Notes: generated by a model from the letters alone, not told the origin. 51,063 nt of DNA from Bacillota bacterium (GCA_018817915.1 JAHISX010000077.1:1-51063), one strand, 5' to 3'. Counted from the first letter of the stretch, positions 1 through 51,063 are shown. Translations and numbers: made by a program.

Positions 1-112
1 AATCGTTAAAAGGTTAACAACTCATCAGGAAAATATCTGGACGAAATCTATAAAAAGAACTTAAATTATATCAAATTCAAGAAAAAACAGTGGAAATCAC
101 ATATTTTTCAAC

Positions 113-143
113 AAAAAAAGGCTTGATATTGTCGTATCAAACC
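113..143 (-). terminator. Probable intrinsic terminator
   Basis: Read on the minus strand, GGTTTGATA and TATCAAGCC pair around a six-base loop, with one mismatch in the stem, and are followed by seven T. It is the first terminator-like structure downstream of the minus-strand gene ending at 474. Confidence 0.6.
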
Positions 144-206
144 TATGCTCTGCTAATGGTGCCATAGGAGCACAAATAAACTCGCATTTTTTTATGAAAA
201 CACTTT

Positions 207-337
207 AAAGTGTTCTTTTGTCCATCAACATACCTTTTAGAGGACAACGGAGGAAAGTGTAGGACAATGAAAGAAAAGTGTTCTTTTGTCCATCAACATA
301 CCTTTTAGAGGACAACGGAGGAAAGTGTAGGACAATG
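207..337. repeat. Two perfect 63-bp direct repeats
   Basis: Positions 207-269 and 275-337 are identical over 63 bp and separated by 5 bp. Each carries TTTTGTCC, CAACATACC and two GGACAA boxes. Read in reverse complement, the core GTCCT...AAAGGTATGTTG matches sequences at 5414-5476, 36862-36931 and 44365-44434. Function is unknown. Recombination site, protein-binding array or structured RNA are all possible. Confidence 0.9.
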
Positions 338-473
338 CAACATATAAAATATTAAAGACAACCTTACTATAAAATAGAGTGGACTTGCTTTGTTTGCTCC
401 CCTCTCGCCTTGACGTCATAAATGCACCACACCAACCACAAGCCAAATTGTTTCCCTTGAGCCGAGAAAAACT

Positions 474-1730
474 TTACTTAACTATGAATTGGCCATTGCT
501 GCCTATAATCGAACCTTGTATATTTGGAGCATAATCTTTGTTGATATGAAAGCCATTTGGTATATTTATCGGCTTTGGCTCTTTTGATAAAAAATAATTA
601 TTGCAATAGAACTTAATAGTTTTCAAATTAAAGTTAATATCAATAATATAAGTTTCGTAAATGTCAATTCCATTTTCTTCACCACGTTTTTCTAAATAAC
701 CATATAAACCACTTGATCCTTGATGAGCTAAGACAACCTCGCCATTATCACCTTCTAAACAAGGAACAATTTGCATTGTTGCCCATATATCATATTCGCC
801 TTGGTTTACCTCAGTCGTCGAACCCATATATTGTTTTGCACTATACCCAACACCTGTATACTTTGCCTTTTGGTTTGGTAGTTTTAATATTTTGTCAATT
901 ATATAGCGAATAAAATCACAATATGGGGTGGAAAGATTTGTGCCGAGTTTTAACCCTGAAATTAAATAATAACACGCTTTAACATATTCTTTTTTGTATA
1001 CATAAATTGTTCCACGCAAAATGTTTGTATGTGCAGTAATAAACATTATTTGTTCGTGCGGTGCTTGAGGCGGTATCAAATGTTTTAGCATTTGCTCTGC
1101 CTTGTCTAAATCTTTTTCAAAACCCATAGCACCAAAGATAAAGCAAGAAATCATTGATAAACTTTCCCAAAAATCAAGTTGACAATCTTTACCACTTCTT
1201 TGTTTGTTTGCAAATGTTATGCTTGATTGCATCGTCCAAGGGTGTTGTTTTTGAACTTTTTCAAACTCTTTTTCGTCCATGATAAAATTCTTACCGAAAA
1301 TTTGTTTTCCAGACATTCCACCGAACTGCGACATTAACTCTTTTAATACGGGGTCATTTTTTGCACGCTCCATTTCCTCTGCAAGACCTGATAATGTTTC
1401 ATCATCATCCACTTCATCATATTTTGTTCTGTTTGATTGTAAAAATTCATCTTTTGCGAGAGTTGACTTTAACGTTTCAACTTTCTTATTGAGATTAAAA
1501 TGCCATCCACCAGTTAGAAAACCAATAGCACCACCTATAAACAAAGCAATTTCCTTGTCAAGATATGAAAACGCAAAAATTGTTGCACCTACGCAAGCCA
1601 CTCCAGCACCAATAGCAACATATAAGTCCATTCCATAATTACTATCTTTGTATTTCCTTGAAAACGACAAGCATAGATTCAATGCTGTATGACAACCAAA
1701 CCACATCAATAATCCCCATAAAAACCACAT
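474..1730 (-). CDS. Membrane-anchored protein of unknown function
   Basis: The 418-residue protein starts at an ATG behind a strong AAGGAGG. The N-terminal ~80 residues hold three hydrophobic segments (about 1-22, 37-55 and 60-78), then an acidic, charged linker and a large soluble part. Around residues 205-265 there are helical-pair-like stretches (ISCFIFGAMGFEKDLDKAEQ) that resemble tetratricopeptide-type repeats, but I could not assign a family. It is the last of four minus-strand genes of similar style (membrane N-terminus plus soluble domain) downstream of the sigma factor. It is probably accessory. Confidence 0.75.
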   Translation of the reverse strand: MWFLWGLLMWFGCHTALNLCLSFSRKYKDSNYGMDLYVAIGAGVACVGATIFAFSYLDKEIALFIGGAIGFLTGGWHFNLNKKVETLKSTLAKDEFLQSNRTKYDEVDDDETLSGLAEEMERAKNDPVLKELMSQFGGMSGKQIFGKNFIMDEKEFEKVQKQHPWTMQSSITFANKQRSGKDCQLDFWESLSMISCFIFGAMGFEKDLDKAEQMLKHLIPPQAPHEQIMFITAHTNILRGTIYVYKKEYVKACYYLISGLKLGTNLSTPYCDFIRYIIDKILKLPNQKAKYTGVGYSAKQYMGSTTEVNQGEYDIWATMQIVPCLEGDNGEVVLAHQGSSGLYGYLEKRGEENGIDIYETYIIDINFNLKTIKFYCNNYFLSKEPKPINIPNGFHINKDYAPNIQGSIIGSNGQFIVK

Positions 1731-1800
1731 AATATTTCCCTCCTTTTGAATGCATTTATTTTACACTTTTTCATAGCAGTCCAGTGTTATAATCATTGAT

Positions 1801-2088
1801 TCATTGCGCCACTTCATTAAGATCCTTATCAAAATCAATACCATCATTTCTCATTTCGTTCATTCTTTGATTCATTGCTTTTTCAATTTGTGTTCTCTTT
1901 TCTTCAATGGTTTTACTATTCCAATCGTCATTTTTTGTTTGTTTGTGAGGTACTTTCTTATCTTGTAGTGGCATAAAAAATAACATTAATTCATTAACAA
2001 TGTACAAATTTTGTGGCTCTACTCCAAGAGTGTCCGCAATAAAAGTATTAATGACTATAACGATAATCAAAGTAATCCACCAATACAA
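1801..2088 (-). CDS. Small membrane protein, unknown
   Basis: A 95-codon frame starts at TTG. The first ~20 residues form one hydrophobic helix (WWITLIIVIVINTFIADTLG), followed by a charged, lysine- and glutamate-rich tail. It lacks a good Shine-Dalgarno site, and an out-of-frame ATG lies 2 bases upstream. It could therefore be a decayed fragment of a longer gene. No family recognised. Confidence 0.45.
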   Translation of the reverse strand: MYWWITLIIVIVINTFIADTLGVEPQNLYIVNELMLFFMPLQDKKVPHKQTKNDDWNSKTIEEKRTQIEKAMNQRMNEMRNDGIDFDKDLNEVAQ

Positions 2089-2151
2089 TCATGGATGCTT
2101 TATTTTTCTAAAAGGTCTTTTTCATATTGATCTCACTATCATATTATTAAC

Positions 2152-2586
2152 CTAAAAACCATAGAAAACTGTTCTAAATTTAATTATCATTTGATCCCAA
2201 ACAGTGTCTCCTTCGAATTTATAGATGTTGTTTTTAAGGTGCTCTATTGATTTTAGTCTGTAGATATGCTTTTCATTTTCATCATTCATGTCTATAGAAT
2301 TCACATAATTAGGATTCCCACAAATTTTGTAATATGGAATTATAATGTCAAACTGACATATCAAATATGATAAAAATTCAAGATATTCCATATAACTATT
2401 GAATAGTTTTTTTTCATTATATTTACTTATTTCTAGATGAATGAAATGTACCAACTCGAACTCACGGTTATTTAATTTTCTTTTAGCATCTACCAAGTTT
2501 ACAACTCCATTTACTATCTGCATTGGTGATAAATATCCAGGTTTATTTTTCTTAATTTTTCTAATAGAAAAAAGGAAACTTAACAT
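2152..2586 (-). CDS. Hypothetical protein
   Basis: About 144 residues. I chose the ATG at 2586, which follows GGTGAG by four bases, over the GTG at 2595. The N-terminus is short, basic and hydrophobic, and the rest is soluble, rich in Ile, Tyr and Asn, with no recognisable motif. It sits between two membrane-protein genes on the same strand, about 30 bp after the Sel1-like gene, so co-transcription is plausible. Function unknown. Confidence 0.55.
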   Translation of the reverse strand: MLSFLFSIRKIKKNKPGYLSPMQIVNGVVNLVDAKRKLNNREFELVHFIHLEISKYNEKKLFNSYMEYLEFLSYLICQFDIIIPYYKICGNPNYVNSIDMNDENEKHIYRLKSIEHLKNNIYKFEGDTVWDQMIIKFRTVFYGF

Positions 2587-2628
2587 TTTTCTCACCGTCC
2601 TATATCGTGGTTTATTATAAATTATATC

Positions 2629-4140
2629 TTATAAAATCTCTTCAATTTTACGTTTAAAATGGCTAGTAAAATTTATCTCCTCATAACTATTGCTTATTAT
2701 TGGTCCATAATTTACATGTTTTATCTCAATTCCGTTTTCAAAAAACCACTCACACAGCATTATGGATGAATTATTGGAATATTCTGCAACTAAATATCTT
2801 TTTGGAGTATTCAATGTTTCAATCATTACCCTTATTTTCCCAATAAACATATCAGTACTTGGCATCATTAAATAATAATTACATGGAATATCGCCCATAG
2901 TTGTTTTCTCGCAAGAGAAACACTTATCAAATGATTGTCTAAACATTCTTGATAATTTGCTCTTTGTTTCTTGACTAACAGATTTCCCCTTATTAATAGC
3001 TTCTTGATTCCATGCTGTAAAAAGCTCCTTGTGAAGTCCATCAAGTAGTTCTTTATTCTTTGAAGCACTATTTGTTTTTGATAATTTAGATTTGTTAGCT
3101 TTCAACTCTTTAATAGCTTCTTCATTACCCTGTGAAGCAGATTTCTCCCACCATTCAATGGCTTTCGGTTTATCATCTTTATCATAAAAGAAATAACTAG
3201 CTAAGTAATTTTGTGAGCGATCATGATTGTTTTCATTAGCCAATCTTGTGAAAATCTTGATTGCTTCTGGTTTAGTATTTTGGTTTTCGAATAACAATAC
3301 TGCTTCATTAAAGTCATTAACTTGTTGAGTTTTTTCTTTTACAATCTTTTCAATTTCTTTATAATAATTTCCCATATAATCATCGGTTTGATTAGTTGTT
3401 TTTTCAATTTCCCCAAGCTTTTCTTGCATTGTTTGATTCATCCATATTAATCCATCCCCTGACCATGATGCTTCTGGTTTAGTCTTCTTTATGATTATGG
3501 TATTAATATGATCAATTAAAGGTGTTCCCACAGTATTGTTCTCTAATGATAATGAATCTATATTACTTAATTCCACATCACCATAACTAATAAGTTTTAT
3601 TTCTTTACCTTTTTTATCAAAAATACGTTCGTAAAGTGTATACGAGGTTCCAAATGGTTCTTCTAGTGAAAAATACCTGTATTGATTAGATGACGAATTA
3701 ACTACTATTAAAGCTGAAATATCATCTATTTGTTGATTATTGTCATCGGACCCAAATATAAATACTGCATATTTAATTTTTCCTCTCGCAAATGTTTTCC
3801 TTTTGCAATCCTTGAGACTTAGGCTAAATTTTCTTTCAACATCATCAATCGAATTTGGTGTATTTTTTTGAGATGTTGTATTTTTAGTAACATTTTTAAC
3901 AGTCATATATCGCCAAGAAACGAATAACCATAATGCTGGTGCTGAATTAACAGTGGTGTCTGCATCACCAGGAAAAATCGCATAATAAATAGTCATAAAT
4001 ATTGCATAAATTATAATCCAATTTAATAATGCAAATAAAAAAGCTTTGCCACGAGTTACCTTTCCACGTAGTTTAACAAATATTACAGGTCCTATCATAT
4101 AAAACAAGCCAGTTATTAGAATGAGCAATAAAATTTCCAT
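2629..4140 (-). CDS. Membrane protein with Sel1-like repeats
   Basis: The 503-residue protein starts with three hydrophobic segments in the first ~80 residues, the last being short (APALWLFVSWRYM). A long soluble region follows. Around residues 280-350 there are Sel1/TPR-like repeats: AIKIFTRLANENNHDRSQNY, then a second unit around AIEWWEKSASQGNEEA. Sel1 repeats mediate protein contacts, and the partner cannot be deduced. The start follows GAGG. It lies just downstream of the sigma factor gene on the same strand, with a 56-bp gap. Confidence 0.7.
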   Translation of the reverse strand: MEILLLILITGLFYMIGPVIFVKLRGKVTRGKAFLFALLNWIIIYAIFMTIYYAIFPGDADTTVNSAPALWLFVSWRYMTVKNVTKNTTSQKNTPNSIDDVERKFSLSLKDCKRKTFARGKIKYAVFIFGSDDNNQQIDDISALIVVNSSSNQYRYFSLEEPFGTSYTLYERIFDKKGKEIKLISYGDVELSNIDSLSLENNTVGTPLIDHINTIIIKKTKPEASWSGDGLIWMNQTMQEKLGEIEKTTNQTDDYMGNYYKEIEKIVKEKTQQVNDFNEAVLLFENQNTKPEAIKIFTRLANENNHDRSQNYLASYFFYDKDDKPKAIEWWEKSASQGNEEAIKELKANKSKLSKTNSASKNKELLDGLHKELFTAWNQEAINKGKSVSQETKSKLSRMFRQSFDKCFSCEKTTMGDIPCNYYLMMPSTDMFIGKIRVMIETLNTPKRYLVAEYSNNSSIMLCEWFFENGIEIKHVNYGPIISNSYEEINFTSHFKRKIEEIL

Positions 4141-4196
4141 AATCCATATACCTCATGTTTTCAGTTTTCTGATTTTTTGTAAAACATGTTGTTGAT

Positions 4197-5117
4197 TTAC
4201 TTATTATTCAAGATATTCATTTGTTTCTTTAATTTTTCAATTGCTCTACTCTCAATTTGTCCTACACGCTGCTTCGAAATGCCAAAATATTGGCCAATTT
4301 GTTCTAGTGTTTTTTCATCAGATTCTATTCCAAATTTCATTTTAATAACGGTTTGCTCTCGTTCATTTAATACTTGCAAAATTTCAATAACATATTCTTC
4401 GAGTTCTTTTATCTTATTGTATTCTTCAGGATCCGGGTTGTTTTTATCTTCAGTAGAATCCTTAAGAGTAGAATCTCCATCTCCAATTGGATTATCCAAT
4501 GATAAAGTATCCTCTATGTATAGATTAATCATTTTTAATGTAATTATTGATATTCCAGTGATTTTGGAGACAGTTTCAATGTCTGGTTCTATGCCGTGCT
4601 CATTAACATAGTTTCTTTTAACTCTTCGAACTTTAGATAACATATCATAAACATGTGCTGGAATCCGAATAGTTCTTGAATTGTTAGAGATTGACCGTGA
4701 AATTGATTGTATAATCCACCAAGTTGCATATGTCGAGAACTTAAACCCTTTCTCAACTTGATATCTATCTACAGCTTTCATAAGCCCCATTGTTCCATCT
4801 TGAATAAGATCCATGAATGGCACATTGGAATATGTATATTTCTTAGCTACACTCACAACCAATCTTAGATTAGCCACAATTAATCTGTCTCTAGCTTCTT
4901 TTCCTAGTTTGCTAATCTTTTCATCTGCAGAATCACGAGCCATTGATACCCTTTTAGCAAGTTCGATTTCTTCTTCTCTTGTCAGTAACTTAACTTGTCC
5001 AATATCCTTTAAATAGATACTTAATGGATCACTTAAATTAACAAAATCTTTTGGATTTGATAATTCTTCTTCAATTATCTCCAAATCAAAAATGGTTGGT
5101 TCTTTTTCCAATTTCAA
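4197..5117 (-). CDS. RNA polymerase sigma-70 family factor
   Basis: The 306-residue protein has the primary-sigma layout without a long region 1.1. Region 1.2 is around residues 28-55 (DPLSIYLKDIG). Region 2 is around 75-150, with DLIQDGTMGLMKAVDRY and FSTYATWWIIQSISRS, the core-binding and -10-melting segments. Region 3 is around 155-230 and region 4 around 245-300, with the -35 helix-turn-helix (TLEQIGQYFGISKQRVGQIE). The start is a TTG behind AGGAG. It is shorter than housekeeping RpoD and beside accessory genes, so it is probably an additional group 1/2-like factor. Housekeeping identity cannot be excluded. Confidence 0.93.
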   Translation of the reverse strand: MKLEKEPTIFDLEIIEEELSNPKDFVNLSDPLSIYLKDIGQVKLLTREEEIELAKRVSMARDSADEKISKLGKEARDRLIVANLRLVVSVAKKYTYSNVPFMDLIQDGTMGLMKAVDRYQVEKGFKFSTYATWWIIQSISRSISNNSRTIRIPAHVYDMLSKVRRVKRNYVNEHGIEPDIETVSKITGISIITLKMINLYIEDTLSLDNPIGDGDSTLKDSTEDKNNPDPEEYNKIKELEEYVIEILQVLNEREQTVIKMKFGIESDEKTLEQIGQYFGISKQRVGQIESRAIEKLKKQMNILNNK

Positions 5118-5580
5118 TTGTTTCTCCTATTCTATTTTTTGTATTATGTGTTGATATATGAATTATACACATCTAAATTAACTTGTCAAGGGGTATTTAG
5201 TTGTGATTTTTTCCATAGTATAAATCCCCCGAAAAAAATTGACTTTTTATTAATATTATTATATCATGCAATATATTCATTTTTCATGCTAATTAAAAAA
5301 ATGGACACTTCCACAGAAAGCGGTTTAGCCCATTTTTTTTGATTATGTCTTTTTGAAAAGATTTATTCTTGCCTCAATTTGGTTCGTAATATATTTTTTG
5401 ATGAAAACACTTAAAAGTGTTCTTTTGCCCACCAACATACCCTTTGGAGGACACAGTGGGAAACTGTGACCCAAAAACACTATTGTTAGTTTTTAAAATG
5501 AACAATGATTAATGAAGGTATTATGTCTCATGTGTCATGCTGCGTTCTATTACTTAAAAAGAGTTACTTTAAAATTTGGA
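5118..5580. other. Intergenic region with repeat and hairpin
   Basis: No gene is supported. At 5297-5338 AAAAAATGG and CCATTTTTT bracket a ~24-base loop, a possible bidirectional terminator. At 5400-5420 the near-palindrome AACACTTAAAAGTGTT leads into a diverged copy of the 63-bp repeat seen at 207-337. The remainder is AT-rich and shows nothing else. Confidence 0.55.
5414..5476. repeat. Diverged copy of the 63-bp left-end repeat
   Basis: The segment aligns without gaps over most of its length to 207-269. Shared parts include AAAGTGTTCTTTTG, CCAACATACC and GGAGGACA. The flanking palindrome is also shared. It lies upstream of the sigma factor gene and downstream of the zinc-ribbon gene, so the two repeat loci bracket the 474-5117 gene block. 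Confidence 0.75.
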
Positions 5581-5793
5581 CTAGTCATCACTATCTTCAT
5601 CATCAGAATCATCTAAATCCTCATCATCATTTTCATCATCCAAAGGATCTCCATTTCTAAGTCTTTTAAGAAACTCTTCATTCTGTTTACCTAGTGATAA
5701 ATATGGTTCTTTAACCTCAAAATAACCACATTCGATACAATCAAAACAAGTTTCAGTTTCCTTAAGTTCTGCACCGCATTCTGGACATTTCAT
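5581..5793 (-). CDS. Small zinc-ribbon protein with acidic tail
   Basis: The 70-residue protein begins MKCPECG and carries a second pair, CFDC/CIEC, giving a treble-cysteine zinc-ribbon-like head (residues 3-22). The last ~20 residues are almost all Asp, Glu and Ser. Such small ribbons bind nucleic acid or protein, but no specific role is visible. The ATG follows AAGGAG. It is separated from the nuclease genes by ~200 bp. Confidence 0.7.
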   Translation of the reverse strand: MKCPECGAELKETETCFDCIECGYFEVKEPYLSLGKQNEEFLKRLRNGDPLDDENDDEDLDDSDDEDSDD

Positions 5794-5998
5794 ATTTTTC
5801 TCCTTTTAAAAATGTTATATGTAACACTCGCACCATTTCTTCAAATGTAGGGATTGATGTTAATTAAAGTTTAAACTTTTGAGTTAAACGAGTTTAATAG
5901 ATGTTCGGGATAGACCTCTGTAAAAAAGTGGAAACACTAAGTATGACATTTCTTTCTTTAAGTAATAAGCTAGATAGGTTCTTTGATAATCAATGGAT

Positions 5999-6814
5999 TC
6001 ATTTAATATTCTTTGCTAACGATACCAAATCACTACAAGAAATCAATTCAACTCTTATTCGTGATTTTCTTGCTTCATCCAATACTGCAGATGTAAATCC
6101 ATTGAGGGAAACAAGTATACCATGATCATAATCTTGACTTGCAATAACACCAATCAATGCTCTAAAATCATTGGGTCCAACTGGATTAGAATGCTGTTTA
6201 CATTGTATACCTGTTTTTTTCCCATCCTTATTGATAACCACATCAATTCCACCATCTCCGGTTGCTTTTGTTACTACAGTGGAATAACCTAACAACGAGT
6301 ATAAATTTGCAACTTCTATTTCAAATTGACGGTGTGTCAATAGTTTCCAATATGTAGGACGAGATTTATCTGTTGCGTTTTTATACGTTTCTATAGCTGA
6401 ATTGAACTCGTGTATTTTTTTTTCGAGATTTTTGTCTACGATATCATCTTTATTCTTACAATTAAGATTTTTCTCAAATTGCTTTTTTTTCCGTTTTTCA
6501 AAATCCGTTAAAGCATACAACTCTATGAAAAATAGTTTCTTTATTATAATTGGATATGCTATCGTTGCCACTAACATAAAAAAAACAAAGAGTGATGATC
6601 CTTCCCCATAATTATTTAACCTTCCCCATAAAATAAATGTAATAGGAACAAAAAACAAAGATGGTATGACACAAGCTTTGACTACGCTTTTATTATGTTT
6701 TTGTTTTTCTTTAAAAATATAATCACTAATTTCATTATATTTTTTTATTTGACTTTCGTATATTTCAAGACTATTATCAGTTAGTCCAAATTCAATTAAT
6801 TGTGGTTTATTCAT
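5999..6814 (-). CDS. Membrane-anchored Mrr-like restriction endonuclease
   Basis: The 271-residue protein has two hydrophobic segments near residues 46-95 and a C-terminal restriction-endonuclease-like (Mrr_cat) domain. The catalytic signature is GDGGIDVVI followed by GIQCKQ, which supplies the D...QxK residues of PD-(D/E)XK enzymes. A conserved Glu in the preceding helix (RQFEIEVANLY) is also present. Mrr enzymes cut methylated foreign DNA, although many homologues are uncharacterised. The start overlaps the end of the upstream Mrr-HRDC gene by 4 bp, so the two are translationally coupled. Confidence 0.85.
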   Translation of the reverse strand: MNKPQLIEFGLTDNSLEIYESQIKKYNEISDYIFKEKQKHNKSVVKACVIPSLFFVPITFILWGRLNNYGEGSSLFVFFMLVATIAYPIIIKKLFFIELYALTDFEKRKKKQFEKNLNCKNKDDIVDKNLEKKIHEFNSAIETYKNATDKSRPTYWKLLTHRQFEIEVANLYSLLGYSTVVTKATGDGGIDVVINKDGKKTGIQCKQHSNPVGPNDFRALIGVIASQDYDHGILVSLNGFTSAVLDEARKSRIRVELISCSDLVSLAKNIK

Positions 6815-7830
6815 AAAAACTTGTTGATTTCAGCTATAAAGTACTTACCCCATAATTCTACTTTTACTGGTCCTATTCCTTTTATATTAAGCAATTCTTT
6901 TTCATTCTTTGGTATTTTTTCCACAATTTCTAATAATGTTTCGTTGTTAAATACGTTATACAATTTATCTATCTTATTATATGCTGCAATCTTTTTACGT
7001 AACTCCTTTAAAAAATTTTCAAATTCTTCTTTATTTATCAAGGTCTCTTTTTTTGGTTGAAGTGGCTCTAATTGCAAGAATAACCGGATTTTATTAACAA
7101 GATATAATCCAAACAACTCAACTCTCTTATGGTCAATCCCAGTCACTTCTAGTAGGCTTTCTACCGTTATTGGTTTTTTGATTATTATATCTTCTATGGT
7201 TTTGTCATTATACACAAGATAGACCGGTGTAATCTTGTTATATTTTGAAATATTTTTTCGTTCACTCTTTAGCATATCGACAAATTTACTATTTTCCTTA
7301 AAGGATTCATTCTTCTTCTTACTTGAGTCAAATGCAATATTATTATAATTTGATTGATCTATATTTCTACCAAGTCCCTCATCGAGATGCTTTAATATAT
7401 CAATAATATCATCACGATAATAAGCTTCAATCTCTTCGTTTTCAATATATGCTAATCCTCTAGTTGACACTTGATGTTCCTCTGCAGATGTAAAAAGTAT
7501 TAAATTCGGTTTGCTTGTTTTTGGATCTCTTAATCCATAATGATCTACACCTTTTTGCATTTTCATCAAGTCGTTTTCAGTTAATACTGTTTTTGGACCG
7601 TATCTTTTGCATTGAACACCATATCTATTAGATTTGTTTTCTGGATACCACAATAAAATGTCTACTCCATAGTCGTTTTTTTCTGTTATTTGTCCTTCAT
7701 AACTTTGATATTCTTTAAGATATCTAAAAACAAAGCGTTCGAACTCTTCTCCACTTAGTTCGTCAACTTCCTTAATCGATTTTGGGTAATCAAACTTTCT
7801 TTTCATACCTAACTTAATGTCGATAGCCAT
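6811..7830 (-). CDS. Mrr-like nuclease with two HRDC domains
   Basis: 339 residues. The N-terminal ~150 residues form an Mrr/PD-(D/E)XK domain: FERFVFRYL, then DYGVDILLW, then YGVQCKRY. The C-terminal half holds two HRDC-like domains (about residues 195-260 and 275-339), each ending in a helix-hairpin-like motif such as LLNIKGIGPVKVELWGKYF. HRDC modules bind DNA or proteins in RecQ helicases and RNase D. ATG start behind AAAGGGG. It is the first gene of the coupled pair with the membrane Mrr protein, probably a restriction module. Confidence 0.82.
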   Translation of the reverse strand: MAIDIKLGMKRKFDYPKSIKEVDELSGEEFERFVFRYLKEYQSYEGQITEKNDYGVDILLWYPENKSNRYGVQCKRYGPKTVLTENDLMKMQKGVDHYGLRDPKTSKPNLILFTSAEEHQVSTRGLAYIENEEIEAYYRDDIIDILKHLDEGLGRNIDQSNYNNIAFDSSKKKNESFKENSKFVDMLKSERKNISKYNKITPVYLVYNDKTIEDIIIKKPITVESLLEVTGIDHKRVELFGLYLVNKIRLFLQLEPLQPKKETLINKEEFENFLKELRKKIAAYNKIDKLYNVFNNETLLEIVEKIPKNEKELLNIKGIGPVKVELWGKYFIAEINKFL

Positions 7831-7922
7831 ATTATTCCCCTTTAAATAGTATCTTTAGAAATAATTATATCATTTGTTAATTGTTTATTAAACATTTGAA
7901 TTTAACTATACTTATTTGATCA

Positions 7923-9191
7923 TCAAAAAATTGATAGTTGTAATTTTTCCATCTGATTATATAGACCAGATAAAATATGGTTAGTACATCGTTCACTATG
8001 TTCTAAAATAGATATAGATATGTACTCTGAATAATTTTTATATCCTTCACCGATGTAGAGAATCAAACCAATAATTGACATTGATGAATCGAAGAAAACT
8101 CCACCATAAAAACTCCAATAATTATTTGAGGTTTTTCTTAAAAATCTTGATATATCCCTATATAACTCATATTGCTGTTCAGTTAGTTGAAACCACTCTT
8201 TTGAAATATGCCTTCTTTTGCTATAGTCATTGAGACCTAAACTGTTAGTATCAGTCACATTTGGTTCTTTTAACTCAAGATGCAATCTGTAGATTATTCT
8301 TCCAAAGAAGTTACTTATCATATCGGAAATTCTTACTCTTAAATCATCATCAGATCTAACTTGAGTTAGTAAACCATAACACTCTTTTTCAGCAGCTGCA
8401 TATGTATTTTCTTCAACATCTATTGTTAATGAAACATTTTCTTTTTCAATGTTAGCGACATTGATAAACTTATTAAATCCTTTAAAAACCTGAGAGTAAC
8501 TCCATTTATAGTCAATTCGAATGATTCTTTCGGGCATAACAAGTTTGCCAAATACTTGAAGCATATTTTGTATCGCCATAGCTTGTTCCTTGGTTCTCTC
8601 GTACTTCATTGTAATCTCAAGACTGCTTTTAAATACTTCTTCAATTTTCATTTTTATCACTGACGTACTAACAAAACCTTTTTCATTAACTAATTCATTT
8701 AAAATACCTGGAAATCGGTGATGGAATAAATACTTGATGAAGATATACTTAAATGTTGGGATACTGAATTCATTCTGAAAAAACACATTAATATTATCTT
8801 TAATCCACCCATCTAGAAATTGCTCTACTAGATACTCCGTTTTACTTTGAATAACAACTTGGACAAAAACTGGTTGGATAATTAATAATTTAAACAAATC
8901 TTGATACATACTAAGTGCATAACCACTTAAGCTTGCAATGCCATGTCTGTAAAATCTTGTATTTATTGTGGTTCCTTTTAGTTCTTTGTTATTTGATAAT
9001 CCAAACAAATTCTTGTATTTTAATTCAAACACATTTAATAGTTTTTCTATTTCATTTTTTGATTGTGCGCTATACCCAAAAAACGTACCAATGTACGAGT
9101 CGCTTTTTGATTCATCATGGATATTTAATCCAGATAGCTTATTTGAAATTTTACGATCGTGAAATGATTCATCATAGAAAAATTCATACAT
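7923..9191 (-). CDS. DUF3800-like protein, probable defence partner
   Basis: I chose the ATG at 9191, preceded by GGTGA, giving ~422 residues that begin MYEFFYDES. An alternative ATG at 9221 adds ten residues. The opening FYDES and the late LRVRISDMISNFFGRI match the ends of the RNase H-like DUF3800 fold (yiDES...vraADlia). The long middle part is helical and unassigned. It lies 65 bp downstream of the DUF4365-like gene on the same strand, so the two probably act together. Confidence 0.65.
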   Translation of the reverse strand: MYEFFYDESFHDRKISNKLSGLNIHDESKSDSYIGTFFGYSAQSKNEIEKLLNVFELKYKNLFGLSNNKELKGTTINTRFYRHGIASLSGYALSMYQDLFKLLIIQPVFVQVVIQSKTEYLVEQFLDGWIKDNINVFFQNEFSIPTFKYIFIKYLFHHRFPGILNELVNEKGFVSTSVIKMKIEEVFKSSLEITMKYERTKEQAMAIQNMLQVFGKLVMPERIIRIDYKWSYSQVFKGFNKFINVANIEKENVSLTIDVEENTYAAAEKECYGLLTQVRSDDDLRVRISDMISNFFGRIIYRLHLELKEPNVTDTNSLGLNDYSKRRHISKEWFQLTEQQYELYRDISRFLRKTSNNYWSFYGGVFFDSSMSIIGLILYIGEGYKNYSEYISISILEHSERCTNHILSGLYNQMEKLQLSIF

Positions 9192-9256
9192 TATTTTCAC
9201 CGTCAATTTATTCAAACACATTTTTCTCTACTTATAAAAAATGTTCTTGTATTTAA

Positions 9257-11068
9257 TTATTCAATTTTGTTAAGTACTTCTCGAATTTTACTATTTTCTC
9301 TATTTTCTTTGTTTGGATGTTTGGTAGTTAAGTGTAGTGCATTACTATCATTAAAAAAGCCATAGATGTCGTGAATCCTTTGCTTCAAAAGAGTTCTAAC
9401 TGTATTGTACAAAATATAACGATTATTGATTAAGAAATCATTACAAACTCCCCAACCACGAGACACTATTTTATCTTCTTCAGCTTTCTCCATTTGCTCA
9501 AAAACAGATTCTTCATCACTCAATATGTAACCTATTCTGTTCTTATTCGAGTATGTAAAGTATTTCACACTCACACCAAACATATTATTATCCTCAAATT
9601 CTTTGTGGTACCAGTATACTCCTTTGCTACCTGTCAGATAAAAAGTTTTTGAATTAGGAATTGCCATATCAACAAATTGTTTGTATGATTTTAAGGATAA
9701 CTCGTAAATTCTTTTCATGTTGATTAATAGGTGTTCTTCCAACTCTTTATGCCATTCTTGTGGGCTTGGAAGTTTGAATTGTCTTTTTATATCAATAACA
9801 TTTCTCTTTGTCAATTCTTTGAAACTCAAGTAAACCAACAAATCATCATGATGCAATAGATACATCTGATTTTCGTTTATATCCTTATGATCATACGACT
9901 TCATTCTGTTGGGTATATAGGTCGATATCATATCTACAATCAAATTTCTTCCAAAATATCCGTTTATTCCATTGATAAATAATCTCTGAGCTATTTTTTC
10001 ATTGCCCTCAAGAGAATTTGATCGTATGATATATGAAAAATATGAAAACAAGGGAAGTATTAAGTCTTCAATTTCCTTAAGCGAAATTATTTCTTTATTA
10101 TAAAATGCTGAATTATTATCTCCATTTAGCAAACCTCTTCTAACCATGCTATCAATGAAAGAATATATATTGTCACTAAGGATTTCAATACTTAGATACT
10201 CAGTAGGCAAAATATTTGTTTTGAAAAATTGCTCAACTACAGTATCAATCGCTTTGTTGACAATTCCAGTAGGAGATAAGTCATCCTTAATATCGTTAAC
10301 TTCAAAGTTAGCTGTAAATATAGTATGATTTGAATACATATAACTTTCCATGCCATCGAATTCTTTTAAATGTGGTTCGCTTCTACCTGCTAATATAGGG
10401 AAAATACCAAATTGCTCTGAACCTTCATGATTTGAATGTGCTAAGCCTAAATTAATGGTATCTGGAGGGAAATAGTACTTTTTAATATATAAAAAATCTT
10501 CGTCAAAAACTTTGTTTAGTCCTTTAATTGCAATATCAAATTCCCTTTTTTGATTATAACTTTTAATTGGAAACTGACTTTTTAATCTTATGGACTCATT
10601 GTAAACTTTTATGTAAAAATCATTTAAATCAGTAAGGATGTTATTAGTATCCAATTTGATAGTCATATCATTTTGATTCACTATTATATCTCTATTAGAA
10701 TCAATGAAACTGTCATCTATATAAGCGAAATATATCGTATTCTTTTCATCAACATAGAAGAAAAAACCAGTATCAAACGTTATCTTCTCACGAAGATAAT
10801 TGAAAAATTTAGTGTCAAAACTAATATGATATTTACCAGTTTTTTCATTTTTAAGTACATTAGTTATGTGTTTAATCTGAACTTGAAAGTTTTTTATGGG
10901 AACTCCATTATTTCCTACAACAGTAAAAAATCCATCAATATTGGGTGTTCTATCATTGGATGAAAAATAGCATTTGATATTCTTATGTCTTTGCAATACA
11001 CTTTGAACTGTATAAATAGCATCATCTTCCAAGAATGATGATGGTGTAATTTTTCCTATATTGGACAA
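9257..11068 (-). CDS. DUF4365-like putative defence nuclease
   Basis: 603 residues starting at TTG behind AAAGGAG. The N-terminal ~150 residues resemble DUF4365, a PD-(D/E)XK-type domain: IDGFFTVV, then FQVQIKHI, which supplies the D...QxK pattern, then YHISFDTKFFNYLRE. The remaining ~450 residues are unassigned. It is the promoter-proximal gene of a pair with the DUF3800-like protein. Such nuclease-like pairs beside Mrr genes suggest an antiviral role, which is inference only. Confidence 0.65.
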   Translation of the reverse strand: MSNIGKITPSSFLEDDAIYTVQSVLQRHKNIKCYFSSNDRTPNIDGFFTVVGNNGVPIKNFQVQIKHITNVLKNEKTGKYHISFDTKFFNYLREKITFDTGFFFYVDEKNTIYFAYIDDSFIDSNRDIIVNQNDMTIKLDTNNILTDLNDFYIKVYNESIRLKSQFPIKSYNQKREFDIAIKGLNKVFDEDFLYIKKYYFPPDTINLGLAHSNHEGSEQFGIFPILAGRSEPHLKEFDGMESYMYSNHTIFTANFEVNDIKDDLSPTGIVNKAIDTVVEQFFKTNILPTEYLSIEILSDNIYSFIDSMVRRGLLNGDNNSAFYNKEIISLKEIEDLILPLFSYFSYIIRSNSLEGNEKIAQRLFINGINGYFGRNLIVDMISTYIPNRMKSYDHKDINENQMYLLHHDDLLVYLSFKELTKRNVIDIKRQFKLPSPQEWHKELEEHLLINMKRIYELSLKSYKQFVDMAIPNSKTFYLTGSKGVYWYHKEFEDNNMFGVSVKYFTYSNKNRIGYILSDEESVFEQMEKAEEDKIVSRGWGVCNDFLINNRYILYNTVRTLLKQRIHDIYGFFNDSNALHLTTKHPNKENRENSKIREVLNKIE

Positions 11069-11082
11069 AATACCAACTCCTT

Positions 11083-11097
11083 TAGAATATTATACCA
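11083..11097 (-). promoter_or_regulatory. Extended -10 promoter for the DUF4365-like gene
   Basis: On the minus strand TGGTATAAT, an extended -10 element, lies at 11097-11089. No good -35 is visible 17 bp upstream. The predicted start leaves only ~14 bases of leader, which contain AAAGGAG. Confidence 0.5.
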
Positions 11098-11125
11098 TTC
11101 TAATTACCTTAGAATCTATATGAAT

Positions 11126-11150
11126 AAAAAAGTATCAACCGAAAGATACG
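11126..11150 (-). terminator. Terminator after the prophage late operon
   Basis: Read on the minus strand, CGTATC and GATAC enclose an eight-base loop and are followed by six T. It lies 22 bp after the holin stop codon and separates the prophage late genes from the defence genes. Confidence 0.65.
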
Positions 11151-11171
11151 ATTGACACTAGTTATGAAACT

Positions 11172-11549
11172 TCAGTTATTCAGTATATTTATAGTAGCTT
11201 CTATTTGATTACTTATAAATTTATTCAAATCACCATAGTTGTTAATTATAAATTCTTTTGCTTCAATACTAAGTTCTCTAGTGACCTCTTGTTTAGCTAG
11301 GACTAGAGCGGTTTTCTGTGCTTCCCTATCGAATGTACCACTCTTCTTTAAAGACTCCACATAGGTCTGAAATACGACTCTAACAGCACGTTCTACGCTC
11401 GATGTTATTGAAGATAATATTCTTCTTGCATGATCATCTTTAATCTTACTAGTGAGGTATTGAATTAGTTTTGTTCCACCAAGTGTAACCAGGGGCAAGA
11501 CCACTGTAGTAACAATAATTCCGATAATGGATGTGACTATTTCATTCAT
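11172..11549 (-). CDS. Phage holin, LLH-like
   Basis: 125 residues with one N-terminal membrane segment (about 4-32) and a long amphipathic helical region with basic and acidic repeats, as in the LLH holin family. Holins permeabilise the host membrane at the end of the lytic cycle. Its ATG overlaps the stop of the XhlA-like gene (ATGA). It is the last gene of the late operon, and no endolysin gene follows or precedes it in the window. Confidence 0.75.
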   Translation of the reverse strand: MNEIVTSIIGIIVTTVVLPLVTLGGTKLIQYLTSKIKDDHARRILSSITSSVERAVRVVFQTYVESLKKSGTFDREAQKTALVLAKQEVTRELSIEAKEFIINNYGDLNKFISNQIEATINILNN

Positions 11550-11848
11550 ATGTTCCTGGTCTCCTTTGCTGGACTATGTCTTTTGGATAAGTTTTTAACA
11601 TCACTTTCTAGGATTGCGACTCGTGTGTTTAAATCAGAAAACCCATTATCGAGTTTATCCATTCTTTTCTCAATACGCTCTGTACTAGATTTGATATAAC
11701 CCAAATCAGAAATCAGAATGCCTTCGTTCTTTCCTGCATTCTTATCCTCTCTTCTATCAGCTCTTCGAAAGGCTAGATAAGCAAACAGAATACTTGAGAA
11801 AGTACCGGAAACACCAATAATCATTAAAGTAACTTCTAGCTCACTCAT
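11546..11848 (-). CDS. XhlA-like holin-associated membrane protein
   Basis: I chose the ATG at 11848, preceded by GAGG, giving 100 residues. There is one N-terminal membrane helix (about 5-25) followed by a heptad-rich coiled coil (YIKSSTERIEKRMDKLDNGF). This is the size and layout of XhlA or hemolysin-like proteins encoded beside phage holins, with topology opposite to the classical C-terminal anchor. The start overlaps the nucleotidyltransferase stop, so translation is coupled. Confidence 0.6.
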   Translation of the reverse strand: MSELEVTLMIIGVSGTFSSILFAYLAFRRADRREDKNAGKNEGILISDLGYIKSSTERIEKRMDKLDNGFSDLNTRVAILESDVKNLSKRHSPAKETRNI

Positions 11849-12503
11849 GCTGGAGCACCTCATCTCTTATTTCTTTGATTTCTAGTAAAAATTGTCTTAA
11901 TGTTGATAGATATGTTCCATCATCTGATTTATCCCAATTTGTTTTTAGTTCATCAATACGCTTCATCCAATCATCTGAAAGTATAAGCGTATAGTCACCA
12001 GTTTCAAGATAGGTATCAAGAATCGCTCTGATTCTTAAGATATGGTACGCTCTTTTTACGAGCATATTATCCTTATTGATGATTTGATCGTAATATTCAA
12101 TAACAGTATCTAAGTATTTGTCGAGATAACTGGTAAAATCAGTTTCTACTAATTCATTGAATTCATTCTCAAATAAAGGATTTAAATAGACAAGATGTTC
12201 TTTTGCATTGATGATATCATCTGCATGAAGTCGGTTATAAAGGGGGATGTTAGAATTCATTTCCTGTCTTTTACAAAAATCTTCATACCCATAACCAAAA
12301 ATATCAATACCTTCAAGTGATGTATGAATCAACCCTTTAAATCCGCTCAACACCACTGTAATATCGACATCAGAGTTACTTGATGTTGTGTGGTATGCAA
12401 TGGATCCACAAAAATAGATAAACATCACTTCATGTTCTGGAAACATATTGACCACAATCGTTTTCAAACGTTCCTTATCAAGGATGGGTTTATTCTGATT
12501 CAT
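11841..12503 (-). CDS. Nucleotidyltransferase-fold protein in the late operon
   Basis: 220 residues. FCGSIAYHTTSSNSDVDITV is the GS-x(n)-DxD signature of the DNA polymerase beta/MNT superfamily and supplies the metal-binding aspartates. The C-terminal half is helical (about 120-220), like the substrate-binding part of such enzymes. These proteins transfer nucleotides to proteins, tRNA or small molecules, and the substrate here is unknown. The gene is embedded in the tail/lysis cluster, with overlaps on both sides, so it is expressed late. Confidence 0.75.
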   Translation of the reverse strand: MNQNKPILDKERLKTIVVNMFPEHEVMFIYFCGSIAYHTTSSNSDVDITVVLSGFKGLIHTSLEGIDIFGYGYEDFCKRQEMNSNIPLYNRLHADDIINAKEHLVYLNPLFENEFNELVETDFTSYLDKYLDTVIEYYDQIINKDNMLVKRAYHILRIRAILDTYLETGDYTLILSDDWMKRIDELKTNWDKSDDGTYLSTLRQFLLEIKEIRDEVLQHE

Positions 12504-12807
12504 AAGTATGTTCCTCGACTTTTTCTAAATCATCAGCTGAGTCATCAAACCCAATCACATTTTCTTTAAGCCACAAATAGGCTAATGCGATGGGATTTTC
12601 ATCTTTAAATAAATCGAAATCTTTAACCGGTACTTCGATGTCAACAGCTTCCAAAGGATTAAATCCATTGATACGTTTGTCTTTATCCAAGTAGGATGCT
12701 AAACAAATGACTACTTTTTTATCCCTATAATTGAGAGTGACTCCAATAATACGGTGATAGTTGACGTTGATTCCAACTCTTGATTCTAAACTTTTGATGA
12801 TTGCCAT
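12490..12807 (-). CDS. Small phage tail-region protein
   Basis: 105 residues, beginning MAII like the two fibre proteins upstream. It is a mixed alpha/beta protein with an acidic C-terminus and no recognised domain. It overlaps the nucleotidyltransferase start by 14 bp and follows the fibre gene by 2 bp, so it is part of the same late operon. It could be a fibre accessory or assembly protein, but nothing shows this. Confidence 0.65.
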   Translation of the reverse strand: MAIIKSLESRVGINVNYHRIIGVTLNYRDKKVVICLASYLDKDKRINGFNPLEAVDIEVPVKDFDLFKDENPIALAYLWLKENVIGFDDSADDLEKVEEHTYESE

Positions 12808-12809
12808 TG

Positions 12810-13496
12810 TTATGTCCTCTTCTTTCTATAAATTGAGATTTGAAGTGTATCTGGAGAACCAAGGTTCAATCCAGGATTAATATAAAGTCTACCGATTTCT
12901 CCATCAATCACGTGGACAAATTCTGCTATAGCAACTGTTGGGCTTGAGTCATCAGATAGCGTTGTAATAGATTTCCCTTTTGCAACCCAACTGTAGGTAG
13001 TTGTGGTGTTGGATTGAAAGGTTGGGATTAACTCTAGGGTGATTGTTTTCGTGATTCCAAATGTTGGTGTTTTGCTACCTGAGAACTGATCGTTTATATA
13101 GAACGTGCTTGCTGCTCTTCCGCTCATCCTGGTTAGTCCAGTATTGTAGTCATCATCGTATCTTAGGCTCATGTAACTACCTAGGAAGTAAGAGCCTCCT
13201 GAAGACATATAGTTAATATATGAAGATGAAGTATCACTCACTGTTCCAGCTGTAGATGCGAGAATGTAAATTTCATAGATGTAGTTGTTGTCGAAAATGT
13301 GTGAGACAGTTTGATAATACAATGTTCCTTGATAGGAATATACAAGTTCTCCAATACCACCACCTACTTTTACTACAGATGAATTGCCTCGAATGAACAG
13401 TTCATTGGTTGTAGTATTAAACCCCATTTCGCCTACATAAAGCAAATTTGAAGTTGTCGGATTAGCAGTACCTCTTTTAACACGAATAATTGCCAT
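12810..13496 (-). CDS. Phage tail fibre / receptor-binding protein
   Basis: 228 residues. The first ~50 (RVKRGTANPTTSNLLYVGEM) resemble the N-terminal domain of Mtd-type tropism determinants and phage hyaluronidases, in which a short beta structure carries the G-E-x-G and N-E-L-F-I-R motifs. The rest is Ser/Thr/Tyr/Gly-rich beta structure, typical of receptor-binding parts. It overlaps the upstream fibre gene by 1 bp. Confidence 0.7.
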   Translation of the reverse strand: MAIIRVKRGTANPTTSNLLYVGEMGFNTTTNELFIRGNSSVVKVGGGIGELVYSYQGTLYYQTVSHIFDNNYIYEIYILASTAGTVSDTSSSYINYMSSGGSYFLGSYMSLRYDDDYNTGLTRMSGRAASTFYINDQFSGSKTPTFGITKTITLELIPTFQSNTTTTYSWVAKGKSITTLSDDSSPTVAIAEFVHVIDGEIGRLYINPGLNLGSPDTLQISIYRKKRT

Positions 13497-14182
13497 TAAT
13501 ACGTTCCACCATCAATAGTTGATGCGTGTGTCAATACAACATCCTTATCAAGACCAACGAAAAAGATTTCTTTATTTGGTGTGTAAGTTGTATTTATTTC
13601 TTTAAAGAGTACTAACCCTGAAGTGATTGTTTTCGCTAAGAAGTTTGTTTTTGTATCTGTAAATACCATAGCAGTACTCGCTGATACGGAAACATTCTTG
13701 GCATTTGCAATTCGAGTTCTTTGGTCATCTGTTAAGTGAAGATTGCTTGATACGTGGGCATTATATGCCGTTGTCGATACACCACCCAATTCGGATAAAG
13801 TAATCGTTACAGCTCCAGTTTTAGCGTTTACCGAGGTGACTGGACTAACATCCGGGATGATTGATGATGGTAGTTTTCCATCTGAGCCAATCAATGGTAC
13901 AGTTCCATTGGTTGTACCTGTATTTTTCTTCGATGCAGTACCTAATGCGAGTGCTGTGATTTTTGAATCCATACTCGTTTCTGCATTTGCTTTATTCAAG
14001 TATTCGATGTAATCTGCTACCGCTAAAGGATTACCTGCAGTACCTGTTTTATCTTGTTTTGATACATAGAGGTTGCCACCATTTAAATCGACTAGTGGTT
14101 CACCAGCTTTAATTGTTCCTGCTGATCCAATGAGTGGTCCAGTTCCAGCAGATGTTCTCCGTTTAATTTGTATAATCGCCAT
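13496..14182 (-). CDS. Phage tail fibre protein, Mtd-like N-terminus
   Basis: 228 residues. It shares its opening with the downstream fibre protein (MAII, then a basic R-R/K-R turn) and has a GxPLVDLNGGNLYVSKQ strand-turn. The middle contains PLIGSDGKLPSSIIPDV and VNAKTGAVTITLSELGGV, low-complexity motifs common in phage fibres. Equal length and shared N-terminus with its neighbour suggest duplication followed by divergence of the receptor-facing part. Confidence 0.7.
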   Translation of the reverse strand: MAIIQIKRRTSAGTGPLIGSAGTIKAGEPLVDLNGGNLYVSKQDKTGTAGNPLAVADYIEYLNKANAETSMDSKITALALGTASKKNTGTTNGTVPLIGSDGKLPSSIIPDVSPVTSVNAKTGAVTITLSELGGVSTTAYNAHVSSNLHLTDDQRTRIANAKNVSVSASTAMVFTDTKTNFLAKTITSGLVLFKEINTTYTPNKEIFFVGLDKDVVLTHASTIDGGTY

Positions 14183-14199
14183 ATTTTTTGTTTCCCTTC

Positions 14200-14979
14200 T
14201 TATAGTTTATAAATGATGACTTTATTAATGATGTGTGTTGTGCTACCACAAGTCATTGTTAAGTACCCATTTTCGTACTTGAGATAAAGTGAGAATGTTG
14301 AACCATAAATACTGTAAGTTATACTATTTGATGACCCTATTTGATAAAACAAACTTGCACCAGGCACTGTCACAATATTTGAGTTTCCTATAGTGATCAA
14401 TAGGATTGAACGATAGAGTTCATAGGATGAGGTATCTGTGATTCTAAATACACCTGGTGATATCGTGGATGGCGTTTTGACTCTAGGTTCGAGATCTGAG
14501 CGAATTTTCAGTTCTAGATTATAAATCATCTCAGCATATGATGTAATCACTGGTCGTTCAAAGTTTGGAGTTAAAGTTACTGATGTGGATGTTTTCGAAT
14601 AAGATGCTAGGGGGAACTCATAAATGCCATCTCCATTGATTAGTTGATTAAGTGCAAGTGTTGGAAAACCACTTGTTTGTTCTTTAAGATACATACTGAC
14701 TTCATTTGAGTTTGTATCAACTCCAAGGATGACATAACCATTCTTTGTTGAATCAGGACTGACCAGTATCGAAGTATTGTTTTCAACATAAATCAATCTT
14801 CCATACACCGCGATATAACCATCTTGAAAGGTTATTGTATTGTTTGAGAGTGTATAAGTTACTCCACTTTTGATACCTTTTAATATGCCAATTCGATTTG
14901 AAAATAGAAAGTAATATAAGTCAGCATCTTTCTTGGCAGATACATTTCCGCCTTCAAAGGTTATTTTTTGTAATCCCAT
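14200..14979 (-). CDS. Phage baseplate/tail fibre protein
   Basis: 259 residues of beta-rich, Ser/Thr/Asn/Tyr-rich sequence without a transmembrane segment. It lies between the baseplate-hub-like gene (stop and start adjacent) and the fibre genes. The N-terminal half (ITFQDGYIAVYGRLIYVENN) looks like the upper-baseplate or fibre-adaptor proteins found at this position in siphoviruses. Assignment rests on position and composition. Confidence 0.6.
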   Translation of the reverse strand: MGLQKITFEGGNVSAKKDADLYYFLFSNRIGILKGIKSGVTYTLSNNTITFQDGYIAVYGRLIYVENNTSILVSPDSTKNGYVILGVDTNSNEVSMYLKEQTSGFPTLALNQLINGDGIYEFPLASYSKTSTSVTLTPNFERPVITSYAEMIYNLELKIRSDLEPRVKTPSTISPGVFRITDTSSYELYRSILLITIGNSNIVTVPGASLFYQIGSSNSITYSIYGSTFSLYLKYENGYLTMTCGSTTHIINKVIIYKL

Positions 14980-16101
14980 TTAGTATTCACCTCCATCTAA
15001 ATCTGTGGTACTACTTTTGTTAATCGATATATGTCCAATTTGCGAGTTCACACTCTTGCTTAAAATTTGGATTTTTTCTGTAAGTTTTATTCGGTATTCA
15101 CCAAGTGTGATTTGGCATGAAAGCATTTGGTTTTGAAACTTTATTCCTGTGACGATTGAATCATATAGTTTTCCTTTAAATCGAAACTCTATGAAATCAC
15201 CCAAATTCACGTTATCAAAGACTCTAATAATCTTGTGATCTATATTGACAGTAAATGTGATTTGATGATTGGTTCTTGTTATACTCAGCTCACTTTGTGC
15301 CTTGCTAAATAATGTATCAAAATCATTATCACCATAAGTTTTAGCGACTGATTGAACATCAGTAAACCTTAAGGGATGTGTCAAATCTTGAGTAACAGTT
15401 CCATCAAGAAGCAAGTAGTAAATCTTAATATCCATGTGAATCACATTTTCACTTTTAGGATAGTAGATGACTTTGTTAACTGAAGTTTCAGTTGTATCGT
15501 TAATGACCAAGTCTGCAAGTGCTAATTGGTCGCCTTTTAACTTAACACCTTGACTGACATTGATTATTCTTAGCAATATACCAACAAGTACTCCATTTTG
15601 GATTACTATTTCTTCTTTGATGTTGACACCATAACTCTTTGATATCAGTTCCATGACTTCATGAATGGTCATGATTTTGTCATCTTCGAATGCTAATTCT
15701 CCAAGTTTTGATGTTTCTTTACTGATGCTAAGATATGTTATGTTCTCCTTGTTATCATCATTGGTTACAAATTCTTGTCTGACCAATGTTTCAATGTAAT
15801 CTGCAAGGATACCTGAATAGGAATTAACTTTGACACTTTTCTTTAACATCTCTTTGAATTCAACTGTGCCGATGACAAGTCCATCATCTTCATCATCAAT
15901 GCTCTCTATAATACCTATGTAGTTAAACTCACTAGTGTGTAGATAGACAATATCTTTGATGGCTGCGTTAACTGTGATGGTGGATAACTTAAATGTAGAT
16001 TTTTGGGATATAACCAAGTCGAGTTTGATTTCGAATGCATCTGATACGTTAACATGATCTTTGATTTGAAAAGTTTTTTTATCGAGTATGATGAGTTCCA
16101 T
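14980..16101 (-). CDS. Phage tail/baseplate hub protein, gp37-like
   Basis: 373 residues. It opens with MELIILDKKTFQIKDHVN followed by a beta-sandwich-type region. It resembles the ReqiPepy6 gp37-like / Tal N-terminal family that forms the tail-tip hub below the distal tail ring. No peptidase motif was recognised. It follows the Dit-like gene by 3 bp, the usual order (tape measure, Dit, Tal). Confidence 0.7.
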   Translation of the reverse strand: MELIILDKKTFQIKDHVNVSDAFEIKLDLVISQKSTFKLSTITVNAAIKDIVYLHTSEFNYIGIIESIDDEDDGLVIGTVEFKEMLKKSVKVNSYSGILADYIETLVRQEFVTNDDNKENITYLSISKETSKLGELAFEDDKIMTIHEVMELISKSYGVNIKEEIVIQNGVLVGILLRIINVSQGVKLKGDQLALADLVINDTTETSVNKVIYYPKSENVIHMDIKIYYLLLDGTVTQDLTHPLRFTDVQSVAKTYGDNDFDTLFSKAQSELSITRTNHQITFTVNIDHKIIRVFDNVNLGDFIEFRFKGKLYDSIVTGIKFQNQMLSCQITLGEYRIKLTEKIQILSKSVNSQIGHISINKSSTTDLDGGEY

Positions 16102-16104
16102 AGT

Positions 16105-16926
16105 TTACCCCAGGTAGTACTCGAATATTTTGATTTTACAGATAGTTTGTTCTGAAACTCCTGGCTTAAACTCAAACTCAATCGCACCAGGTTCTATCCA
16201 CAGTAAATTTTCTTTATCAAAATCTTGATATCGATAGATGTCATGTTTTTCTTCATTGATAATTTCGTACATCGTCAAGTCTTGAATCAAACTAGAAATG
16301 ACTATGTGTGCATCGGTTCTATTCATCAGTAATCTTAATTCATCCGTGACTACTCCGCTTCTTTTGACAAGCAGTTCAGGTTCATCAATCGATCCAATCA
16401 TTTCAACTACTACATTGGCTTTAATATGTCCTCCAATTTCAACGTTGCTTAATCCCATGGATGCATTTGAATAGATAAAACTATAGGTATATGGGTATAT
16501 CTTTCCACCAGTATCAACATTTGAAGTGATCAGAACACTTCTTTCCTTTATCCAAAATGATTTTTTGTTGAGTACAATCTCGGATTGTAATCCACCAGCT
16601 TTGAGTTCTGTTTTTGTCAGAGAAACAATATCTACATAACAGTATTTCGTATCATGACTCTCGTAGTGAAGCTTCATGTCATGTTGTCCTTTTTCAAGGA
16701 AAGATAGCATTTTTTTATATCCCTGGTATCCATCTAGGAAAGTAATAACTCCTCGGATTTCAGATAGTTCAAAGTTGTTTTTTAACGTGCTGAAGTGATT
16801 TTCATATTTTAGATAGGTATAATTCTTTGAAAACCCCAAACCACTAATATTAGTAAATAGCACTTTATTGAAGTACGTGAACTGAAAAGTGACACCATAT
16901 TTGTTCTCTAGGATAAACTTTCTCAT
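16105..16926 (-). CDS. Distal tail protein (Dit-like)
   Basis: 273 residues, overlapping the tape-measure stop by 4 bp. A predicted N-terminal beta domain (FTNISGLGFSKNYTY) and a C-terminal beta-sandwich with GAIEFEFKPG and a short terminal strand fit siphovirus Dit proteins, which form the hexameric ring joining tube and baseplate. Identification rests on position directly after the tape measure and on general layout. Confidence 0.7.
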   Translation of the reverse strand: MRKFILENKYGVTFQFTYFNKVLFTNISGLGFSKNYTYLKYENHFSTLKNNFELSEIRGVITFLDGYQGYKKMLSFLEKGQHDMKLHYESHDTKYCYVDIVSLTKTELKAGGLQSEIVLNKKSFWIKERSVLITSNVDTGGKIYPYTYSFIYSNASMGLSNVEIGGHIKANVVVEMIGSIDEPELLVKRSGVVTDELRLLMNRTDAHIVISSLIQDLTMYEIINEEKHDIYRYQDFDKENLLWIEPGAIEFEFKPGVSEQTICKIKIFEYYLG

Positions 16927-19319
16927 AGATATGCGCCTCCAAGTGCTCGATTCAAAGCATCAATGTCTATACTTGAAGAAGATGTATTAACAGTCAAATT
17001 GTTCGTTGTGTAACTACTGTTGGATGAATTTGAGTTTGTCTGAAAGATTTTCCCTGAAAATAAATCTCCAAAGAAATTTCCTACTTTACCAAAAACCTTT
17101 CCAACTCCATCAAATGCTTTTGCGATGTTATCGATAATCCATTTGACTGCATCAATTATTTTTGTGAGCAACCATAGAACAGGTTCTAAAACTGCCAATA
17201 GAAGTCTAAGGGCTGGTGCTAGTAACACACCTATGACATCTCCTATCAATTTCAATAATGGACTAAATGCTTCAAGTAAAAACTTTATGAAGTCAAGTTG
17301 TGAAATTAGTGGAGCTAAGAGTAGGTCTATCAGTGGCATCAAGAGAACCATTACTCCTGCTATTGCTTCAATGATGATTGTGATTAACTCAAGGATTGGT
17401 TCTAGGATTGCAATTAAGATATCTAAGATAGGGGTTAGGATTTGTACAAGAATATCAACAAGGATTAAGATTACATCTGAAACCACTTTAAATAGGGCTC
17501 CTAGGACTTCTAGTACACGATTGAGTGGTTCTATAAATGAAGTTACCAGGTTCGCAATAGCAACCATAATGATGCTAAGGACACCAATGATTACTTCAAT
17601 GATTGCTTTGACTGGCTCTAGTAACTGGAATAGTACAACAAGAACTGTGGATAAAACATTCCCAACTAGTTCAACTACTATTTGAATGAAAGGGATAAGC
17701 GAAACGATAACACTGGACAACATTTTCAAAATAGATATCAATGGGGGTAATAGTTCTTCAAGCAATCCCATGAATGCATTTGCTAATTCACTGACTACAA
17801 TAATTACAACATCTAAGATGTCAATGAGTGGATCCATAACTCCTTCCAAGAGTTCAACAAAATTATTGATTAAAGCTTCAACGATTCCCATAAGAACTTC
17901 AAACACTGGGGCTAAATGAGAACTCAATTTCGTTATGAGTTCTGTAATCGGAACTAAGAGTTTCTGAATCGCATCGAATACCTTTTTCAATAACTCCTGA
18001 AACTTTTCGTTTTTTAGCAGTAGTACAACAAGAGCTGCGACAAGACCGATAATAGCAAGTTTACCAATTGCCAATCCTTTGAAAAGTTCTGCACCTTTAA
18101 AGATACTGAGCACACTTTTGAGTTGTACAAACAATGGGATTGCTTTTGCAACAATGACTAATATAGGTCCAATGCTAGCGAGTAAAACCACTAGAATACC
18201 AATTATTTTTTTTGTTGATGAAGATAGATTATTCCACCAATTTGCAACATTTCTCAGTGCTGGAACTACTCTTTCTTGAATGGTATCAACAATTGATTGG
18301 AGAACTGGAAGAAAAGCCACACCGATTGTAACGCTTAAACTTGTCAATGATTGTTTTAGCTTATCTAATGAATCATTGAAACTTCCTGCAGTTTCTGCTT
18401 CTTTTGCAGTAACTATTCCGAGTTCAACCGCTTCGTTTTTTAAGCCTTCAACTTCATTGGAAGTCGCTTCAATAACTTGAGCGAGTTCAGCTCCTACTTT
18501 ATCTCCAAAGATTTGATTTGCTATGGCAACTCTCAAAGTTGCATCTTCTAGATTTGATAAACTATCACGAATGAGATCGAATGCTTGGTCACTATTAAGA
18601 CCAATCAAATCGTTTGTCGTTAACCCTATTTGACTTAAGTAATCTTCATATTTAGATCCGTTGCCAGTAACAATATCGCCTAGTACACCATTTAGTTTGA
18701 CGAATGCTTTTTGCATTGTTGTTTCATCAACTGCAAGGATTTTAAAGGCATGACTCCATTTTTGATAGGCTTCTACAGATAAGTAAACTTTTGATGCATT
18801 ATCAGCAATTGCATCGGCTGTCTGCATCGATTTCACAGTCAATGCACTTAAAGCAGAAACAGCACCTAGAATCGGTGCAGTCACATACTTTGTCATGGAT
18901 GAACCTACTTTAGCAAGTTTTTCAACATTGATAGCACCGAGTGACTTAATCTTTTTAGCAGTCATCTCAAGCTCGTTGTTTAGTTTGTTGATATCTGCTT
19001 CAGTGTATTGAACTGAACGTTTTAAAGCATTGAATTCTTGTTCTGAAATTGCACCAATCTTAACTGCTTTCTTTGCTTCTTCAAGTTTCGCATTTTGTGC
19101 TTCTAATTTTTTCTTTGAAGTCTCTAGGGTTTGATTTAGTTTGTCTTGCTTATCTTTCCAAAGTGAAAGATTGGAACTGTCAAACTTTAAAGAATTATTG
19201 ATGGCTTTTAAGTCTTTTTGCTCTTCTTTCAGTTCTGCAGTAATTTCTTTTAAGTTTCTATCCAGTTCGGTCGTGTCAAGACCAAGCTTGATGTTTAAAC
19301 CTTTAATGGTCTCTGCCAC
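16923..19319 (-). CDS. Phage tail tape measure protein
   Basis: 798 residues, starting at GTG 15 bp after the frameshifted chaperone stop. Residues ~5-125 form a coiled coil rich in Lys, Glu and Asn. A tape-measure core follows (about 130-360), then a very long region of hydrophobic helices (about 365-740) rich in Ile, Leu and Val. It sets tail length and threads through the tube. The size suggests a medium-length non-contractile tail. Confidence 0.92.
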   Translation of the reverse strand: MAETIKGLNIKLGLDTTELDRNLKEITAELKEEQKDLKAINNSLKFDSSNLSLWKDKQDKLNQTLETSKKKLEAQNAKLEEAKKAVKIGAISEQEFNALKRSVQYTEADINKLNNELEMTAKKIKSLGAINVEKLAKVGSSMTKYVTAPILGAVSALSALTVKSMQTADAIADNASKVYLSVEAYQKWSHAFKILAVDETTMQKAFVKLNGVLGDIVTGNGSKYEDYLSQIGLTTNDLIGLNSDQAFDLIRDSLSNLEDATLRVAIANQIFGDKVGAELAQVIEATSNEVEGLKNEAVELGIVTAKEAETAGSFNDSLDKLKQSLTSLSVTIGVAFLPVLQSIVDTIQERVVPALRNVANWWNNLSSSTKKIIGILVVLLASIGPILVIVAKAIPLFVQLKSVLSIFKGAELFKGLAIGKLAIIGLVAALVVLLLKNEKFQELLKKVFDAIQKLLVPITELITKLSSHLAPVFEVLMGIVEALINNFVELLEGVMDPLIDILDVVIIVVSELANAFMGLLEELLPPLISILKMLSSVIVSLIPFIQIVVELVGNVLSTVLVVLFQLLEPVKAIIEVIIGVLSIIMVAIANLVTSFIEPLNRVLEVLGALFKVVSDVILILVDILVQILTPILDILIAILEPILELITIIIEAIAGVMVLLMPLIDLLLAPLISQLDFIKFLLEAFSPLLKLIGDVIGVLLAPALRLLLAVLEPVLWLLTKIIDAVKWIIDNIAKAFDGVGKVFGKVGNFFGDLFSGKIFQTNSNSSNSSYTTNNLTVNTSSSSIDIDALNRALGGAYL

Positions 19320-19334
19320 GATGTTCCCTTCTTT

Positions 19335-19861
19335 CTATAACAAAAATTTATCTATATCAGATTGAGTTGCATTTCGACTTCCCACCCCACCATGTGTCTC
19401 TAGTTCGATGTTAACGATTTCTCCATAAGTATTGATATCAAAGAACTGACTCTCACTGATTTGAATACCTAGTTTTGCTAAGTTATAAATGATGGATGCG
19501 GTGATGGGAATGTTATCTACTTTTTTGTATTGCTACCTTCTTTGACAGTACCAAGCAGTTCTGCAATAGTGTTTGCGATGGTTTCTAGTTCTACTGTATT
19601 GCTCAAGACAGCGAAATCAAATCCCTGAAGAAATTCATCATAGCTTGATTTGGTAAATGGCTTATGAAGAATGTATGTGATTCTAAAGATGACATCAATC
19701 ACTGTGGATAAAGCAGATAAATTATTATGTTGAGACAATTGATCTAATACAGAGATATCAGAAAACAATTCCGTACCAAAGGTGCTTTTATATGAAATTA
19801 TCGTAAAAAGACTTGATTTGAGTTTGTAATCCATATCTTGAATATGCAGTGTTTTTTCCAT
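19335..19861 (-). CDS. Tail assembly chaperone, -1 frameshift fusion (G-GT type)
   Basis: This is the predicted 175-residue product if ribosomes slip -1 at A_AAA_AAG (19526-19520). The upstream 114 residues are joined to 61 more encoded at 19520-19338, ending at the TAG at 19337-19335. The extension begins VDNIPITASIIYNLAKLGIQ and is fully open for 61 codons. In siphoviruses, G and G-T proteins made in this way bind the tape measure and tail tube during assembly. The extension lies exactly between the chaperone and tape-measure genes, as expected. Confidence 0.85.
19517..19861 (-). CDS. Tail assembly chaperone, zero-frame product
   Basis: 114 residues from the ATG at 19861, which follows TTAGGAG. 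Longer frames from 19945 run back into the tail-tube gene and lack a ribosome-binding site. The sequence is helical (DISVLDQLSQHNNLSALST) and has the size and place of phage G-type chaperones. It ends at TAG right after the slippery heptamer, so most ribosomes should terminate here. Confidence 0.85.
   Translation of the reverse strand: MEKTLHIQDMDYKLKSSLFTIISYKSTFGTELFSDISVLDQLSQHNNLSALSTVIDVIFRITYILHKPFTKSSYDEFLQGFDFAVLSNTVELETIANTIAELLGTVKEGSNTKK
19520..19526 (-). promoter_or_regulatory. A_AAA_AAG slippery heptamer (-1 frameshift)
   Basis: On the minus strand the zero-frame codons ACA AAA AAG are followed at once by TAG. The X_XXY_YYZ site A_AAA_AAG is the most efficient bacterial -1 slippery type. 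The open -1 frame leads straight to the start of the tape-measure gene. Confidence 0.85.
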
Positions 19862-19871
19862 GTAGATACTC

Positions 19872-20444
19872 CTAACTACCAAAAGTAGGTAATACAGGTG
19901 ATGCTTCAAGGAATGTCTGATAATTGATATCTCCAAGGTTTGCAATCACATGAGTCACCAAGTAGTTACCTACCTCTATTGGTCTAGCTACAATGCTAAG
20001 TGTGATGGAGTTTGCTTCCACAGATTCACCTTTTGTTTTTGTAGCTTCATTGACAGGTGTTACCGAGCATAGATAAAACCATACACGTCTTGCTTTGGCA
20101 TCTCCTTGGAACTCGAAACCAAGTGCAAATGTTTCTACACCATTGTTTGTAACTTCCACTAAGTTTCCATTAACAAGCTTCTTATAACCTAAAATGTCCA
20201 CTTTAAATGTGTCTGATAGTTCTGATAACTTAAGGGTAATGTTTCTTCCGGCATTTTGAACTAGAGTTGCGATCACTGAATCATCTGCATAAATGGATTG
20301 ACTTCCACCAATAATTTCACTTGAGAACTCTTGAGCACCAAGTAAGGCGACCGGTGTTACAAAAATCCATGACCCATCTTCTGATTGTGTCGCTTTGGAG
20401 TAGTGAACATTCTTTAATCCGAATGTGACTTTGTTTTGTGACAT
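19872..20444 (-). CDS. Major tail (tube) protein
   Basis: 190 residues. The opening region (VTFGLKNVHYSK) and the internal GSQSIYADDS and TNNGVETFALGFEFQG match the phi13-type major tail proteins of Gram-positive siphoviruses, a beta-barrel that polymerises into the tail tube. It lies between the tail-terminator-like gene (2-bp gap) and the chaperone gene. The ATG follows AAGGAGG. Confidence 0.85.
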   Translation of the reverse strand: MSQNKVTFGLKNVHYSKATQSEDGSWIFVTPVALLGAQEFSSEIIGGSQSIYADDSVIATLVQNAGRNITLKLSELSDTFKVDILGYKKLVNGNLVEVTNNGVETFALGFEFQGDAKARRVWFYLCSVTPVNEATKTKGESVEANSITLSIVARPIEVGNYLVTHVIANLGDINYQTFLEASPVLPTFGS

Positions 20445-20446
20445 GT

Positions 20447-20797
20447 TTAATATCCTCCTTTGGATAAGATGTTGATTTGATAAACACGATTGATCGAATA
20501 ATCATCGTTTTGATATGTGCTAACCAGGACTGGTATGATTTCCTTCTGATTAAAAGTTTCTTCAAAAAGGTAAACCAACGCTTCATTTCGTGACCTTGTA
20601 ACTAGTGTCACTTGATATTCAACTGAATAGATAATGACCTTGTTATCAGCTGTAATGGGTCTTTTGGATATGATTTGATAAACAATATAGGGCAACTGAT
20701 TACTCGTTTCGGTATTGTCATTACGATTAGATAGGTAATACACGTTATCCGTAATTTCAGTAAGTGTGTTATAGATGATATCGTTATGAAGTGCCAT
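20447..20797 (-). CDS. Tail terminator/completion protein (DUF3168-like)
   Basis: 116 residues. An N-terminal helix is followed by LPYIVYQIIS and VEYQVTLVTRSR strands, the alpha/beta layout of tail terminator proteins that cap the tube. It is the fourth connector-type gene between capsid and tube, overlapping the gp10-like gene by 14 bp. Confidence 0.68.
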   Translation of the reverse strand: MALHNDIIYNTLTEITDNVYYLSNRNDNTETSNQLPYIVYQIISKRPITADNKVIIYSVEYQVTLVTRSRNEALVYLFEETFNQKEIIPVLVSTYQNDDYSINRVYQINILSKGGY

Positions 20798-21176
20798 TGA
20801 TTATAATCCTCTTGATTTCTTCTAGCATTTTCGGTGTGAAGTAATCATATGATGGCCGTAGAAATGGTCTCCCAGGGATATGCTTACCTGATGTATGTCT
20901 AAACCCAAGTTCAATCAAATGAACGAGTTGATATTTTGTCTTACTTGATATATAGATAATCTTGTTTGTTCCCTGTCCTACTTCTGTTTTTATAAACGAG
21001 TCAGCAAGATGCTTACCCATTTGATTACTTCTTGGGGCATTTTCTTTAATGTAGGATAGGATTTGATCTGCACACTGATTCACACGTTCAAGAATAGTTT
21101 CTTTTGTTTCAATGGAATAGTCATTGACAAGTTCAGATATTTTTCCAGCAAGTTCTGTTAAATTGATTGTTCCCAT
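20784..21176 (-). CDS. HK97 gp10-like tail completion protein
   Basis: 130 residues. A helical N-terminal half is followed by ENAPRSNQMGKHLADSF and HLIELGFRH...GRPFLRP. These are the conserved APvdTG..L and vEfGt..mparPFlrPa elements of the HK97 gp10 family, which joins head and tail. It overlaps both neighbours. Confidence 0.82.
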   Translation of the reverse strand: MGTINLTELAGKISELVNDYSIETKETILERVNQCADQILSYIKENAPRSNQMGKHLADSFIKTEVGQGTNKIIYISSKTKYQLVHLIELGFRHTSGKHIPGRPFLRPSYDYFTPKMLEEIKRIIINGTS

Positions 21177-21487
21177 AGGAAGTCACCATCACTTAGTCCA
21201 GTTTTGGATAAATAGAGTTCCACATATTGACCACCAAAAAAGGTTCTTTCAATACGATAATAAGAATCGTTCATCTTAACTAATTTTTCTTCTTGATAAG
21301 AAAATGTATTCAGCTGCACTTTGATTTCTATTTTTATCTTGGTTTCAACTGAGACTTTCCATTCTTCCCTGGTGAGTGATCTGATAATTCCAATGACTTC
21401 TCTGCTAGCCAATACTTTGTATTTTTCTCTAACTTGCTGAACAGAAATCAAGTTCAATCTAGTGTTGGGACTATTAGGGAATGGCAT
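21158..21487 (-). CDS. Head closure / head-tail adaptor protein
   Basis: 109 residues, beta-rich. The VKMNDSYYRIERTFFGGQYV segment is the typical end of SPP1 gp16-like or HK97 head-tail joining proteins. It is preceded by the gp6-like connector (2-bp gap) and followed by the gp10-like gene. Identification is by order and pattern. Confidence 0.7.
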   Translation of the reverse strand: MPFPNSPNTRLNLISVQQVREKYKVLASREVIGIIRSLTREEWKVSVETKIKIEIKVQLNTFSYQEEKLVKMNDSYYRIERTFFGGQYVELYLSKTGLSDGDFLWEQSI

Positions 21488-21488
21488 A

Positions 21489-21773
21489 TTAAGTACCTTT
21501 AGATATGGACACTTGTTTTAAAAGGAAATAGAATGCTTGAGGTAATTCTTTTACAGAACCATCACCTTTAAATCCGAAAAAGGTCTTCACATAAATGAGA
21601 ACCAGGCTTTGAACATCGTGGTCTAAAAGATGAGTATCACTCACCCCAGTTGATTTAACGAGGGTGAGTGCACTTTCAATTAGAGCGCTTAATTCAGTGT
21701 CCGCAAATGATTCGGATTCACTAATCATCAATGAGGATTTTACCAGGTTCAGTAAATTTGATGAAACGCTCAT
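21489..21773 (-). CDS. Head-tail connector, HK97 gp6-like
   Basis: About 94 residues of alpha-helix from the ATG at 21773. A GTG at 21785 is an alternative that overlaps the capsid stop. The pattern LNLVKSSLMISESESFADTE, a spacer, then HDVQSLVLIYVKTFFGF, matches DNA-packaging adaptor proteins of the gp6 family that form the ring under the portal. It lies directly after the capsid gene. Confidence 0.72.
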   Translation of the reverse strand: MSVSSNLLNLVKSSLMISESESFADTELSALIESALTLVKSTGVSDTHLLDHDVQSLVLIYVKTFFGFKGDGSVKELPQAFYFLLKQVSISKGT

Positions 21774-21777
21774 TGGA

Positions 21778-22920
21778 CTATACACCAGTTGGTGTTACTG
21801 CACCTTTTTTAACACGAACAAATCCTTTGTACCCAACAACGTTCCCACCAGCAAAGACAGAGGCCTTATAGCAAATGATTCCTTGTTTGAACTTGTAATC
21901 AGTTGATTTGCTGATTTCAATTGGTGAAAAGATTGCTGTTTCATAGTTTTTAAGTGAACCATATGCGATGCAATATGCTCCAGTAGTTGTAGCTGAATTG
22001 CTAATTGCTTCACAATTCGAGTTGATGATATAGAAAATACCATCAATGGTATGATTCACATAGTCAATCGTATGAACCTTGCGTCCTTCTTCAGTACGCA
22101 GTCTTGCAAAAGCACGAAGGTCTGCTTTACTTAGGATAAGAATGGCACTGCCTTCAACTTCTTCAGGTCCACCATAAGCGTAAATGATGTCATCGAGTGT
22201 GTCTTCGTTAATCTCTGACACTTCAACATCAGTAGTATCTGCTAGAGCAGTTGCATTTTGACTAAAAATACCAGTGAACTGATTAGATCCACCTGCACCC
22301 TTAAGGATTTCTAGAGACAACTTCTTTTTAAGACTTGTTTTGATATTTTTTATGACTTCAGATTGATAATTGATTGCTGGCAACTTTTCGAGTTCTTCAG
22401 TAATCTCAGTGTAAGCAGTTAACTTACACTTGGTGATTGTCAAATAGCCAAATGATGGCTCTGATTCATTGTAATCAGCACCTTCTTGTGTGTATCCTGC
22501 CGTTCCTGAACCTTTAACAAAGGTCTTTTTATATGTTTCTCCACCAACTAGGTTAACCAATTTGATGTTATCGACCAATGTTGATACTTCACTGAATGGA
22601 TAAACTGCTAGTTTTCCATCGATGTGTTCAGGTAATAAGATTTCATCTTGTGATACTTGAATAGTGCGTTTTTCACGCAAATCGAGTCCACGCTTTTCAA
22701 GAGCTTCTTTTGGCAATCCACCTGACTTAGTTTCAATCACTGGAGTTGGGTCAAATTTCTTTGCTATTTCAATCTTTTTGGATAAGACATTTCTTTCTTC
22801 ATTTAACTTATCCACTTCTAATTCAAGATTTTCTAATTCTTCAAGCGATGCAGCATCCGAGATTTTTCTGATTTCTGCAATTCGCCCTTCAATTTCTTTC
22901 ATACGCACATTTGCATTCAT
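21778..22920 (-). CDS. Major capsid protein, HK97 fold
   Basis: 380 residues. The first ~80 are a charged coiled coil (delta/scaffold domain, EELENLELEVDKLNEERNVL), presumably removed by the protease encoded upstream. The rest has capsid-family elements: EHIDGKLAVYPFSEVSTLVD near the N-arm, YTEITEELEKL (spine helix) and IDYVNHTIDGIFYIINS (P-domain and loop). The start overlaps the protease stop by 4 bp. Confidence 0.92.
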   Translation of the reverse strand: MNANVRMKEIEGRIAEIRKISDAASLEELENLELEVDKLNEERNVLSKKIEIAKKFDPTPVIETKSGGLPKEALEKRGLDLREKRTIQVSQDEILLPEHIDGKLAVYPFSEVSTLVDNIKLVNLVGGETYKKTFVKGSGTAGYTQEGADYNESEPSFGYLTITKCKLTAYTEITEELEKLPAINYQSEVIKNIKTSLKKKLSLEILKGAGGSNQFTGIFSQNATALADTTDVEVSEINEDTLDDIIYAYGGPEEVEGSAILILSKADLRAFARLRTEEGRKVHTIDYVNHTIDGIFYIINSNCEAISNSATTTGAYCIAYGSLKNYETAIFSPIEISKSTDYKFKQGIICYKASVFAGGNVVGYKGFVRVKKGAVTPTGV

Positions 22921-23519
22921 AATGTTAGTGTTCCTTTCAATTTTATGTTTAGTCTTTTTCTTACAAGATTTGTTTTTCGATTGATCTCTTCCTTATCCAA
23001 GGCATCTAATTCCATATCCATGGTATCTAGACTACGAGCATATATCGATGTATCTTCATAAGCTGGGGTATCCACAATCGAGACATCATACAGTCTTTCT
23101 ATTGACTTGATAGTTCTTTTTGGGATTTCACCACTTCTATCCCAGGATTGTTCTTTAACACTAAAAGCAAAAGACATCTTATCTAGAAGCCTATTTTGAA
23201 CCATTTTGTAAATGTCCTGGTTCGATGCAGTATCCAGTAGTTTTGCTCTTACTTTGAGACCTACATCATCCACTTCTAGTGTGAGTGATTCATTACGTGT
23301 TCTCGCAATAACAAGAAAGTTATCTTGGTGATTATATTTGAGAGGGACATCTTTCATATTGGTCAACAATAGAGCATTTCGATCTATAAGTTCTATGAAT
23401 CCACGTTTCTCATCCCCAATAACAGTTTCCTTGTTAAAAACGATGGCATAACCTTCTAAAACCATCTCTTCATTTTCGTTATTAAGTCTTAATTCTGATA
23501 ATCTAATCTCTTTATTCAT
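22917..23519 (-). CDS. Prohead protease, HK97 family
   Basis: 200 residues. GYAIVFNKETVIGD, then LKYNHQDNFLVIARTRN (containing the catalytic His) and DKMSFAFSVKEQSW (with the nucleophilic Ser) are the hallmarks of HK97 prohead proteases (U35). The enzyme cleaves the capsid delta domain during maturation. It is the first gene after the predicted promoter at 23537-23593. A hairpin around 23532-23554 overlaps the -10, and its downstream arm adjoins the AAGGAG ribosome-binding site. Confidence 0.9.
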   Translation of the reverse strand: MNKEIRLSELRLNNENEEMVLEGYAIVFNKETVIGDEKRGFIELIDRNALLLTNMKDVPLKYNHQDNFLVIARTRNESLTLEVDDVGLKVRAKLLDTASNQDIYKMVQNRLLDKMSFAFSVKEQSWDRSGEIPKRTIKSIERLYDVSIVDTPAYEDTSIYARSLDTMDMELDALDKEEINRKTNLVRKRLNIKLKGTLTL

Positions 23520-23536
23520 AATAAAAACTCCTTCGA

Positions 23537-23593
23537 TATATCAATTGTATCGAAAGAGTTTCAAATATTTGGGGGTCAAACTGAAGACTTGTT
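23537..23593 (-). promoter_or_regulatory. Box promoter PL3 before protease/capsid/tail genes
   Basis: On the minus strand the box AGTCTTCAGTTTGACC, followed by CCCAAATATTT, ends 24 bp before TACAAT (23549-23544), with TTGACC at 23579-23574. The 31 bp at 23563-23593 are identical to 29039-29069. No -35 lies at the normal distance (CCAAAT there), so an activator bound over the -35 region is likely. It also overlaps the divergent promoter of the accessory gene at 23624. Confidence 0.7.
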
Positions 23594-23613
23594 GATATAA
23601 TTTTACTAAAGGG
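23587..23613 (+). promoter_or_regulatory. Extended -10 promoter and RBS of the GGCT-HEPN-like gene
   Basis: TGATATAAT (an extended -10, hexamer at 23596-23601) is followed by AAAGGGG. Its -35 region lies inside the oppositely oriented PL3 box. Almost the same block (TTTGTTGATATAAT, then TAAAGGGGTTGAT) recurs at 24914-24945 before the next gene. Confidence 0.6.
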
Positions 23614-23623
23614 GTTGATATGA

Positions 23624-24865
23624 TTGATTTATTTAGCTTATGGTTCCAATATGAATGTAAATCAAATGTATGCAAGATGTGATAATCCAACATTTCTTTC
23701 TACTGGTTACTTGGAAGATTACAAACTTGTATTTGATGGATATTCAAATACAAGAAATAGTCTAGTGGCAAACATTATTGAACAAAGACATTCAAAATTA
23801 CCTTATGTGTTGTGGCTTATTGACGAGCAAGATGAACTCCTTCTGGATAAATCAGAAGGGTTCCCTAAGCATTATGAGAAAATTATTCTCCTGCTGAATG
23901 ATGGAGTTGAAGCAACGACTTATTTGATGACAGAATATAAGAAGTCTTTAAAAACTGACAAGATGTATGTGTCTAAAGAGTATGAGCAAGTGATTCGTGA
24001 TGCATATTCAGAACACAATTTGGATGTTAAATACTTAGAAGATGCTTTAATGGATTCAGGTAATATCAAAAGTACTAGTTTCGAATTCAGTATTACTTCT
24101 GCGTTATCTAGATTAAACATGAAAAGAGAAATACTGGCTGAATCTTTTGAAATGACTGTTGATGATTTTAATATGCACATTAAAAACTATGATGCACTAA
24201 CTTTTTCTCAAATTATTAAGTTATCAAAATTGTTAAATTGTTCCCCCAAAGAGTTGATTTTTAGGAATGAAACTAAAATAGCATCAAGAGAAACAGTTGA
24301 TTCTATAACTAAGTATTTTAATGAACTTTGGTTTTCTGTTAGTTGGGTTGTTAACATTTTTTGTGAAAAAATTAATTATTACAGGGAGAATGTTGACTTT
24401 TTCACTAACAACCAGAAAAAACTATTTGTTAGTGCAGCTCATTATTATTCATTAATACTCATCTCTGAGTTGTGGAACAGTTCAACAAATGAAGGAGATG
24501 ACATCACATTCGGAGGATTCTTCAAAAAATCATCAGATACTTTGGATCCAGAAATTAACCTGAAACTTAATCTCATAAAGAATAGATTTTTTAGTTTTAA
24601 AAAGGACAATAATTTACTGATAAAAAGGTTTAAGTTGTCTAGAGATAAGATCATGGTTCATTTGACAAATTATAAGAGAAATATTATCACTATAAAAGAT
24701 AGCAATGGTATGTCTATAATAATGTATGAGACAGAATTTACAAAAAGTGAACTTACACTAGTCATCAACGAATTAGTAGATTTAACAAACAATATATCTT
24801 CTATACTAAATGGTATTTCAAGTACAAAATTTGATTCAATTGATTTGTTCGTTCCAGAAATCTAA
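23624..24865 (+). CDS. GGCT-like, HTH and HEPN-like fusion protein (accessory)
   Basis: 413 residues from a TTG start behind AAAGGGG. Residues 1-~110 resemble the gamma-glutamylcyclotransferase/AIG2 fold: YGSN at 6-9 and a DKSEGFP segment with the likely catalytic Glu78. Residues ~153-215 look like an XRE-type helix-turn-helix. Residues ~225-360 are helical and contain R340-x5-H346 (RDKIMVH), the ribonuclease motif of HEPN proteins such as AbiU2. It lies antisense between portal and protease genes, a typical moron. Function is unknown. Abortive infection or toxin activity is an inference. Confidence 0.75.
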   Translation: MIYLAYGSNMNVNQMYARCDNPTFLSTGYLEDYKLVFDGYSNTRNSLVANIIEQRHSKLPYVLWLIDEQDELLLDKSEGFPKHYEKIILLLNDGVEATTYLMTEYKKSLKTDKMYVSKEYEQVIRDAYSEHNLDVKYLEDALMDSGNIKSTSFEFSITSALSRLNMKREILAESFEMTVDDFNMHIKNYDALTFSQIIKLSKLLNCSPKELIFRNETKIASRETVDSITKYFNELWFSVSWVVNIFCEKINYYRENVDFFTNNQKKLFVSAAHYYSLILISELWNSSTNEGDDITFGGFFKKSSDTLDPEINLKLNLIKNRFFSFKKDNNLLIKRFKLSRDKIMVHLTNYKRNIITIKDSNGMSIIMYETEFTKSELTLVINELVDLTNNISSILNGISSTKFDSIDLFVPEI

Positions 24866-24913
24866 TCTTCAAATATACAATATAGTCTAGACATTAACGG
24901 ATTACAATAGATA

Positions 24914-24948
24914 TTTGTTGATATAATATTAAATAAAGGGGTTGATTC
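24914..24948 (+). promoter_or_regulatory. Second copy of the accessory promoter/RBS block
   Basis: TTTGTTGATATAAT has the same TGnTATAAT extended -10 as the block at 23587-23613, and the following TAAAGGGGTTGAT is shared too. It would give the small downstream gene its own start. No box copy accompanies it. Confidence 0.55.
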
Positions 24949-24951
24949 AAT

Positions 24952-25194
24952 ATGAAACAAGAAGAAATAATTAATAAAGCCATACATTATTACAAATCTG
25001 GAAAAGATGTATTTTCGTCAGATATTCGCGATGCAATAGATAATTTACCTCATCATGATAGAATACATACTATTGTTCATGTTATAAAGAAAATAAAAGA
25101 GCCTGCAGACAGTTACATCCTTTTAGGTAAATTAAATGAAACGTTCGAATGGATTAACCAAGATGACATTGATACTATACGAAAAAGAGTGTAG
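24952..25194 (+). CDS. Small accessory protein, unknown
   Basis: 80 residues, ATG start, largely helical and charged (IRDAIDNLPHHDRIHTIVHV). It follows the GGCT-HEPN-like gene on the same strand under a near-identical promoter block. It stops 12 bp before the portal gene, which is transcribed convergently. It could be the antitoxin or partner of its neighbour, but there is no direct evidence. Confidence 0.6.
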   Translation: MKQEEIINKAIHYYKSGKDVFSSDIRDAIDNLPHHDRIHTIVHVIKKIKEPADSYILLGKLNETFEWINQDDIDTIRKRV

Positions 25195-25206
25195 TCATTA
25201 GTTAGG

Positions 25207-26388
25207 TTATTTACCAACCTGATAGTCATTTGCTTTTGTTGAATCAACATAATTTAAACTTTGAAGTCGTTTATTGCCATCTTCAACTGGTTCAAGCCCC
25301 AGTAATGATCTTGATTCATTCAAACTCATGAGACCTAGTCCCATGAGTTTTTCTATTGCATTGACTTTGGTATTCCAGGATGCATATTGTAATCTCTCAC
25401 TGTAAAAGATAATTTGCTCTCCATCTTCCTTTTGCTTTCTTGATAATAGGATTCTAGAAAACTCTTCAGATAGTTTAATGGATAATTGTTCAATTGTTCC
25501 TTCATAAAAAGAGTTAAATTGTTCTTCGGTATAGTTGTTGTTGTAAATTGGTTCTGACACTCGGAAATAAGAAAGAATTTTTTTATTGAGGAAATCTAGT
25601 GTTGCTGCATCCACAAGTTTAGGATCACTAGAAAGAGGAACGTAATCAGCTTTTAAGTCTACAGGGATAATCGCTGAGTTATTTTCCTTAATGCTTGTTC
25701 TTAGCGCATTATCAAAGATTTCTTTTTGCTTATTCTTATCCTCTTGAGATAGCATTGCATTCATTTTGAGTAACCCTTTAATTTGGAATGACGATTTTAT
25801 TGCATTATCAATACCTTGCAGAATTGAATCATTAATTGCAATCGTTTTGAGTACAGCTCTATGATCTGCAATCGCTCCATTCCCACCGAATATTTCGTTA
25901 CTATAAAAGTATCTTTTCAAATGAATGAGTGAATCGTATGAAATGAGATAACTCTTTCCATCATCAAAATACATTTCTAGATAAGTTGCTCCGCTCGCAT
26001 CTTTCTTAACTTCAACGGTATTTGGTTTAATTGGGTATAGTGCCTCCATTTCGTTACGATCGTTAAATTTCGGATAGATAAAGACATTATTGTTGAGATA
26101 TAACAAAGACACAATCTTATAAATAAAATCACTTGGACTCATTAACTCATTTGGTTGGTGTTTTAACAAGTATGACAAAGAACCCTTTTGTTCTTCTACA
26201 AGGGTCTTTGATTCTTTAATGTGTCTAGGTTTCAATTTTGATGCATGACTTGCTATGCAATCAATACATATCTTCACTGTGTCAGAGTTTAGGATATTCG
26301 AACCAAAGTCACTAAAAATCTCAGCGACATTCACTGATAAAATTGATTGTGATAAATCTTTTGTTTTCTTACGATTGAAGACACCCAT
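25207..26388 (-). CDS. Phage portal protein, HK97 family
   Basis: 393 residues. The order of elements is that of HK97-type portals: ILNSDTVKICIDCIASHASK near the N-terminus, SYLLKHQPNELMSPSDF, then LNNNVFIYP and FDNALRTSIKENNSAIIPVD, and a C-terminal EQFNSFYEGTIEQLSIKLSE with the SERLQYASWNTK stretch. It forms the dodecameric DNA channel. It overlaps the terminase stop by 1 bp. Confidence 0.92.
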   Translation of the reverse strand: MGVFNRKKTKDLSQSILSVNVAEIFSDFGSNILNSDTVKICIDCIASHASKLKPRHIKESKTLVEEQKGSLSYLLKHQPNELMSPSDFIYKIVSLLYLNNNVFIYPKFNDRNEMEALYPIKPNTVEVKKDASGATYLEMYFDDGKSYLISYDSLIHLKRYFYSNEIFGGNGAIADHRAVLKTIAINDSILQGIDNAIKSSFQIKGLLKMNAMLSQEDKNKQKEIFDNALRTSIKENNSAIIPVDLKADYVPLSSDPKLVDAATLDFLNKKILSYFRVSEPIYNNNYTEEQFNSFYEGTIEQLSIKLSEEFSRILLSRKQKEDGEQIIFYSERLQYASWNTKVNAIEKLMGLGLMSLNESRSLLGLEPVEDGNKRLQSLNYVDSTKANDYQVGK

Positions 26389-28025
26389 TATCTCACCATC
26401 TGTTCATATTCGATTCTATATCGATTTAGTACTGCATAAGCAATAATCAAAGCAACTGTACCATCAATTCTGCGGAACTTACTACTCAATTTACTTGGTT
26501 GTATATTTCCATTAATATCAATTTTTGCTTGAGTATTTGCTAGATTCCATTTTAAGATTGGATTGTTGTTATAGTTAACAATCTTGTTCTTTAAATCAGC
26601 TTCCAATTGCTTCATGGGTTCTGACAATGTATAAACACCTTGTCTTACTTTTTCCATGGTAAATCCCATTTCTTCCATTTCCTTGACCCAGTAGAGTGCA
26701 TTCCAAGGATCATATCCAACCCACAATGGTCTTATACCATCTTTTTGGACTCTCTCAAGAAACCATTTAGTGACTAGCGAAAAATCATTTTGATTTCCAT
26801 CTGTAAGTGTGATGAATCCTTGTTGATGCCAAAGGTCATATGGAACTGAGTCTTCTTCAATTCTCTTGAGCATAACATCTTTTGGCATAAAGAAATGTGG
26901 AAGGATATACTTTGTATTATCTTTTTGAATAAGTAACAATGCACAAGTCAAATCTGTAGTATTTGACAAGTCAACAGCACCAATAGCATATGTGTTTTTC
27001 AAAGATATCGTATGCTTGACTTCATTGTTTAAATCTGAGAAGGTTAGCCAAGAACCGGATTCAGTTTGCTTTATGTTGAAGTCCTTACAAAGCATTGTAA
27101 CTCGAGTTGATAAGTCATTTCTAGACTTGTTCATGATATCTTCAAGATAACTATTGAGTTTGATACTACCTAATGAAGGGTTTGATTTTTGCCATGTCTT
27201 CTTATTTGTATAAATCTCATCTTGTGAATCTTGGGTGTATAACCAAGCTAATAGTTTCTCATCCTCTATCTCACCTTTAATCATTTTTCTACAGTATTGA
27301 AGTTTCTTATCAAGGAATCCTTCTGTCACTGTACCTTCAGTTGTGATAATGAAGATGAGTGGTTCTTTTTTAGTCGACTGGCTTTGTTTGATAGCATCAT
27401 AAACTTTTGAGTCTGTCATCTCATGGACTTCATCGATACAACCGACTTCGATGTTGTATCCATCTTTATTTCTAGATTGAGCTGATAGTTTCTTAATTTT
27501 GTTTTTTGTTTTGGGTGAGTATATGTAGAATATATTCTTCTTGCTTCTCTTTTCGCTTGATAGTGCTTTTGAACCCTCACGCATATTATTGATTTCTTCA
27601 AATAAGATACTTGCCTGGTCTGAGGTATTACTGGCACAAACAATATCAACACCACCTCGTGACAAGAAAAATTCAGCCAAGTCGATTCCAGCAACAAATG
27701 TAGTTTTTCCATTCTTTCGAGCGATTAACAAAATGACTTCATTGAATCTTCTAAATCCAGTATCAGCATACTTAAAGCCATATGCAGTTTGTAGTAATGC
27801 TTTCTCCCAAAGTTCTAAAAGAAATGGGTGTCCATTGAATGGCGATTTCGTATGCTTGCAGAATGACTCAATAAAACGGATTCTAATATCTCCTGCGTGT
27901 AAGTCGAATATGAACTTAGGATTATCTAGATCTAAAACAAGTTGGTCCAAGACTGACCTCAGTTCTTGGCCAACCAGGATGCTCCCATTCTTAATCTCTT
28001 CATAGTAATCTAAGAGATAGTTCAT
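26388..28025 (-). CDS. Terminase large subunit
   Basis: 545 residues. The ATPase domain has a Walker A variant ARKNGKTTF (about residue 112), a Walker B CIDEVHEM, and a coupling motif near LIFIITTEGT. The C-terminal nuclease starts with GAVDLSNTTDLTCALLL, which gives the first metal-binding Asp. It packages DNA into proheads. It overlaps the TerS start of the operon by 4 bp upstream and the portal gene downstream. Confidence 0.95.
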   Translation of the reverse strand: MNYLLDYYEEIKNGSILVGQELRSVLDQLVLDLDNPKFIFDLHAGDIRIRFIESFCKHTKSPFNGHPFLLELWEKALLQTAYGFKYADTGFRRFNEVILLIARKNGKTTFVAGIDLAEFFLSRGGVDIVCASNTSDQASILFEEINNMREGSKALSSEKRSKKNIFYIYSPKTKNKIKKLSAQSRNKDGYNIEVGCIDEVHEMTDSKVYDAIKQSQSTKKEPLIFIITTEGTVTEGFLDKKLQYCRKMIKGEIEDEKLLAWLYTQDSQDEIYTNKKTWQKSNPSLGSIKLNSYLEDIMNKSRNDLSTRVTMLCKDFNIKQTESGSWLTFSDLNNEVKHTISLKNTYAIGAVDLSNTTDLTCALLLIQKDNTKYILPHFFMPKDVMLKRIEEDSVPYDLWHQQGFITLTDGNQNDFSLVTKWFLERVQKDGIRPLWVGYDPWNALYWVKEMEEMGFTMEKVRQGVYTLSEPMKQLEADLKNKIVNYNNNPILKWNLANTQAKIDINGNIQPSKLSSKFRRIDGTVALIIAYAVLNRYRIEYEQMVR

Positions 28026-28357
28026 AAACCCTTTAGGAACTTATCAAGTTCATCATCTTCTTCACCGCTATTTTTACCCATTATTGCACTAATAGTTTTT
28101 AACGTAGATGAGAATGAAGACATCAGTTTCGTATAGTATTTTGCTGGTTCGCTTTGGCGTTGTTTTCCACTTGTTGATACTTGAACAGCACCATATTTAT
28201 GTATCTGTTCTTTTAATATTTCGAGTTCCATTTTCATGAATGCTGCCTGTTGAAGCAATTCTTCAACCAGGGTTCTTTTTCCTGAGTCTAGACTATCCAA
28301 AGCAAAAAGGCTTGAAAGCCTTATGTACTCTTCATAGACACAATTTAGTTTACTCAT
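28022..28357 (-). CDS. Terminase small subunit, P27-like
   Basis: I chose the ATG at 28357 (GAGG ten bases upstream), giving 111 residues. The protein is helical: an N-terminal helix-rich DNA-recognition part (YEEYIRLSSLFALDSLDSGK) and a central coiled coil. It has the P27 family layout and lies directly before TerL. It presumably recognises the packaging site. Confidence 0.8.
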   Translation of the reverse strand: MSKLNCVYEEYIRLSSLFALDSLDSGKRTLVEELLQQAAFMKMELEILKEQIHKYGAVQVSTSGKQRQSEPAKYYTKLMSSFSSTLKTISAIMGKNSGEEDDELDKFLKGL

Positions 28358-28763
28358 AATTTGGTACCTCAAATATTCTTTCTGGACATAATAGAACATT
28401 GCCTAATAATCCAATACCAGTTAGTTGACGGAATGACTCGTTTCTTTTTCTTCGCTTAAGAAGTCCTTCTTCATCACACACTATATAGTGATTCAAATAT
28501 CTTGCAGGATAGAGTTCAATATAGCCCTCAATAAGGCTTTGAAGTTCATCCAGTGTGAAGTATCCATCTTTTGGTGTAATCGTTGTTACGGTTCCATCTT
28601 CTTTGAATAAAACTGCGTTCTTTGGTTCTTTAGTGATCTGATAAATTCTTAATGGTACAACATAGTTTCGATTGCATTCATCACAACATTTTTCTCCATT
28701 AAATGGTGATGGGTTATTCCCATGTCCTGTGAATGTTTTATTGCAGATTGAACATCTATTCAT
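28350..28763 (-). CDS. Zinc-finger protein with DUF3846-like domain
   Basis: 137 residues. The N-terminus carries two Cys pairs (MNRCSIC and KCCDEC) as a zinc ribbon. From residue ~60 the pattern DGYFTLDELQSLIEGYIELY, followed by a CDEEG turn, matches DUF3846 proteins, which occur in many phages and plasmids without known function. It is the first gene after the PL2 promoter and overlaps TerS. Confidence 0.7.
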   Translation of the reverse strand: MNRCSICNKTFTGHGNNPSPFNGEKCCDECNRNYVVPLRIYQITKEPKNAVLFKEDGTVTTITPKDGYFTLDELQSLIEGYIELYPARYLNHYIVCDEEGLLKRRKRNESFRQLTGIGLLGNVLLCPERIFEVPNYE

Positions 28764-29012
28764 AGTTCGTTTCTCCTACTTTCACTTTATAGATACTTTG
28801 TATCTAACAATACAAATACCACAAAGAATTTAAATATCCAGTGAATAGAGAAATATTCAACCGGTATAAGCGAACCTCCATCAAGTGATTTGTAGTCTTT
28901 CAAGATGGAGGAGAAGCGAAACCAGTAACGTAATCTCATATCAGGATCACCTTGTTTAAGGGGTCAAAATCAATGAGTGTCGTTTCCGTTTCGACTTTAG
29001 ATATTTCTATCT

Positions 29013-29069
29013 TGTTTTGATTCTATCAAGTAATCGCTAAATATTTGGGGGTCAAACTGAAGACTTGTT
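29013..29069 (-). promoter_or_regulatory. Box promoter PL2 before terminase/portal genes
   Basis: On the minus strand the box AGTCTTCAGTTTGACC, then CCCAAATATTT, is followed exactly 24 bp after TTGACC (29055-29050) by TAGAAT (29025-29020) in a TGATAGAAT context. The 31-bp box (29039-29069) is identical to that of PL3. The predicted start at ~29013 gives a ~250-base leader to the zinc-finger/DUF3846 gene. Confidence 0.7.
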
Positions 29070-29121
29070 CTAAAAATGTTCTACGCGCGTGTAGGGGGTG
29101 AAAGTGTTTGGTCTCAAAACG

Positions 29122-29153
29122 TAAAAAAATCTCAGAATCAAATCTGAGATTTT
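29122..29153 (-). terminator. Terminator of the membrane coiled-coil gene
   Basis: AATCTCAGA and TCTGAGATT form a perfect 9-bp stem around a six-base loop, with seven T following on the minus strand. It lies ~60 bp after the gene at 29210 and ~50 bp before the PL2 box, so it isolates this gene from the late operon. Confidence 0.85.
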
Positions 29154-29209
29154 CATAAATTAGGGTCACGTATTTTAGATGTGGGGCTTGCGGTCGGTAT
29201 AATATCAAA

Positions 29210-30301
29210 TTAATCATTTGACTGGGGGGGGATTGATTCTTGAAACTTATCAAACTCAGTTTGAAATTTTTCTATATCAGCTAATATTGCAGTAGCCTCA
29301 TTACGCAATTGAACATATTTTTTGTATTCCTTTACAAAAACATTAGCTTGTTGTACATCGATGGATTGTGGACTATCAGTAAGTTTCGAAACAAATTTCT
29401 CGAGATATATTGAAATTTTGGACGATTGCTTAAGAATTTTTTCGACTCTAGTTCGCTTTTTAATCATAATTTTATAAGTTGAACCAAATTGTTTCAGTTG
29501 CTTTCTAATTCTTGTAAATTCTTTGGAACTCTCTTCAATTTCATTCTTTTCTAATGCAATTTCAGTAGATGCAAACTCGATCTCTCTCTTCTTTTTCTTA
29601 AGATGAGCAATAAAATCATAAGTGGTTGAAGCTACAACATTAATAGCAAACCAGAATGTAGTTTGAGAAATTATTTCATTAAATCTACTAGCTTCTCTAT
29701 TAAGTAGAAATACGTCCAGTGATGCCCATGACAGTAAAAACACGTTAATAGATAGCATGAAAAATGTCGATAAGCTTAATATTACTGAGGCGTTATGATC
29801 GATTTTACCTAACTTTGATACTACTAACTTTTCACTCGATAATTTTTCTATAACCAGAAAATAAGTAACAAGTGCAAATGTAACTGAGATACCGAATATT
29901 GACCAACTCAATGATAAAATACTTTCTAAGTTAGCAATTGAAAGATTATGATTACCGATTATTACAGGCAAACCGACTAATAACAATATACCTACAAATA
30001 CAGATTTTAAGAATAAAGGAGAATTTACAATCAATAGGTATTTGTGAGGATATATTGTCGCAAGGTAATAAGCAACAAAAACTAGCATATATAAAAAATA
30101 AAATATTCCAAAAACGACTAAACTACCTAATACAAAGTTGCCCCATTCAAAACTTGTATTGTCAGATACGGATTTACTGAAACTTGTGCCAAATACAATT
30201 ATACTCAGTATAATCCAAGGCACAATTATCTTGTAAAAATGCCTTTTAAAATAAGTAAGAAGTATTTGTGTGAAGGAAAAAGGATTCTTAAATTGATTCA
30301 T
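29210..30301 (-). CDS. Multi-pass membrane protein with C-terminal coiled coil (accessory)
   Basis: About 363 residues from the ATG at 30301, behind GGATGTG. An in-frame ATG at 30319 adds six. Five or six hydrophobic segments occupy residues ~25-235, followed by a long coiled coil of ~100 charged residues (KKKKREIEFASTEIALEKNE). No family recognised. A TATAAT lies at 30329-30324, and its own terminator follows. It is inserted between HNH and terminase genes, so it is probably a lysogeny-expressed moron. Superinfection exclusion is one guess for a membrane protein here. Confidence 0.7.
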   Translation of the reverse strand: MNQFKNPFSFTQILLTYFKRHFYKIIVPWIILSIIVFGTSFSKSVSDNTSFEWGNFVLGSLVVFGIFYFLYMLVFVAYYLATIYPHKYLLIVNSPLFLKSVFVGILLLVGLPVIIGNHNLSIANLESILSLSWSIFGISVTFALVTYFLVIEKLSSEKLVVSKLGKIDHNASVILSLSTFFMLSINVFLLSWASLDVFLLNREASRFNEIISQTTFWFAINVVASTTYDFIAHLKKKKREIEFASTEIALEKNEIEESSKEFTRIRKQLKQFGSTYKIMIKKRTRVEKILKQSSKISIYLEKFVSKLTDSPQSIDVQQANVFVKEYKKYVQLRNEATAILADIEKFQTEFDKFQESIPPQSND

Positions 30302-30341
30302 AATATCACATCCATTCATAATTATTATACTGTATGAATGC

Positions 30342-30626
30342 CTAATATTTTATCATATTTCCCTTCTTATCAAATTTTATGTTTGATTTCTTGAATCTTC
30401 CATGTTCCTTATTGTGACACACTCTGCATAGTGCCACTAAATTATCGGTATTTAAAGTAACGATTGGATTCGAAATATTACTCTCATTAAGTTCTATAAT
30501 ATGGTGAACCTCTTCTGCTACACCATCACATTTTTCGCATCTGTAATTTACAGACAACATTTTTTGATTACGAACATTTTTCCATTCCTTTGAATCATAG
30601 AATGGTTTAATAGATTTTCTTGCCAT
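30342..30626 (-). CDS. HNH endonuclease
   Basis: 94 residues. CEKC, then EVHHIIEL, NTDNLVALCRVCHNKEH form the HNH core (His-His, Asn, His) with two CxxC zinc-binding pairs. Small phage HNH enzymes beside terminase genes assist DNA cleavage at packaging in related phages. The ATG at 30626 overlaps the end of metK by 20 bp. Confidence 0.9.
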   Translation of the reverse strand: MARKSIKPFYDSKEWKNVRNQKMLSVNYRCEKCDGVAEEVHHIIELNESNISNPIVTLNTDNLVALCRVCHNKEHGRFKKSNIKFDKKGNMIKY

Positions 30627-31725
30627 ATGCTTCTTTCTTAATTTCCTTAATTAAATCATCACTTATGGTTTCCCAAGGATAATATAAATAGCCAAAGTGA
30701 CCATACTCTGCAAGTGACTGATATGTTTGTTTCTTCAGTTTCAGTTCCTTGATGATGTTTGATGGAGAAAAATCAAAAAATCGGTTTACGATGGTTCTTA
30801 ATTTATCATCACTAAATGTACTCTCAATGCCTTTGACATCTATTGCAACTGGAAATGGTACTCCAATTGCATATGCAACAGTGACTTCACAAGAATTTGC
30901 AATTCCAGCTTTAACGATTGCCTTTGCAACATATCTGCAAAAGTAAGCACCACTTCTATCGACTTTCGTATAATCTTTTCCAGAGAACGCCCCACCACCA
31001 TGAGGGATAATTGTTCCATAAGTGTCAATCTGCAGTTTTCTACCGGTAACACCACTATCAGCATATGAACCACCTTTGACAAACTCTCCCGTTGGATTGA
31101 TTAGGATTAAGGTATTGATGTCCGTTAAATCTGATGGCACAACTTCTTCAATAACATCATGAATATATTGTTCATATACTAATCTATCTACTCCTGGTTT
31201 TGTTTGAGCACTCACAACAATAGTTGAGACATGTTTTGGTTTATCATTTTCATAGACAATACTAACTTGGCATTTTCCATCAAGACCGAATATTTCAGAA
31301 TTTTCACGGTTTACTATATCCATACTTCTAGCAATGTTTCTTGCTATCACATAGGGTAATGGTAAAAACTCTTTCGTTTCATTTGTTGCGTAGCCATACA
31401 TGATACCCTGGTCTCCTGCACCAAGTTTGTCGACACCTTGACCTATGTCTTTAGATTGTTCTGAAACCTTAACTAAGACTTCAAATTCATCAGCCTCTAA
31501 ACCAATATGACTCAAAACTTCTTTTGCTGCATGTTCGTAGTCAATTTGATTCGTAGTTGTGACCTCACCTGCCACAACAAGAAAATTGTCTTTGATTAAA
31601 CATTCGATTGCCACCCTTGAATCTTTATCTTTAGATAAAATAGCATCTAGAATCCCATCCGATACTTGATCACATACTTTATCCGGATGAGCACGGAACA
31701 CTGCTTCACTTGTTTTAATTTTCAT
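30607..31725 (-). CDS. metK: S-adenosylmethionine synthetase
   Basis: The true start is the ATG at 31725, behind GGAGAA, giving 372 residues. The longer frame starts inside the methylase gene. All signature motifs are intact: AHPDKVCDQVSDGILD, GAGDQGIMYGYA and GGGAFSGKDYTKVDRSGAY. The enzyme makes S-adenosylmethionine from methionine and ATP. It is slightly shorter than typical bacterial MetK. It overlaps the ParB-methylase stop by 11 bp, so the cofactor maker and a cofactor user are co-expressed from PL1. Confidence 0.95.
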   Translation of the reverse strand: MKIKTSEAVFRAHPDKVCDQVSDGILDAILSKDKDSRVAIECLIKDNFLVVAGEVTTTNQIDYEHAAKEVLSHIGLEADEFEVLVKVSEQSKDIGQGVDKLGAGDQGIMYGYATNETKEFLPLPYVIARNIARSMDIVNRENSEIFGLDGKCQVSIVYENDKPKHVSTIVVSAQTKPGVDRLVYEQYIHDVIEEVVPSDLTDINTLILINPTGEFVKGGSYADSGVTGRKLQIDTYGTIIPHGGGAFSGKDYTKVDRSGAYFCRYVAKAIVKAGIANSCEVTVAYAIGVPFPVAIDVKGIESTFSDDKLRTIVNRFFDFSPSNIIKELKLKKQTYQSLAEYGHFGYLYYPWETISDDLIKEIKKEAYGKKIY

Positions 31726-33055
31726 ATTCTTCTCCAGTTTCATTAAATACTTCAAAGTCACTAAGTGGATATTTTTTCCCATCTCTAATAAGATGACAGT
31801 CTTCAATGTTTCCACCATCAGATAAATATCTTTTCACAATAACATCAACATAGATTCTTGATAACTCCATAAGATAGCATTTTCTTCCCAATTGATTAGA
31901 TGCAATCAATGTTGAACCACTTCCACCAAATGGATCCATAATCAGTTCACCTTTTCGGCTTGAATTTTTGATGAGAGTACCAACTAAATTAATAGGTTTC
32001 ATGGTTGGATGCAAATCACATCTAGCAGGTTTATTTTCATTAATAACACTATACTTTGCAGATGCATACATATCTTCTAGAAGAGTTATCAATTCTTCTT
32101 TCTTCATTGATTTAAAATCAAGCATTGGTGCATCTATAACGGTTGTTTGTGTTCTGTCATTGACAAAGTAATGTGCATTACCTTCTTTAAAAGCATAGTA
32201 GATGGCTTCATGTTTCCATTGATAGTCTTGTCTTCCAAGAACAAATGTATTCTTGTTCCATATCAATTGTTGTCTTGGCTTTAAATTGACAGTTCTTAGT
32301 GCAACCTCAAATTCTACTAACGAAGATGATGAATGAAAAACATATACTGCACCACCTTTTTTTAAGAAATGCTCCGTGTTGGTGAATGCTAAAGTCAGGA
32401 ACACAATGAAATCACTACTTTCCATATGATCATTTAGAATACGTCTGTTGTCAAATGCTTCAATGACATCTCCCTTTGAACCAACATCGACATTGTATGG
32501 TGGATCTGTGACAACCAGGTCAATCAACTCATTGCCTAAAAGCGTTTTGAAATCACTTTCTTTAGTTGAATCACCACAAAGTAGTCTATGCTGCCCTAGT
32601 AGAAACAAGTCACCAATTTGACTAAAGGGTTCAACATTTAGTTCATTGTCTATATCAAATTCATCTTCATGTGTTTCTTCGTTTTTTTCTTCTATCGAGT
32701 GTTCAAATCCAAAAAGAGACATATCCAAGTTTAAATCAGCGAGTTCTTCATTAAGTTTTTCGATATCCCAGGTTGCGAGTTCACTCGTTTTGTTATCAAC
32801 CAATCTAAAAGCTCTGATTTGCTCTTCGGTTAGATCATCAGCAATTATACATGGTACTTCTAAAAGTCCTAACCGATGACTTGCTTTATATCTTGTATGT
32901 CCTGCTATGATGATATTATTACTATCGATGATGATAGGAACCTTAAACCCAAACTCGTTTATAGAGTTTGCTACAGCTTCTACTGCATCTTCATTGTTTC
33001 TTGGATTATTTTCATATTCCTTTAAATCACTTAATTTCTTGTAGATGATCTCCAT
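31715..33055 (-). CDS. ParB-domain DNA methyltransferase (N6-adenine or N4-cytosine)
   Basis: 446 residues from the ATG at 33055, behind AGGA. Residues ~1-100 are a ParB/Srx-like domain (IIAGHTRYKASHRLGL, EEQIRAFRLVDNK). The C-terminal part is an amino-methyltransferase of the DPPY class: VVTDPPYNVD, and a SAM-binding MDPFGGSGSTLIASNQLG after the target-recognition part, i.e. beta-type order. It probably protects phage DNA from host restriction. It overlaps the upstream small-terminase-like gene by 29 bp. Confidence 0.92.
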   Translation of the reverse strand: MEIIYKKLSDLKEYENNPRNNEDAVEAVANSINEFGFKVPIIIDSNNIIIAGHTRYKASHRLGLLEVPCIIADDLTEEQIRAFRLVDNKTSELATWDIEKLNEELADLNLDMSLFGFEHSIEEKNEETHEDEFDIDNELNVEPFSQIGDLFLLGQHRLLCGDSTKESDFKTLLGNELIDLVVTDPPYNVDVGSKGDVIEAFDNRRILNDHMESSDFIVFLTLAFTNTEHFLKKGGAVYVFHSSSSLVEFEVALRTVNLKPRQQLIWNKNTFVLGRQDYQWKHEAIYYAFKEGNAHYFVNDRTQTTVIDAPMLDFKSMKKEELITLLEDMYASAKYSVINENKPARCDLHPTMKPINLVGTLIKNSSRKGELIMDPFGGSGSTLIASNQLGRKCYLMELSRIYVDVIVKRYLSDGGNIEDCHLIRDGKKYPLSDFEVFNETGEEYEN

Positions 33056-33503
33056 TGATCCATTCCTCACTTAGTTTCTCCATTTTCTTTTCTGCTAATT
33101 CCAGCTCAAGCTTCTTGTCACTGTACTCTCTACCAAAATGAATAGTTAGCAAGTATTTGGCTGCTCCTATATCTGGAGGTACATCTTTAATGTGCTTAAT
33201 AATTCTTTTCTTTGTGCCACGTGCTGTTTCTTCAATGTATTGGTCTTCATCTGTTGATTTGAATCCAACTGCACGTTTTACAATGGCATCCATCAGCATT
33301 CCTTTAAAACGTTCTTTACCTTCTTCGTAAGCATCTTTCATGTCTGAATGCTTATTTTTAAGGGATTGAAATGTTCGCTTACTGATTCCAAGTGCAATTG
33401 CTATCATATCTTCATTAGCCCCTGTACTTGATAATTTTTTAATCAAATCAAGTTTGCTTTTTAACTCGTTTTTGTCCTTCCATTCATGATATATATTTTT
33501 CAT
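33027..33503 (-). CDS. HTH small-terminase-like phage protein
   Basis: 158 residues. An N-terminal helix-turn-helix (EDMIAIALGISKRTFQSLKN) is followed by a basic middle part (GTKKRIIKHIKDVPPD) and a C-terminal LTIHFGREYSDKKLELELAE segment. This layout is like small-terminase and other phage DNA-packaging proteins. A separate P27-type TerS lies 5 kb downstream, so its role may differ. It is the first gene after PL1. The GGAGG lies 14 bp from the ATG, unusually far. Confidence 0.65.
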   Translation of the reverse strand: MKNIYHEWKDKNELKSKLDLIKKLSSTGANEDMIAIALGISKRTFQSLKNKHSDMKDAYEEGKERFKGMLMDAIVKRAVGFKSTDEDQYIEETARGTKKRIIKHIKDVPPDIGAAKYLLTIHFGREYSDKKLELELAEKKMEKLSEEWINGDHLQEIK

Positions 33504-33594
33504 ATGACTGGTGTTAGCCTCCTTATTGGAAGTTGAACACTACGAATTCTCGCAAGGATTAAATCCCTAGGTATGGTTACCAGTATCCATAAAG

Positions 33595-33622
33595 AAAAAA
33601 CCACGACAGTTTCCTTTCGTGG
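33595..33622 (-). terminator. Terminator of the DUF262 gene, overlapping the PL1 start
   Basis: On the minus strand CCACGA and TCGTGG pair around a ten-base loop, followed by TTTTTTC. Its 5' arm (33622-33617) lies across the predicted PL1 start (~33619), so RNA entering from the DUF262 gene forms the hairpin while RNA beginning at PL1 should not. Confidence 0.7.
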
Positions 33623-33674
33623 TCTATTTTATCTTTTATAATTGATTTTTTTGGGGGTCAAACTGAAGACTTGT
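33619..33674 (-). promoter_or_regulatory. Box promoter PL1 before the methylase/metK operon
   Basis: On the minus strand AGTCTTCAGTTTGACC, then CCCAAA, is followed 24 bp after TTGACC (33661-33656) by TAAAAT (33631-33626). The 25-bp block 33650-33674 is shared with PL2 and PL3. It lies only 6 bp beyond the stop codon of the DUF262 gene. Confidence 0.7.
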
Positions 33675-33679
33675 ATATT

Positions 33680-35431
33680 TTATGATAACAATAGCAATAG
33701 TTTGTCCTTTAACAAGGTTTTTCTTTGTTCATAAAAATCTAAGAACTCAACATAACCATATAAATTTAACTTCGGAATATAGTGCTTTTGTGAATAGCCA
33801 GGAAAGTCATTAATCAGTGTACAGTACACAGAAAAATCCATATCGCTTTTTTCTTGATTAATAGAACCTTCTAGCAGTTGCAAGTTAGGAAGTTGGTCGG
33901 ATTTTACTAGGTAATCGAAATGTAGGTTCACATCAATCATGTTCGCAGAGAGATTTGCTGATTTCATTTTTGCCTTAGGATACATATGGTCAATGTGAAA
34001 ACTATCCTTGTAATTTAGATTGGGGTATAAGATAGAAAGAACAACAAAAGTTGTTGGATCATCTTTCTTTTGAGTCAACAACTTATCAATGTCATCATTT
34101 GAAAAACTAAGACTTCTATTTCCACCTTTAAACTTATCCACGATACTATCAATAGGAAAAGTGTGTGTTGTATTGTGTCTAATTAGTTCTCTAATTGGTC
34201 TAAGTGCTCCATCAGGTGCAAAACTAAAGAAACGCTTTAAAGACGTTAACACAATCCATTTTCTGATGTTGTTCCTATCATTTGCTAGTTCAAGTCCAGT
34301 TTCAATGTTCTTATTTGGATTCTTAAAAAGATAATATGCAATTGGATGGAAAATGTTATTTGCTCTTAAGTTGCTTCCATTAAATCCCAGTGATGAAACT
34401 AATTTAAATGTTTTTCTAAGAGCAACGATAATTTGATCCCAGTTATCCTTGAATTTTTGCATATTTGTTGCAGTGAAATTGTCTACTTTCGCTGAAATAT
34501 CACTTGAGTCTGACAAATATAGAATTGACTTCATCACAAAAGCCTTGTCAATATAGAATCGCATTCCTATACTGTTTAGCTCACCTACTAAAGAGTTCAC
34601 GGAGTCTTTGAAATTTATATCTGTCCAATGTGAGTTAGCAAAACTAAATAGCAAATCTGAGGGGTTTAATGGAGTTCCACCGCTATTAACCCTAATAAAG
34701 ATGCTTAGTACTTTCTCCAATTCAGCATCTTCCTCCAAAAAATAACTCACTAGTGGTGATGTGAATATCACTTTATGAAGTCTAAATAGAGTTTTACTAG
34801 CAAACTTTCGAACATCATTGTCAGTTATAAAATTCAAGTTGTCATTTATATATTGTTGGACATCATCATGTTCAAATAAATCTAATATTTTTGATATAGG
34901 AAACCAAAATTTCGCAGTAGGTAATGATTTATTGCCTTTATTAGTTGTATTAGCTTCTTTCTCTTCTAGAAAACTTAACTCATAGTTTTCATTATCCTCA
35001 TCAAGTGGTCTCAACAAGTTAAGAAAGAGTTTCTTATCCGGATATGACTGTAGTTCACCTTTTTTGCCGTATTTTTTTCTCGTAGCATAAGAACCTTTTA
35101 ATGCAATATAAAGTGAGGTTAGTCTTTGTTGACCATCAAGAATTGCAGTTATTTCTCTTTCTCCACTCACATCAGCTTTTTTTGTTAAGTTATTGTTTAG
35201 TTGATTATATGTTCGCATGAATTCATAAAAAATATACTCTTTGACATTATTTCTTTGGACTTTCCAAAAAAGAAATGAATTAATCGGATACTCTTTAAGC
35301 AGTGAGTCAAAAAGATTAATTACTTGATCTGGTCTCCAAACAAATTCTCTTTGAATGGACGGCAATAAATACTCATGTTTGTGAATCTTGTCAATTACTT
35401 CTTTGATTGTAAGAGGAGTTTGGAATGCCAT
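33680..35431 (-). CDS. DUF262/DUF1524 GmrSD-like restriction protein
   Basis: 583 residues. The N-terminal DUF262 (ParB-like) domain shows LPSIQREFVW and TAILDGQQRLTSLYIAL, the DGQQR NTP-binding/hydrolysis signature. The C-terminal part has the HNH-type DUF1524 elements FHIDHMYPKAK and LPNLQLLEGSINQEKSD. Both halves of GmrS and GmrD are thus in one chain, as in type IV systems against modified phage DNA. It ends 6 bp before the PL1 box and has its own terminator. It fits the pattern of accessory genes sitting upstream of box promoters. Confidence 0.88.
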   Translation of the reverse strand: MAFQTPLTIKEVIDKIHKHEYLLPSIQREFVWRPDQVINLFDSLLKEYPINSFLFWKVQRNNVKEYIFYEFMRTYNQLNNNLTKKADVSGEREITAILDGQQRLTSLYIALKGSYATRKKYGKKGELQSYPDKKLFLNLLRPLDEDNENYELSFLEEKEANTTNKGNKSLPTAKFWFPISKILDLFEHDDVQQYINDNLNFITDNDVRKFASKTLFRLHKVIFTSPLVSYFLEEDAELEKVLSIFIRVNSGGTPLNPSDLLFSFANSHWTDINFKDSVNSLVGELNSIGMRFYIDKAFVMKSILYLSDSSDISAKVDNFTATNMQKFKDNWDQIIVALRKTFKLVSSLGFNGSNLRANNIFHPIAYYLFKNPNKNIETGLELANDRNNIRKWIVLTSLKRFFSFAPDGALRPIRELIRHNTTHTFPIDSIVDKFKGGNRSLSFSNDDIDKLLTQKKDDPTTFVVLSILYPNLNYKDSFHIDHMYPKAKMKSANLSANMIDVNLHFDYLVKSDQLPNLQLLEGSINQEKSDMDFSVYCTLINDFPGYSQKHYIPKLNLYGYVEFLDFYEQRKTLLKDKLLLLLS

Positions 35432-35578
35432 TTAGGATACCTGAACTTTCGTTTTGTTTTATTTTCCATGTAAGTCATTGTTGTATAAAAAAATAGTTTG
35501 AGTGGCTGTAAGCATATAAGCTCCATTTAACCTGTACCCATGCAATTAAGCAATAACAAGCACCACCATTTTATATTT

Positions 35579-36079
35579 TTATTTTCTTTTTTTCATCTTT
35601 TTTTCGTAGTCACTGAGACCCTGTTTGATTTCAGCAATAAGTCTGTCTGCTTCAACTTTTCTTTCTTCTTCAGTTGAATTAGCTAACCATTTGTCATAAG
35701 CTGCTTTTTCTTCACTTTTTGATAATGTAGGTTTTCCTGTTCCAGTTTTACTTTTTACGCTTTTATTTGGCTCATTCAAATCAGATTCTTTTCTATTTTT
35801 TTCAATTTCAAGTATATATACAGTTTTACCAAACATCCCTGGTTCTTTAATTCGGTTTCCATCAACAATGTAAAGTGTCTTTCCAAATGCTTTAGGCTCT
35901 TTAATTGTCTTTCCATCAATGACATAAAGTGTTTTACCAAAAGGTCTAGCTTCCTTTACTTCATTTCCATGGATGACAAAAAGTGTTTTACCAAATGAAC
36001 GTGCTTCTTTAATCTCATCACCATTTATCAAATATTTAGTTTTGCCAAATAAACCGGGTTCTTTAATTTTTGCTTTCAC
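35579..36079 (-). CDS. Protein of five 18-residue tandem repeats
   Basis: About 166 residues. I prefer the GTG at 36079, behind GTGGAG. A GTG at 36094 is in frame. Five repeats of period 18 fill the first half, each of form xIKExxxFGKTLYVIDGN. This fits stacked beta-hairpins, similar in idea to the 4-fold beta-flower class. The C-terminal ~70 residues are charged and helical (EEKAAYDKWLANSTEEERKV). Function unknown. The upstream gene ends 18 bp before this start. Confidence 0.7.
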   Translation of the reverse strand: MKAKIKEPGLFGKTKYLINGDEIKEARSFGKTLFVIHGNEVKEARPFGKTLYVIDGKTIKEPKAFGKTLYIVDGNRIKEPGMFGKTVYILEIEKNRKESDLNEPNKSVKSKTGTGKPTLSKSEEKAAYDKWLANSTEEERKVEADRLIAEIKQGLSDYEKKMKKRK

Positions 36080-36096
36080 TATTTTTATCTCCACTT

Positions 36097-36369
36097 TTAG
36101 TCATAGAAAAAATCCGGATTTAATTCAGAAGGACTTTTCCATCTAATCCCATAATCACGTCTTAAAATTCGTTTTTTCATTCTCTCGATAATATGGATGA
36201 AGCCTAAATGGTTACCTAAAGCGTAATGGATTTCATGAAGTGTCATTTTCTCATGTTCTGAACTCAGTTTTAATTCTTTACAGATTTCTTTGACTATCTT
36301 TGGCTCTAATTCGGATTCAAGTTGCTCAACTCGTTCCTCTATTGCCATAGAATTACTCTTAAATGGCAT
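36097..36369 (-). CDS. Small helical protein, unknown
   Basis: About 90 residues from the ATG at 36369, eight bases after GGAGG. It is acidic and helical at first (ERVEQLESELEPKIVKEICK) and basic later (ERMKKRILRRDYGIRW). No domain is recognised. It overlaps the end of the HExxH gene by 11 bp, so the two are translationally coupled. Confidence 0.6.
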   Translation of the reverse strand: MPFKSNSMAIEERVEQLESELEPKIVKEICKELKLSSEHEKMTLHEIHYALGNHLGFIHIIERMKKRILRRDYGIRWKSPSELNPDFFYD

Positions 36370-36790
36370 TTCCCAACCCTCCATTAGTCTCATTAATTAT
36401 ATAGTTAATCAGCTTATTGCTAAATGCTATTGCATCCTTTTCAATTTCTTGATTTAGATAATCATTATGCTCAGGTCTTTTATAGTTATCAAACTCCTTA
36501 GCCCAAATAGCAACAATCTTTGGATCGTGATAGATGAGTTTTGGGAAGTCGATACAAGCTCTTTGATATGCATGTCTAGTTTCATGGAAACTGCACTTAA
36601 GGATTTCAAGTTCATCTGCATTTTCTATCCAGTCACTACTAAATACAATGTAGTATCCTTCATGAAGAAATGTTGCATTGATATCATTATGTTTAAAGAA
36701 TGATTGTGGCTTGAAATGGACCTCTATATCTGATAATCCTAGTTTTTTTGATGCATAATCAACACCAAATCTCGCTATTTTCTCTTTCAT
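36359..36790 (-). CDS. Predicted HExxH metallopeptidase-like protein
   Basis: 143 residues. The motif CSFHETRHAYQ (H-E-x-x-H) in the middle is the zinc-binding helix of gluzincin-type peptidases. A downstream QEIEKDAIAFSNKLI offers a possible third ligand (Glu/Asp). The overall size resembles ImmA/IrrE-type peptidases that cleave phage repressors, but no helix-turn-helix partner is adjacent. It is the first of three small minus-strand genes beyond the restriction-island edge. Confidence 0.65.
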   Translation of the reverse strand: MKEKIARFGVDYASKKLGLSDIEVHFKPQSFFKHNDINATFLHEGYYIVFSSDWIENADELEILKCSFHETRHAYQRACIDFPKLIYHDPKIVAIWAKEFDNYKRPEHNDYLNQEIEKDAIAFSNKLINYIINETNGGLGNAI

Positions 36791-36817
36791 CTTACACCAA
36801 TTATCTAGTATTTTTTA

Positions 36818-36931
36818 TTGCCGTTCACTGTGGTTTTTGCCATGTTATTGGCAATACCCTATTTTGTCCTATAAAGGGTATATAATAGGTATGCTTTGTC
36901 CTATGAAAGGTATGTTGGTGTTGCCGTTCAC
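36818..36931. repeat. Left-edge repeat of the restriction island
   Basis: TTGCCGTTCAC occurs twice (36818-36828 and 36921-36931) in direct orientation. Between them are two GTCCTATRAA-type units. Positions 36862-36931 match 44365-44434 at 59 of 70 bases without gaps. A TTGCCA/TGGCAA hairpin lies near 36837-36854. Confidence 0.85.
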
Positions 36932-36981
36932 ACCTATTATCAGACAAAAAAACAATAAATGCACGAAAGTCAGTTTAAGTG

Positions 36982-38187
36982 TCAATGGTTGGTAGATTTT
37001 TTTATTTCATCAGTTAATAAATCGAGTTTCAGTTTTGTTTGATGTTTTGAAAATGCTTCAAGTGCAAAATGAACATCGAGTAGAATGAGTGAAACTTTAT
37101 CATGTGTTTTATTAGTCATATTGCGCCACTCAGTTTCACCATATCCAATATATCTAATCTCTTTTGGTCCCAGTTTGCTTGTTTTTGAGTTATAAGGTAA
37201 AACAAATGCATTATATATATCTACTCCATCACTTAATATTGTATTCATAAAATCTGAATAAGTAATTTGTTTTTGAATATCACTACTGTTTGGTAAATTG
37301 TTATACAACTCGAAAGAGTAATACTTAGCATCTAGTATAAAGTGCTTATCATTAAAATTTAAAACTGTATCTGGGCGCAGTTTTGAATTTTGCATTCTTT
37401 GATAACCAGTGGATTCTTCAAATATATAGAACGAACTTGGGTAGAACTTACTAATTTCAGGTTCATTTCCAAACAATTTAGAAATTATCACTTCCCAAAC
37501 TGCTTCAAAATTATATGTTCCAAAACTTTTAATTTTGTTGTGTCCCATCTCAGAAGACGATTCTTTTAAAATGTTTATCATTTCTGAGATTAGATGTTTT
37601 TTTCTGTCTACGAATGTTTTGTATTGTTCTTTAATCAAAATTGACAAAAGATAGTCATTTGCATAGTTAAAATCATCAATTGGAATATTGATATTTCCAT
37701 AGATAAAGCCTATAGTTTGATATGCAATATTCAGGCACTTGATATGTATTTTTGTGATTATATCGTTTTTATCAATTTGTCTTTGAGTAATAGTTTTTAA
37801 GAATATAGCTTGATTATCATTGAAATAAGGTTCTGACCTTATAGTTTTCTTCCAGTTTATTTTTCCTGATCCATTCACCTTGTACTCTGTATCTTTGTTA
37901 GAGTATAGCCCATTGTTCAAATAATCATTTAGCATCCATAGATATGAATAAATTGGCAATTGGTTTCTCAAATCTTGACTATCATACAGATAATTCGAAG
38001 ATAAATTGTACTTGTTAGAAATGTAGATAGTCCGAAATAAAGAAAAGATTGATTTTTGACACTCTTGATTCGTTTCTGGTATGTTGTATGACATAGGAAA
38101 AAATATTGAAGGTTTACTATCGCTATAGCTTATACCTACAAAAGAATTACCTTTATCAGCGTTTTTACATAGACTCTTCAGTTCCAT
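36982..38187 (-). CDS. LlaJI-type restriction endonuclease subunit (R2-like)
   Basis: About 401 residues from the ATG at 38187. A frame from 38220 adds 11 residues and overlaps the upstream gene more. The C-terminal half has a PD-(D/E)XK core, LRPDTVLNFNDKHFILDAKY (the D...DAK pattern). It also resembles McrC-type proteins, which supply the nuclease to an AAA+ partner. It is last in a four-gene operon with two m5C methylases and an McrB-like motor, the LlaJI arrangement. The start overlaps the partner's TGA. Confidence 0.82.
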   Translation of the reverse strand: MELKSLCKNADKGNSFVGISYSDSKPSIFFPMSYNIPETNQECQKSIFSLFRTIYISNKYNLSSNYLYDSQDLRNQLPIYSYLWMLNDYLNNGLYSNKDTEYKVNGSGKINWKKTIRSEPYFNDNQAIFLKTITQRQIDKNDIITKIHIKCLNIAYQTIGFIYGNINIPIDDFNYANDYLLSILIKEQYKTFVDRKKHLISEMINILKESSSEMGHNKIKSFGTYNFEAVWEVIISKLFGNEPEISKFYPSSFYIFEESTGYQRMQNSKLRPDTVLNFNDKHFILDAKYYSFELYNNLPNSSDIQKQITYSDFMNTILSDGVDIYNAFVLPYNSKTSKLGPKEIRYIGYGETEWRNMTNKTHDKVSLILLDVHFALEAFSKHQTKLKLDLLTDEIKKSTNH

Positions 38188-38188
38188 A

Positions 38189-39874
38189 TCAAACCGAAAA
38201 ATCGATGTTCTTAAAAACATCTAATTTATATACTTCAAATCCCATTAACAAATCATCTAGAGTTCTAATACTATCATCAAACCAAATTGATGAATCGATC
38301 TTTGCAATATCATCCCAAAAATACATTAATACTTTTTCTGAGAATAGTTTGATTTTTAATACATTCAATTCATTAGCAGCTAGAGTAAGTATTTCCTTTG
38401 AAATGAAATAAATCCCAATTTGCTTATCTTCGCTATTAATACCTATAGGGTTATTCAACACAATACTCTCATTAACTTTTTTAACAAATGTCATCCATTT
38501 AACCTGTGTCCCTGGAACATAACTATTTGCTAGTGAGACAGTATATGGATCTGATAAATCAAACTCATTTTTGATTTTTACCATTTGCCATCTTCTTTTA
38601 AAAGCTGTATCCAGTGTGAAAACATTTTGGTCACTAGTATTCATTGTAGCAATTATCCACAAGTTTGATGGAATCTCAATACTACTGTAGCCTATATACT
38701 GCTCTAGCATAGGGTTTTTCACCTTATATATACTCTTACCTAGCAAATCTCTATCAAGCAGTTGAAATATATCTCCAAATATTGCAGAAGCATTTCCACG
38801 ATTAATTTCTTCTATAATTAAAGCACATTTCTTACTTGGGTTAGTTATAGAATACTTTAATATTCTAGCAAAAACTCCAGGTACAAATGTATATGTAATT
38901 CTATCCCCAACCAATTTTGGTATTATCTGTCCAACAAAATCACTGTTGCTAAACTCCGGATGAAAAGTAGTTCTTTCAACATGAAAATTAACTTCACTAA
39001 ACAGAGTACTCACTTTGTAGCTTTTGCCACATCCTGGGTTTCCGTAATAGATCACGTTTTCTGCCCCTGTTACAATGGATTCTGCAACGGCTTCTTCTGT
39101 TTCTTCATTTTCGTGCAATTGTCTAGCACTTAAATTGTTAACTCTCGGTCTTAATGAAATATCTTTGTCGATATTATATATTACCAAATTACGAAGTCTA
39201 TTTTCGAATCTAGAAAGTACTTCTTCGTTGATAATTATCTTTTTAGATTGCTCAGCTAAAGAACTGTCTTCTTTTAAAAATCCCCATCTAATTAGAATCA
39301 TAATCGGTTTTGCGTCAGTATATTTAGTTGCAACTGGATCTAGAACAAATGAATCTGAATGTCTTAACTGTTTTACTTGTTCTATTACATCAGAATAGTT
39401 TGCTCCAACATCTTCAATTTGCCATAAAATAAAAGCAAACTCCTTATATGTTAAGTAGTCTAAATCAAAAATAGCTCTTATAAATAAACATGGTGGTTCA
39501 ATATCTGAATTACTAAGTGGTGATCCATAATTGTTTCTGCCAAAATTTGTTTTTTCAAGAGAATTCATTATTTCTTCTTGAATTTCCAAATAATTATCGT
39601 TTCTAATGGCATTATAGAATCTTATTCCGCTTTCAGTTATTTTTCTTCTTGATTGAGGATTACTAATATCTTCCCAAATAGTGAATCCAAAATATGAAGT
39701 TATTTGTGCCTTTTTTGTATAAGATGAAGAATATTGATCAGGCCCAATTAGTTCTTTTAGTTTTGTAACATACACATCATTTGTCATCCAGTCATTTGTT
39801 TCATTATATATTTGAAGGACTGCATGTATTTCTGATAAAACTGCACTATTTTTTGGCATTACTATTTTCCCCAT
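38189..39874 (-). CDS. McrB-like AAA+ motor of the LlaJI-type system (R1-like)
   Basis: 561 residues, ATG behind AAGGAG. The C-terminal half is a McrB-type AAA+ domain: YGNPGCGKSYKV (Walker A), CALIIEEINRGNASAIFGDI (Walker B), then ATMNTSDQNVFTLDTAFKRR (sensor 1 and Arg finger). The N-terminal ~270 residues are likely for DNA recognition. Known McrB enzymes use GTP and translocate DNA to the nuclease subunit. It lies 2 bp downstream of the second methylase. Confidence 0.9.
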   Translation of the reverse strand: MGKIVMPKNSAVLSEIHAVLQIYNETNDWMTNDVYVTKLKELIGPDQYSSSYTKKAQITSYFGFTIWEDISNPQSRRKITESGIRFYNAIRNDNYLEIQEEIMNSLEKTNFGRNNYGSPLSNSDIEPPCLFIRAIFDLDYLTYKEFAFILWQIEDVGANYSDVIEQVKQLRHSDSFVLDPVATKYTDAKPIMILIRWGFLKEDSSLAEQSKKIIINEEVLSRFENRLRNLVIYNIDKDISLRPRVNNLSARQLHENEETEEAVAESIVTGAENVIYYGNPGCGKSYKVSTLFSEVNFHVERTTFHPEFSNSDFVGQIIPKLVGDRITYTFVPGVFARILKYSITNPSKKCALIIEEINRGNASAIFGDIFQLLDRDLLGKSIYKVKNPMLEQYIGYSSIEIPSNLWIIATMNTSDQNVFTLDTAFKRRWQMVKIKNEFDLSDPYTVSLANSYVPGTQVKWMTFVKKVNESIVLNNPIGINSEDKQIGIYFISKEILTLAANELNVLKIKLFSEKVLMYFWDDIAKIDSSIWFDDSIRTLDDLLMGFEVYKLDVFKNIDFSV

Positions 39875-39876
39875 TT

Positions 39877-41028
39877 TTATCGCTCCTTGGTTGGAAATTT
39901 ATTTATTAGTTCCAACATAATTTTTTTTACCATTAAAGGTGGTATTCCCTCACCTATAACTTTTCTGATAAATGTTTCATTGGAATCTTCGGGAATATTC
40001 CAATTTTCAGGCAAAGACATTACTATAAAGATTTCATGCAACGTTAATACTCTTGGATCCGAATATAGTGAAACTTCATTTTCGGTATAAAGCCTACCAG
40101 GATGAACGCATGCTAATGAGGATATTACACCGTTGTTTTGTGTGATTGTTCGTGAAGGTTTATTCCAATTCATTCTGCGATAATGGTTATGATGTGCAAT
40201 AACTCTTTTTCCATTATCTTTTTTGGGGTAGTAATATTCGTTAAATGTGGCTGACTTACCAGTCGGAGTATGCATCATCCATTCAACTTGTTTTAACGAA
40301 TGCTTTGGAGGTTTATGCCATTTAGATACCTTAAGTCCAAGTTCTCTCTTTAAAATAAAATCAGGAAATATTTTAAGAGTTAATTCTAACCCTTCACGCA
40401 AAAGTGGATCTAATGATGGGAGATCTCCAATAACATCTTCAAGTGTGACCTCTGGTTCCTTTTTTGGGAATTCCCAATTTATATTCAAAGTTTTTCTTAC
40501 AAGCAAGAAAATATTCCTTTCTCGTAACTGTGGTACACCATGATCCTTTGCCATTATTAACGAGTCTTTATTAAAATTATACTCCAATTGTAATTCGTTT
40601 TTTATATAATCTGGAATTAAAATTTTTTCTCCATTTACTTTTATATAAGTTATTAGGTTTTTAGGAACATTTTCAAGAAGTATGTAATCAGGTTTTACTG
40701 CTTTAATTACATCAATTGCATAATAAATTAGTTGATTTCTTACATCATCAGGATCTCTGTTTCCAGCTTCACTCATTCCCTGGCATGGAGGAGTTGCAAT
40801 GACAAAGTCTACTCCATTTTTTAATGCTTTTTCTATAATTAATTGTCGAGTTGTATCATTAGTTATATCGCCACAAATCATTTCAGTTTTAGGATATAAG
40901 TGTCTGTACAAGTCAGCTCGTTGTTGGTTCAATTCATTAGCAACTAATATATCTATACCGATTTCCTCAAAATATGCTTCAGCGATACCTACATTTGCAA
41001 ACAAGGATAAACCCTTGATTACTCCCAT
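39877..41028 (-). CDS. m5C DNA methyltransferase, LlaJI-type M2
   Basis: 383 residues. SAM-binding LFANVGIAEAYFEEIGI, catalytic Cys82 in TPPCQGMSEAG, ENVPKNL, and QLRERNIF are the motif I, IV, VI and VIII elements of C5-cytosine methylases. A C-terminal GEGIPPL is motif X. It is a diverged paralogue of the next methylase, overlapping it by 10 bp. LlaJI-type systems need two enzymes because the target is asymmetric. The recognition sequence here is unknown. Confidence 0.9.
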   Translation of the reverse strand: MGVIKGLSLFANVGIAEAYFEEIGIDILVANELNQQRADLYRHLYPKTEMICGDITNDTTRQLIIEKALKNGVDFVIATPPCQGMSEAGNRDPDDVRNQLIYYAIDVIKAVKPDYILLENVPKNLITYIKVNGEKILIPDYIKNELQLEYNFNKDSLIMAKDHGVPQLRERNIFLLVRKTLNINWEFPKKEPEVTLEDVIGDLPSLDPLLREGLELTLKIFPDFILKRELGLKVSKWHKPPKHSLKQVEWMMHTPTGKSATFNEYYYPKKDNGKRVIAHHNHYRRMNWNKPSRTITQNNGVISSLACVHPGRLYTENEVSLYSDPRVLTLHEIFIVMSLPENWNIPEDSNETFIRKVIGEGIPPLMVKKIMLELINKFPTKER

Positions 41029-42329
41029 ATTGCACCTCTTAATTGTTCAAAAACTCTTCTAGTAAACAAAGGTGGAATACCTTCCCCAATTACAGATCTT
41101 AAGAAAGCTGCAGGTGTATTTTCTGGAAGTGGCCATTCGTTTGGTATACTACTGACTAACATCAATTCGTAAACTGTTAATGCTCTAGCATCACTATAAA
41201 TTATAGCTCCACTCTGTGTAGTTCCTATAGGTCTTCCAGGGTGTACGTTATTCTGAGATGAGATTTTTCGATTGTCCATTGTTACGGTGTAAGCTGGAAT
41301 ATCCCACTCTTGTCTCTTGTATGTGTTCTTAAAACCTTTTACAAACTCTCCGTTGTCTTTCTGTGGTTTATATTCAGGTTTATTATCAAATGCCGTTTTT
41401 CCTGTAGCAGTATGCATCATTACCTCTACTTGCCTTCTAACATGAGTTGGTGGGAAATGCCATTTCGATATCTTATGTGCTGCTTTTGCTCGTTCTTCAT
41501 AATTTGGAAATAACTTAATTAACTCATCATGACTTATATCCTTTATGTGAGGATCTAAAGGAGGAAGATTTCCTATGGCATCTCGCATCGTGACAATTTT
41601 GTCCTCTTTAGGTGGTACAACCCATTCATATGGAACATCAGATCTACTTAAAAGTATGATTGCTCTTTCTCTTGTTTGAGGGACCCCATAATCCTTAGTG
41701 TCAATTTTATAAGTGTTAACTCGATATTTTCTACCTAATTCTTTTTGAATAAATTCTATAATGTTAATTTCTTCATCTTTGTAGTTGATTGATGTTTGAA
41801 ATAGTAAAGGAACATTTTCTATAAATGCGTATTTAGGACTAATTTCTTTTATAAGTTTAACTACTGGAACAATTAAGTCATTTCGTTCATCATCTTTTTC
41901 TTGTCGTCCAGCAGTACTCATTCCTTGGCATGGAGGAGTAGCCATAATGACATTAACACCTAGTTCATTACTACGCGCAATTAAGTACTCTTGAATAGCA
42001 GTACTCGTAATATCTCCAATCTTCATTTCAGTTTTTGGATATATTTCTTGATAGAGTTTTGCTCTTCTTTCAACAATTTCATTAGCAAGAACAACATCAA
42101 TACCTATATCTTCAAAAAATGCTTCGGCGACTCCAATGTTGGCAAATAAAGAGAGCACTTTTGCTCCCTCAATTTTTGATTTTGTCCTGTTTAATTCACC
42201 CTTCTTTATTTCGTTTCTAATATAATCAGTTAAAAATTGATTAATGTTGGTTCTTCGCTTTGCAACCAATACTTTTAACTGTTCATGTTCATCTTGTGAT
42301 ATTCTGACACTTATTCTAGGGTCTTTCAT
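41019..42329 (-). CDS. m5C methyltransferase with N-terminal ribbon-helix-helix domain
   Basis: 436 residues. Residues 1-~45 (PRISVRISQDEHEQLKVL) form a ribbon-helix-helix DNA-binding domain. The methylase proper follows: LFANIGVAEAFFEDIGI, catalytic Cys134 in TPPCQGMST, ENVPLLF, QTRERAI and GEGIPPL. It is the promoter-proximal gene of the four-gene restriction operon. The extra domain, and three 8-bp direct repeats just upstream of its promoter, suggest that the enzyme regulates its own operon, so that modification precedes restriction. Confidence 0.88.
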   Translation of the reverse strand: MKDPRISVRISQDEHEQLKVLVAKRRTNINQFLTDYIRNEIKKGELNRTKSKIEGAKVLSLFANIGVAEAFFEDIGIDVVLANEIVERRAKLYQEIYPKTEMKIGDITSTAIQEYLIARSNELGVNVIMATPPCQGMSTAGRQEKDDERNDLIVPVVKLIKEISPKYAFIENVPLLFQTSINYKDEEINIIEFIQKELGRKYRVNTYKIDTKDYGVPQTRERAIILLSRSDVPYEWVVPPKEDKIVTMRDAIGNLPPLDPHIKDISHDELIKLFPNYEERAKAAHKISKWHFPPTHVRRQVEVMMHTATGKTAFDNKPEYKPQKDNGEFVKGFKNTYKRQEWDIPAYTVTMDNRKISSQNNVHPGRPIGTTQSGAIIYSDARALTVYELMLVSSIPNEWPLPENTPAAFLRSVIGEGIPPLFTRRVFEQLRGAIWE

Positions 42330-42362
42330 GACTACACCTCATCTGTAAGTTATTTTAGTTCT

Positions 42363-42420
42363 ATGTTATCACAGGATATGCATTAAGTCAATCTTTGAAC
42401 GCCAAAACGCCAAAACGCCA
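42363..42420 (-). promoter_or_regulatory. Restriction-operon promoter with triple 8-bp repeat
   Basis: On the minus strand TTGACT (42391-42386), a 17-bp spacer and TAACAT (42368-42363) form a good promoter for the methylase starting at 42329. Directly upstream, at 42420-42398, GGCGTTTT repeats three times in tandem. Ribbon-helix-helix regulators often bind such direct repeats. Confidence 0.7.
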
Positions 42421-42422
42421 TT

Positions 42423-43226
42423 TTATAGCTTTTTTCTGCTGAATTCTTTTCTTGCACTCTCCATTGCTGTTATAAAGTATCCATACTTATTTTCTATCGG
42501 CTCACTCTTTAATTTCCAATTTTTTATCCGTTCTTTATTTCGATAGATAAAGTATTGAACATAGAGTTTGTAATCATCAAATTCAAAACCATTCTTACCT
42601 ATGAACTTATTGAAGAAGTTGTCATACCTGAAAAACTCCAACTCATCAGTTTTCGTTAGATATCTTGCATTCACTAAGTACCTGGTTAATACATGATTCT
42701 TAGAAAATGCTATTTCATCTTCTAGCTTGCTACTTTTATCTAATTTCTCTAATATATCTGATTTATCTAATACATCCTTTACTATAGTGTTGATATCAAA
42801 ACCTTTAATATATTCTTTATTATTGGGTGTCATTTTGTCATCGGTTAAGTGACATTCTGACACTGGTTCTTTTGACATTTTGTCATCATCCTTGTGACGT
42901 TTTGTCATGGGTAGTGACATTTTGTCACTAGTGAATTCATTTGGGATTATTTCAAATGAAACATATTTCACATGATTTTTGTAATACTCACTTTTCTCAA
43001 TCAGTTTTTTTTCAATTAGCAAGTCAATCAATCTAAAAACTTGTCTTCTTGATATATCTAGTCTATTAGCCAAATATTCGATGGATCCAAAGAATCCACC
43101 TTTTGTATCTTGGGAATAGGAAAAAATTAAGGCATAGAGCCTTAATTCGCTTCCCTTTAATCCCATTGTAGTCATCCAATAGAATTCAACTATAAAGTGA
43201 TTTGCTGGTATCTCATTCTTTGGCAT
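42423..43226 (-). CDS. Winged-helix (HTH_36-like) replication/regulatory protein
   Basis: 267 residues from the ATG at 43226, behind GGTGAG. Residues ~25-85 form a winged helix of the HTH_36/replication-initiator type (LYALIFSYSQDTKGGFFGSI, then LDISRRQVFRLIDLLIEKKL). A charged linker and a helical C-terminal half follow. Plasmid and phage initiators share this N-terminal domain, but a regulatory role is equally possible. It overlaps the third methylase by 14 bp, and the triple repeat lies 2 bp after its stop. Confidence 0.7.
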   Translation of the reverse strand: MPKNEIPANHFIVEFYWMTTMGLKGSELRLYALIFSYSQDTKGGFFGSIEYLANRLDISRRQVFRLIDLLIEKKLIEKSEYYKNHVKYVSFEIIPNEFTSDKMSLPMTKRHKDDDKMSKEPVSECHLTDDKMTPNNKEYIKGFDINTIVKDVLDKSDILEKLDKSSKLEDEIAFSKNHVLTRYLVNARYLTKTDELEFFRYDNFFNKFIGKNGFEFDDYKLYVQYFIYRNKERIKNWKLKSEPIENKYGYFITAMESARKEFSRKKL

Positions 43227-44313
43227 TAATCTCACCTACAAACAAAGTTTTAAACATTTCTTTAAGTACTGTAACAACAACAGAGTTTCCAGCTAGTCTA
43301 TATAGTGCTGTTTCACTTATTTTGCCATCAACTCTCATGAAATCATAATCACTCCATCCCATCAATCTCCAACTTTCTTTAGGAGTTATTTTACGGATTG
43401 ATATGAGTTCATCTTTGTGAACAACAACTCCTAAATCACTGACAGATGTCTTCAGTGTGGGAATCGATTCTTTTTGCACTACACCACGCTTTTGATGAGG
43501 TCTGTTGATGTAGATGCCATCTCCTACTTGGGCAGTTGTACTGCCCTTTTTTGTCGCTTCTGGAACGATAACAAAGTTATCCGTTGGAGTCGATCCAGTT
43601 CTAGTTGTGATTGTCCAAGCATAATTGCTGTCTTTGTCGTGAGGTCTGAACCTGGTTGCTCTTACAAATCCATTTCTATTTTTCGTATCTGTATAGTATC
43701 TAAACATTTTTGGAGAAACAAAGTATTTCTCATCTACTTGATCATCTAAGTATTCACTCAACTTTTTCGTTAATGGTAACTTCTTTGGAAATACATACTT
43801 CTCATTCCCCATAATTGAAACGAGAAAAAGTCGCTTCCGATTTTGAGCGACACCATAATCTTTTGCATTCAACACATCGTAATAATTCTTATATCCCATT
43901 TCTTCTAGGATACTTAGCCATATCTTGAAATGCTCTAAATACCGTTTGCCAACTAGGGTTGGAACATTTTCCATGATCAAGTACCTGGGTTTGTATTCAG
44001 CTGCATGAAGCAATCTTTCGATTTCCCACAATAAACTTGATTGTGTCTTAGATTCACGATCCATTCCTTTCATCTGCCCTGCAATAGATATGTCAGTACA
44101 AGGAAACGAATAGCACCACATCTCTGCATCAGGAGTTCTTCTAACTCTTCTTATGTCACCAAGCACATTCGTTCTGCCATGAAGTATTTGATACGCTTTA
44201 ATGGCATTCTCATCTATCTCTGAAATCCCAACAACTTCATGTGGGATATTTATTTCTTTTAGGGCTTGGTGATATGCACCAATGCCAGCAAAAAACTCTA
44301 TAATTCTTAGCAT
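43213..44313 (-). CDS. Phage-type m5C DNA methyltransferase
   Basis: 366 residues from the ATG at 44313, behind AGGAGA. The frame from 44355 includes repeat sequence. Motif I is IEFFAGIGAYHQAL, catalytic Cys72 in SFPCTDIS, then MENVPTL, QNRKRLFLV, a target-recognition region, and SWRLMGWSDYDF with a terminal RLAGNSVVV. It is a different lineage from the LlaJI-type pair. It is the outermost gene of the repeat-flanked island. Confidence 0.92.
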   Translation of the reverse strand: MLRIIEFFAGIGAYHQALKEINIPHEVVGISEIDENAIKAYQILHGRTNVLGDIRRVRRTPDAEMWCYSFPCTDISIAGQMKGMDRESKTQSSLLWEIERLLHAAEYKPRYLIMENVPTLVGKRYLEHFKIWLSILEEMGYKNYYDVLNAKDYGVAQNRKRLFLVSIMGNEKYVFPKKLPLTKKLSEYLDDQVDEKYFVSPKMFRYYTDTKNRNGFVRATRFRPHDKDSNYAWTITTRTGSTPTDNFVIVPEATKKGSTTAQVGDGIYINRPHQKRGVVQKESIPTLKTSVSDLGVVVHKDELISIRKITPKESWRLMGWSDYDFMRVDGKISETALYRLAGNSVVVTVLKEMFKTLFVGEINAKE

Positions 44314-44334
44314 GATTTTTTCTCCTAAAATAAT

Positions 44335-44434
44335 GTGAACGGCAATCAAAAACATACTTAGTCGTTTTGTCCTACAAAGGGTATATACATGGTAGTCCTT
44401 GTCCTACGAAAGGTATGTTTACGTTGCCGTTCAC
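44335..44434. repeat. Right-edge repeat of the restriction island with long dyad
   Basis: GTGAACGGCAA (44335-44345) pairs with TTGCCGTTCAC (44424-44434), and AAACATAC (44350-44357) pairs with GTATGTTT (44413-44420), giving 11 + 8 bp of stem. The last 70 bp (44365-44434) match 36862-36931 at 59 positions. It could fold as RNA or be bound as DNA. Confidence 0.85.
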
Positions 44435-44449
44435 TACTGTTATGTGTCG

Positions 44450-44644
44450 TTATTTTTTGATACTGTTTTTTTCGTTTTCTAAAGAATTATCGGCATAAAA
44501 TTTGTCGAGATTTTCTTTGGTGATTCGGTAGTTGTTTCCGAATTTAAATGCTTTAATCTTACGTTCTTTGACGTATCTTAAAACAGTCTTTCGTGATACT
44601 TTTAAGTACTCTGCAACTTCAGTTAATGTAAATGTTTCATTCAT
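44450..44644 (-). CDS. Excisionase-like MerR-type DNA-binding protein
   Basis: 64 residues. FTLTEVAEYLKVSRKTVLRY followed by IKAFKFGNNYRITKENLDKF is the winged-helix of small excisionase-family proteins that bend DNA at attachment sites. The short basic C-terminal tail fits. It overlaps the next gene by 4 bp and is two genes from a tyrosine integrase, so a recombination-directionality role is likely. Confidence 0.8.
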   Translation of the reverse strand: MNETFTLTEVAEYLKVSRKTVLRYVKERKIKAFKFGNNYRITKENLDKFYADNSLENEKNSIKK

Positions 44645-45393
44645 AGTTTCTTACCACCTAATCTGTTATCGATAATCTCTTCGATGAGTTTGATTCCACT
44701 TTGTAATACCAGGACACTTGTTTGACTAATATACTTATCTAGTTTGGATGATGACAAAGTGATCACTCTGAAGTAATTCTTATCGATGAATGTTTTCTTG
44801 GGTTGATTGTGTTCATCAAAGATACCAGCTTGTCTAAGGTGTTCTGCAATGATGGATGATGGAATCGGTTTGGAGTATTTGAGTGCAGTGCTGATGTTAA
44901 CAAAATTAACCGGTGCAATCTTGGTTCCGTAGATGTTTTTAACAATCTTAATATAGGGTTCTAGTTTTCGTTCTTTCGTTTCAAAGGATAATACTTTAGT
45001 CATAAGTTCATTACGTTCTTCAATAAATTTTTGAGCGATTTCAGGATGATGAAAGTCATTGGTGGTTAATCCATCAAAGTTCTTCTCTTTTTCATATTTG
45101 TGTTTACTCACTTCATTAAAGAAATCTAAAGCTCTCATGGATTTGGATATTTGGAATAATCTTTCAAATGATTTGTAATCGATGAAGTCAGCTTGCTTTC
45201 TAGTTGCCGAAACATAACTGACATCAAATCGTGTAATGGAAACAGTATCTTCTTTTACATCTTCACTATTCTTATCTAGCCCAAATCCTTTCAGTGCATC
45301 CTGAAGGTGAATAAAGAATTCATTTTCATGGTATGCAACGAAGACGTTTGGAAAGTCTTTGAGATAGAGAATATAGGCTTCCTTGCTATTCAT
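44641..45393 (-). CDS. Possible phage antirepressor with KilAC-like C-terminus
   Basis: 250 residues. The last ~90 (IPSSIIAEHLRQAGIFDEHN, then KTFIDKNYFRVI) resemble the KilA-C/antirepressor tail domain. The N-terminal part is unassigned and contains FIDYKSFERLFQISKS. It lies between integrase and excisionase genes and overlaps both, so it belongs to the integration/regulation operon. Confidence in the family is moderate, since similarity is by pattern only. Confidence 0.5.
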   Translation of the reverse strand: MNSKEAYILYLKDFPNVFVAYHENEFFIHLQDALKGFGLDKNSEDVKEDTVSITRFDVSYVSATRKQADFIDYKSFERLFQISKSMRALDFFNEVSKHKYEKEKNFDGLTTNDFHHPEIAQKFIEERNELMTKVLSFETKERKLEPYIKIVKNIYGTKIAPVNFVNISTALKYSKPIPSSIIAEHLRQAGIFDEHNQPKKTFIDKNYFRVITLSSSKLDKYISQTSVLVLQSGIKLIEEIIDNRLGGKKL

Positions 45394-46318
45394 TCGGCTT
45401 CTCCTTGTTGTTAAATAGTGCGTTGCTCACTATTTTGTTTGTGTTGGATTTCATTCCCTCAACCATATGGCTATAGATCTGTGTGGTTGAGATATTTTTG
45501 TGTCTGAGTGCTTCTTGTGTTTGAAGAAGTGAAGCACCTTGGATTAATGCTGTTGTTGCAAATGTATGTCTAAGACTATGTACTGAATATGCTCTTGAGT
45601 CATATCCAATGGATACCAATAGTTCTTTCACACAATTACGAATCGATTTCGTAGTTAAACGACCTTGCTTACTAGCTCGCACTTGAGCAAGAAACAATGG
45701 TGTCTTACCATTATCTTTGATTACATAATCTTGATTGATTGAATTAATATAATCAGTAATTGCATCAAAAGCATTGGTTGATAACTTGACATAATCTGCT
45801 TTTGAATCTCTTCCTTTTCCCTGGATGTGAAGAACATACTCACCATCGATCATATCGATATCTTCTACATCTGCACGACTAACTTCTATACTTCTTAAAC
45901 CAGTCGTTAAGAAAAGAACCACCAACGCATAATCTCGTTTACCGATTTCATTGGTTGCGTTGCGTTTCGCTTTTTTAATGAGTTTTCTTGAATCCTTTAT
46001 TGATAGTGGCATTCGTTTGAATGTTGTTTCTACTTTACATCCTCTAACTTGGTAGGAAATATCCTCATAAATACCCATAAACTTTAAGTATCTATAGAAT
46101 CCTCTGATAACAACAATGTATTTTTGTACACTGGCACTTTCGTTTACTTTGAGCATTTCTTCTTTGAATGATATAAGATCGTTTCTAGTTGGTTCAAGAA
46201 TGCCTTTATCTTCAAGGTAAGTCGCCCAGTTCCACAAAATGTTTCGATAACTATCCTTAGATATCTTCTTCAAATCGGTATAAGCAATATAATTATCGAT
46301 TTCTAACTTAGTATTCAT
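45386..46318 (-). CDS. Tyrosine recombinase / phage integrase
   Basis: 310 residues. An N-terminal SAM-like core-binding domain (about 10-95) is followed by the catalytic domain with Arg142 (TTGLRSIEV), Lys168 (GKGRDSK), H247-x-L-R250-H251, His273 and the nucleophile Tyr282 (TQIYSHM). All catalytic residues are present. It could integrate/excise the prophage or resolve dimers. It lies downstream of an XRE regulator with 11-bp overlap. Confidence 0.93.
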   Translation of the reverse strand: MNTKLEIDNYIAYTDLKKISKDSYRNILWNWATYLEDKGILEPTRNDLISFKEEMLKVNESASVQKYIVVIRGFYRYLKFMGIYEDISYQVRGCKVETTFKRMPLSIKDSRKLIKKAKRNATNEIGKRDYALVVLFLTTGLRSIEVSRADVEDIDMIDGEYVLHIQGKGRDSKADYVKLSTNAFDAITDYINSINQDYVIKDNGKTPLFLAQVRASKQGRLTTKSIRNCVKELLVSIGYDSRAYSVHSLRHTFATTALIQGASLLQTQEALRHKNISTTQIYSHMVEGMKSNTNKIVSNALFNNKEKPNE

Positions 46319-46640
46319 CTTCGTGTTCCTCTGTTAATAAATACCAAGGTTCTTTGGATAATCCTTTTTTTATTCGCTTTCTTTGGTATGCAGCCTCTCT
46401 TCGAACCAATTCTTCAACGCTTACCTTAAGCTCTCGTGCTAATCTCAAATAGAGAATTGCACTCATCCTATGTCCCCTGGTACCTGATTCCAATTGGTAA
46501 TAATTTTTTCTGTCTATAAATATTCTTTTTGCTAAAATGTCGGTGGTTAATCCAGCTTTTAACTTGAGATTAATCAAATAACTTCTAGACAACGCTACTC
46601 TTTTTTCTGGTTGATCCTTATTATGCGTATCTACTTTCAT
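46308..46640 (-). CDS. XRE-family helix-turn-helix regulator
   Basis: 110 residues from the ATG at 46640, behind GGAGG. Residues ~25-75 form an XRE-type helix-turn-helix (TTDILAKRIFIDRKNYYQLE), then a basic C-terminal tail. It is the first gene of the operon with integrase, possible antirepressor and excisionase, and is divergent from another XRE regulator, as in phage repressor/Cro pairs. Confidence 0.8.
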   Translation of the reverse strand: MKVDTHNKDQPEKRVALSRSYLINLKLKAGLTTDILAKRIFIDRKNYYQLESGTRGHRMSAILYLRLARELKVSVEELVRREAAYQRKRIKKGLSKEPWYLLTEEHEDEY

Positions 46641-46827
46641 CGGACACCTCCTATTGATGTGTCTATTGTAAGTGGTCAACAGCATTCATTTATTTATGTT
46701 TCATTGTCAATTAGTTATGTAATATCTAGATTAACATTTTTTTATGTTTTTATGTGTTTTTTAAATATTACATGATATACTTTAGTTAAAGTGTTAATTC
46801 TAATGAAACATGTTGGAGGTGAGATTT
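46641..46827. promoter_or_regulatory. Divergent control region between two XRE genes
   Basis: TGATATACT (an extended -10, hexamer at 46776-46781) serves the rightward gene. TACAAT at 46670-46665 on the other strand may serve the leftward operon. ATGTTTCATT (46696-46705) and its inverted copy AATGAAACAT (46802-46811) are likely operators. The region is AT-rich with several TTTTTATGT runs. Confidence 0.55.
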
Positions 46828-47442
46828 ATGGCTATATATGATGGATATTCAAAGGGTTTGCTGGATAACATAGGTTATCGATTAAAGTTTTTACGTGATA
46901 AGCACAAAGTGAAAATTGATAGGTTATCTGAAGTTCTTGGTGTGACTCGAGTTCAGTACCATAAGTATGAAAAAGGCGAGAGTCAAATCAGTGTTGTAGG
47001 TCTCAAACGGCTTGCAGATTTTTATAATGTAAGTCTAGAGTTCCTTACAAATAATCATCTTGCTCAACTCACGAATGCTGTTTTCTTTAATGAGTATCAA
47101 TTAGATCCATCATTTAAAGATGTTGTACGTGAAACAAAGGTTCACATTTCTGATGAATACTCATCCATTTACTTTGTTAAAGATGGTAACCATACTTATG
47201 TCTTTGAGGCAATTCAAGATTCTCCTGGTACCTCAGGAGTTTACTTCTATGAATATGATTCAAAGCGATACATGTCAAAAGTCATTCTTCCAACTCAAGT
47301 GCAAAACAAGCCTTTTGAAGCACTACTGTTCTTCAGTGATAGTTCGCACATCATCATACGCAATCGAACGGATGTATTCTTTATGGGTCGATTGATAGGT
47401 GAATATAAAGACGTTCAACCAGGGAAATTCATCAAAAGATAA
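46828..47442 (+). CDS. XRE-family regulator with unknown C-terminal domain
   Basis: 204 residues from the ATG at 46828, behind GGAGG. Residues ~10-70 form an XRE helix-turn-helix (IDRLSEVLGVTRVQYHKYEK). The C-terminal ~110 residues are beta-rich and contain no Ser-Lys peptidase signature that I can identify. It is a candidate phage repressor, or the activator of the box promoters. The PL4 box begins at its stop codon. Confidence 0.8.
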   Translation: MAIYDGYSKGLLDNIGYRLKFLRDKHKVKIDRLSEVLGVTRVQYHKYEKGESQISVVGLKRLADFYNVSLEFLTNNHLAQLTNAVFFNEYQLDPSFKDVVRETKVHISDEYSSIYFVKDGNHTYVFEAIQDSPGTSGVYFYEYDSKRYMSKVILPTQVQNKPFEALLFFSDSSHIIIRNRTDVFFMGRLIGEYKDVQPGKFIKR

Positions 47443-47497
47443 CGAGTCTTCAGTTTGACCACCAAATAAGCAAAACTTCTTTGATACAATAGCGTTG
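47442..47497 (+). promoter_or_regulatory. Box promoter PL4 before the serine-recombinase operon
   Basis: AGTCTTCAGTTTGACC (47445-47460), then ACCAAATA, is followed exactly 24 bp after TTGACC (47455-47460) by TACAAT (47485-47490) in a TTGATACAAT context. It is the same arrangement as PL1-PL3, with two base changes in the box, and points right toward the recombinases. Confidence 0.7.
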
Positions 47498-47550
47498 GTT
47501 CAGGAATGCCTACAGATCGTTTCTACAACTCAAAGCTGAGGTATGTAGAG

Positions 47551-47682
47551 ATGATGACACTAACAGAAAATCGCATTTTATTATCAACAATAACCCTTCT
47601 ATTTTTGAAGGGTTTTTTAAGTTTAGAAGAATATCTGAAAGTTTTCACAAAGATTACCAATAATCGATTTTTTAAGGTATAA
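47551..47682 (+). CDS. Small SHOCT-like protein before the recombinases
   Basis: 43 residues from the ATG at 47551, with GAGG nine bases upstream. An in-frame ATG at 47506 would give 58 but has its ribosome site too close. The FLKGFLSLEEYLKVFTKI segment resembles the short SHOCT-type helix-loop-helix in small proteins that precede tandem serine recombinases. A hairpin at 47521-47551 may hide the ribosome-binding site. It is too short to be certain. Confidence 0.5.
   Translation: MMTLTENRILLSTITLLFLKGFLSLEEYLKVFTKITNNRFFKV
47592..47618 (+). terminator. Terminator-like hairpin inside the small ORF
   Basis: AACCCTTC and GAAGGGTT enclose seven bases and are followed by TTTT. The structure would stop RNA from PL4 or from the XRE gene at ~47618 unless translation of the small ORF or an antiterminator prevents it. 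This suggests attenuation. Confidence 0.6.
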
Positions 47683-47713
47683 AACAAACAAGCACGAAGG
47701 GAGCAATTAAAGT

Positions 47714-49336
47714 ATGAAGACAATTGAAGTGATTCAACCAATCAACCGTTTTATCAATGAAGCAACAAATGAGGTCATTCGCAAAAAGCGAGTCGCTGCA
47801 TATGCACGTGTGTCAACCGATGAAGACGATCAGATGAACTCCTTTAAATTTCAGATTGATGAATACACCAGTCGAATTCAGGCTAACAAGGACTGGGAGT
47901 TTATAGGTATGTTTTCAGACCAAGGCTTATCTGGTACACAAACGAAAAAGCGTCCTGAGTTCATGAAGATGATTGAACTAGCAAGACGCCAAGAGATTGA
48001 TTTGATTTTAGTTAAATCGATTTCACGGTTTGCACGAAATACAGTTGACATTCTATCGCTTGTAAGAGAACTTAGAGACTTGGGATGCATTATCTATTTC
48101 GAAAAAGAAAACATCTATTCAAGTGATCCACAAATCGATTTCACATTGGCGATACTTTCATCGATTGCACAAGAGGAATCCAGGTCGATTTCGACAAATG
48201 TTAAATGGAGTGTAGAAAAGAGATTTAAAGCTGGAAAGGCACACATACCAAAGATTTATGGATTTGACAAGAACGAACAAGGTGAACTGGTTATCAACGA
48301 TGAAGAAGCCAAGACCGTCAGACTCATCTACACTCTCTTTCTTCAAGGGTTTAATATCAATGATATTAGAAAGGTTTTAAATGAAAGAAAAATACCAACT
48401 CTCAACAAAAAAGAGTGGCTCTACAATGGCGTTAAATGCATTTTAACTAATGAGAAGTATTGTGGTGATGCCATTCTGCAAAAGACCGTTACAACTGATT
48501 ATTTGACTCACAAGCAGGTTAAGAATGATAATCTTGCTACAAAGTATTTCGTTAGAAATAATCACGAAGGAATCGTGAGTAAAGCTGCGTTTGAAATGTC
48601 CAAAACCATTTTTGAAGAGTCATCGAGATCATCTCGCAATCTGGTCACTAAGTATCCGTTAACAAATATGGTTTATTGTTCTAAGTGTCATGGTAATCTT
48701 CACAGACATCTAGTTAATTATGGCCGACCATCTGAAAGAGTTACTCTTGATTGTCGACACAATAGAATAGATAAATCTATCAAGTGTGACAGACCTTGGA
48801 TTGACAACAATTTAGTTATTGAAACTATCATGGAATCCATCAAGCGTTTGCTTTCATCTGATGAAATCATCAATACATTAATGGATGAGTTAGCAGATGT
48901 TTCATGCAGTGAGGAATTAAGTGAGTTACTTCTTAAGAAAAAACAAGATTTGACAAAACTGATTCATCAAAGGAATACTGATGGAAACTTGAATCTCGAT
49001 TCGTTTCTTCATCAGGAAAAATTCTTGAAGAAAGAAATTAGTAACCTTAAGAGACAAATCACTTCTTCTATCAAGAATGTATCATTAGCTGACATCTTGA
49101 GAAACCATTCTAGTGACATCATATCCAATGATTCACACTATTTGATTAAAAATATCTACTCACTGATCATCATGGATGTAGACAAAATAATTTGTGTTAT
49201 TTCAAAGAAGTCTACATCTGATGAGTTAATTCTGCGTATTGATGAATTGATGAAAACCGAACCAATAATTCGAGGTTTCTATAAGGACTATGAACAAGAA
49301 AAAACTTTTGGTTACAAGGTGATCATACATGAGTGA
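47714..49336 (+). CDS. Large serine recombinase 1
   Basis: 540 residues. The N-terminal resolvase domain has the nucleophile Ser34 in YARVSTDEDDQ, SISRFARNTVD and YFEKENIYSS. A recombinase domain (about 190-290) and a zinc ribbon (MVYCSKCHGNLHRH with later DCRHN and KCDRPW) follow, then a coiled coil. All catalytic elements are intact. It overlaps the second recombinase by 8 bp. Both are needed in some two-recombinase systems, such as CcrA/CcrB. RBS GGGAG. Confidence 0.95.
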   Translation: MKTIEVIQPINRFINEATNEVIRKKRVAAYARVSTDEDDQMNSFKFQIDEYTSRIQANKDWEFIGMFSDQGLSGTQTKKRPEFMKMIELARRQEIDLILVKSISRFARNTVDILSLVRELRDLGCIIYFEKENIYSSDPQIDFTLAILSSIAQEESRSISTNVKWSVEKRFKAGKAHIPKIYGFDKNEQGELVINDEEAKTVRLIYTLFLQGFNINDIRKVLNERKIPTLNKKEWLYNGVKCILTNEKYCGDAILQKTVTTDYLTHKQVKNDNLATKYFVRNNHEGIVSKAAFEMSKTIFEESSRSSRNLVTKYPLTNMVYCSKCHGNLHRHLVNYGRPSERVTLDCRHNRIDKSIKCDRPWIDNNLVIETIMESIKRLLSSDEIINTLMDELADVSCSEELSELLLKKKQDLTKLIHQRNTDGNLNLDSFLHQEKFLKKEISNLKRQITSSIKNVSLADILRNHSSDIISNDSHYLIKNIYSLIIMDVDKIICVISKKSTSDELILRIDELMKTEPIIRGFYKDYEQEKTFGYKVIIHE

Positions 49337-50846
49337 GATTTATGAGATACCAGTTGATGTATCACATTTAATAAAAAAGAGAGTTGTCATTTATGCACGA
49401 GTATCTACTGAACTAGTTGAGCAAGAAACCTCTTATGAAAGGCAAGTTCTCGAATTAGCAAAATCTGTAAGAGATAACAAAGATTACAATCTTGTATGTG
49501 TTTACGCAGATAAGGAAAGTGGTCGCTCAATGAATAGACCTGCCTTTACACAAATGTTGGAACTCGTTAACGCTGGTGCGATCGACTTAATCTTGACAAA
49601 ATCAATTGCACGTTTTGGTCGCAACATAATTGAAGTTGTTAATATCATCCAGGAACTAAGATTAAAAGGTGTGGAAATCTACTTCGAGAAAGAAAATCTT
49701 TCCACTTCTAATCCAACCATGGATTTTACATTATCACTTCTAAGTGCACATGCTGAAGAGGAATCTAGGCAAATTTCAATGAATACAATATGGGCATTTG
49801 AAAGTAAAATGAAAAGAGGTCTGAACACGACCTCTGGATTATATGGATATTCTATTAAAGGAGATATCTACACGATTATTGAAGATGAAGCGGTGATTGT
49901 TAGAAAAATCTACTCATGGTATATCTTGGGTCACTCATATAAAAACATCATTCAATATCTACAAGATATGAGAGCATTAACTCCTTCTGGTAAAGATAAG
50001 TGGAGTCAAAGAACACTAGAAGATATACTTAAGAATGAAAAATATGTTGGTGATATGTTACTGCGAAAAAAAATGAACGATCGAATCGTAAGACCAGAGA
50101 TTCTTTCAGCGTTGAACCTAAATCAATACTATGTTAGTAATCACCATGAACCTATTATTACTAGAGAGACTTGGAATGAAGTACTAGATTTGAGAAAGAA
50201 AAAAACTAAGTTTGATGGTAAAGGTAAAATCTTTAAACTTAATCCTTATGCCTATTTCTACTATTCTCAAGACTTTAATAGACACTTCACTTATTACGTA
50301 GAACGTCACAAAGGTAAATACGAAGTTCCAACACTAATATGTAAGTGTGATTTAGGAAGATTTGCTTTTCGAAACAATGATATTGAGAATGGCATTTCGT
50401 TAGCTGCATCACATATTATAAAAAACAAAGACAAAATAATGGAACATATAAAACACCAAATTGCACCAACATCTTTACGCTTAGCAAATCAACTTGATGA
50501 GTTATATTGGGGAATTGAAGATAGATCTGTCAATGAACAAATTAATAGATATTCAATAATCTCCGACAATTTATCTAAGTTGCACCGAATTAATGAGGTT
50601 GAAAAACTAGTCACAGAAACTGTTTATCATTCAAAGAAACTTGCTGTTGAGCCAAACATCGAATTAATCAAAAAAGTCTTTACAAAGGTAATTTTTACTG
50701 GTTTTAAAGTGCATTTAATTATTTCCTTAACTAACGATGACTTCAAGGTAATTCCTGAAAATAAATATCTTATACACTCATACCGAATTCCAATTATCTA
50801 TAAATACAAGCATAGTGAGTTGGAGTTCAATCTTTATATATGTTAG
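49329..50846 (+). CDS. Large serine recombinase 2, degenerate zinc ribbon
   Basis: 505 residues. Ser26 in YARVSTELVEQ, SIARFGRNIIEV and YFEKENLSTSN mark an intact catalytic domain. The recombinase domain follows. At the usual zinc-ribbon place the first Cys pair is replaced (PYAYFYYSQDFNRHF) and only CKC remains, so zinc binding is doubtful. This suggests division of labour with recombinase 1. It starts within the end of that gene. Confidence 0.93.
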   Translation: MSEIYEIPVDVSHLIKKRVVIYARVSTELVEQETSYERQVLELAKSVRDNKDYNLVCVYADKESGRSMNRPAFTQMLELVNAGAIDLILTKSIARFGRNIIEVVNIIQELRLKGVEIYFEKENLSTSNPTMDFTLSLLSAHAEEESRQISMNTIWAFESKMKRGLNTTSGLYGYSIKGDIYTIIEDEAVIVRKIYSWYILGHSYKNIIQYLQDMRALTPSGKDKWSQRTLEDILKNEKYVGDMLLRKKMNDRIVRPEILSALNLNQYYVSNHHEPIITRETWNEVLDLRKKKTKFDGKGKIFKLNPYAYFYYSQDFNRHFTYYVERHKGKYEVPTLICKCDLGRFAFRNNDIENGISLAASHIIKNKDKIMEHIKHQIAPTSLRLANQLDELYWGIEDRSVNEQINRYSIISDNLSKLHRINEVEKLVTETVYHSKKLAVEPNIELIKKVFTKVIFTGFKVHLIISLTNDDFKVIPENKYLIHSYRIPIIYKYKHSELEFNLYIC

Positions 50847-50907
50847 TTCGGAACCACATTACCCCTTGTATCTATGATTGAGTTGAAGTTCGGAACCACA
50901 TTACCCC
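50845..50907. repeat. Pair of 21-bp direct repeats after the recombinases
   Basis: AGTTCGGAACCACATTACC and two more C occur at 50845-50865 and again at 50887-50907, 42 bp apart. The first begins within the stop-codon region of recombinase 2. This spacing and place suit recombinase-binding sites at an element end. Confidence 0.85.
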
Positions 50908-51063
50908 CAAATTAAATATGTCACTTTCGAGAAAGCAAATTTGCTCTCGGCACGACTCGATAAAAGAAAAAGACCCTATTTCATTAGAAATAAGGTCAAT
51001 TTCATTAAAATATCGCTATTATCCCCTGGTTTTGGGGAGTAATCAAAGATAACTTTGGTGCGG
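50847..51063. other. Right-end non-coding region
   Basis: No gene is seen. It contains most of the 21-bp direct repeats, a perfect AGCAAATTTGCT palindrome near 50936-50947, the minus-strand terminator at 50961-50995 and a CCCC/GGGG hairpin near 51025-51039. Confidence 0.6.
50961..50995 (-). terminator. Terminator of a leftward gene beyond the window
   Basis: GACCTTATTTC and GAAATAGGGTC pair with one mismatch around four bases, followed on the minus strand by TTTTTCTTTT. It should end a transcript entering from the right, so the recombinase element probably ends between 50.9 kb and here. Confidence 0.7.

What the first reader, a model, noticed from the sequence alone, without database searches (positions are those of the whole stretch)
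36862..44434. Restriction island flanked by 70-bp imperfect direct repeats
36862-36931 and 44365-44434 agree at 59 of 70 positions in the same orientation and bound exactly the LlaJI-like operon, winged-helix gene and third methylase. This suggests the island was inserted, or can be lost, by recombination between the repeats. It lies where early replication genes would be expected.
Basis: seen in the sequence. Interest (0 to 1): 0.65.

Follow-up and report, generated by a model that had tools for sequence, protein, structure and literature searches.

The report
Swappable defence slot beside repeated element

Summary
The repeats are real: 59/70 matches, against at most 43/70 in shuffled sequence. 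They are the core of a conserved non-coding element of about 128 bp. Both copies (W1 at 36.8 kb, W2 at 44.4 kb) are kept at the same places in two sibling phages. Each copy is 97-99% identical to its counterpart in the closest sibling, but only 84% identical to the other copy. The restriction cargo between them is completely different in each sibling: LlaJI here, another type II R-M system, or a Pbe system. Cargo breakpoints fall at W1's edge and at the replication-initiator gene, not at W2. W2, the third methylase and the 'winged-helix' gene belong to the conserved phage backbone. That winged-helix gene is an O-like replication initiator with five 13-bp iterons inside it, so the 'missing' early replication gene is in the island. 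Non-phage islands with the same recombinase pair, initiator and promoter motif carry BREX, type I R-M or Z1/MORC cargo followed by one W1-type element. Best reading: a P2/P4-like defence hotspot shared by a temperate phage clade and satellite-like islands, with cargo swapped by recombination in conserved flanks. Deletion between the repeats is not supported. The element's own function (packaging site, operator or recombination site) is unresolved.

The parts
36817..36948 (+). W1: full 128-bp conserved element (dyad TGCCGTTCAC, R1, R2, TTGCCGTTCAC); its cargo-side edge is where the cargo changes between sibling phages
   Evidence: homology with UBA6182 and UViG ends at 36948/36949
36862..36931 (+).
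44365..44434 (+).
36982..38220 (-). LlaJI-type restriction endonuclease (R2-like)
   Evidence: Pfam RE_LlaJI 2e-40; PADLOC REase_II
38189..39874 (-). AAA_5 ATPase subunit of the LlaJI-type system (R1-like)
39877..41028 (-). m5C methyltransferase of the LlaJI-type operon
41019..42329 (-). m5C methyltransferase of the LlaJI-type operon; N-terminal extension before the methylase domain
   Evidence: domain from residue 57
36949..42441 (.). swappable cargo slot as defined against UViG_3300005326_000711 (36949-43240 against UBA6182)
42423..43235 (-). replication initiator, O-like ('winged-helix gene')
   Evidence: phrog_270 replication initiation 9.7e-10, phrog_678 O-like 2e-06; HTH_36 and sub-threshold DnaD_N
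42828..42927 (.). five 13-bp iterons TGACAAAATGTCA (20-23 bp spacing) inside the initiator gene: candidate replication origin
   Evidence: 4 of 500 synonymous shuffles reach 5
43213..44355 (-). third m5C methyltransferase, conserved backbone gene of the phage clade (90-97% identity)
44450..44644 (-). HTH_17 (excisionase/AlpA-type) protein, shared with the non-phage islands
45386..46318 (-). tyrosine recombinase, phage clade only
47714..49336 (+). large serine recombinase 1 of a tandem pair shared with the islands
49329..50846 (+). large serine recombinase 2; prophage end follows at the tRNA-Leu 3' end
36359..36790 (-). 143-aa conserved phage gene on the far side of W1; insertion point of an extra cassette in UBA6182
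30342..30626 (-). HNH endonuclease in the packaging cluster (suggests cos-type packaging)
   Evidence: Pfam HNH 5.8e-07

Best explanation
The repeats are two copies of a conserved non-coding element of an integrated temperate phage. SHOWN: the downstream copy (W1) forms one wall of a defence-cargo slot, and the replication initiator with its in-gene iterons forms the other wall. Different phages of the clade hold unrelated defence systems in this slot. Islands that carry the same serine-recombinase pair, HTH_17 protein, initiator and a shared promoter-like motif, with no phage structural genes seen in the stretches examined, have the same order: initiator, defence cargo, one W1-type element. 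INFERRED: cargo is exchanged between co-resident phages and islands by recombination in the conserved flanks (initiator side and W1 side), not by deletion between W1 and W2. INFERRED and less certain: W1 is a protein-binding site that phage and islands must share. A packaging (cos-like) site and an operator are about equally likely candidates. The second copy W2 has been recruited or kept at the methylase operon.
For: Both copies are conserved at the same places in UBA6182 and UViG_3300005326_000711, with different cargo between them. Cargo identities: LlaJI; fused type II methylase + REase + AAA_21; PbeA/PbeC + methylase; BREX; type I R-M, by homology to G004 genes typed; Z1/HATPase/DUF4420 + m5C methylase. 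Breakpoints are at 36948/36949 and at 42442 or 43240. Orthologous copies are 68/70 and 69/70 identical while W1 against W2 is 59/70. The initiator occurs in exactly five of the six genus genomes with the element and in none of the other 14. The recombinase pair tracks it. A promoter-like motif AGTCTTCAGTTTGAC...TACAAT precedes three window operons and serine recombinase 1, and both divergent operons of the islands, and is absent from five collinear phages lacking the element. The element is better conserved than neighbouring coding DNA: 82-89% against 70-73% around W1.
Against: Only two siblings carry both repeats in one assembled contig (G017 is cut off in the cargo). No recombination event was observed, and the exchange mechanism rests on breakpoint positions. 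Sharp edges could simply reflect selection to keep an intact element and gene. The satellite status of the islands (induction, packaging) is untested. The function of the element is not shown: W2's conservation is awkward for a cos site, and no consensus promoter was found on the gene strand of W1. R units in unrelated tRNA-Leu islands are not explained.
Confidence: 0.68

Rival explanations
1. One reading: the 7.5-kb island is a unit inserted or deleted by homologous or site-specific recombination between the two direct repeats.
For: Real direct repeats bounding the block; R2 cores nearly identical; tyrosine recombinase gene lies next to W2.
Against: Siblings keep both repeats, methylase and initiator and swap only inner cargo. 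Longest identical run is 12 nt and there is no homogenisation in the closest pair. No junctions found in viral contigs. Loss would remove the replication initiator.
Confidence: 0.08
2. The element is a cos/pac packaging signal shared by the phage and the islands. W1 sits between the early and packaging modules, defence cargo accumulates beside it as beside cos in P2/P4, and free cos ends promote exchange.
For: Position between initiator/cargo and the packaging cluster; HNH gene plus HK97-type TerL; a dyad plus phased direct repeats; sharing with islands without structural genes; TerS only 42-44% identical in collinear phages that lack the element against 90-98% in siblings that have it; P2/P4 precedent (PMC9122126).
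Against: A second conserved copy, W2, 7.5 kb away would cut the genome twice unless disabled (it lacks the outer dyad arm). TerS divergence is only correlative. R units also occur in other contexts.
Confidence: 0.3
3. The element is an operator/promoter module repeated in front of two leftward operons (methylase-initiator; 143-aa gene onward), and of a small-protein/222-aa operon in the islands.
For: Always just upstream of a start codon and in one orientation relative to genes. The LRR gene in UBA6182 has borrowed the 143-aa gene's leader and first codons directly after the element. TTGTCC sites are spaced at about three helical turns.
Against: No sigma-70-like site on the gene strand of W1 and only a weak one at W2, none above shuffle expectation. 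Other operons use a different shared promoter-like motif. Each cargo appears to have its own promoter (sequence, inspection only). R units elsewhere are oriented opposite to the adjacent genes.
Confidence: 0.32
4. The element is a recombination site for the serine-recombinase pair or another recombinase, so that cassettes are captured at it, integron- or SCC-like.
For: Perfect co-occurrence with recombinase group 1 except G011. Extra cassettes in UBA6182 and G014 joined at the outer edge of the dyad. R units separate cassettes in tRNA-Leu islands. Inverted dyad loop in G019.
Against: The phage's own chromosomal junction is at tRNA 3' ends and lacks the element. G004 and G006 have R units without recombinase group 1. 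No hybrid sites seen.
Confidence: 0.15

Closest known systems
P2-like phage / P4-like satellite anti-phage hotspots (Rousset et al. 2022, PMC9122126)
   Same: A small locus of interchangeable defence systems between two conserved genes, on one side a replication gene and on the other the packaging/structural module; phage and apparent satellite share a short non-coding sequence beside the hotspot.
   Different: Different bacterial phylum and unrelated genes; phage and islands here also share recombinases, replication initiator and promoter motif; a second copy of the non-coding element exists in the phage; the shared element is not shown to be cos.
LlaJI restriction-modification operon (Lactococcus plasmid pNP40; PMC1459862)
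   Same: Two m5C methylase genes followed by an AAA subunit and the LlaJI-family nuclease.
   Different: Carried as phage cargo; recognition sequence unknown.
Lambda O-type initiators with origin iterons inside the gene (established knowledge)
   Same: O-like initiator with an iteron array inside its coding sequence.
   Different: Helix-turn-helix of HTH_36/DnaD-like type; three iteron classes among relatives; origin activity untested.
SCC/ccrAB elements of staphylococci (established knowledge)
   Same: Tandem pair of large serine recombinases mobilising islands with R-M/BREX cargo.
   Different: Insertion of the prophages at tRNA 3' ends, not rlmH; HTH_17 and O-like initiator; a phage version with full structural genes.

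Membership tests
P2/P4-type phage/satellite defence hotspot | Variable defence genes between two conserved backbone features in several related phages | tested here: met
   window, UBA6182, UViG_3300005326_000711 and G017 carry different cargo next to the same initiator; W1 follows it in the three whose cargo end is assembled
P2/P4-type phage/satellite defence hotspot | Hotspot adjacent to the cos site | tested here: inconclusive
   W1 has a plausible position and architecture and an HNH gene is present; no end mapping possible
P2/P4-type phage/satellite defence hotspot | Non-phage partner depends on a helper phage for mobilisation | not testable with these tools
   only shared promoter-like motif, recombinases and element
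Island flanked by recombining direct repeats | Relatives with the whole flanked block absent and one hybrid repeat | tested here: not met
   no such genome among the loci examined; junction patterns gave 0 hits in viral contigs
Island flanked by recombining direct repeats | Exchange breakpoints coincide with both repeats | tested here: not met
   one edge at W1, the other at the initiator gene, 1.1-2.0 kb from W2
LlaJI-type R-M system | Gene order methylase-methylase-AAA-LlaJI nuclease | tested here: met
   reference order
LlaJI-type R-M system | Recognition of the LlaJI site | not testable with these tools
   no methylome or enzyme data
O-like replication initiator with in-gene origin | PHROG/Pfam similarity to replication initiators | tested here: met
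   phrog_270, 428, 678
O-like replication initiator with in-gene origin | Iteron array within the gene | tested here: met
   five copies in the window, 4/500 synonymous shuffles reach that; related arrays in relatives are weaker singly, and none was called in G014
Integron-like cassette array | Tyrosine integrase acting on a recombination site that follows each cassette | tested here: inconclusive
   element follows the last cargo gene, but no integrase common to all loci

The most novel reading that the evidence does not exclude
The 128-bp element is the packaging (cos) signal shared by a Mollicutes-related temperate phage clade and its satellites. Defence cassettes are exchanged at cos ends, giving an independently evolved P2/P4-like phage-satellite defence economy in which phage and satellite also share recombinases, replication initiator/origin and promoter motif. 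The second copy W2 would let the phage occasionally package genomes that omit the methylase-initiator-R-M block.
Probability: 0.22. Interest if true: 0.75.

Novelty: new variant of a known kind. Interest (0 to 1): 0.55.

Why it matters
It shows a defence-gene exchange slot, with its flanking anchors identified to the base, shared between temperate phages and satellite-like islands in a lineage where such hotspots are little studied. That bears on how BREX, type I/II R-M and Pbe-like systems move between mobile elements. It also gives a DNA marker (the 128-bp element plus the initiator) for finding further unknown defence systems in Acholeplasma-like genomes.

Tried and rejected
1) Deletion/insertion by recombination between the repeats: rejected on conserved W2-methylase-initiator, 12-nt longest identity, no homogenisation in the closest pair and no junctions (the junction pattern was validated on the intact window copy). 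2) Element as a simple sigma-70 promoter: no consensus hit on the gene strand of W1 and only a weak one at W2, none above shuffle expectation. 3) Element as the chromosomal attachment site: prophage ends are at tRNA 3' ends without it. 4) RNA structure: single-strand folds show only the GTGAACGGCA dyad and no conserved fold was pursued. 5) First iteron statistics (even-length palindromes, then whole-gene counts) were badly designed and gave no signal; a local-array test did. 7) Helper search by TerL gave related phages in ten genus genomes with TerL about 76% identical outside the clade; this does not identify a helper.

Full report
OBSERVATION. The two 70-bp stretches match at 59 of 70 positions in the same orientation. 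Shuffled versions of the region give at most 43. Each contains two R units (TTGTCCTAYRAARGGTAT, 32 bp apart) and a terminal TTGCCGTTCAC. The 70-bp sequence is the right part of a 128-bp element at W1 (36817-36944), whose left part is a dyad TGCCGTTCAC-N16-GTGAACGGCA in its relatives.

GENES. Leftward from W2: m5C methylase (43213-44355), winged-helix gene (42423-43235), then m5C methylase, m5C methylase, AAA ATPase and LlaJI-family nuclease. The last four match the LlaJI order of two methylases followed by two restriction genes (PMC1459862). The window is a whole 51-kb contig of a 2.13-Mb metagenome-assembled genome. It holds an integrated temperate phage: tail, capsid, portal and terminase genes, a phage-type repressor, a tyrosine recombinase and a tandem pair of large serine recombinases. 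Its right end abuts the 3' end of a tRNA-Leu gene, as in the sibling prophage of genome G017. The same record is in IMG/VR as UViG_3300014656_000038.

THE WINGED-HELIX GENE IS A REPLICATION INITIATOR. It matches phage replication initiation and O-like families and contains five 13-bp iterons, TGACAAAATGTCA, at 20-23 bp spacing inside the coding sequence. Four of 500 synonymous-codon shuffles reached five copies. Relatives have arrays at a similar place with other sequences (TCGCAAAATGCGA; TCCGAAAATCGGA). These are weaker statistically one by one, and in G014 none was called.

RELATIVES. The element was found in five other genomes of the same genus and in none of the more distant ones among 101 searched. 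Searching with the serine recombinase found named records: Acholeplasmataceae and similar metagenome assemblies, and a second viral contig. Two siblings carry both repeats: UBA6182 (9431-9561 and 18547-18625) and UViG_3300005326_000711 (25988-26115 and 35188-35268). Between the repeats both keep the third methylase and an initiator, but the cargo differs. UBA6182 has a fused type II methylase, a REase and an AAA_21 protein; the UViG has PbeA, PbeC and a methylase; G017, cut off by its contig end, has another m5C methylase. Window against UBA6182: identity of about 95-97% stops at 36948 and resumes as fully conserved at 43240, with the initiator's C-terminal part at 79%. Window against the UViG: homology stops at 36949 and resumes at 42442. 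So the replaced unit is LlaJI, in one case with the initiator allele, and never includes W2.

NON-PHAGE ISLANDS. G002, G014 (two islands), G019 and a contig filed under 'Ignavibacteriales SURF_28' have the order serine recombinases | HTH_17, initiator, defence cargo. The cargo is Z1/HATPase/DUF4420 with m5C methylase, BREX, or type I R-M. A W1-type element follows the cargo in G002, in both G014 islands (partial at the contig edge in C56) and in SURF_28. In G019 the element is on a separate contig. No phage structural genes were seen in the island stretches examined. Within the genus the initiator is present in five of the six genomes that have the element and in none of the other 14. A promoter-like motif, AGTCTTCAGTTTGAC...TACAAT, precedes the TerS, capsid and one further operon and serine recombinase 1 in the window, and both divergent operons of the islands. 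It is absent, at up to two mismatches, from five collinear phages that lack the element. This suggests shared control by one activator (inference).

ARE THE REPEATS RECOMBINING? Between the window and UBA6182 the copies are 68/70 (W1) and 69/70 (W2) identical to their counterparts, while W1 and W2 differ at 11 positions in each genome. They have not been homogenised while the cargo between them was replaced. In the UViG, W1 and W2 are as similar to each other (62/70) as to orthologues, so that lineage is uninformative. The longest identical run in the window is 12 nt. Patterns for a deletion junction and a circle junction found nothing in the viral collection, and the pattern design was checked on the intact copy.

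WHAT IS THE ELEMENT? It is more conserved than neighbouring coding DNA (82-89% against 70-73% at W1), so it is probably functional. Three readings remain. (i) Packaging site: it lies between the early and packaging modules; an HNH gene and HK97-type TerL suggest cos packaging (the HNH-cos link is from general knowledge); islands share it; TerS is 90-98% identical in siblings with it and 42-44% in collinear phages without it. In P2/P4 the hotspots lie beside cos between replication and portal genes, and free cos ends were proposed to drive exchange (PMC9122126). The second copy W2 is a difficulty. (ii) Operator: it always precedes a start codon in one orientation, but shows no consensus promoter on the gene strand of W1. 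(iii) Recombination site: two extra cassettes, in UBA6182 and G014, join at the outer edge of the dyad, and single R units separate cassettes in tRNA-Leu islands. I favour (i) and (ii) about equally and do not claim either as shown.

VERDICT. Real and more informative than first described, but ordinary in kind: a phage/satellite defence hotspot with an unusual repeated anchor element. The deletion-by-repeat model is not supported.

Noticed in passing
23575, 29051, 33657 (-) and 47445 (+): Repeated promoter-like motif AGTCTTCAGTTTGACC...TANAAT in front of four phage operons and in both divergent promoters of related islands (G002, G014, G019, SURF_28): possible common activator linking phage and islands.
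   Followed up: partly
42828-42927: Iteron array inside the initiator gene; relatives fall into three iteron-sequence classes that track the N-terminal helix-turn-helix type.
   Followed up: partly
207-340 and 5414-5479: 66-68 bp repeats (tandem at 207-340) carrying the R motif in opposite orientation; similar units separate type I R-M, SoFic and other cassettes next to tRNA-Leu in G004:C5, G006:C43 and contigs C58, C69, C13. TTGTCC copies appear spaced by about 10, 21 or 32 bp (one to three helical turns, by inspection).
   Followed up: partly
33680-35431: GmrSD-type restriction gene absent at this place in UBA6182 and UViG_3300005326_000711: a second variable defence insertion in this phage.
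   Followed up: partly
L255 (UBA6182) 6613-9407: BspA-type leucine-rich-repeat gene inserted between the element and the 143-aa gene with a 55-bp duplication of that gene's leader; the new gene appears to have borrowed its first codons.
   Followed up: yes
L033 (G019:C1) about 2621-2656: The 16-bp loop of the element's dyad is inverted relative to the other copies.
   Followed up: no
30607-31818 and 31715-33070: The phage encodes an S-adenosylmethionine synthetase next to a ParB-methyltransferase fusion in its packaging cluster; the arrangement is conserved in collinear phages of the genus.
   Followed up: no
4197-5117: Complete RpoD-like sigma factor (regions 1.2 to 4) in the distal part of the prophage contig, between R-motif repeats.
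   Followed up: no
L157/L257 (QZJX01000100.1): Contig labelled Ignavibacteriales SURF_28 carries genes 79-91% identical to Acholeplasmataceae islands: probably misbinned, otherwise a distant transfer.
   Followed up: no
L236 right end: The sibling phage contig ends at a different tRNA gene than tRNA-Leu(GAG), so the prophage family uses more than one tRNA 3' end.
   Followed up: no
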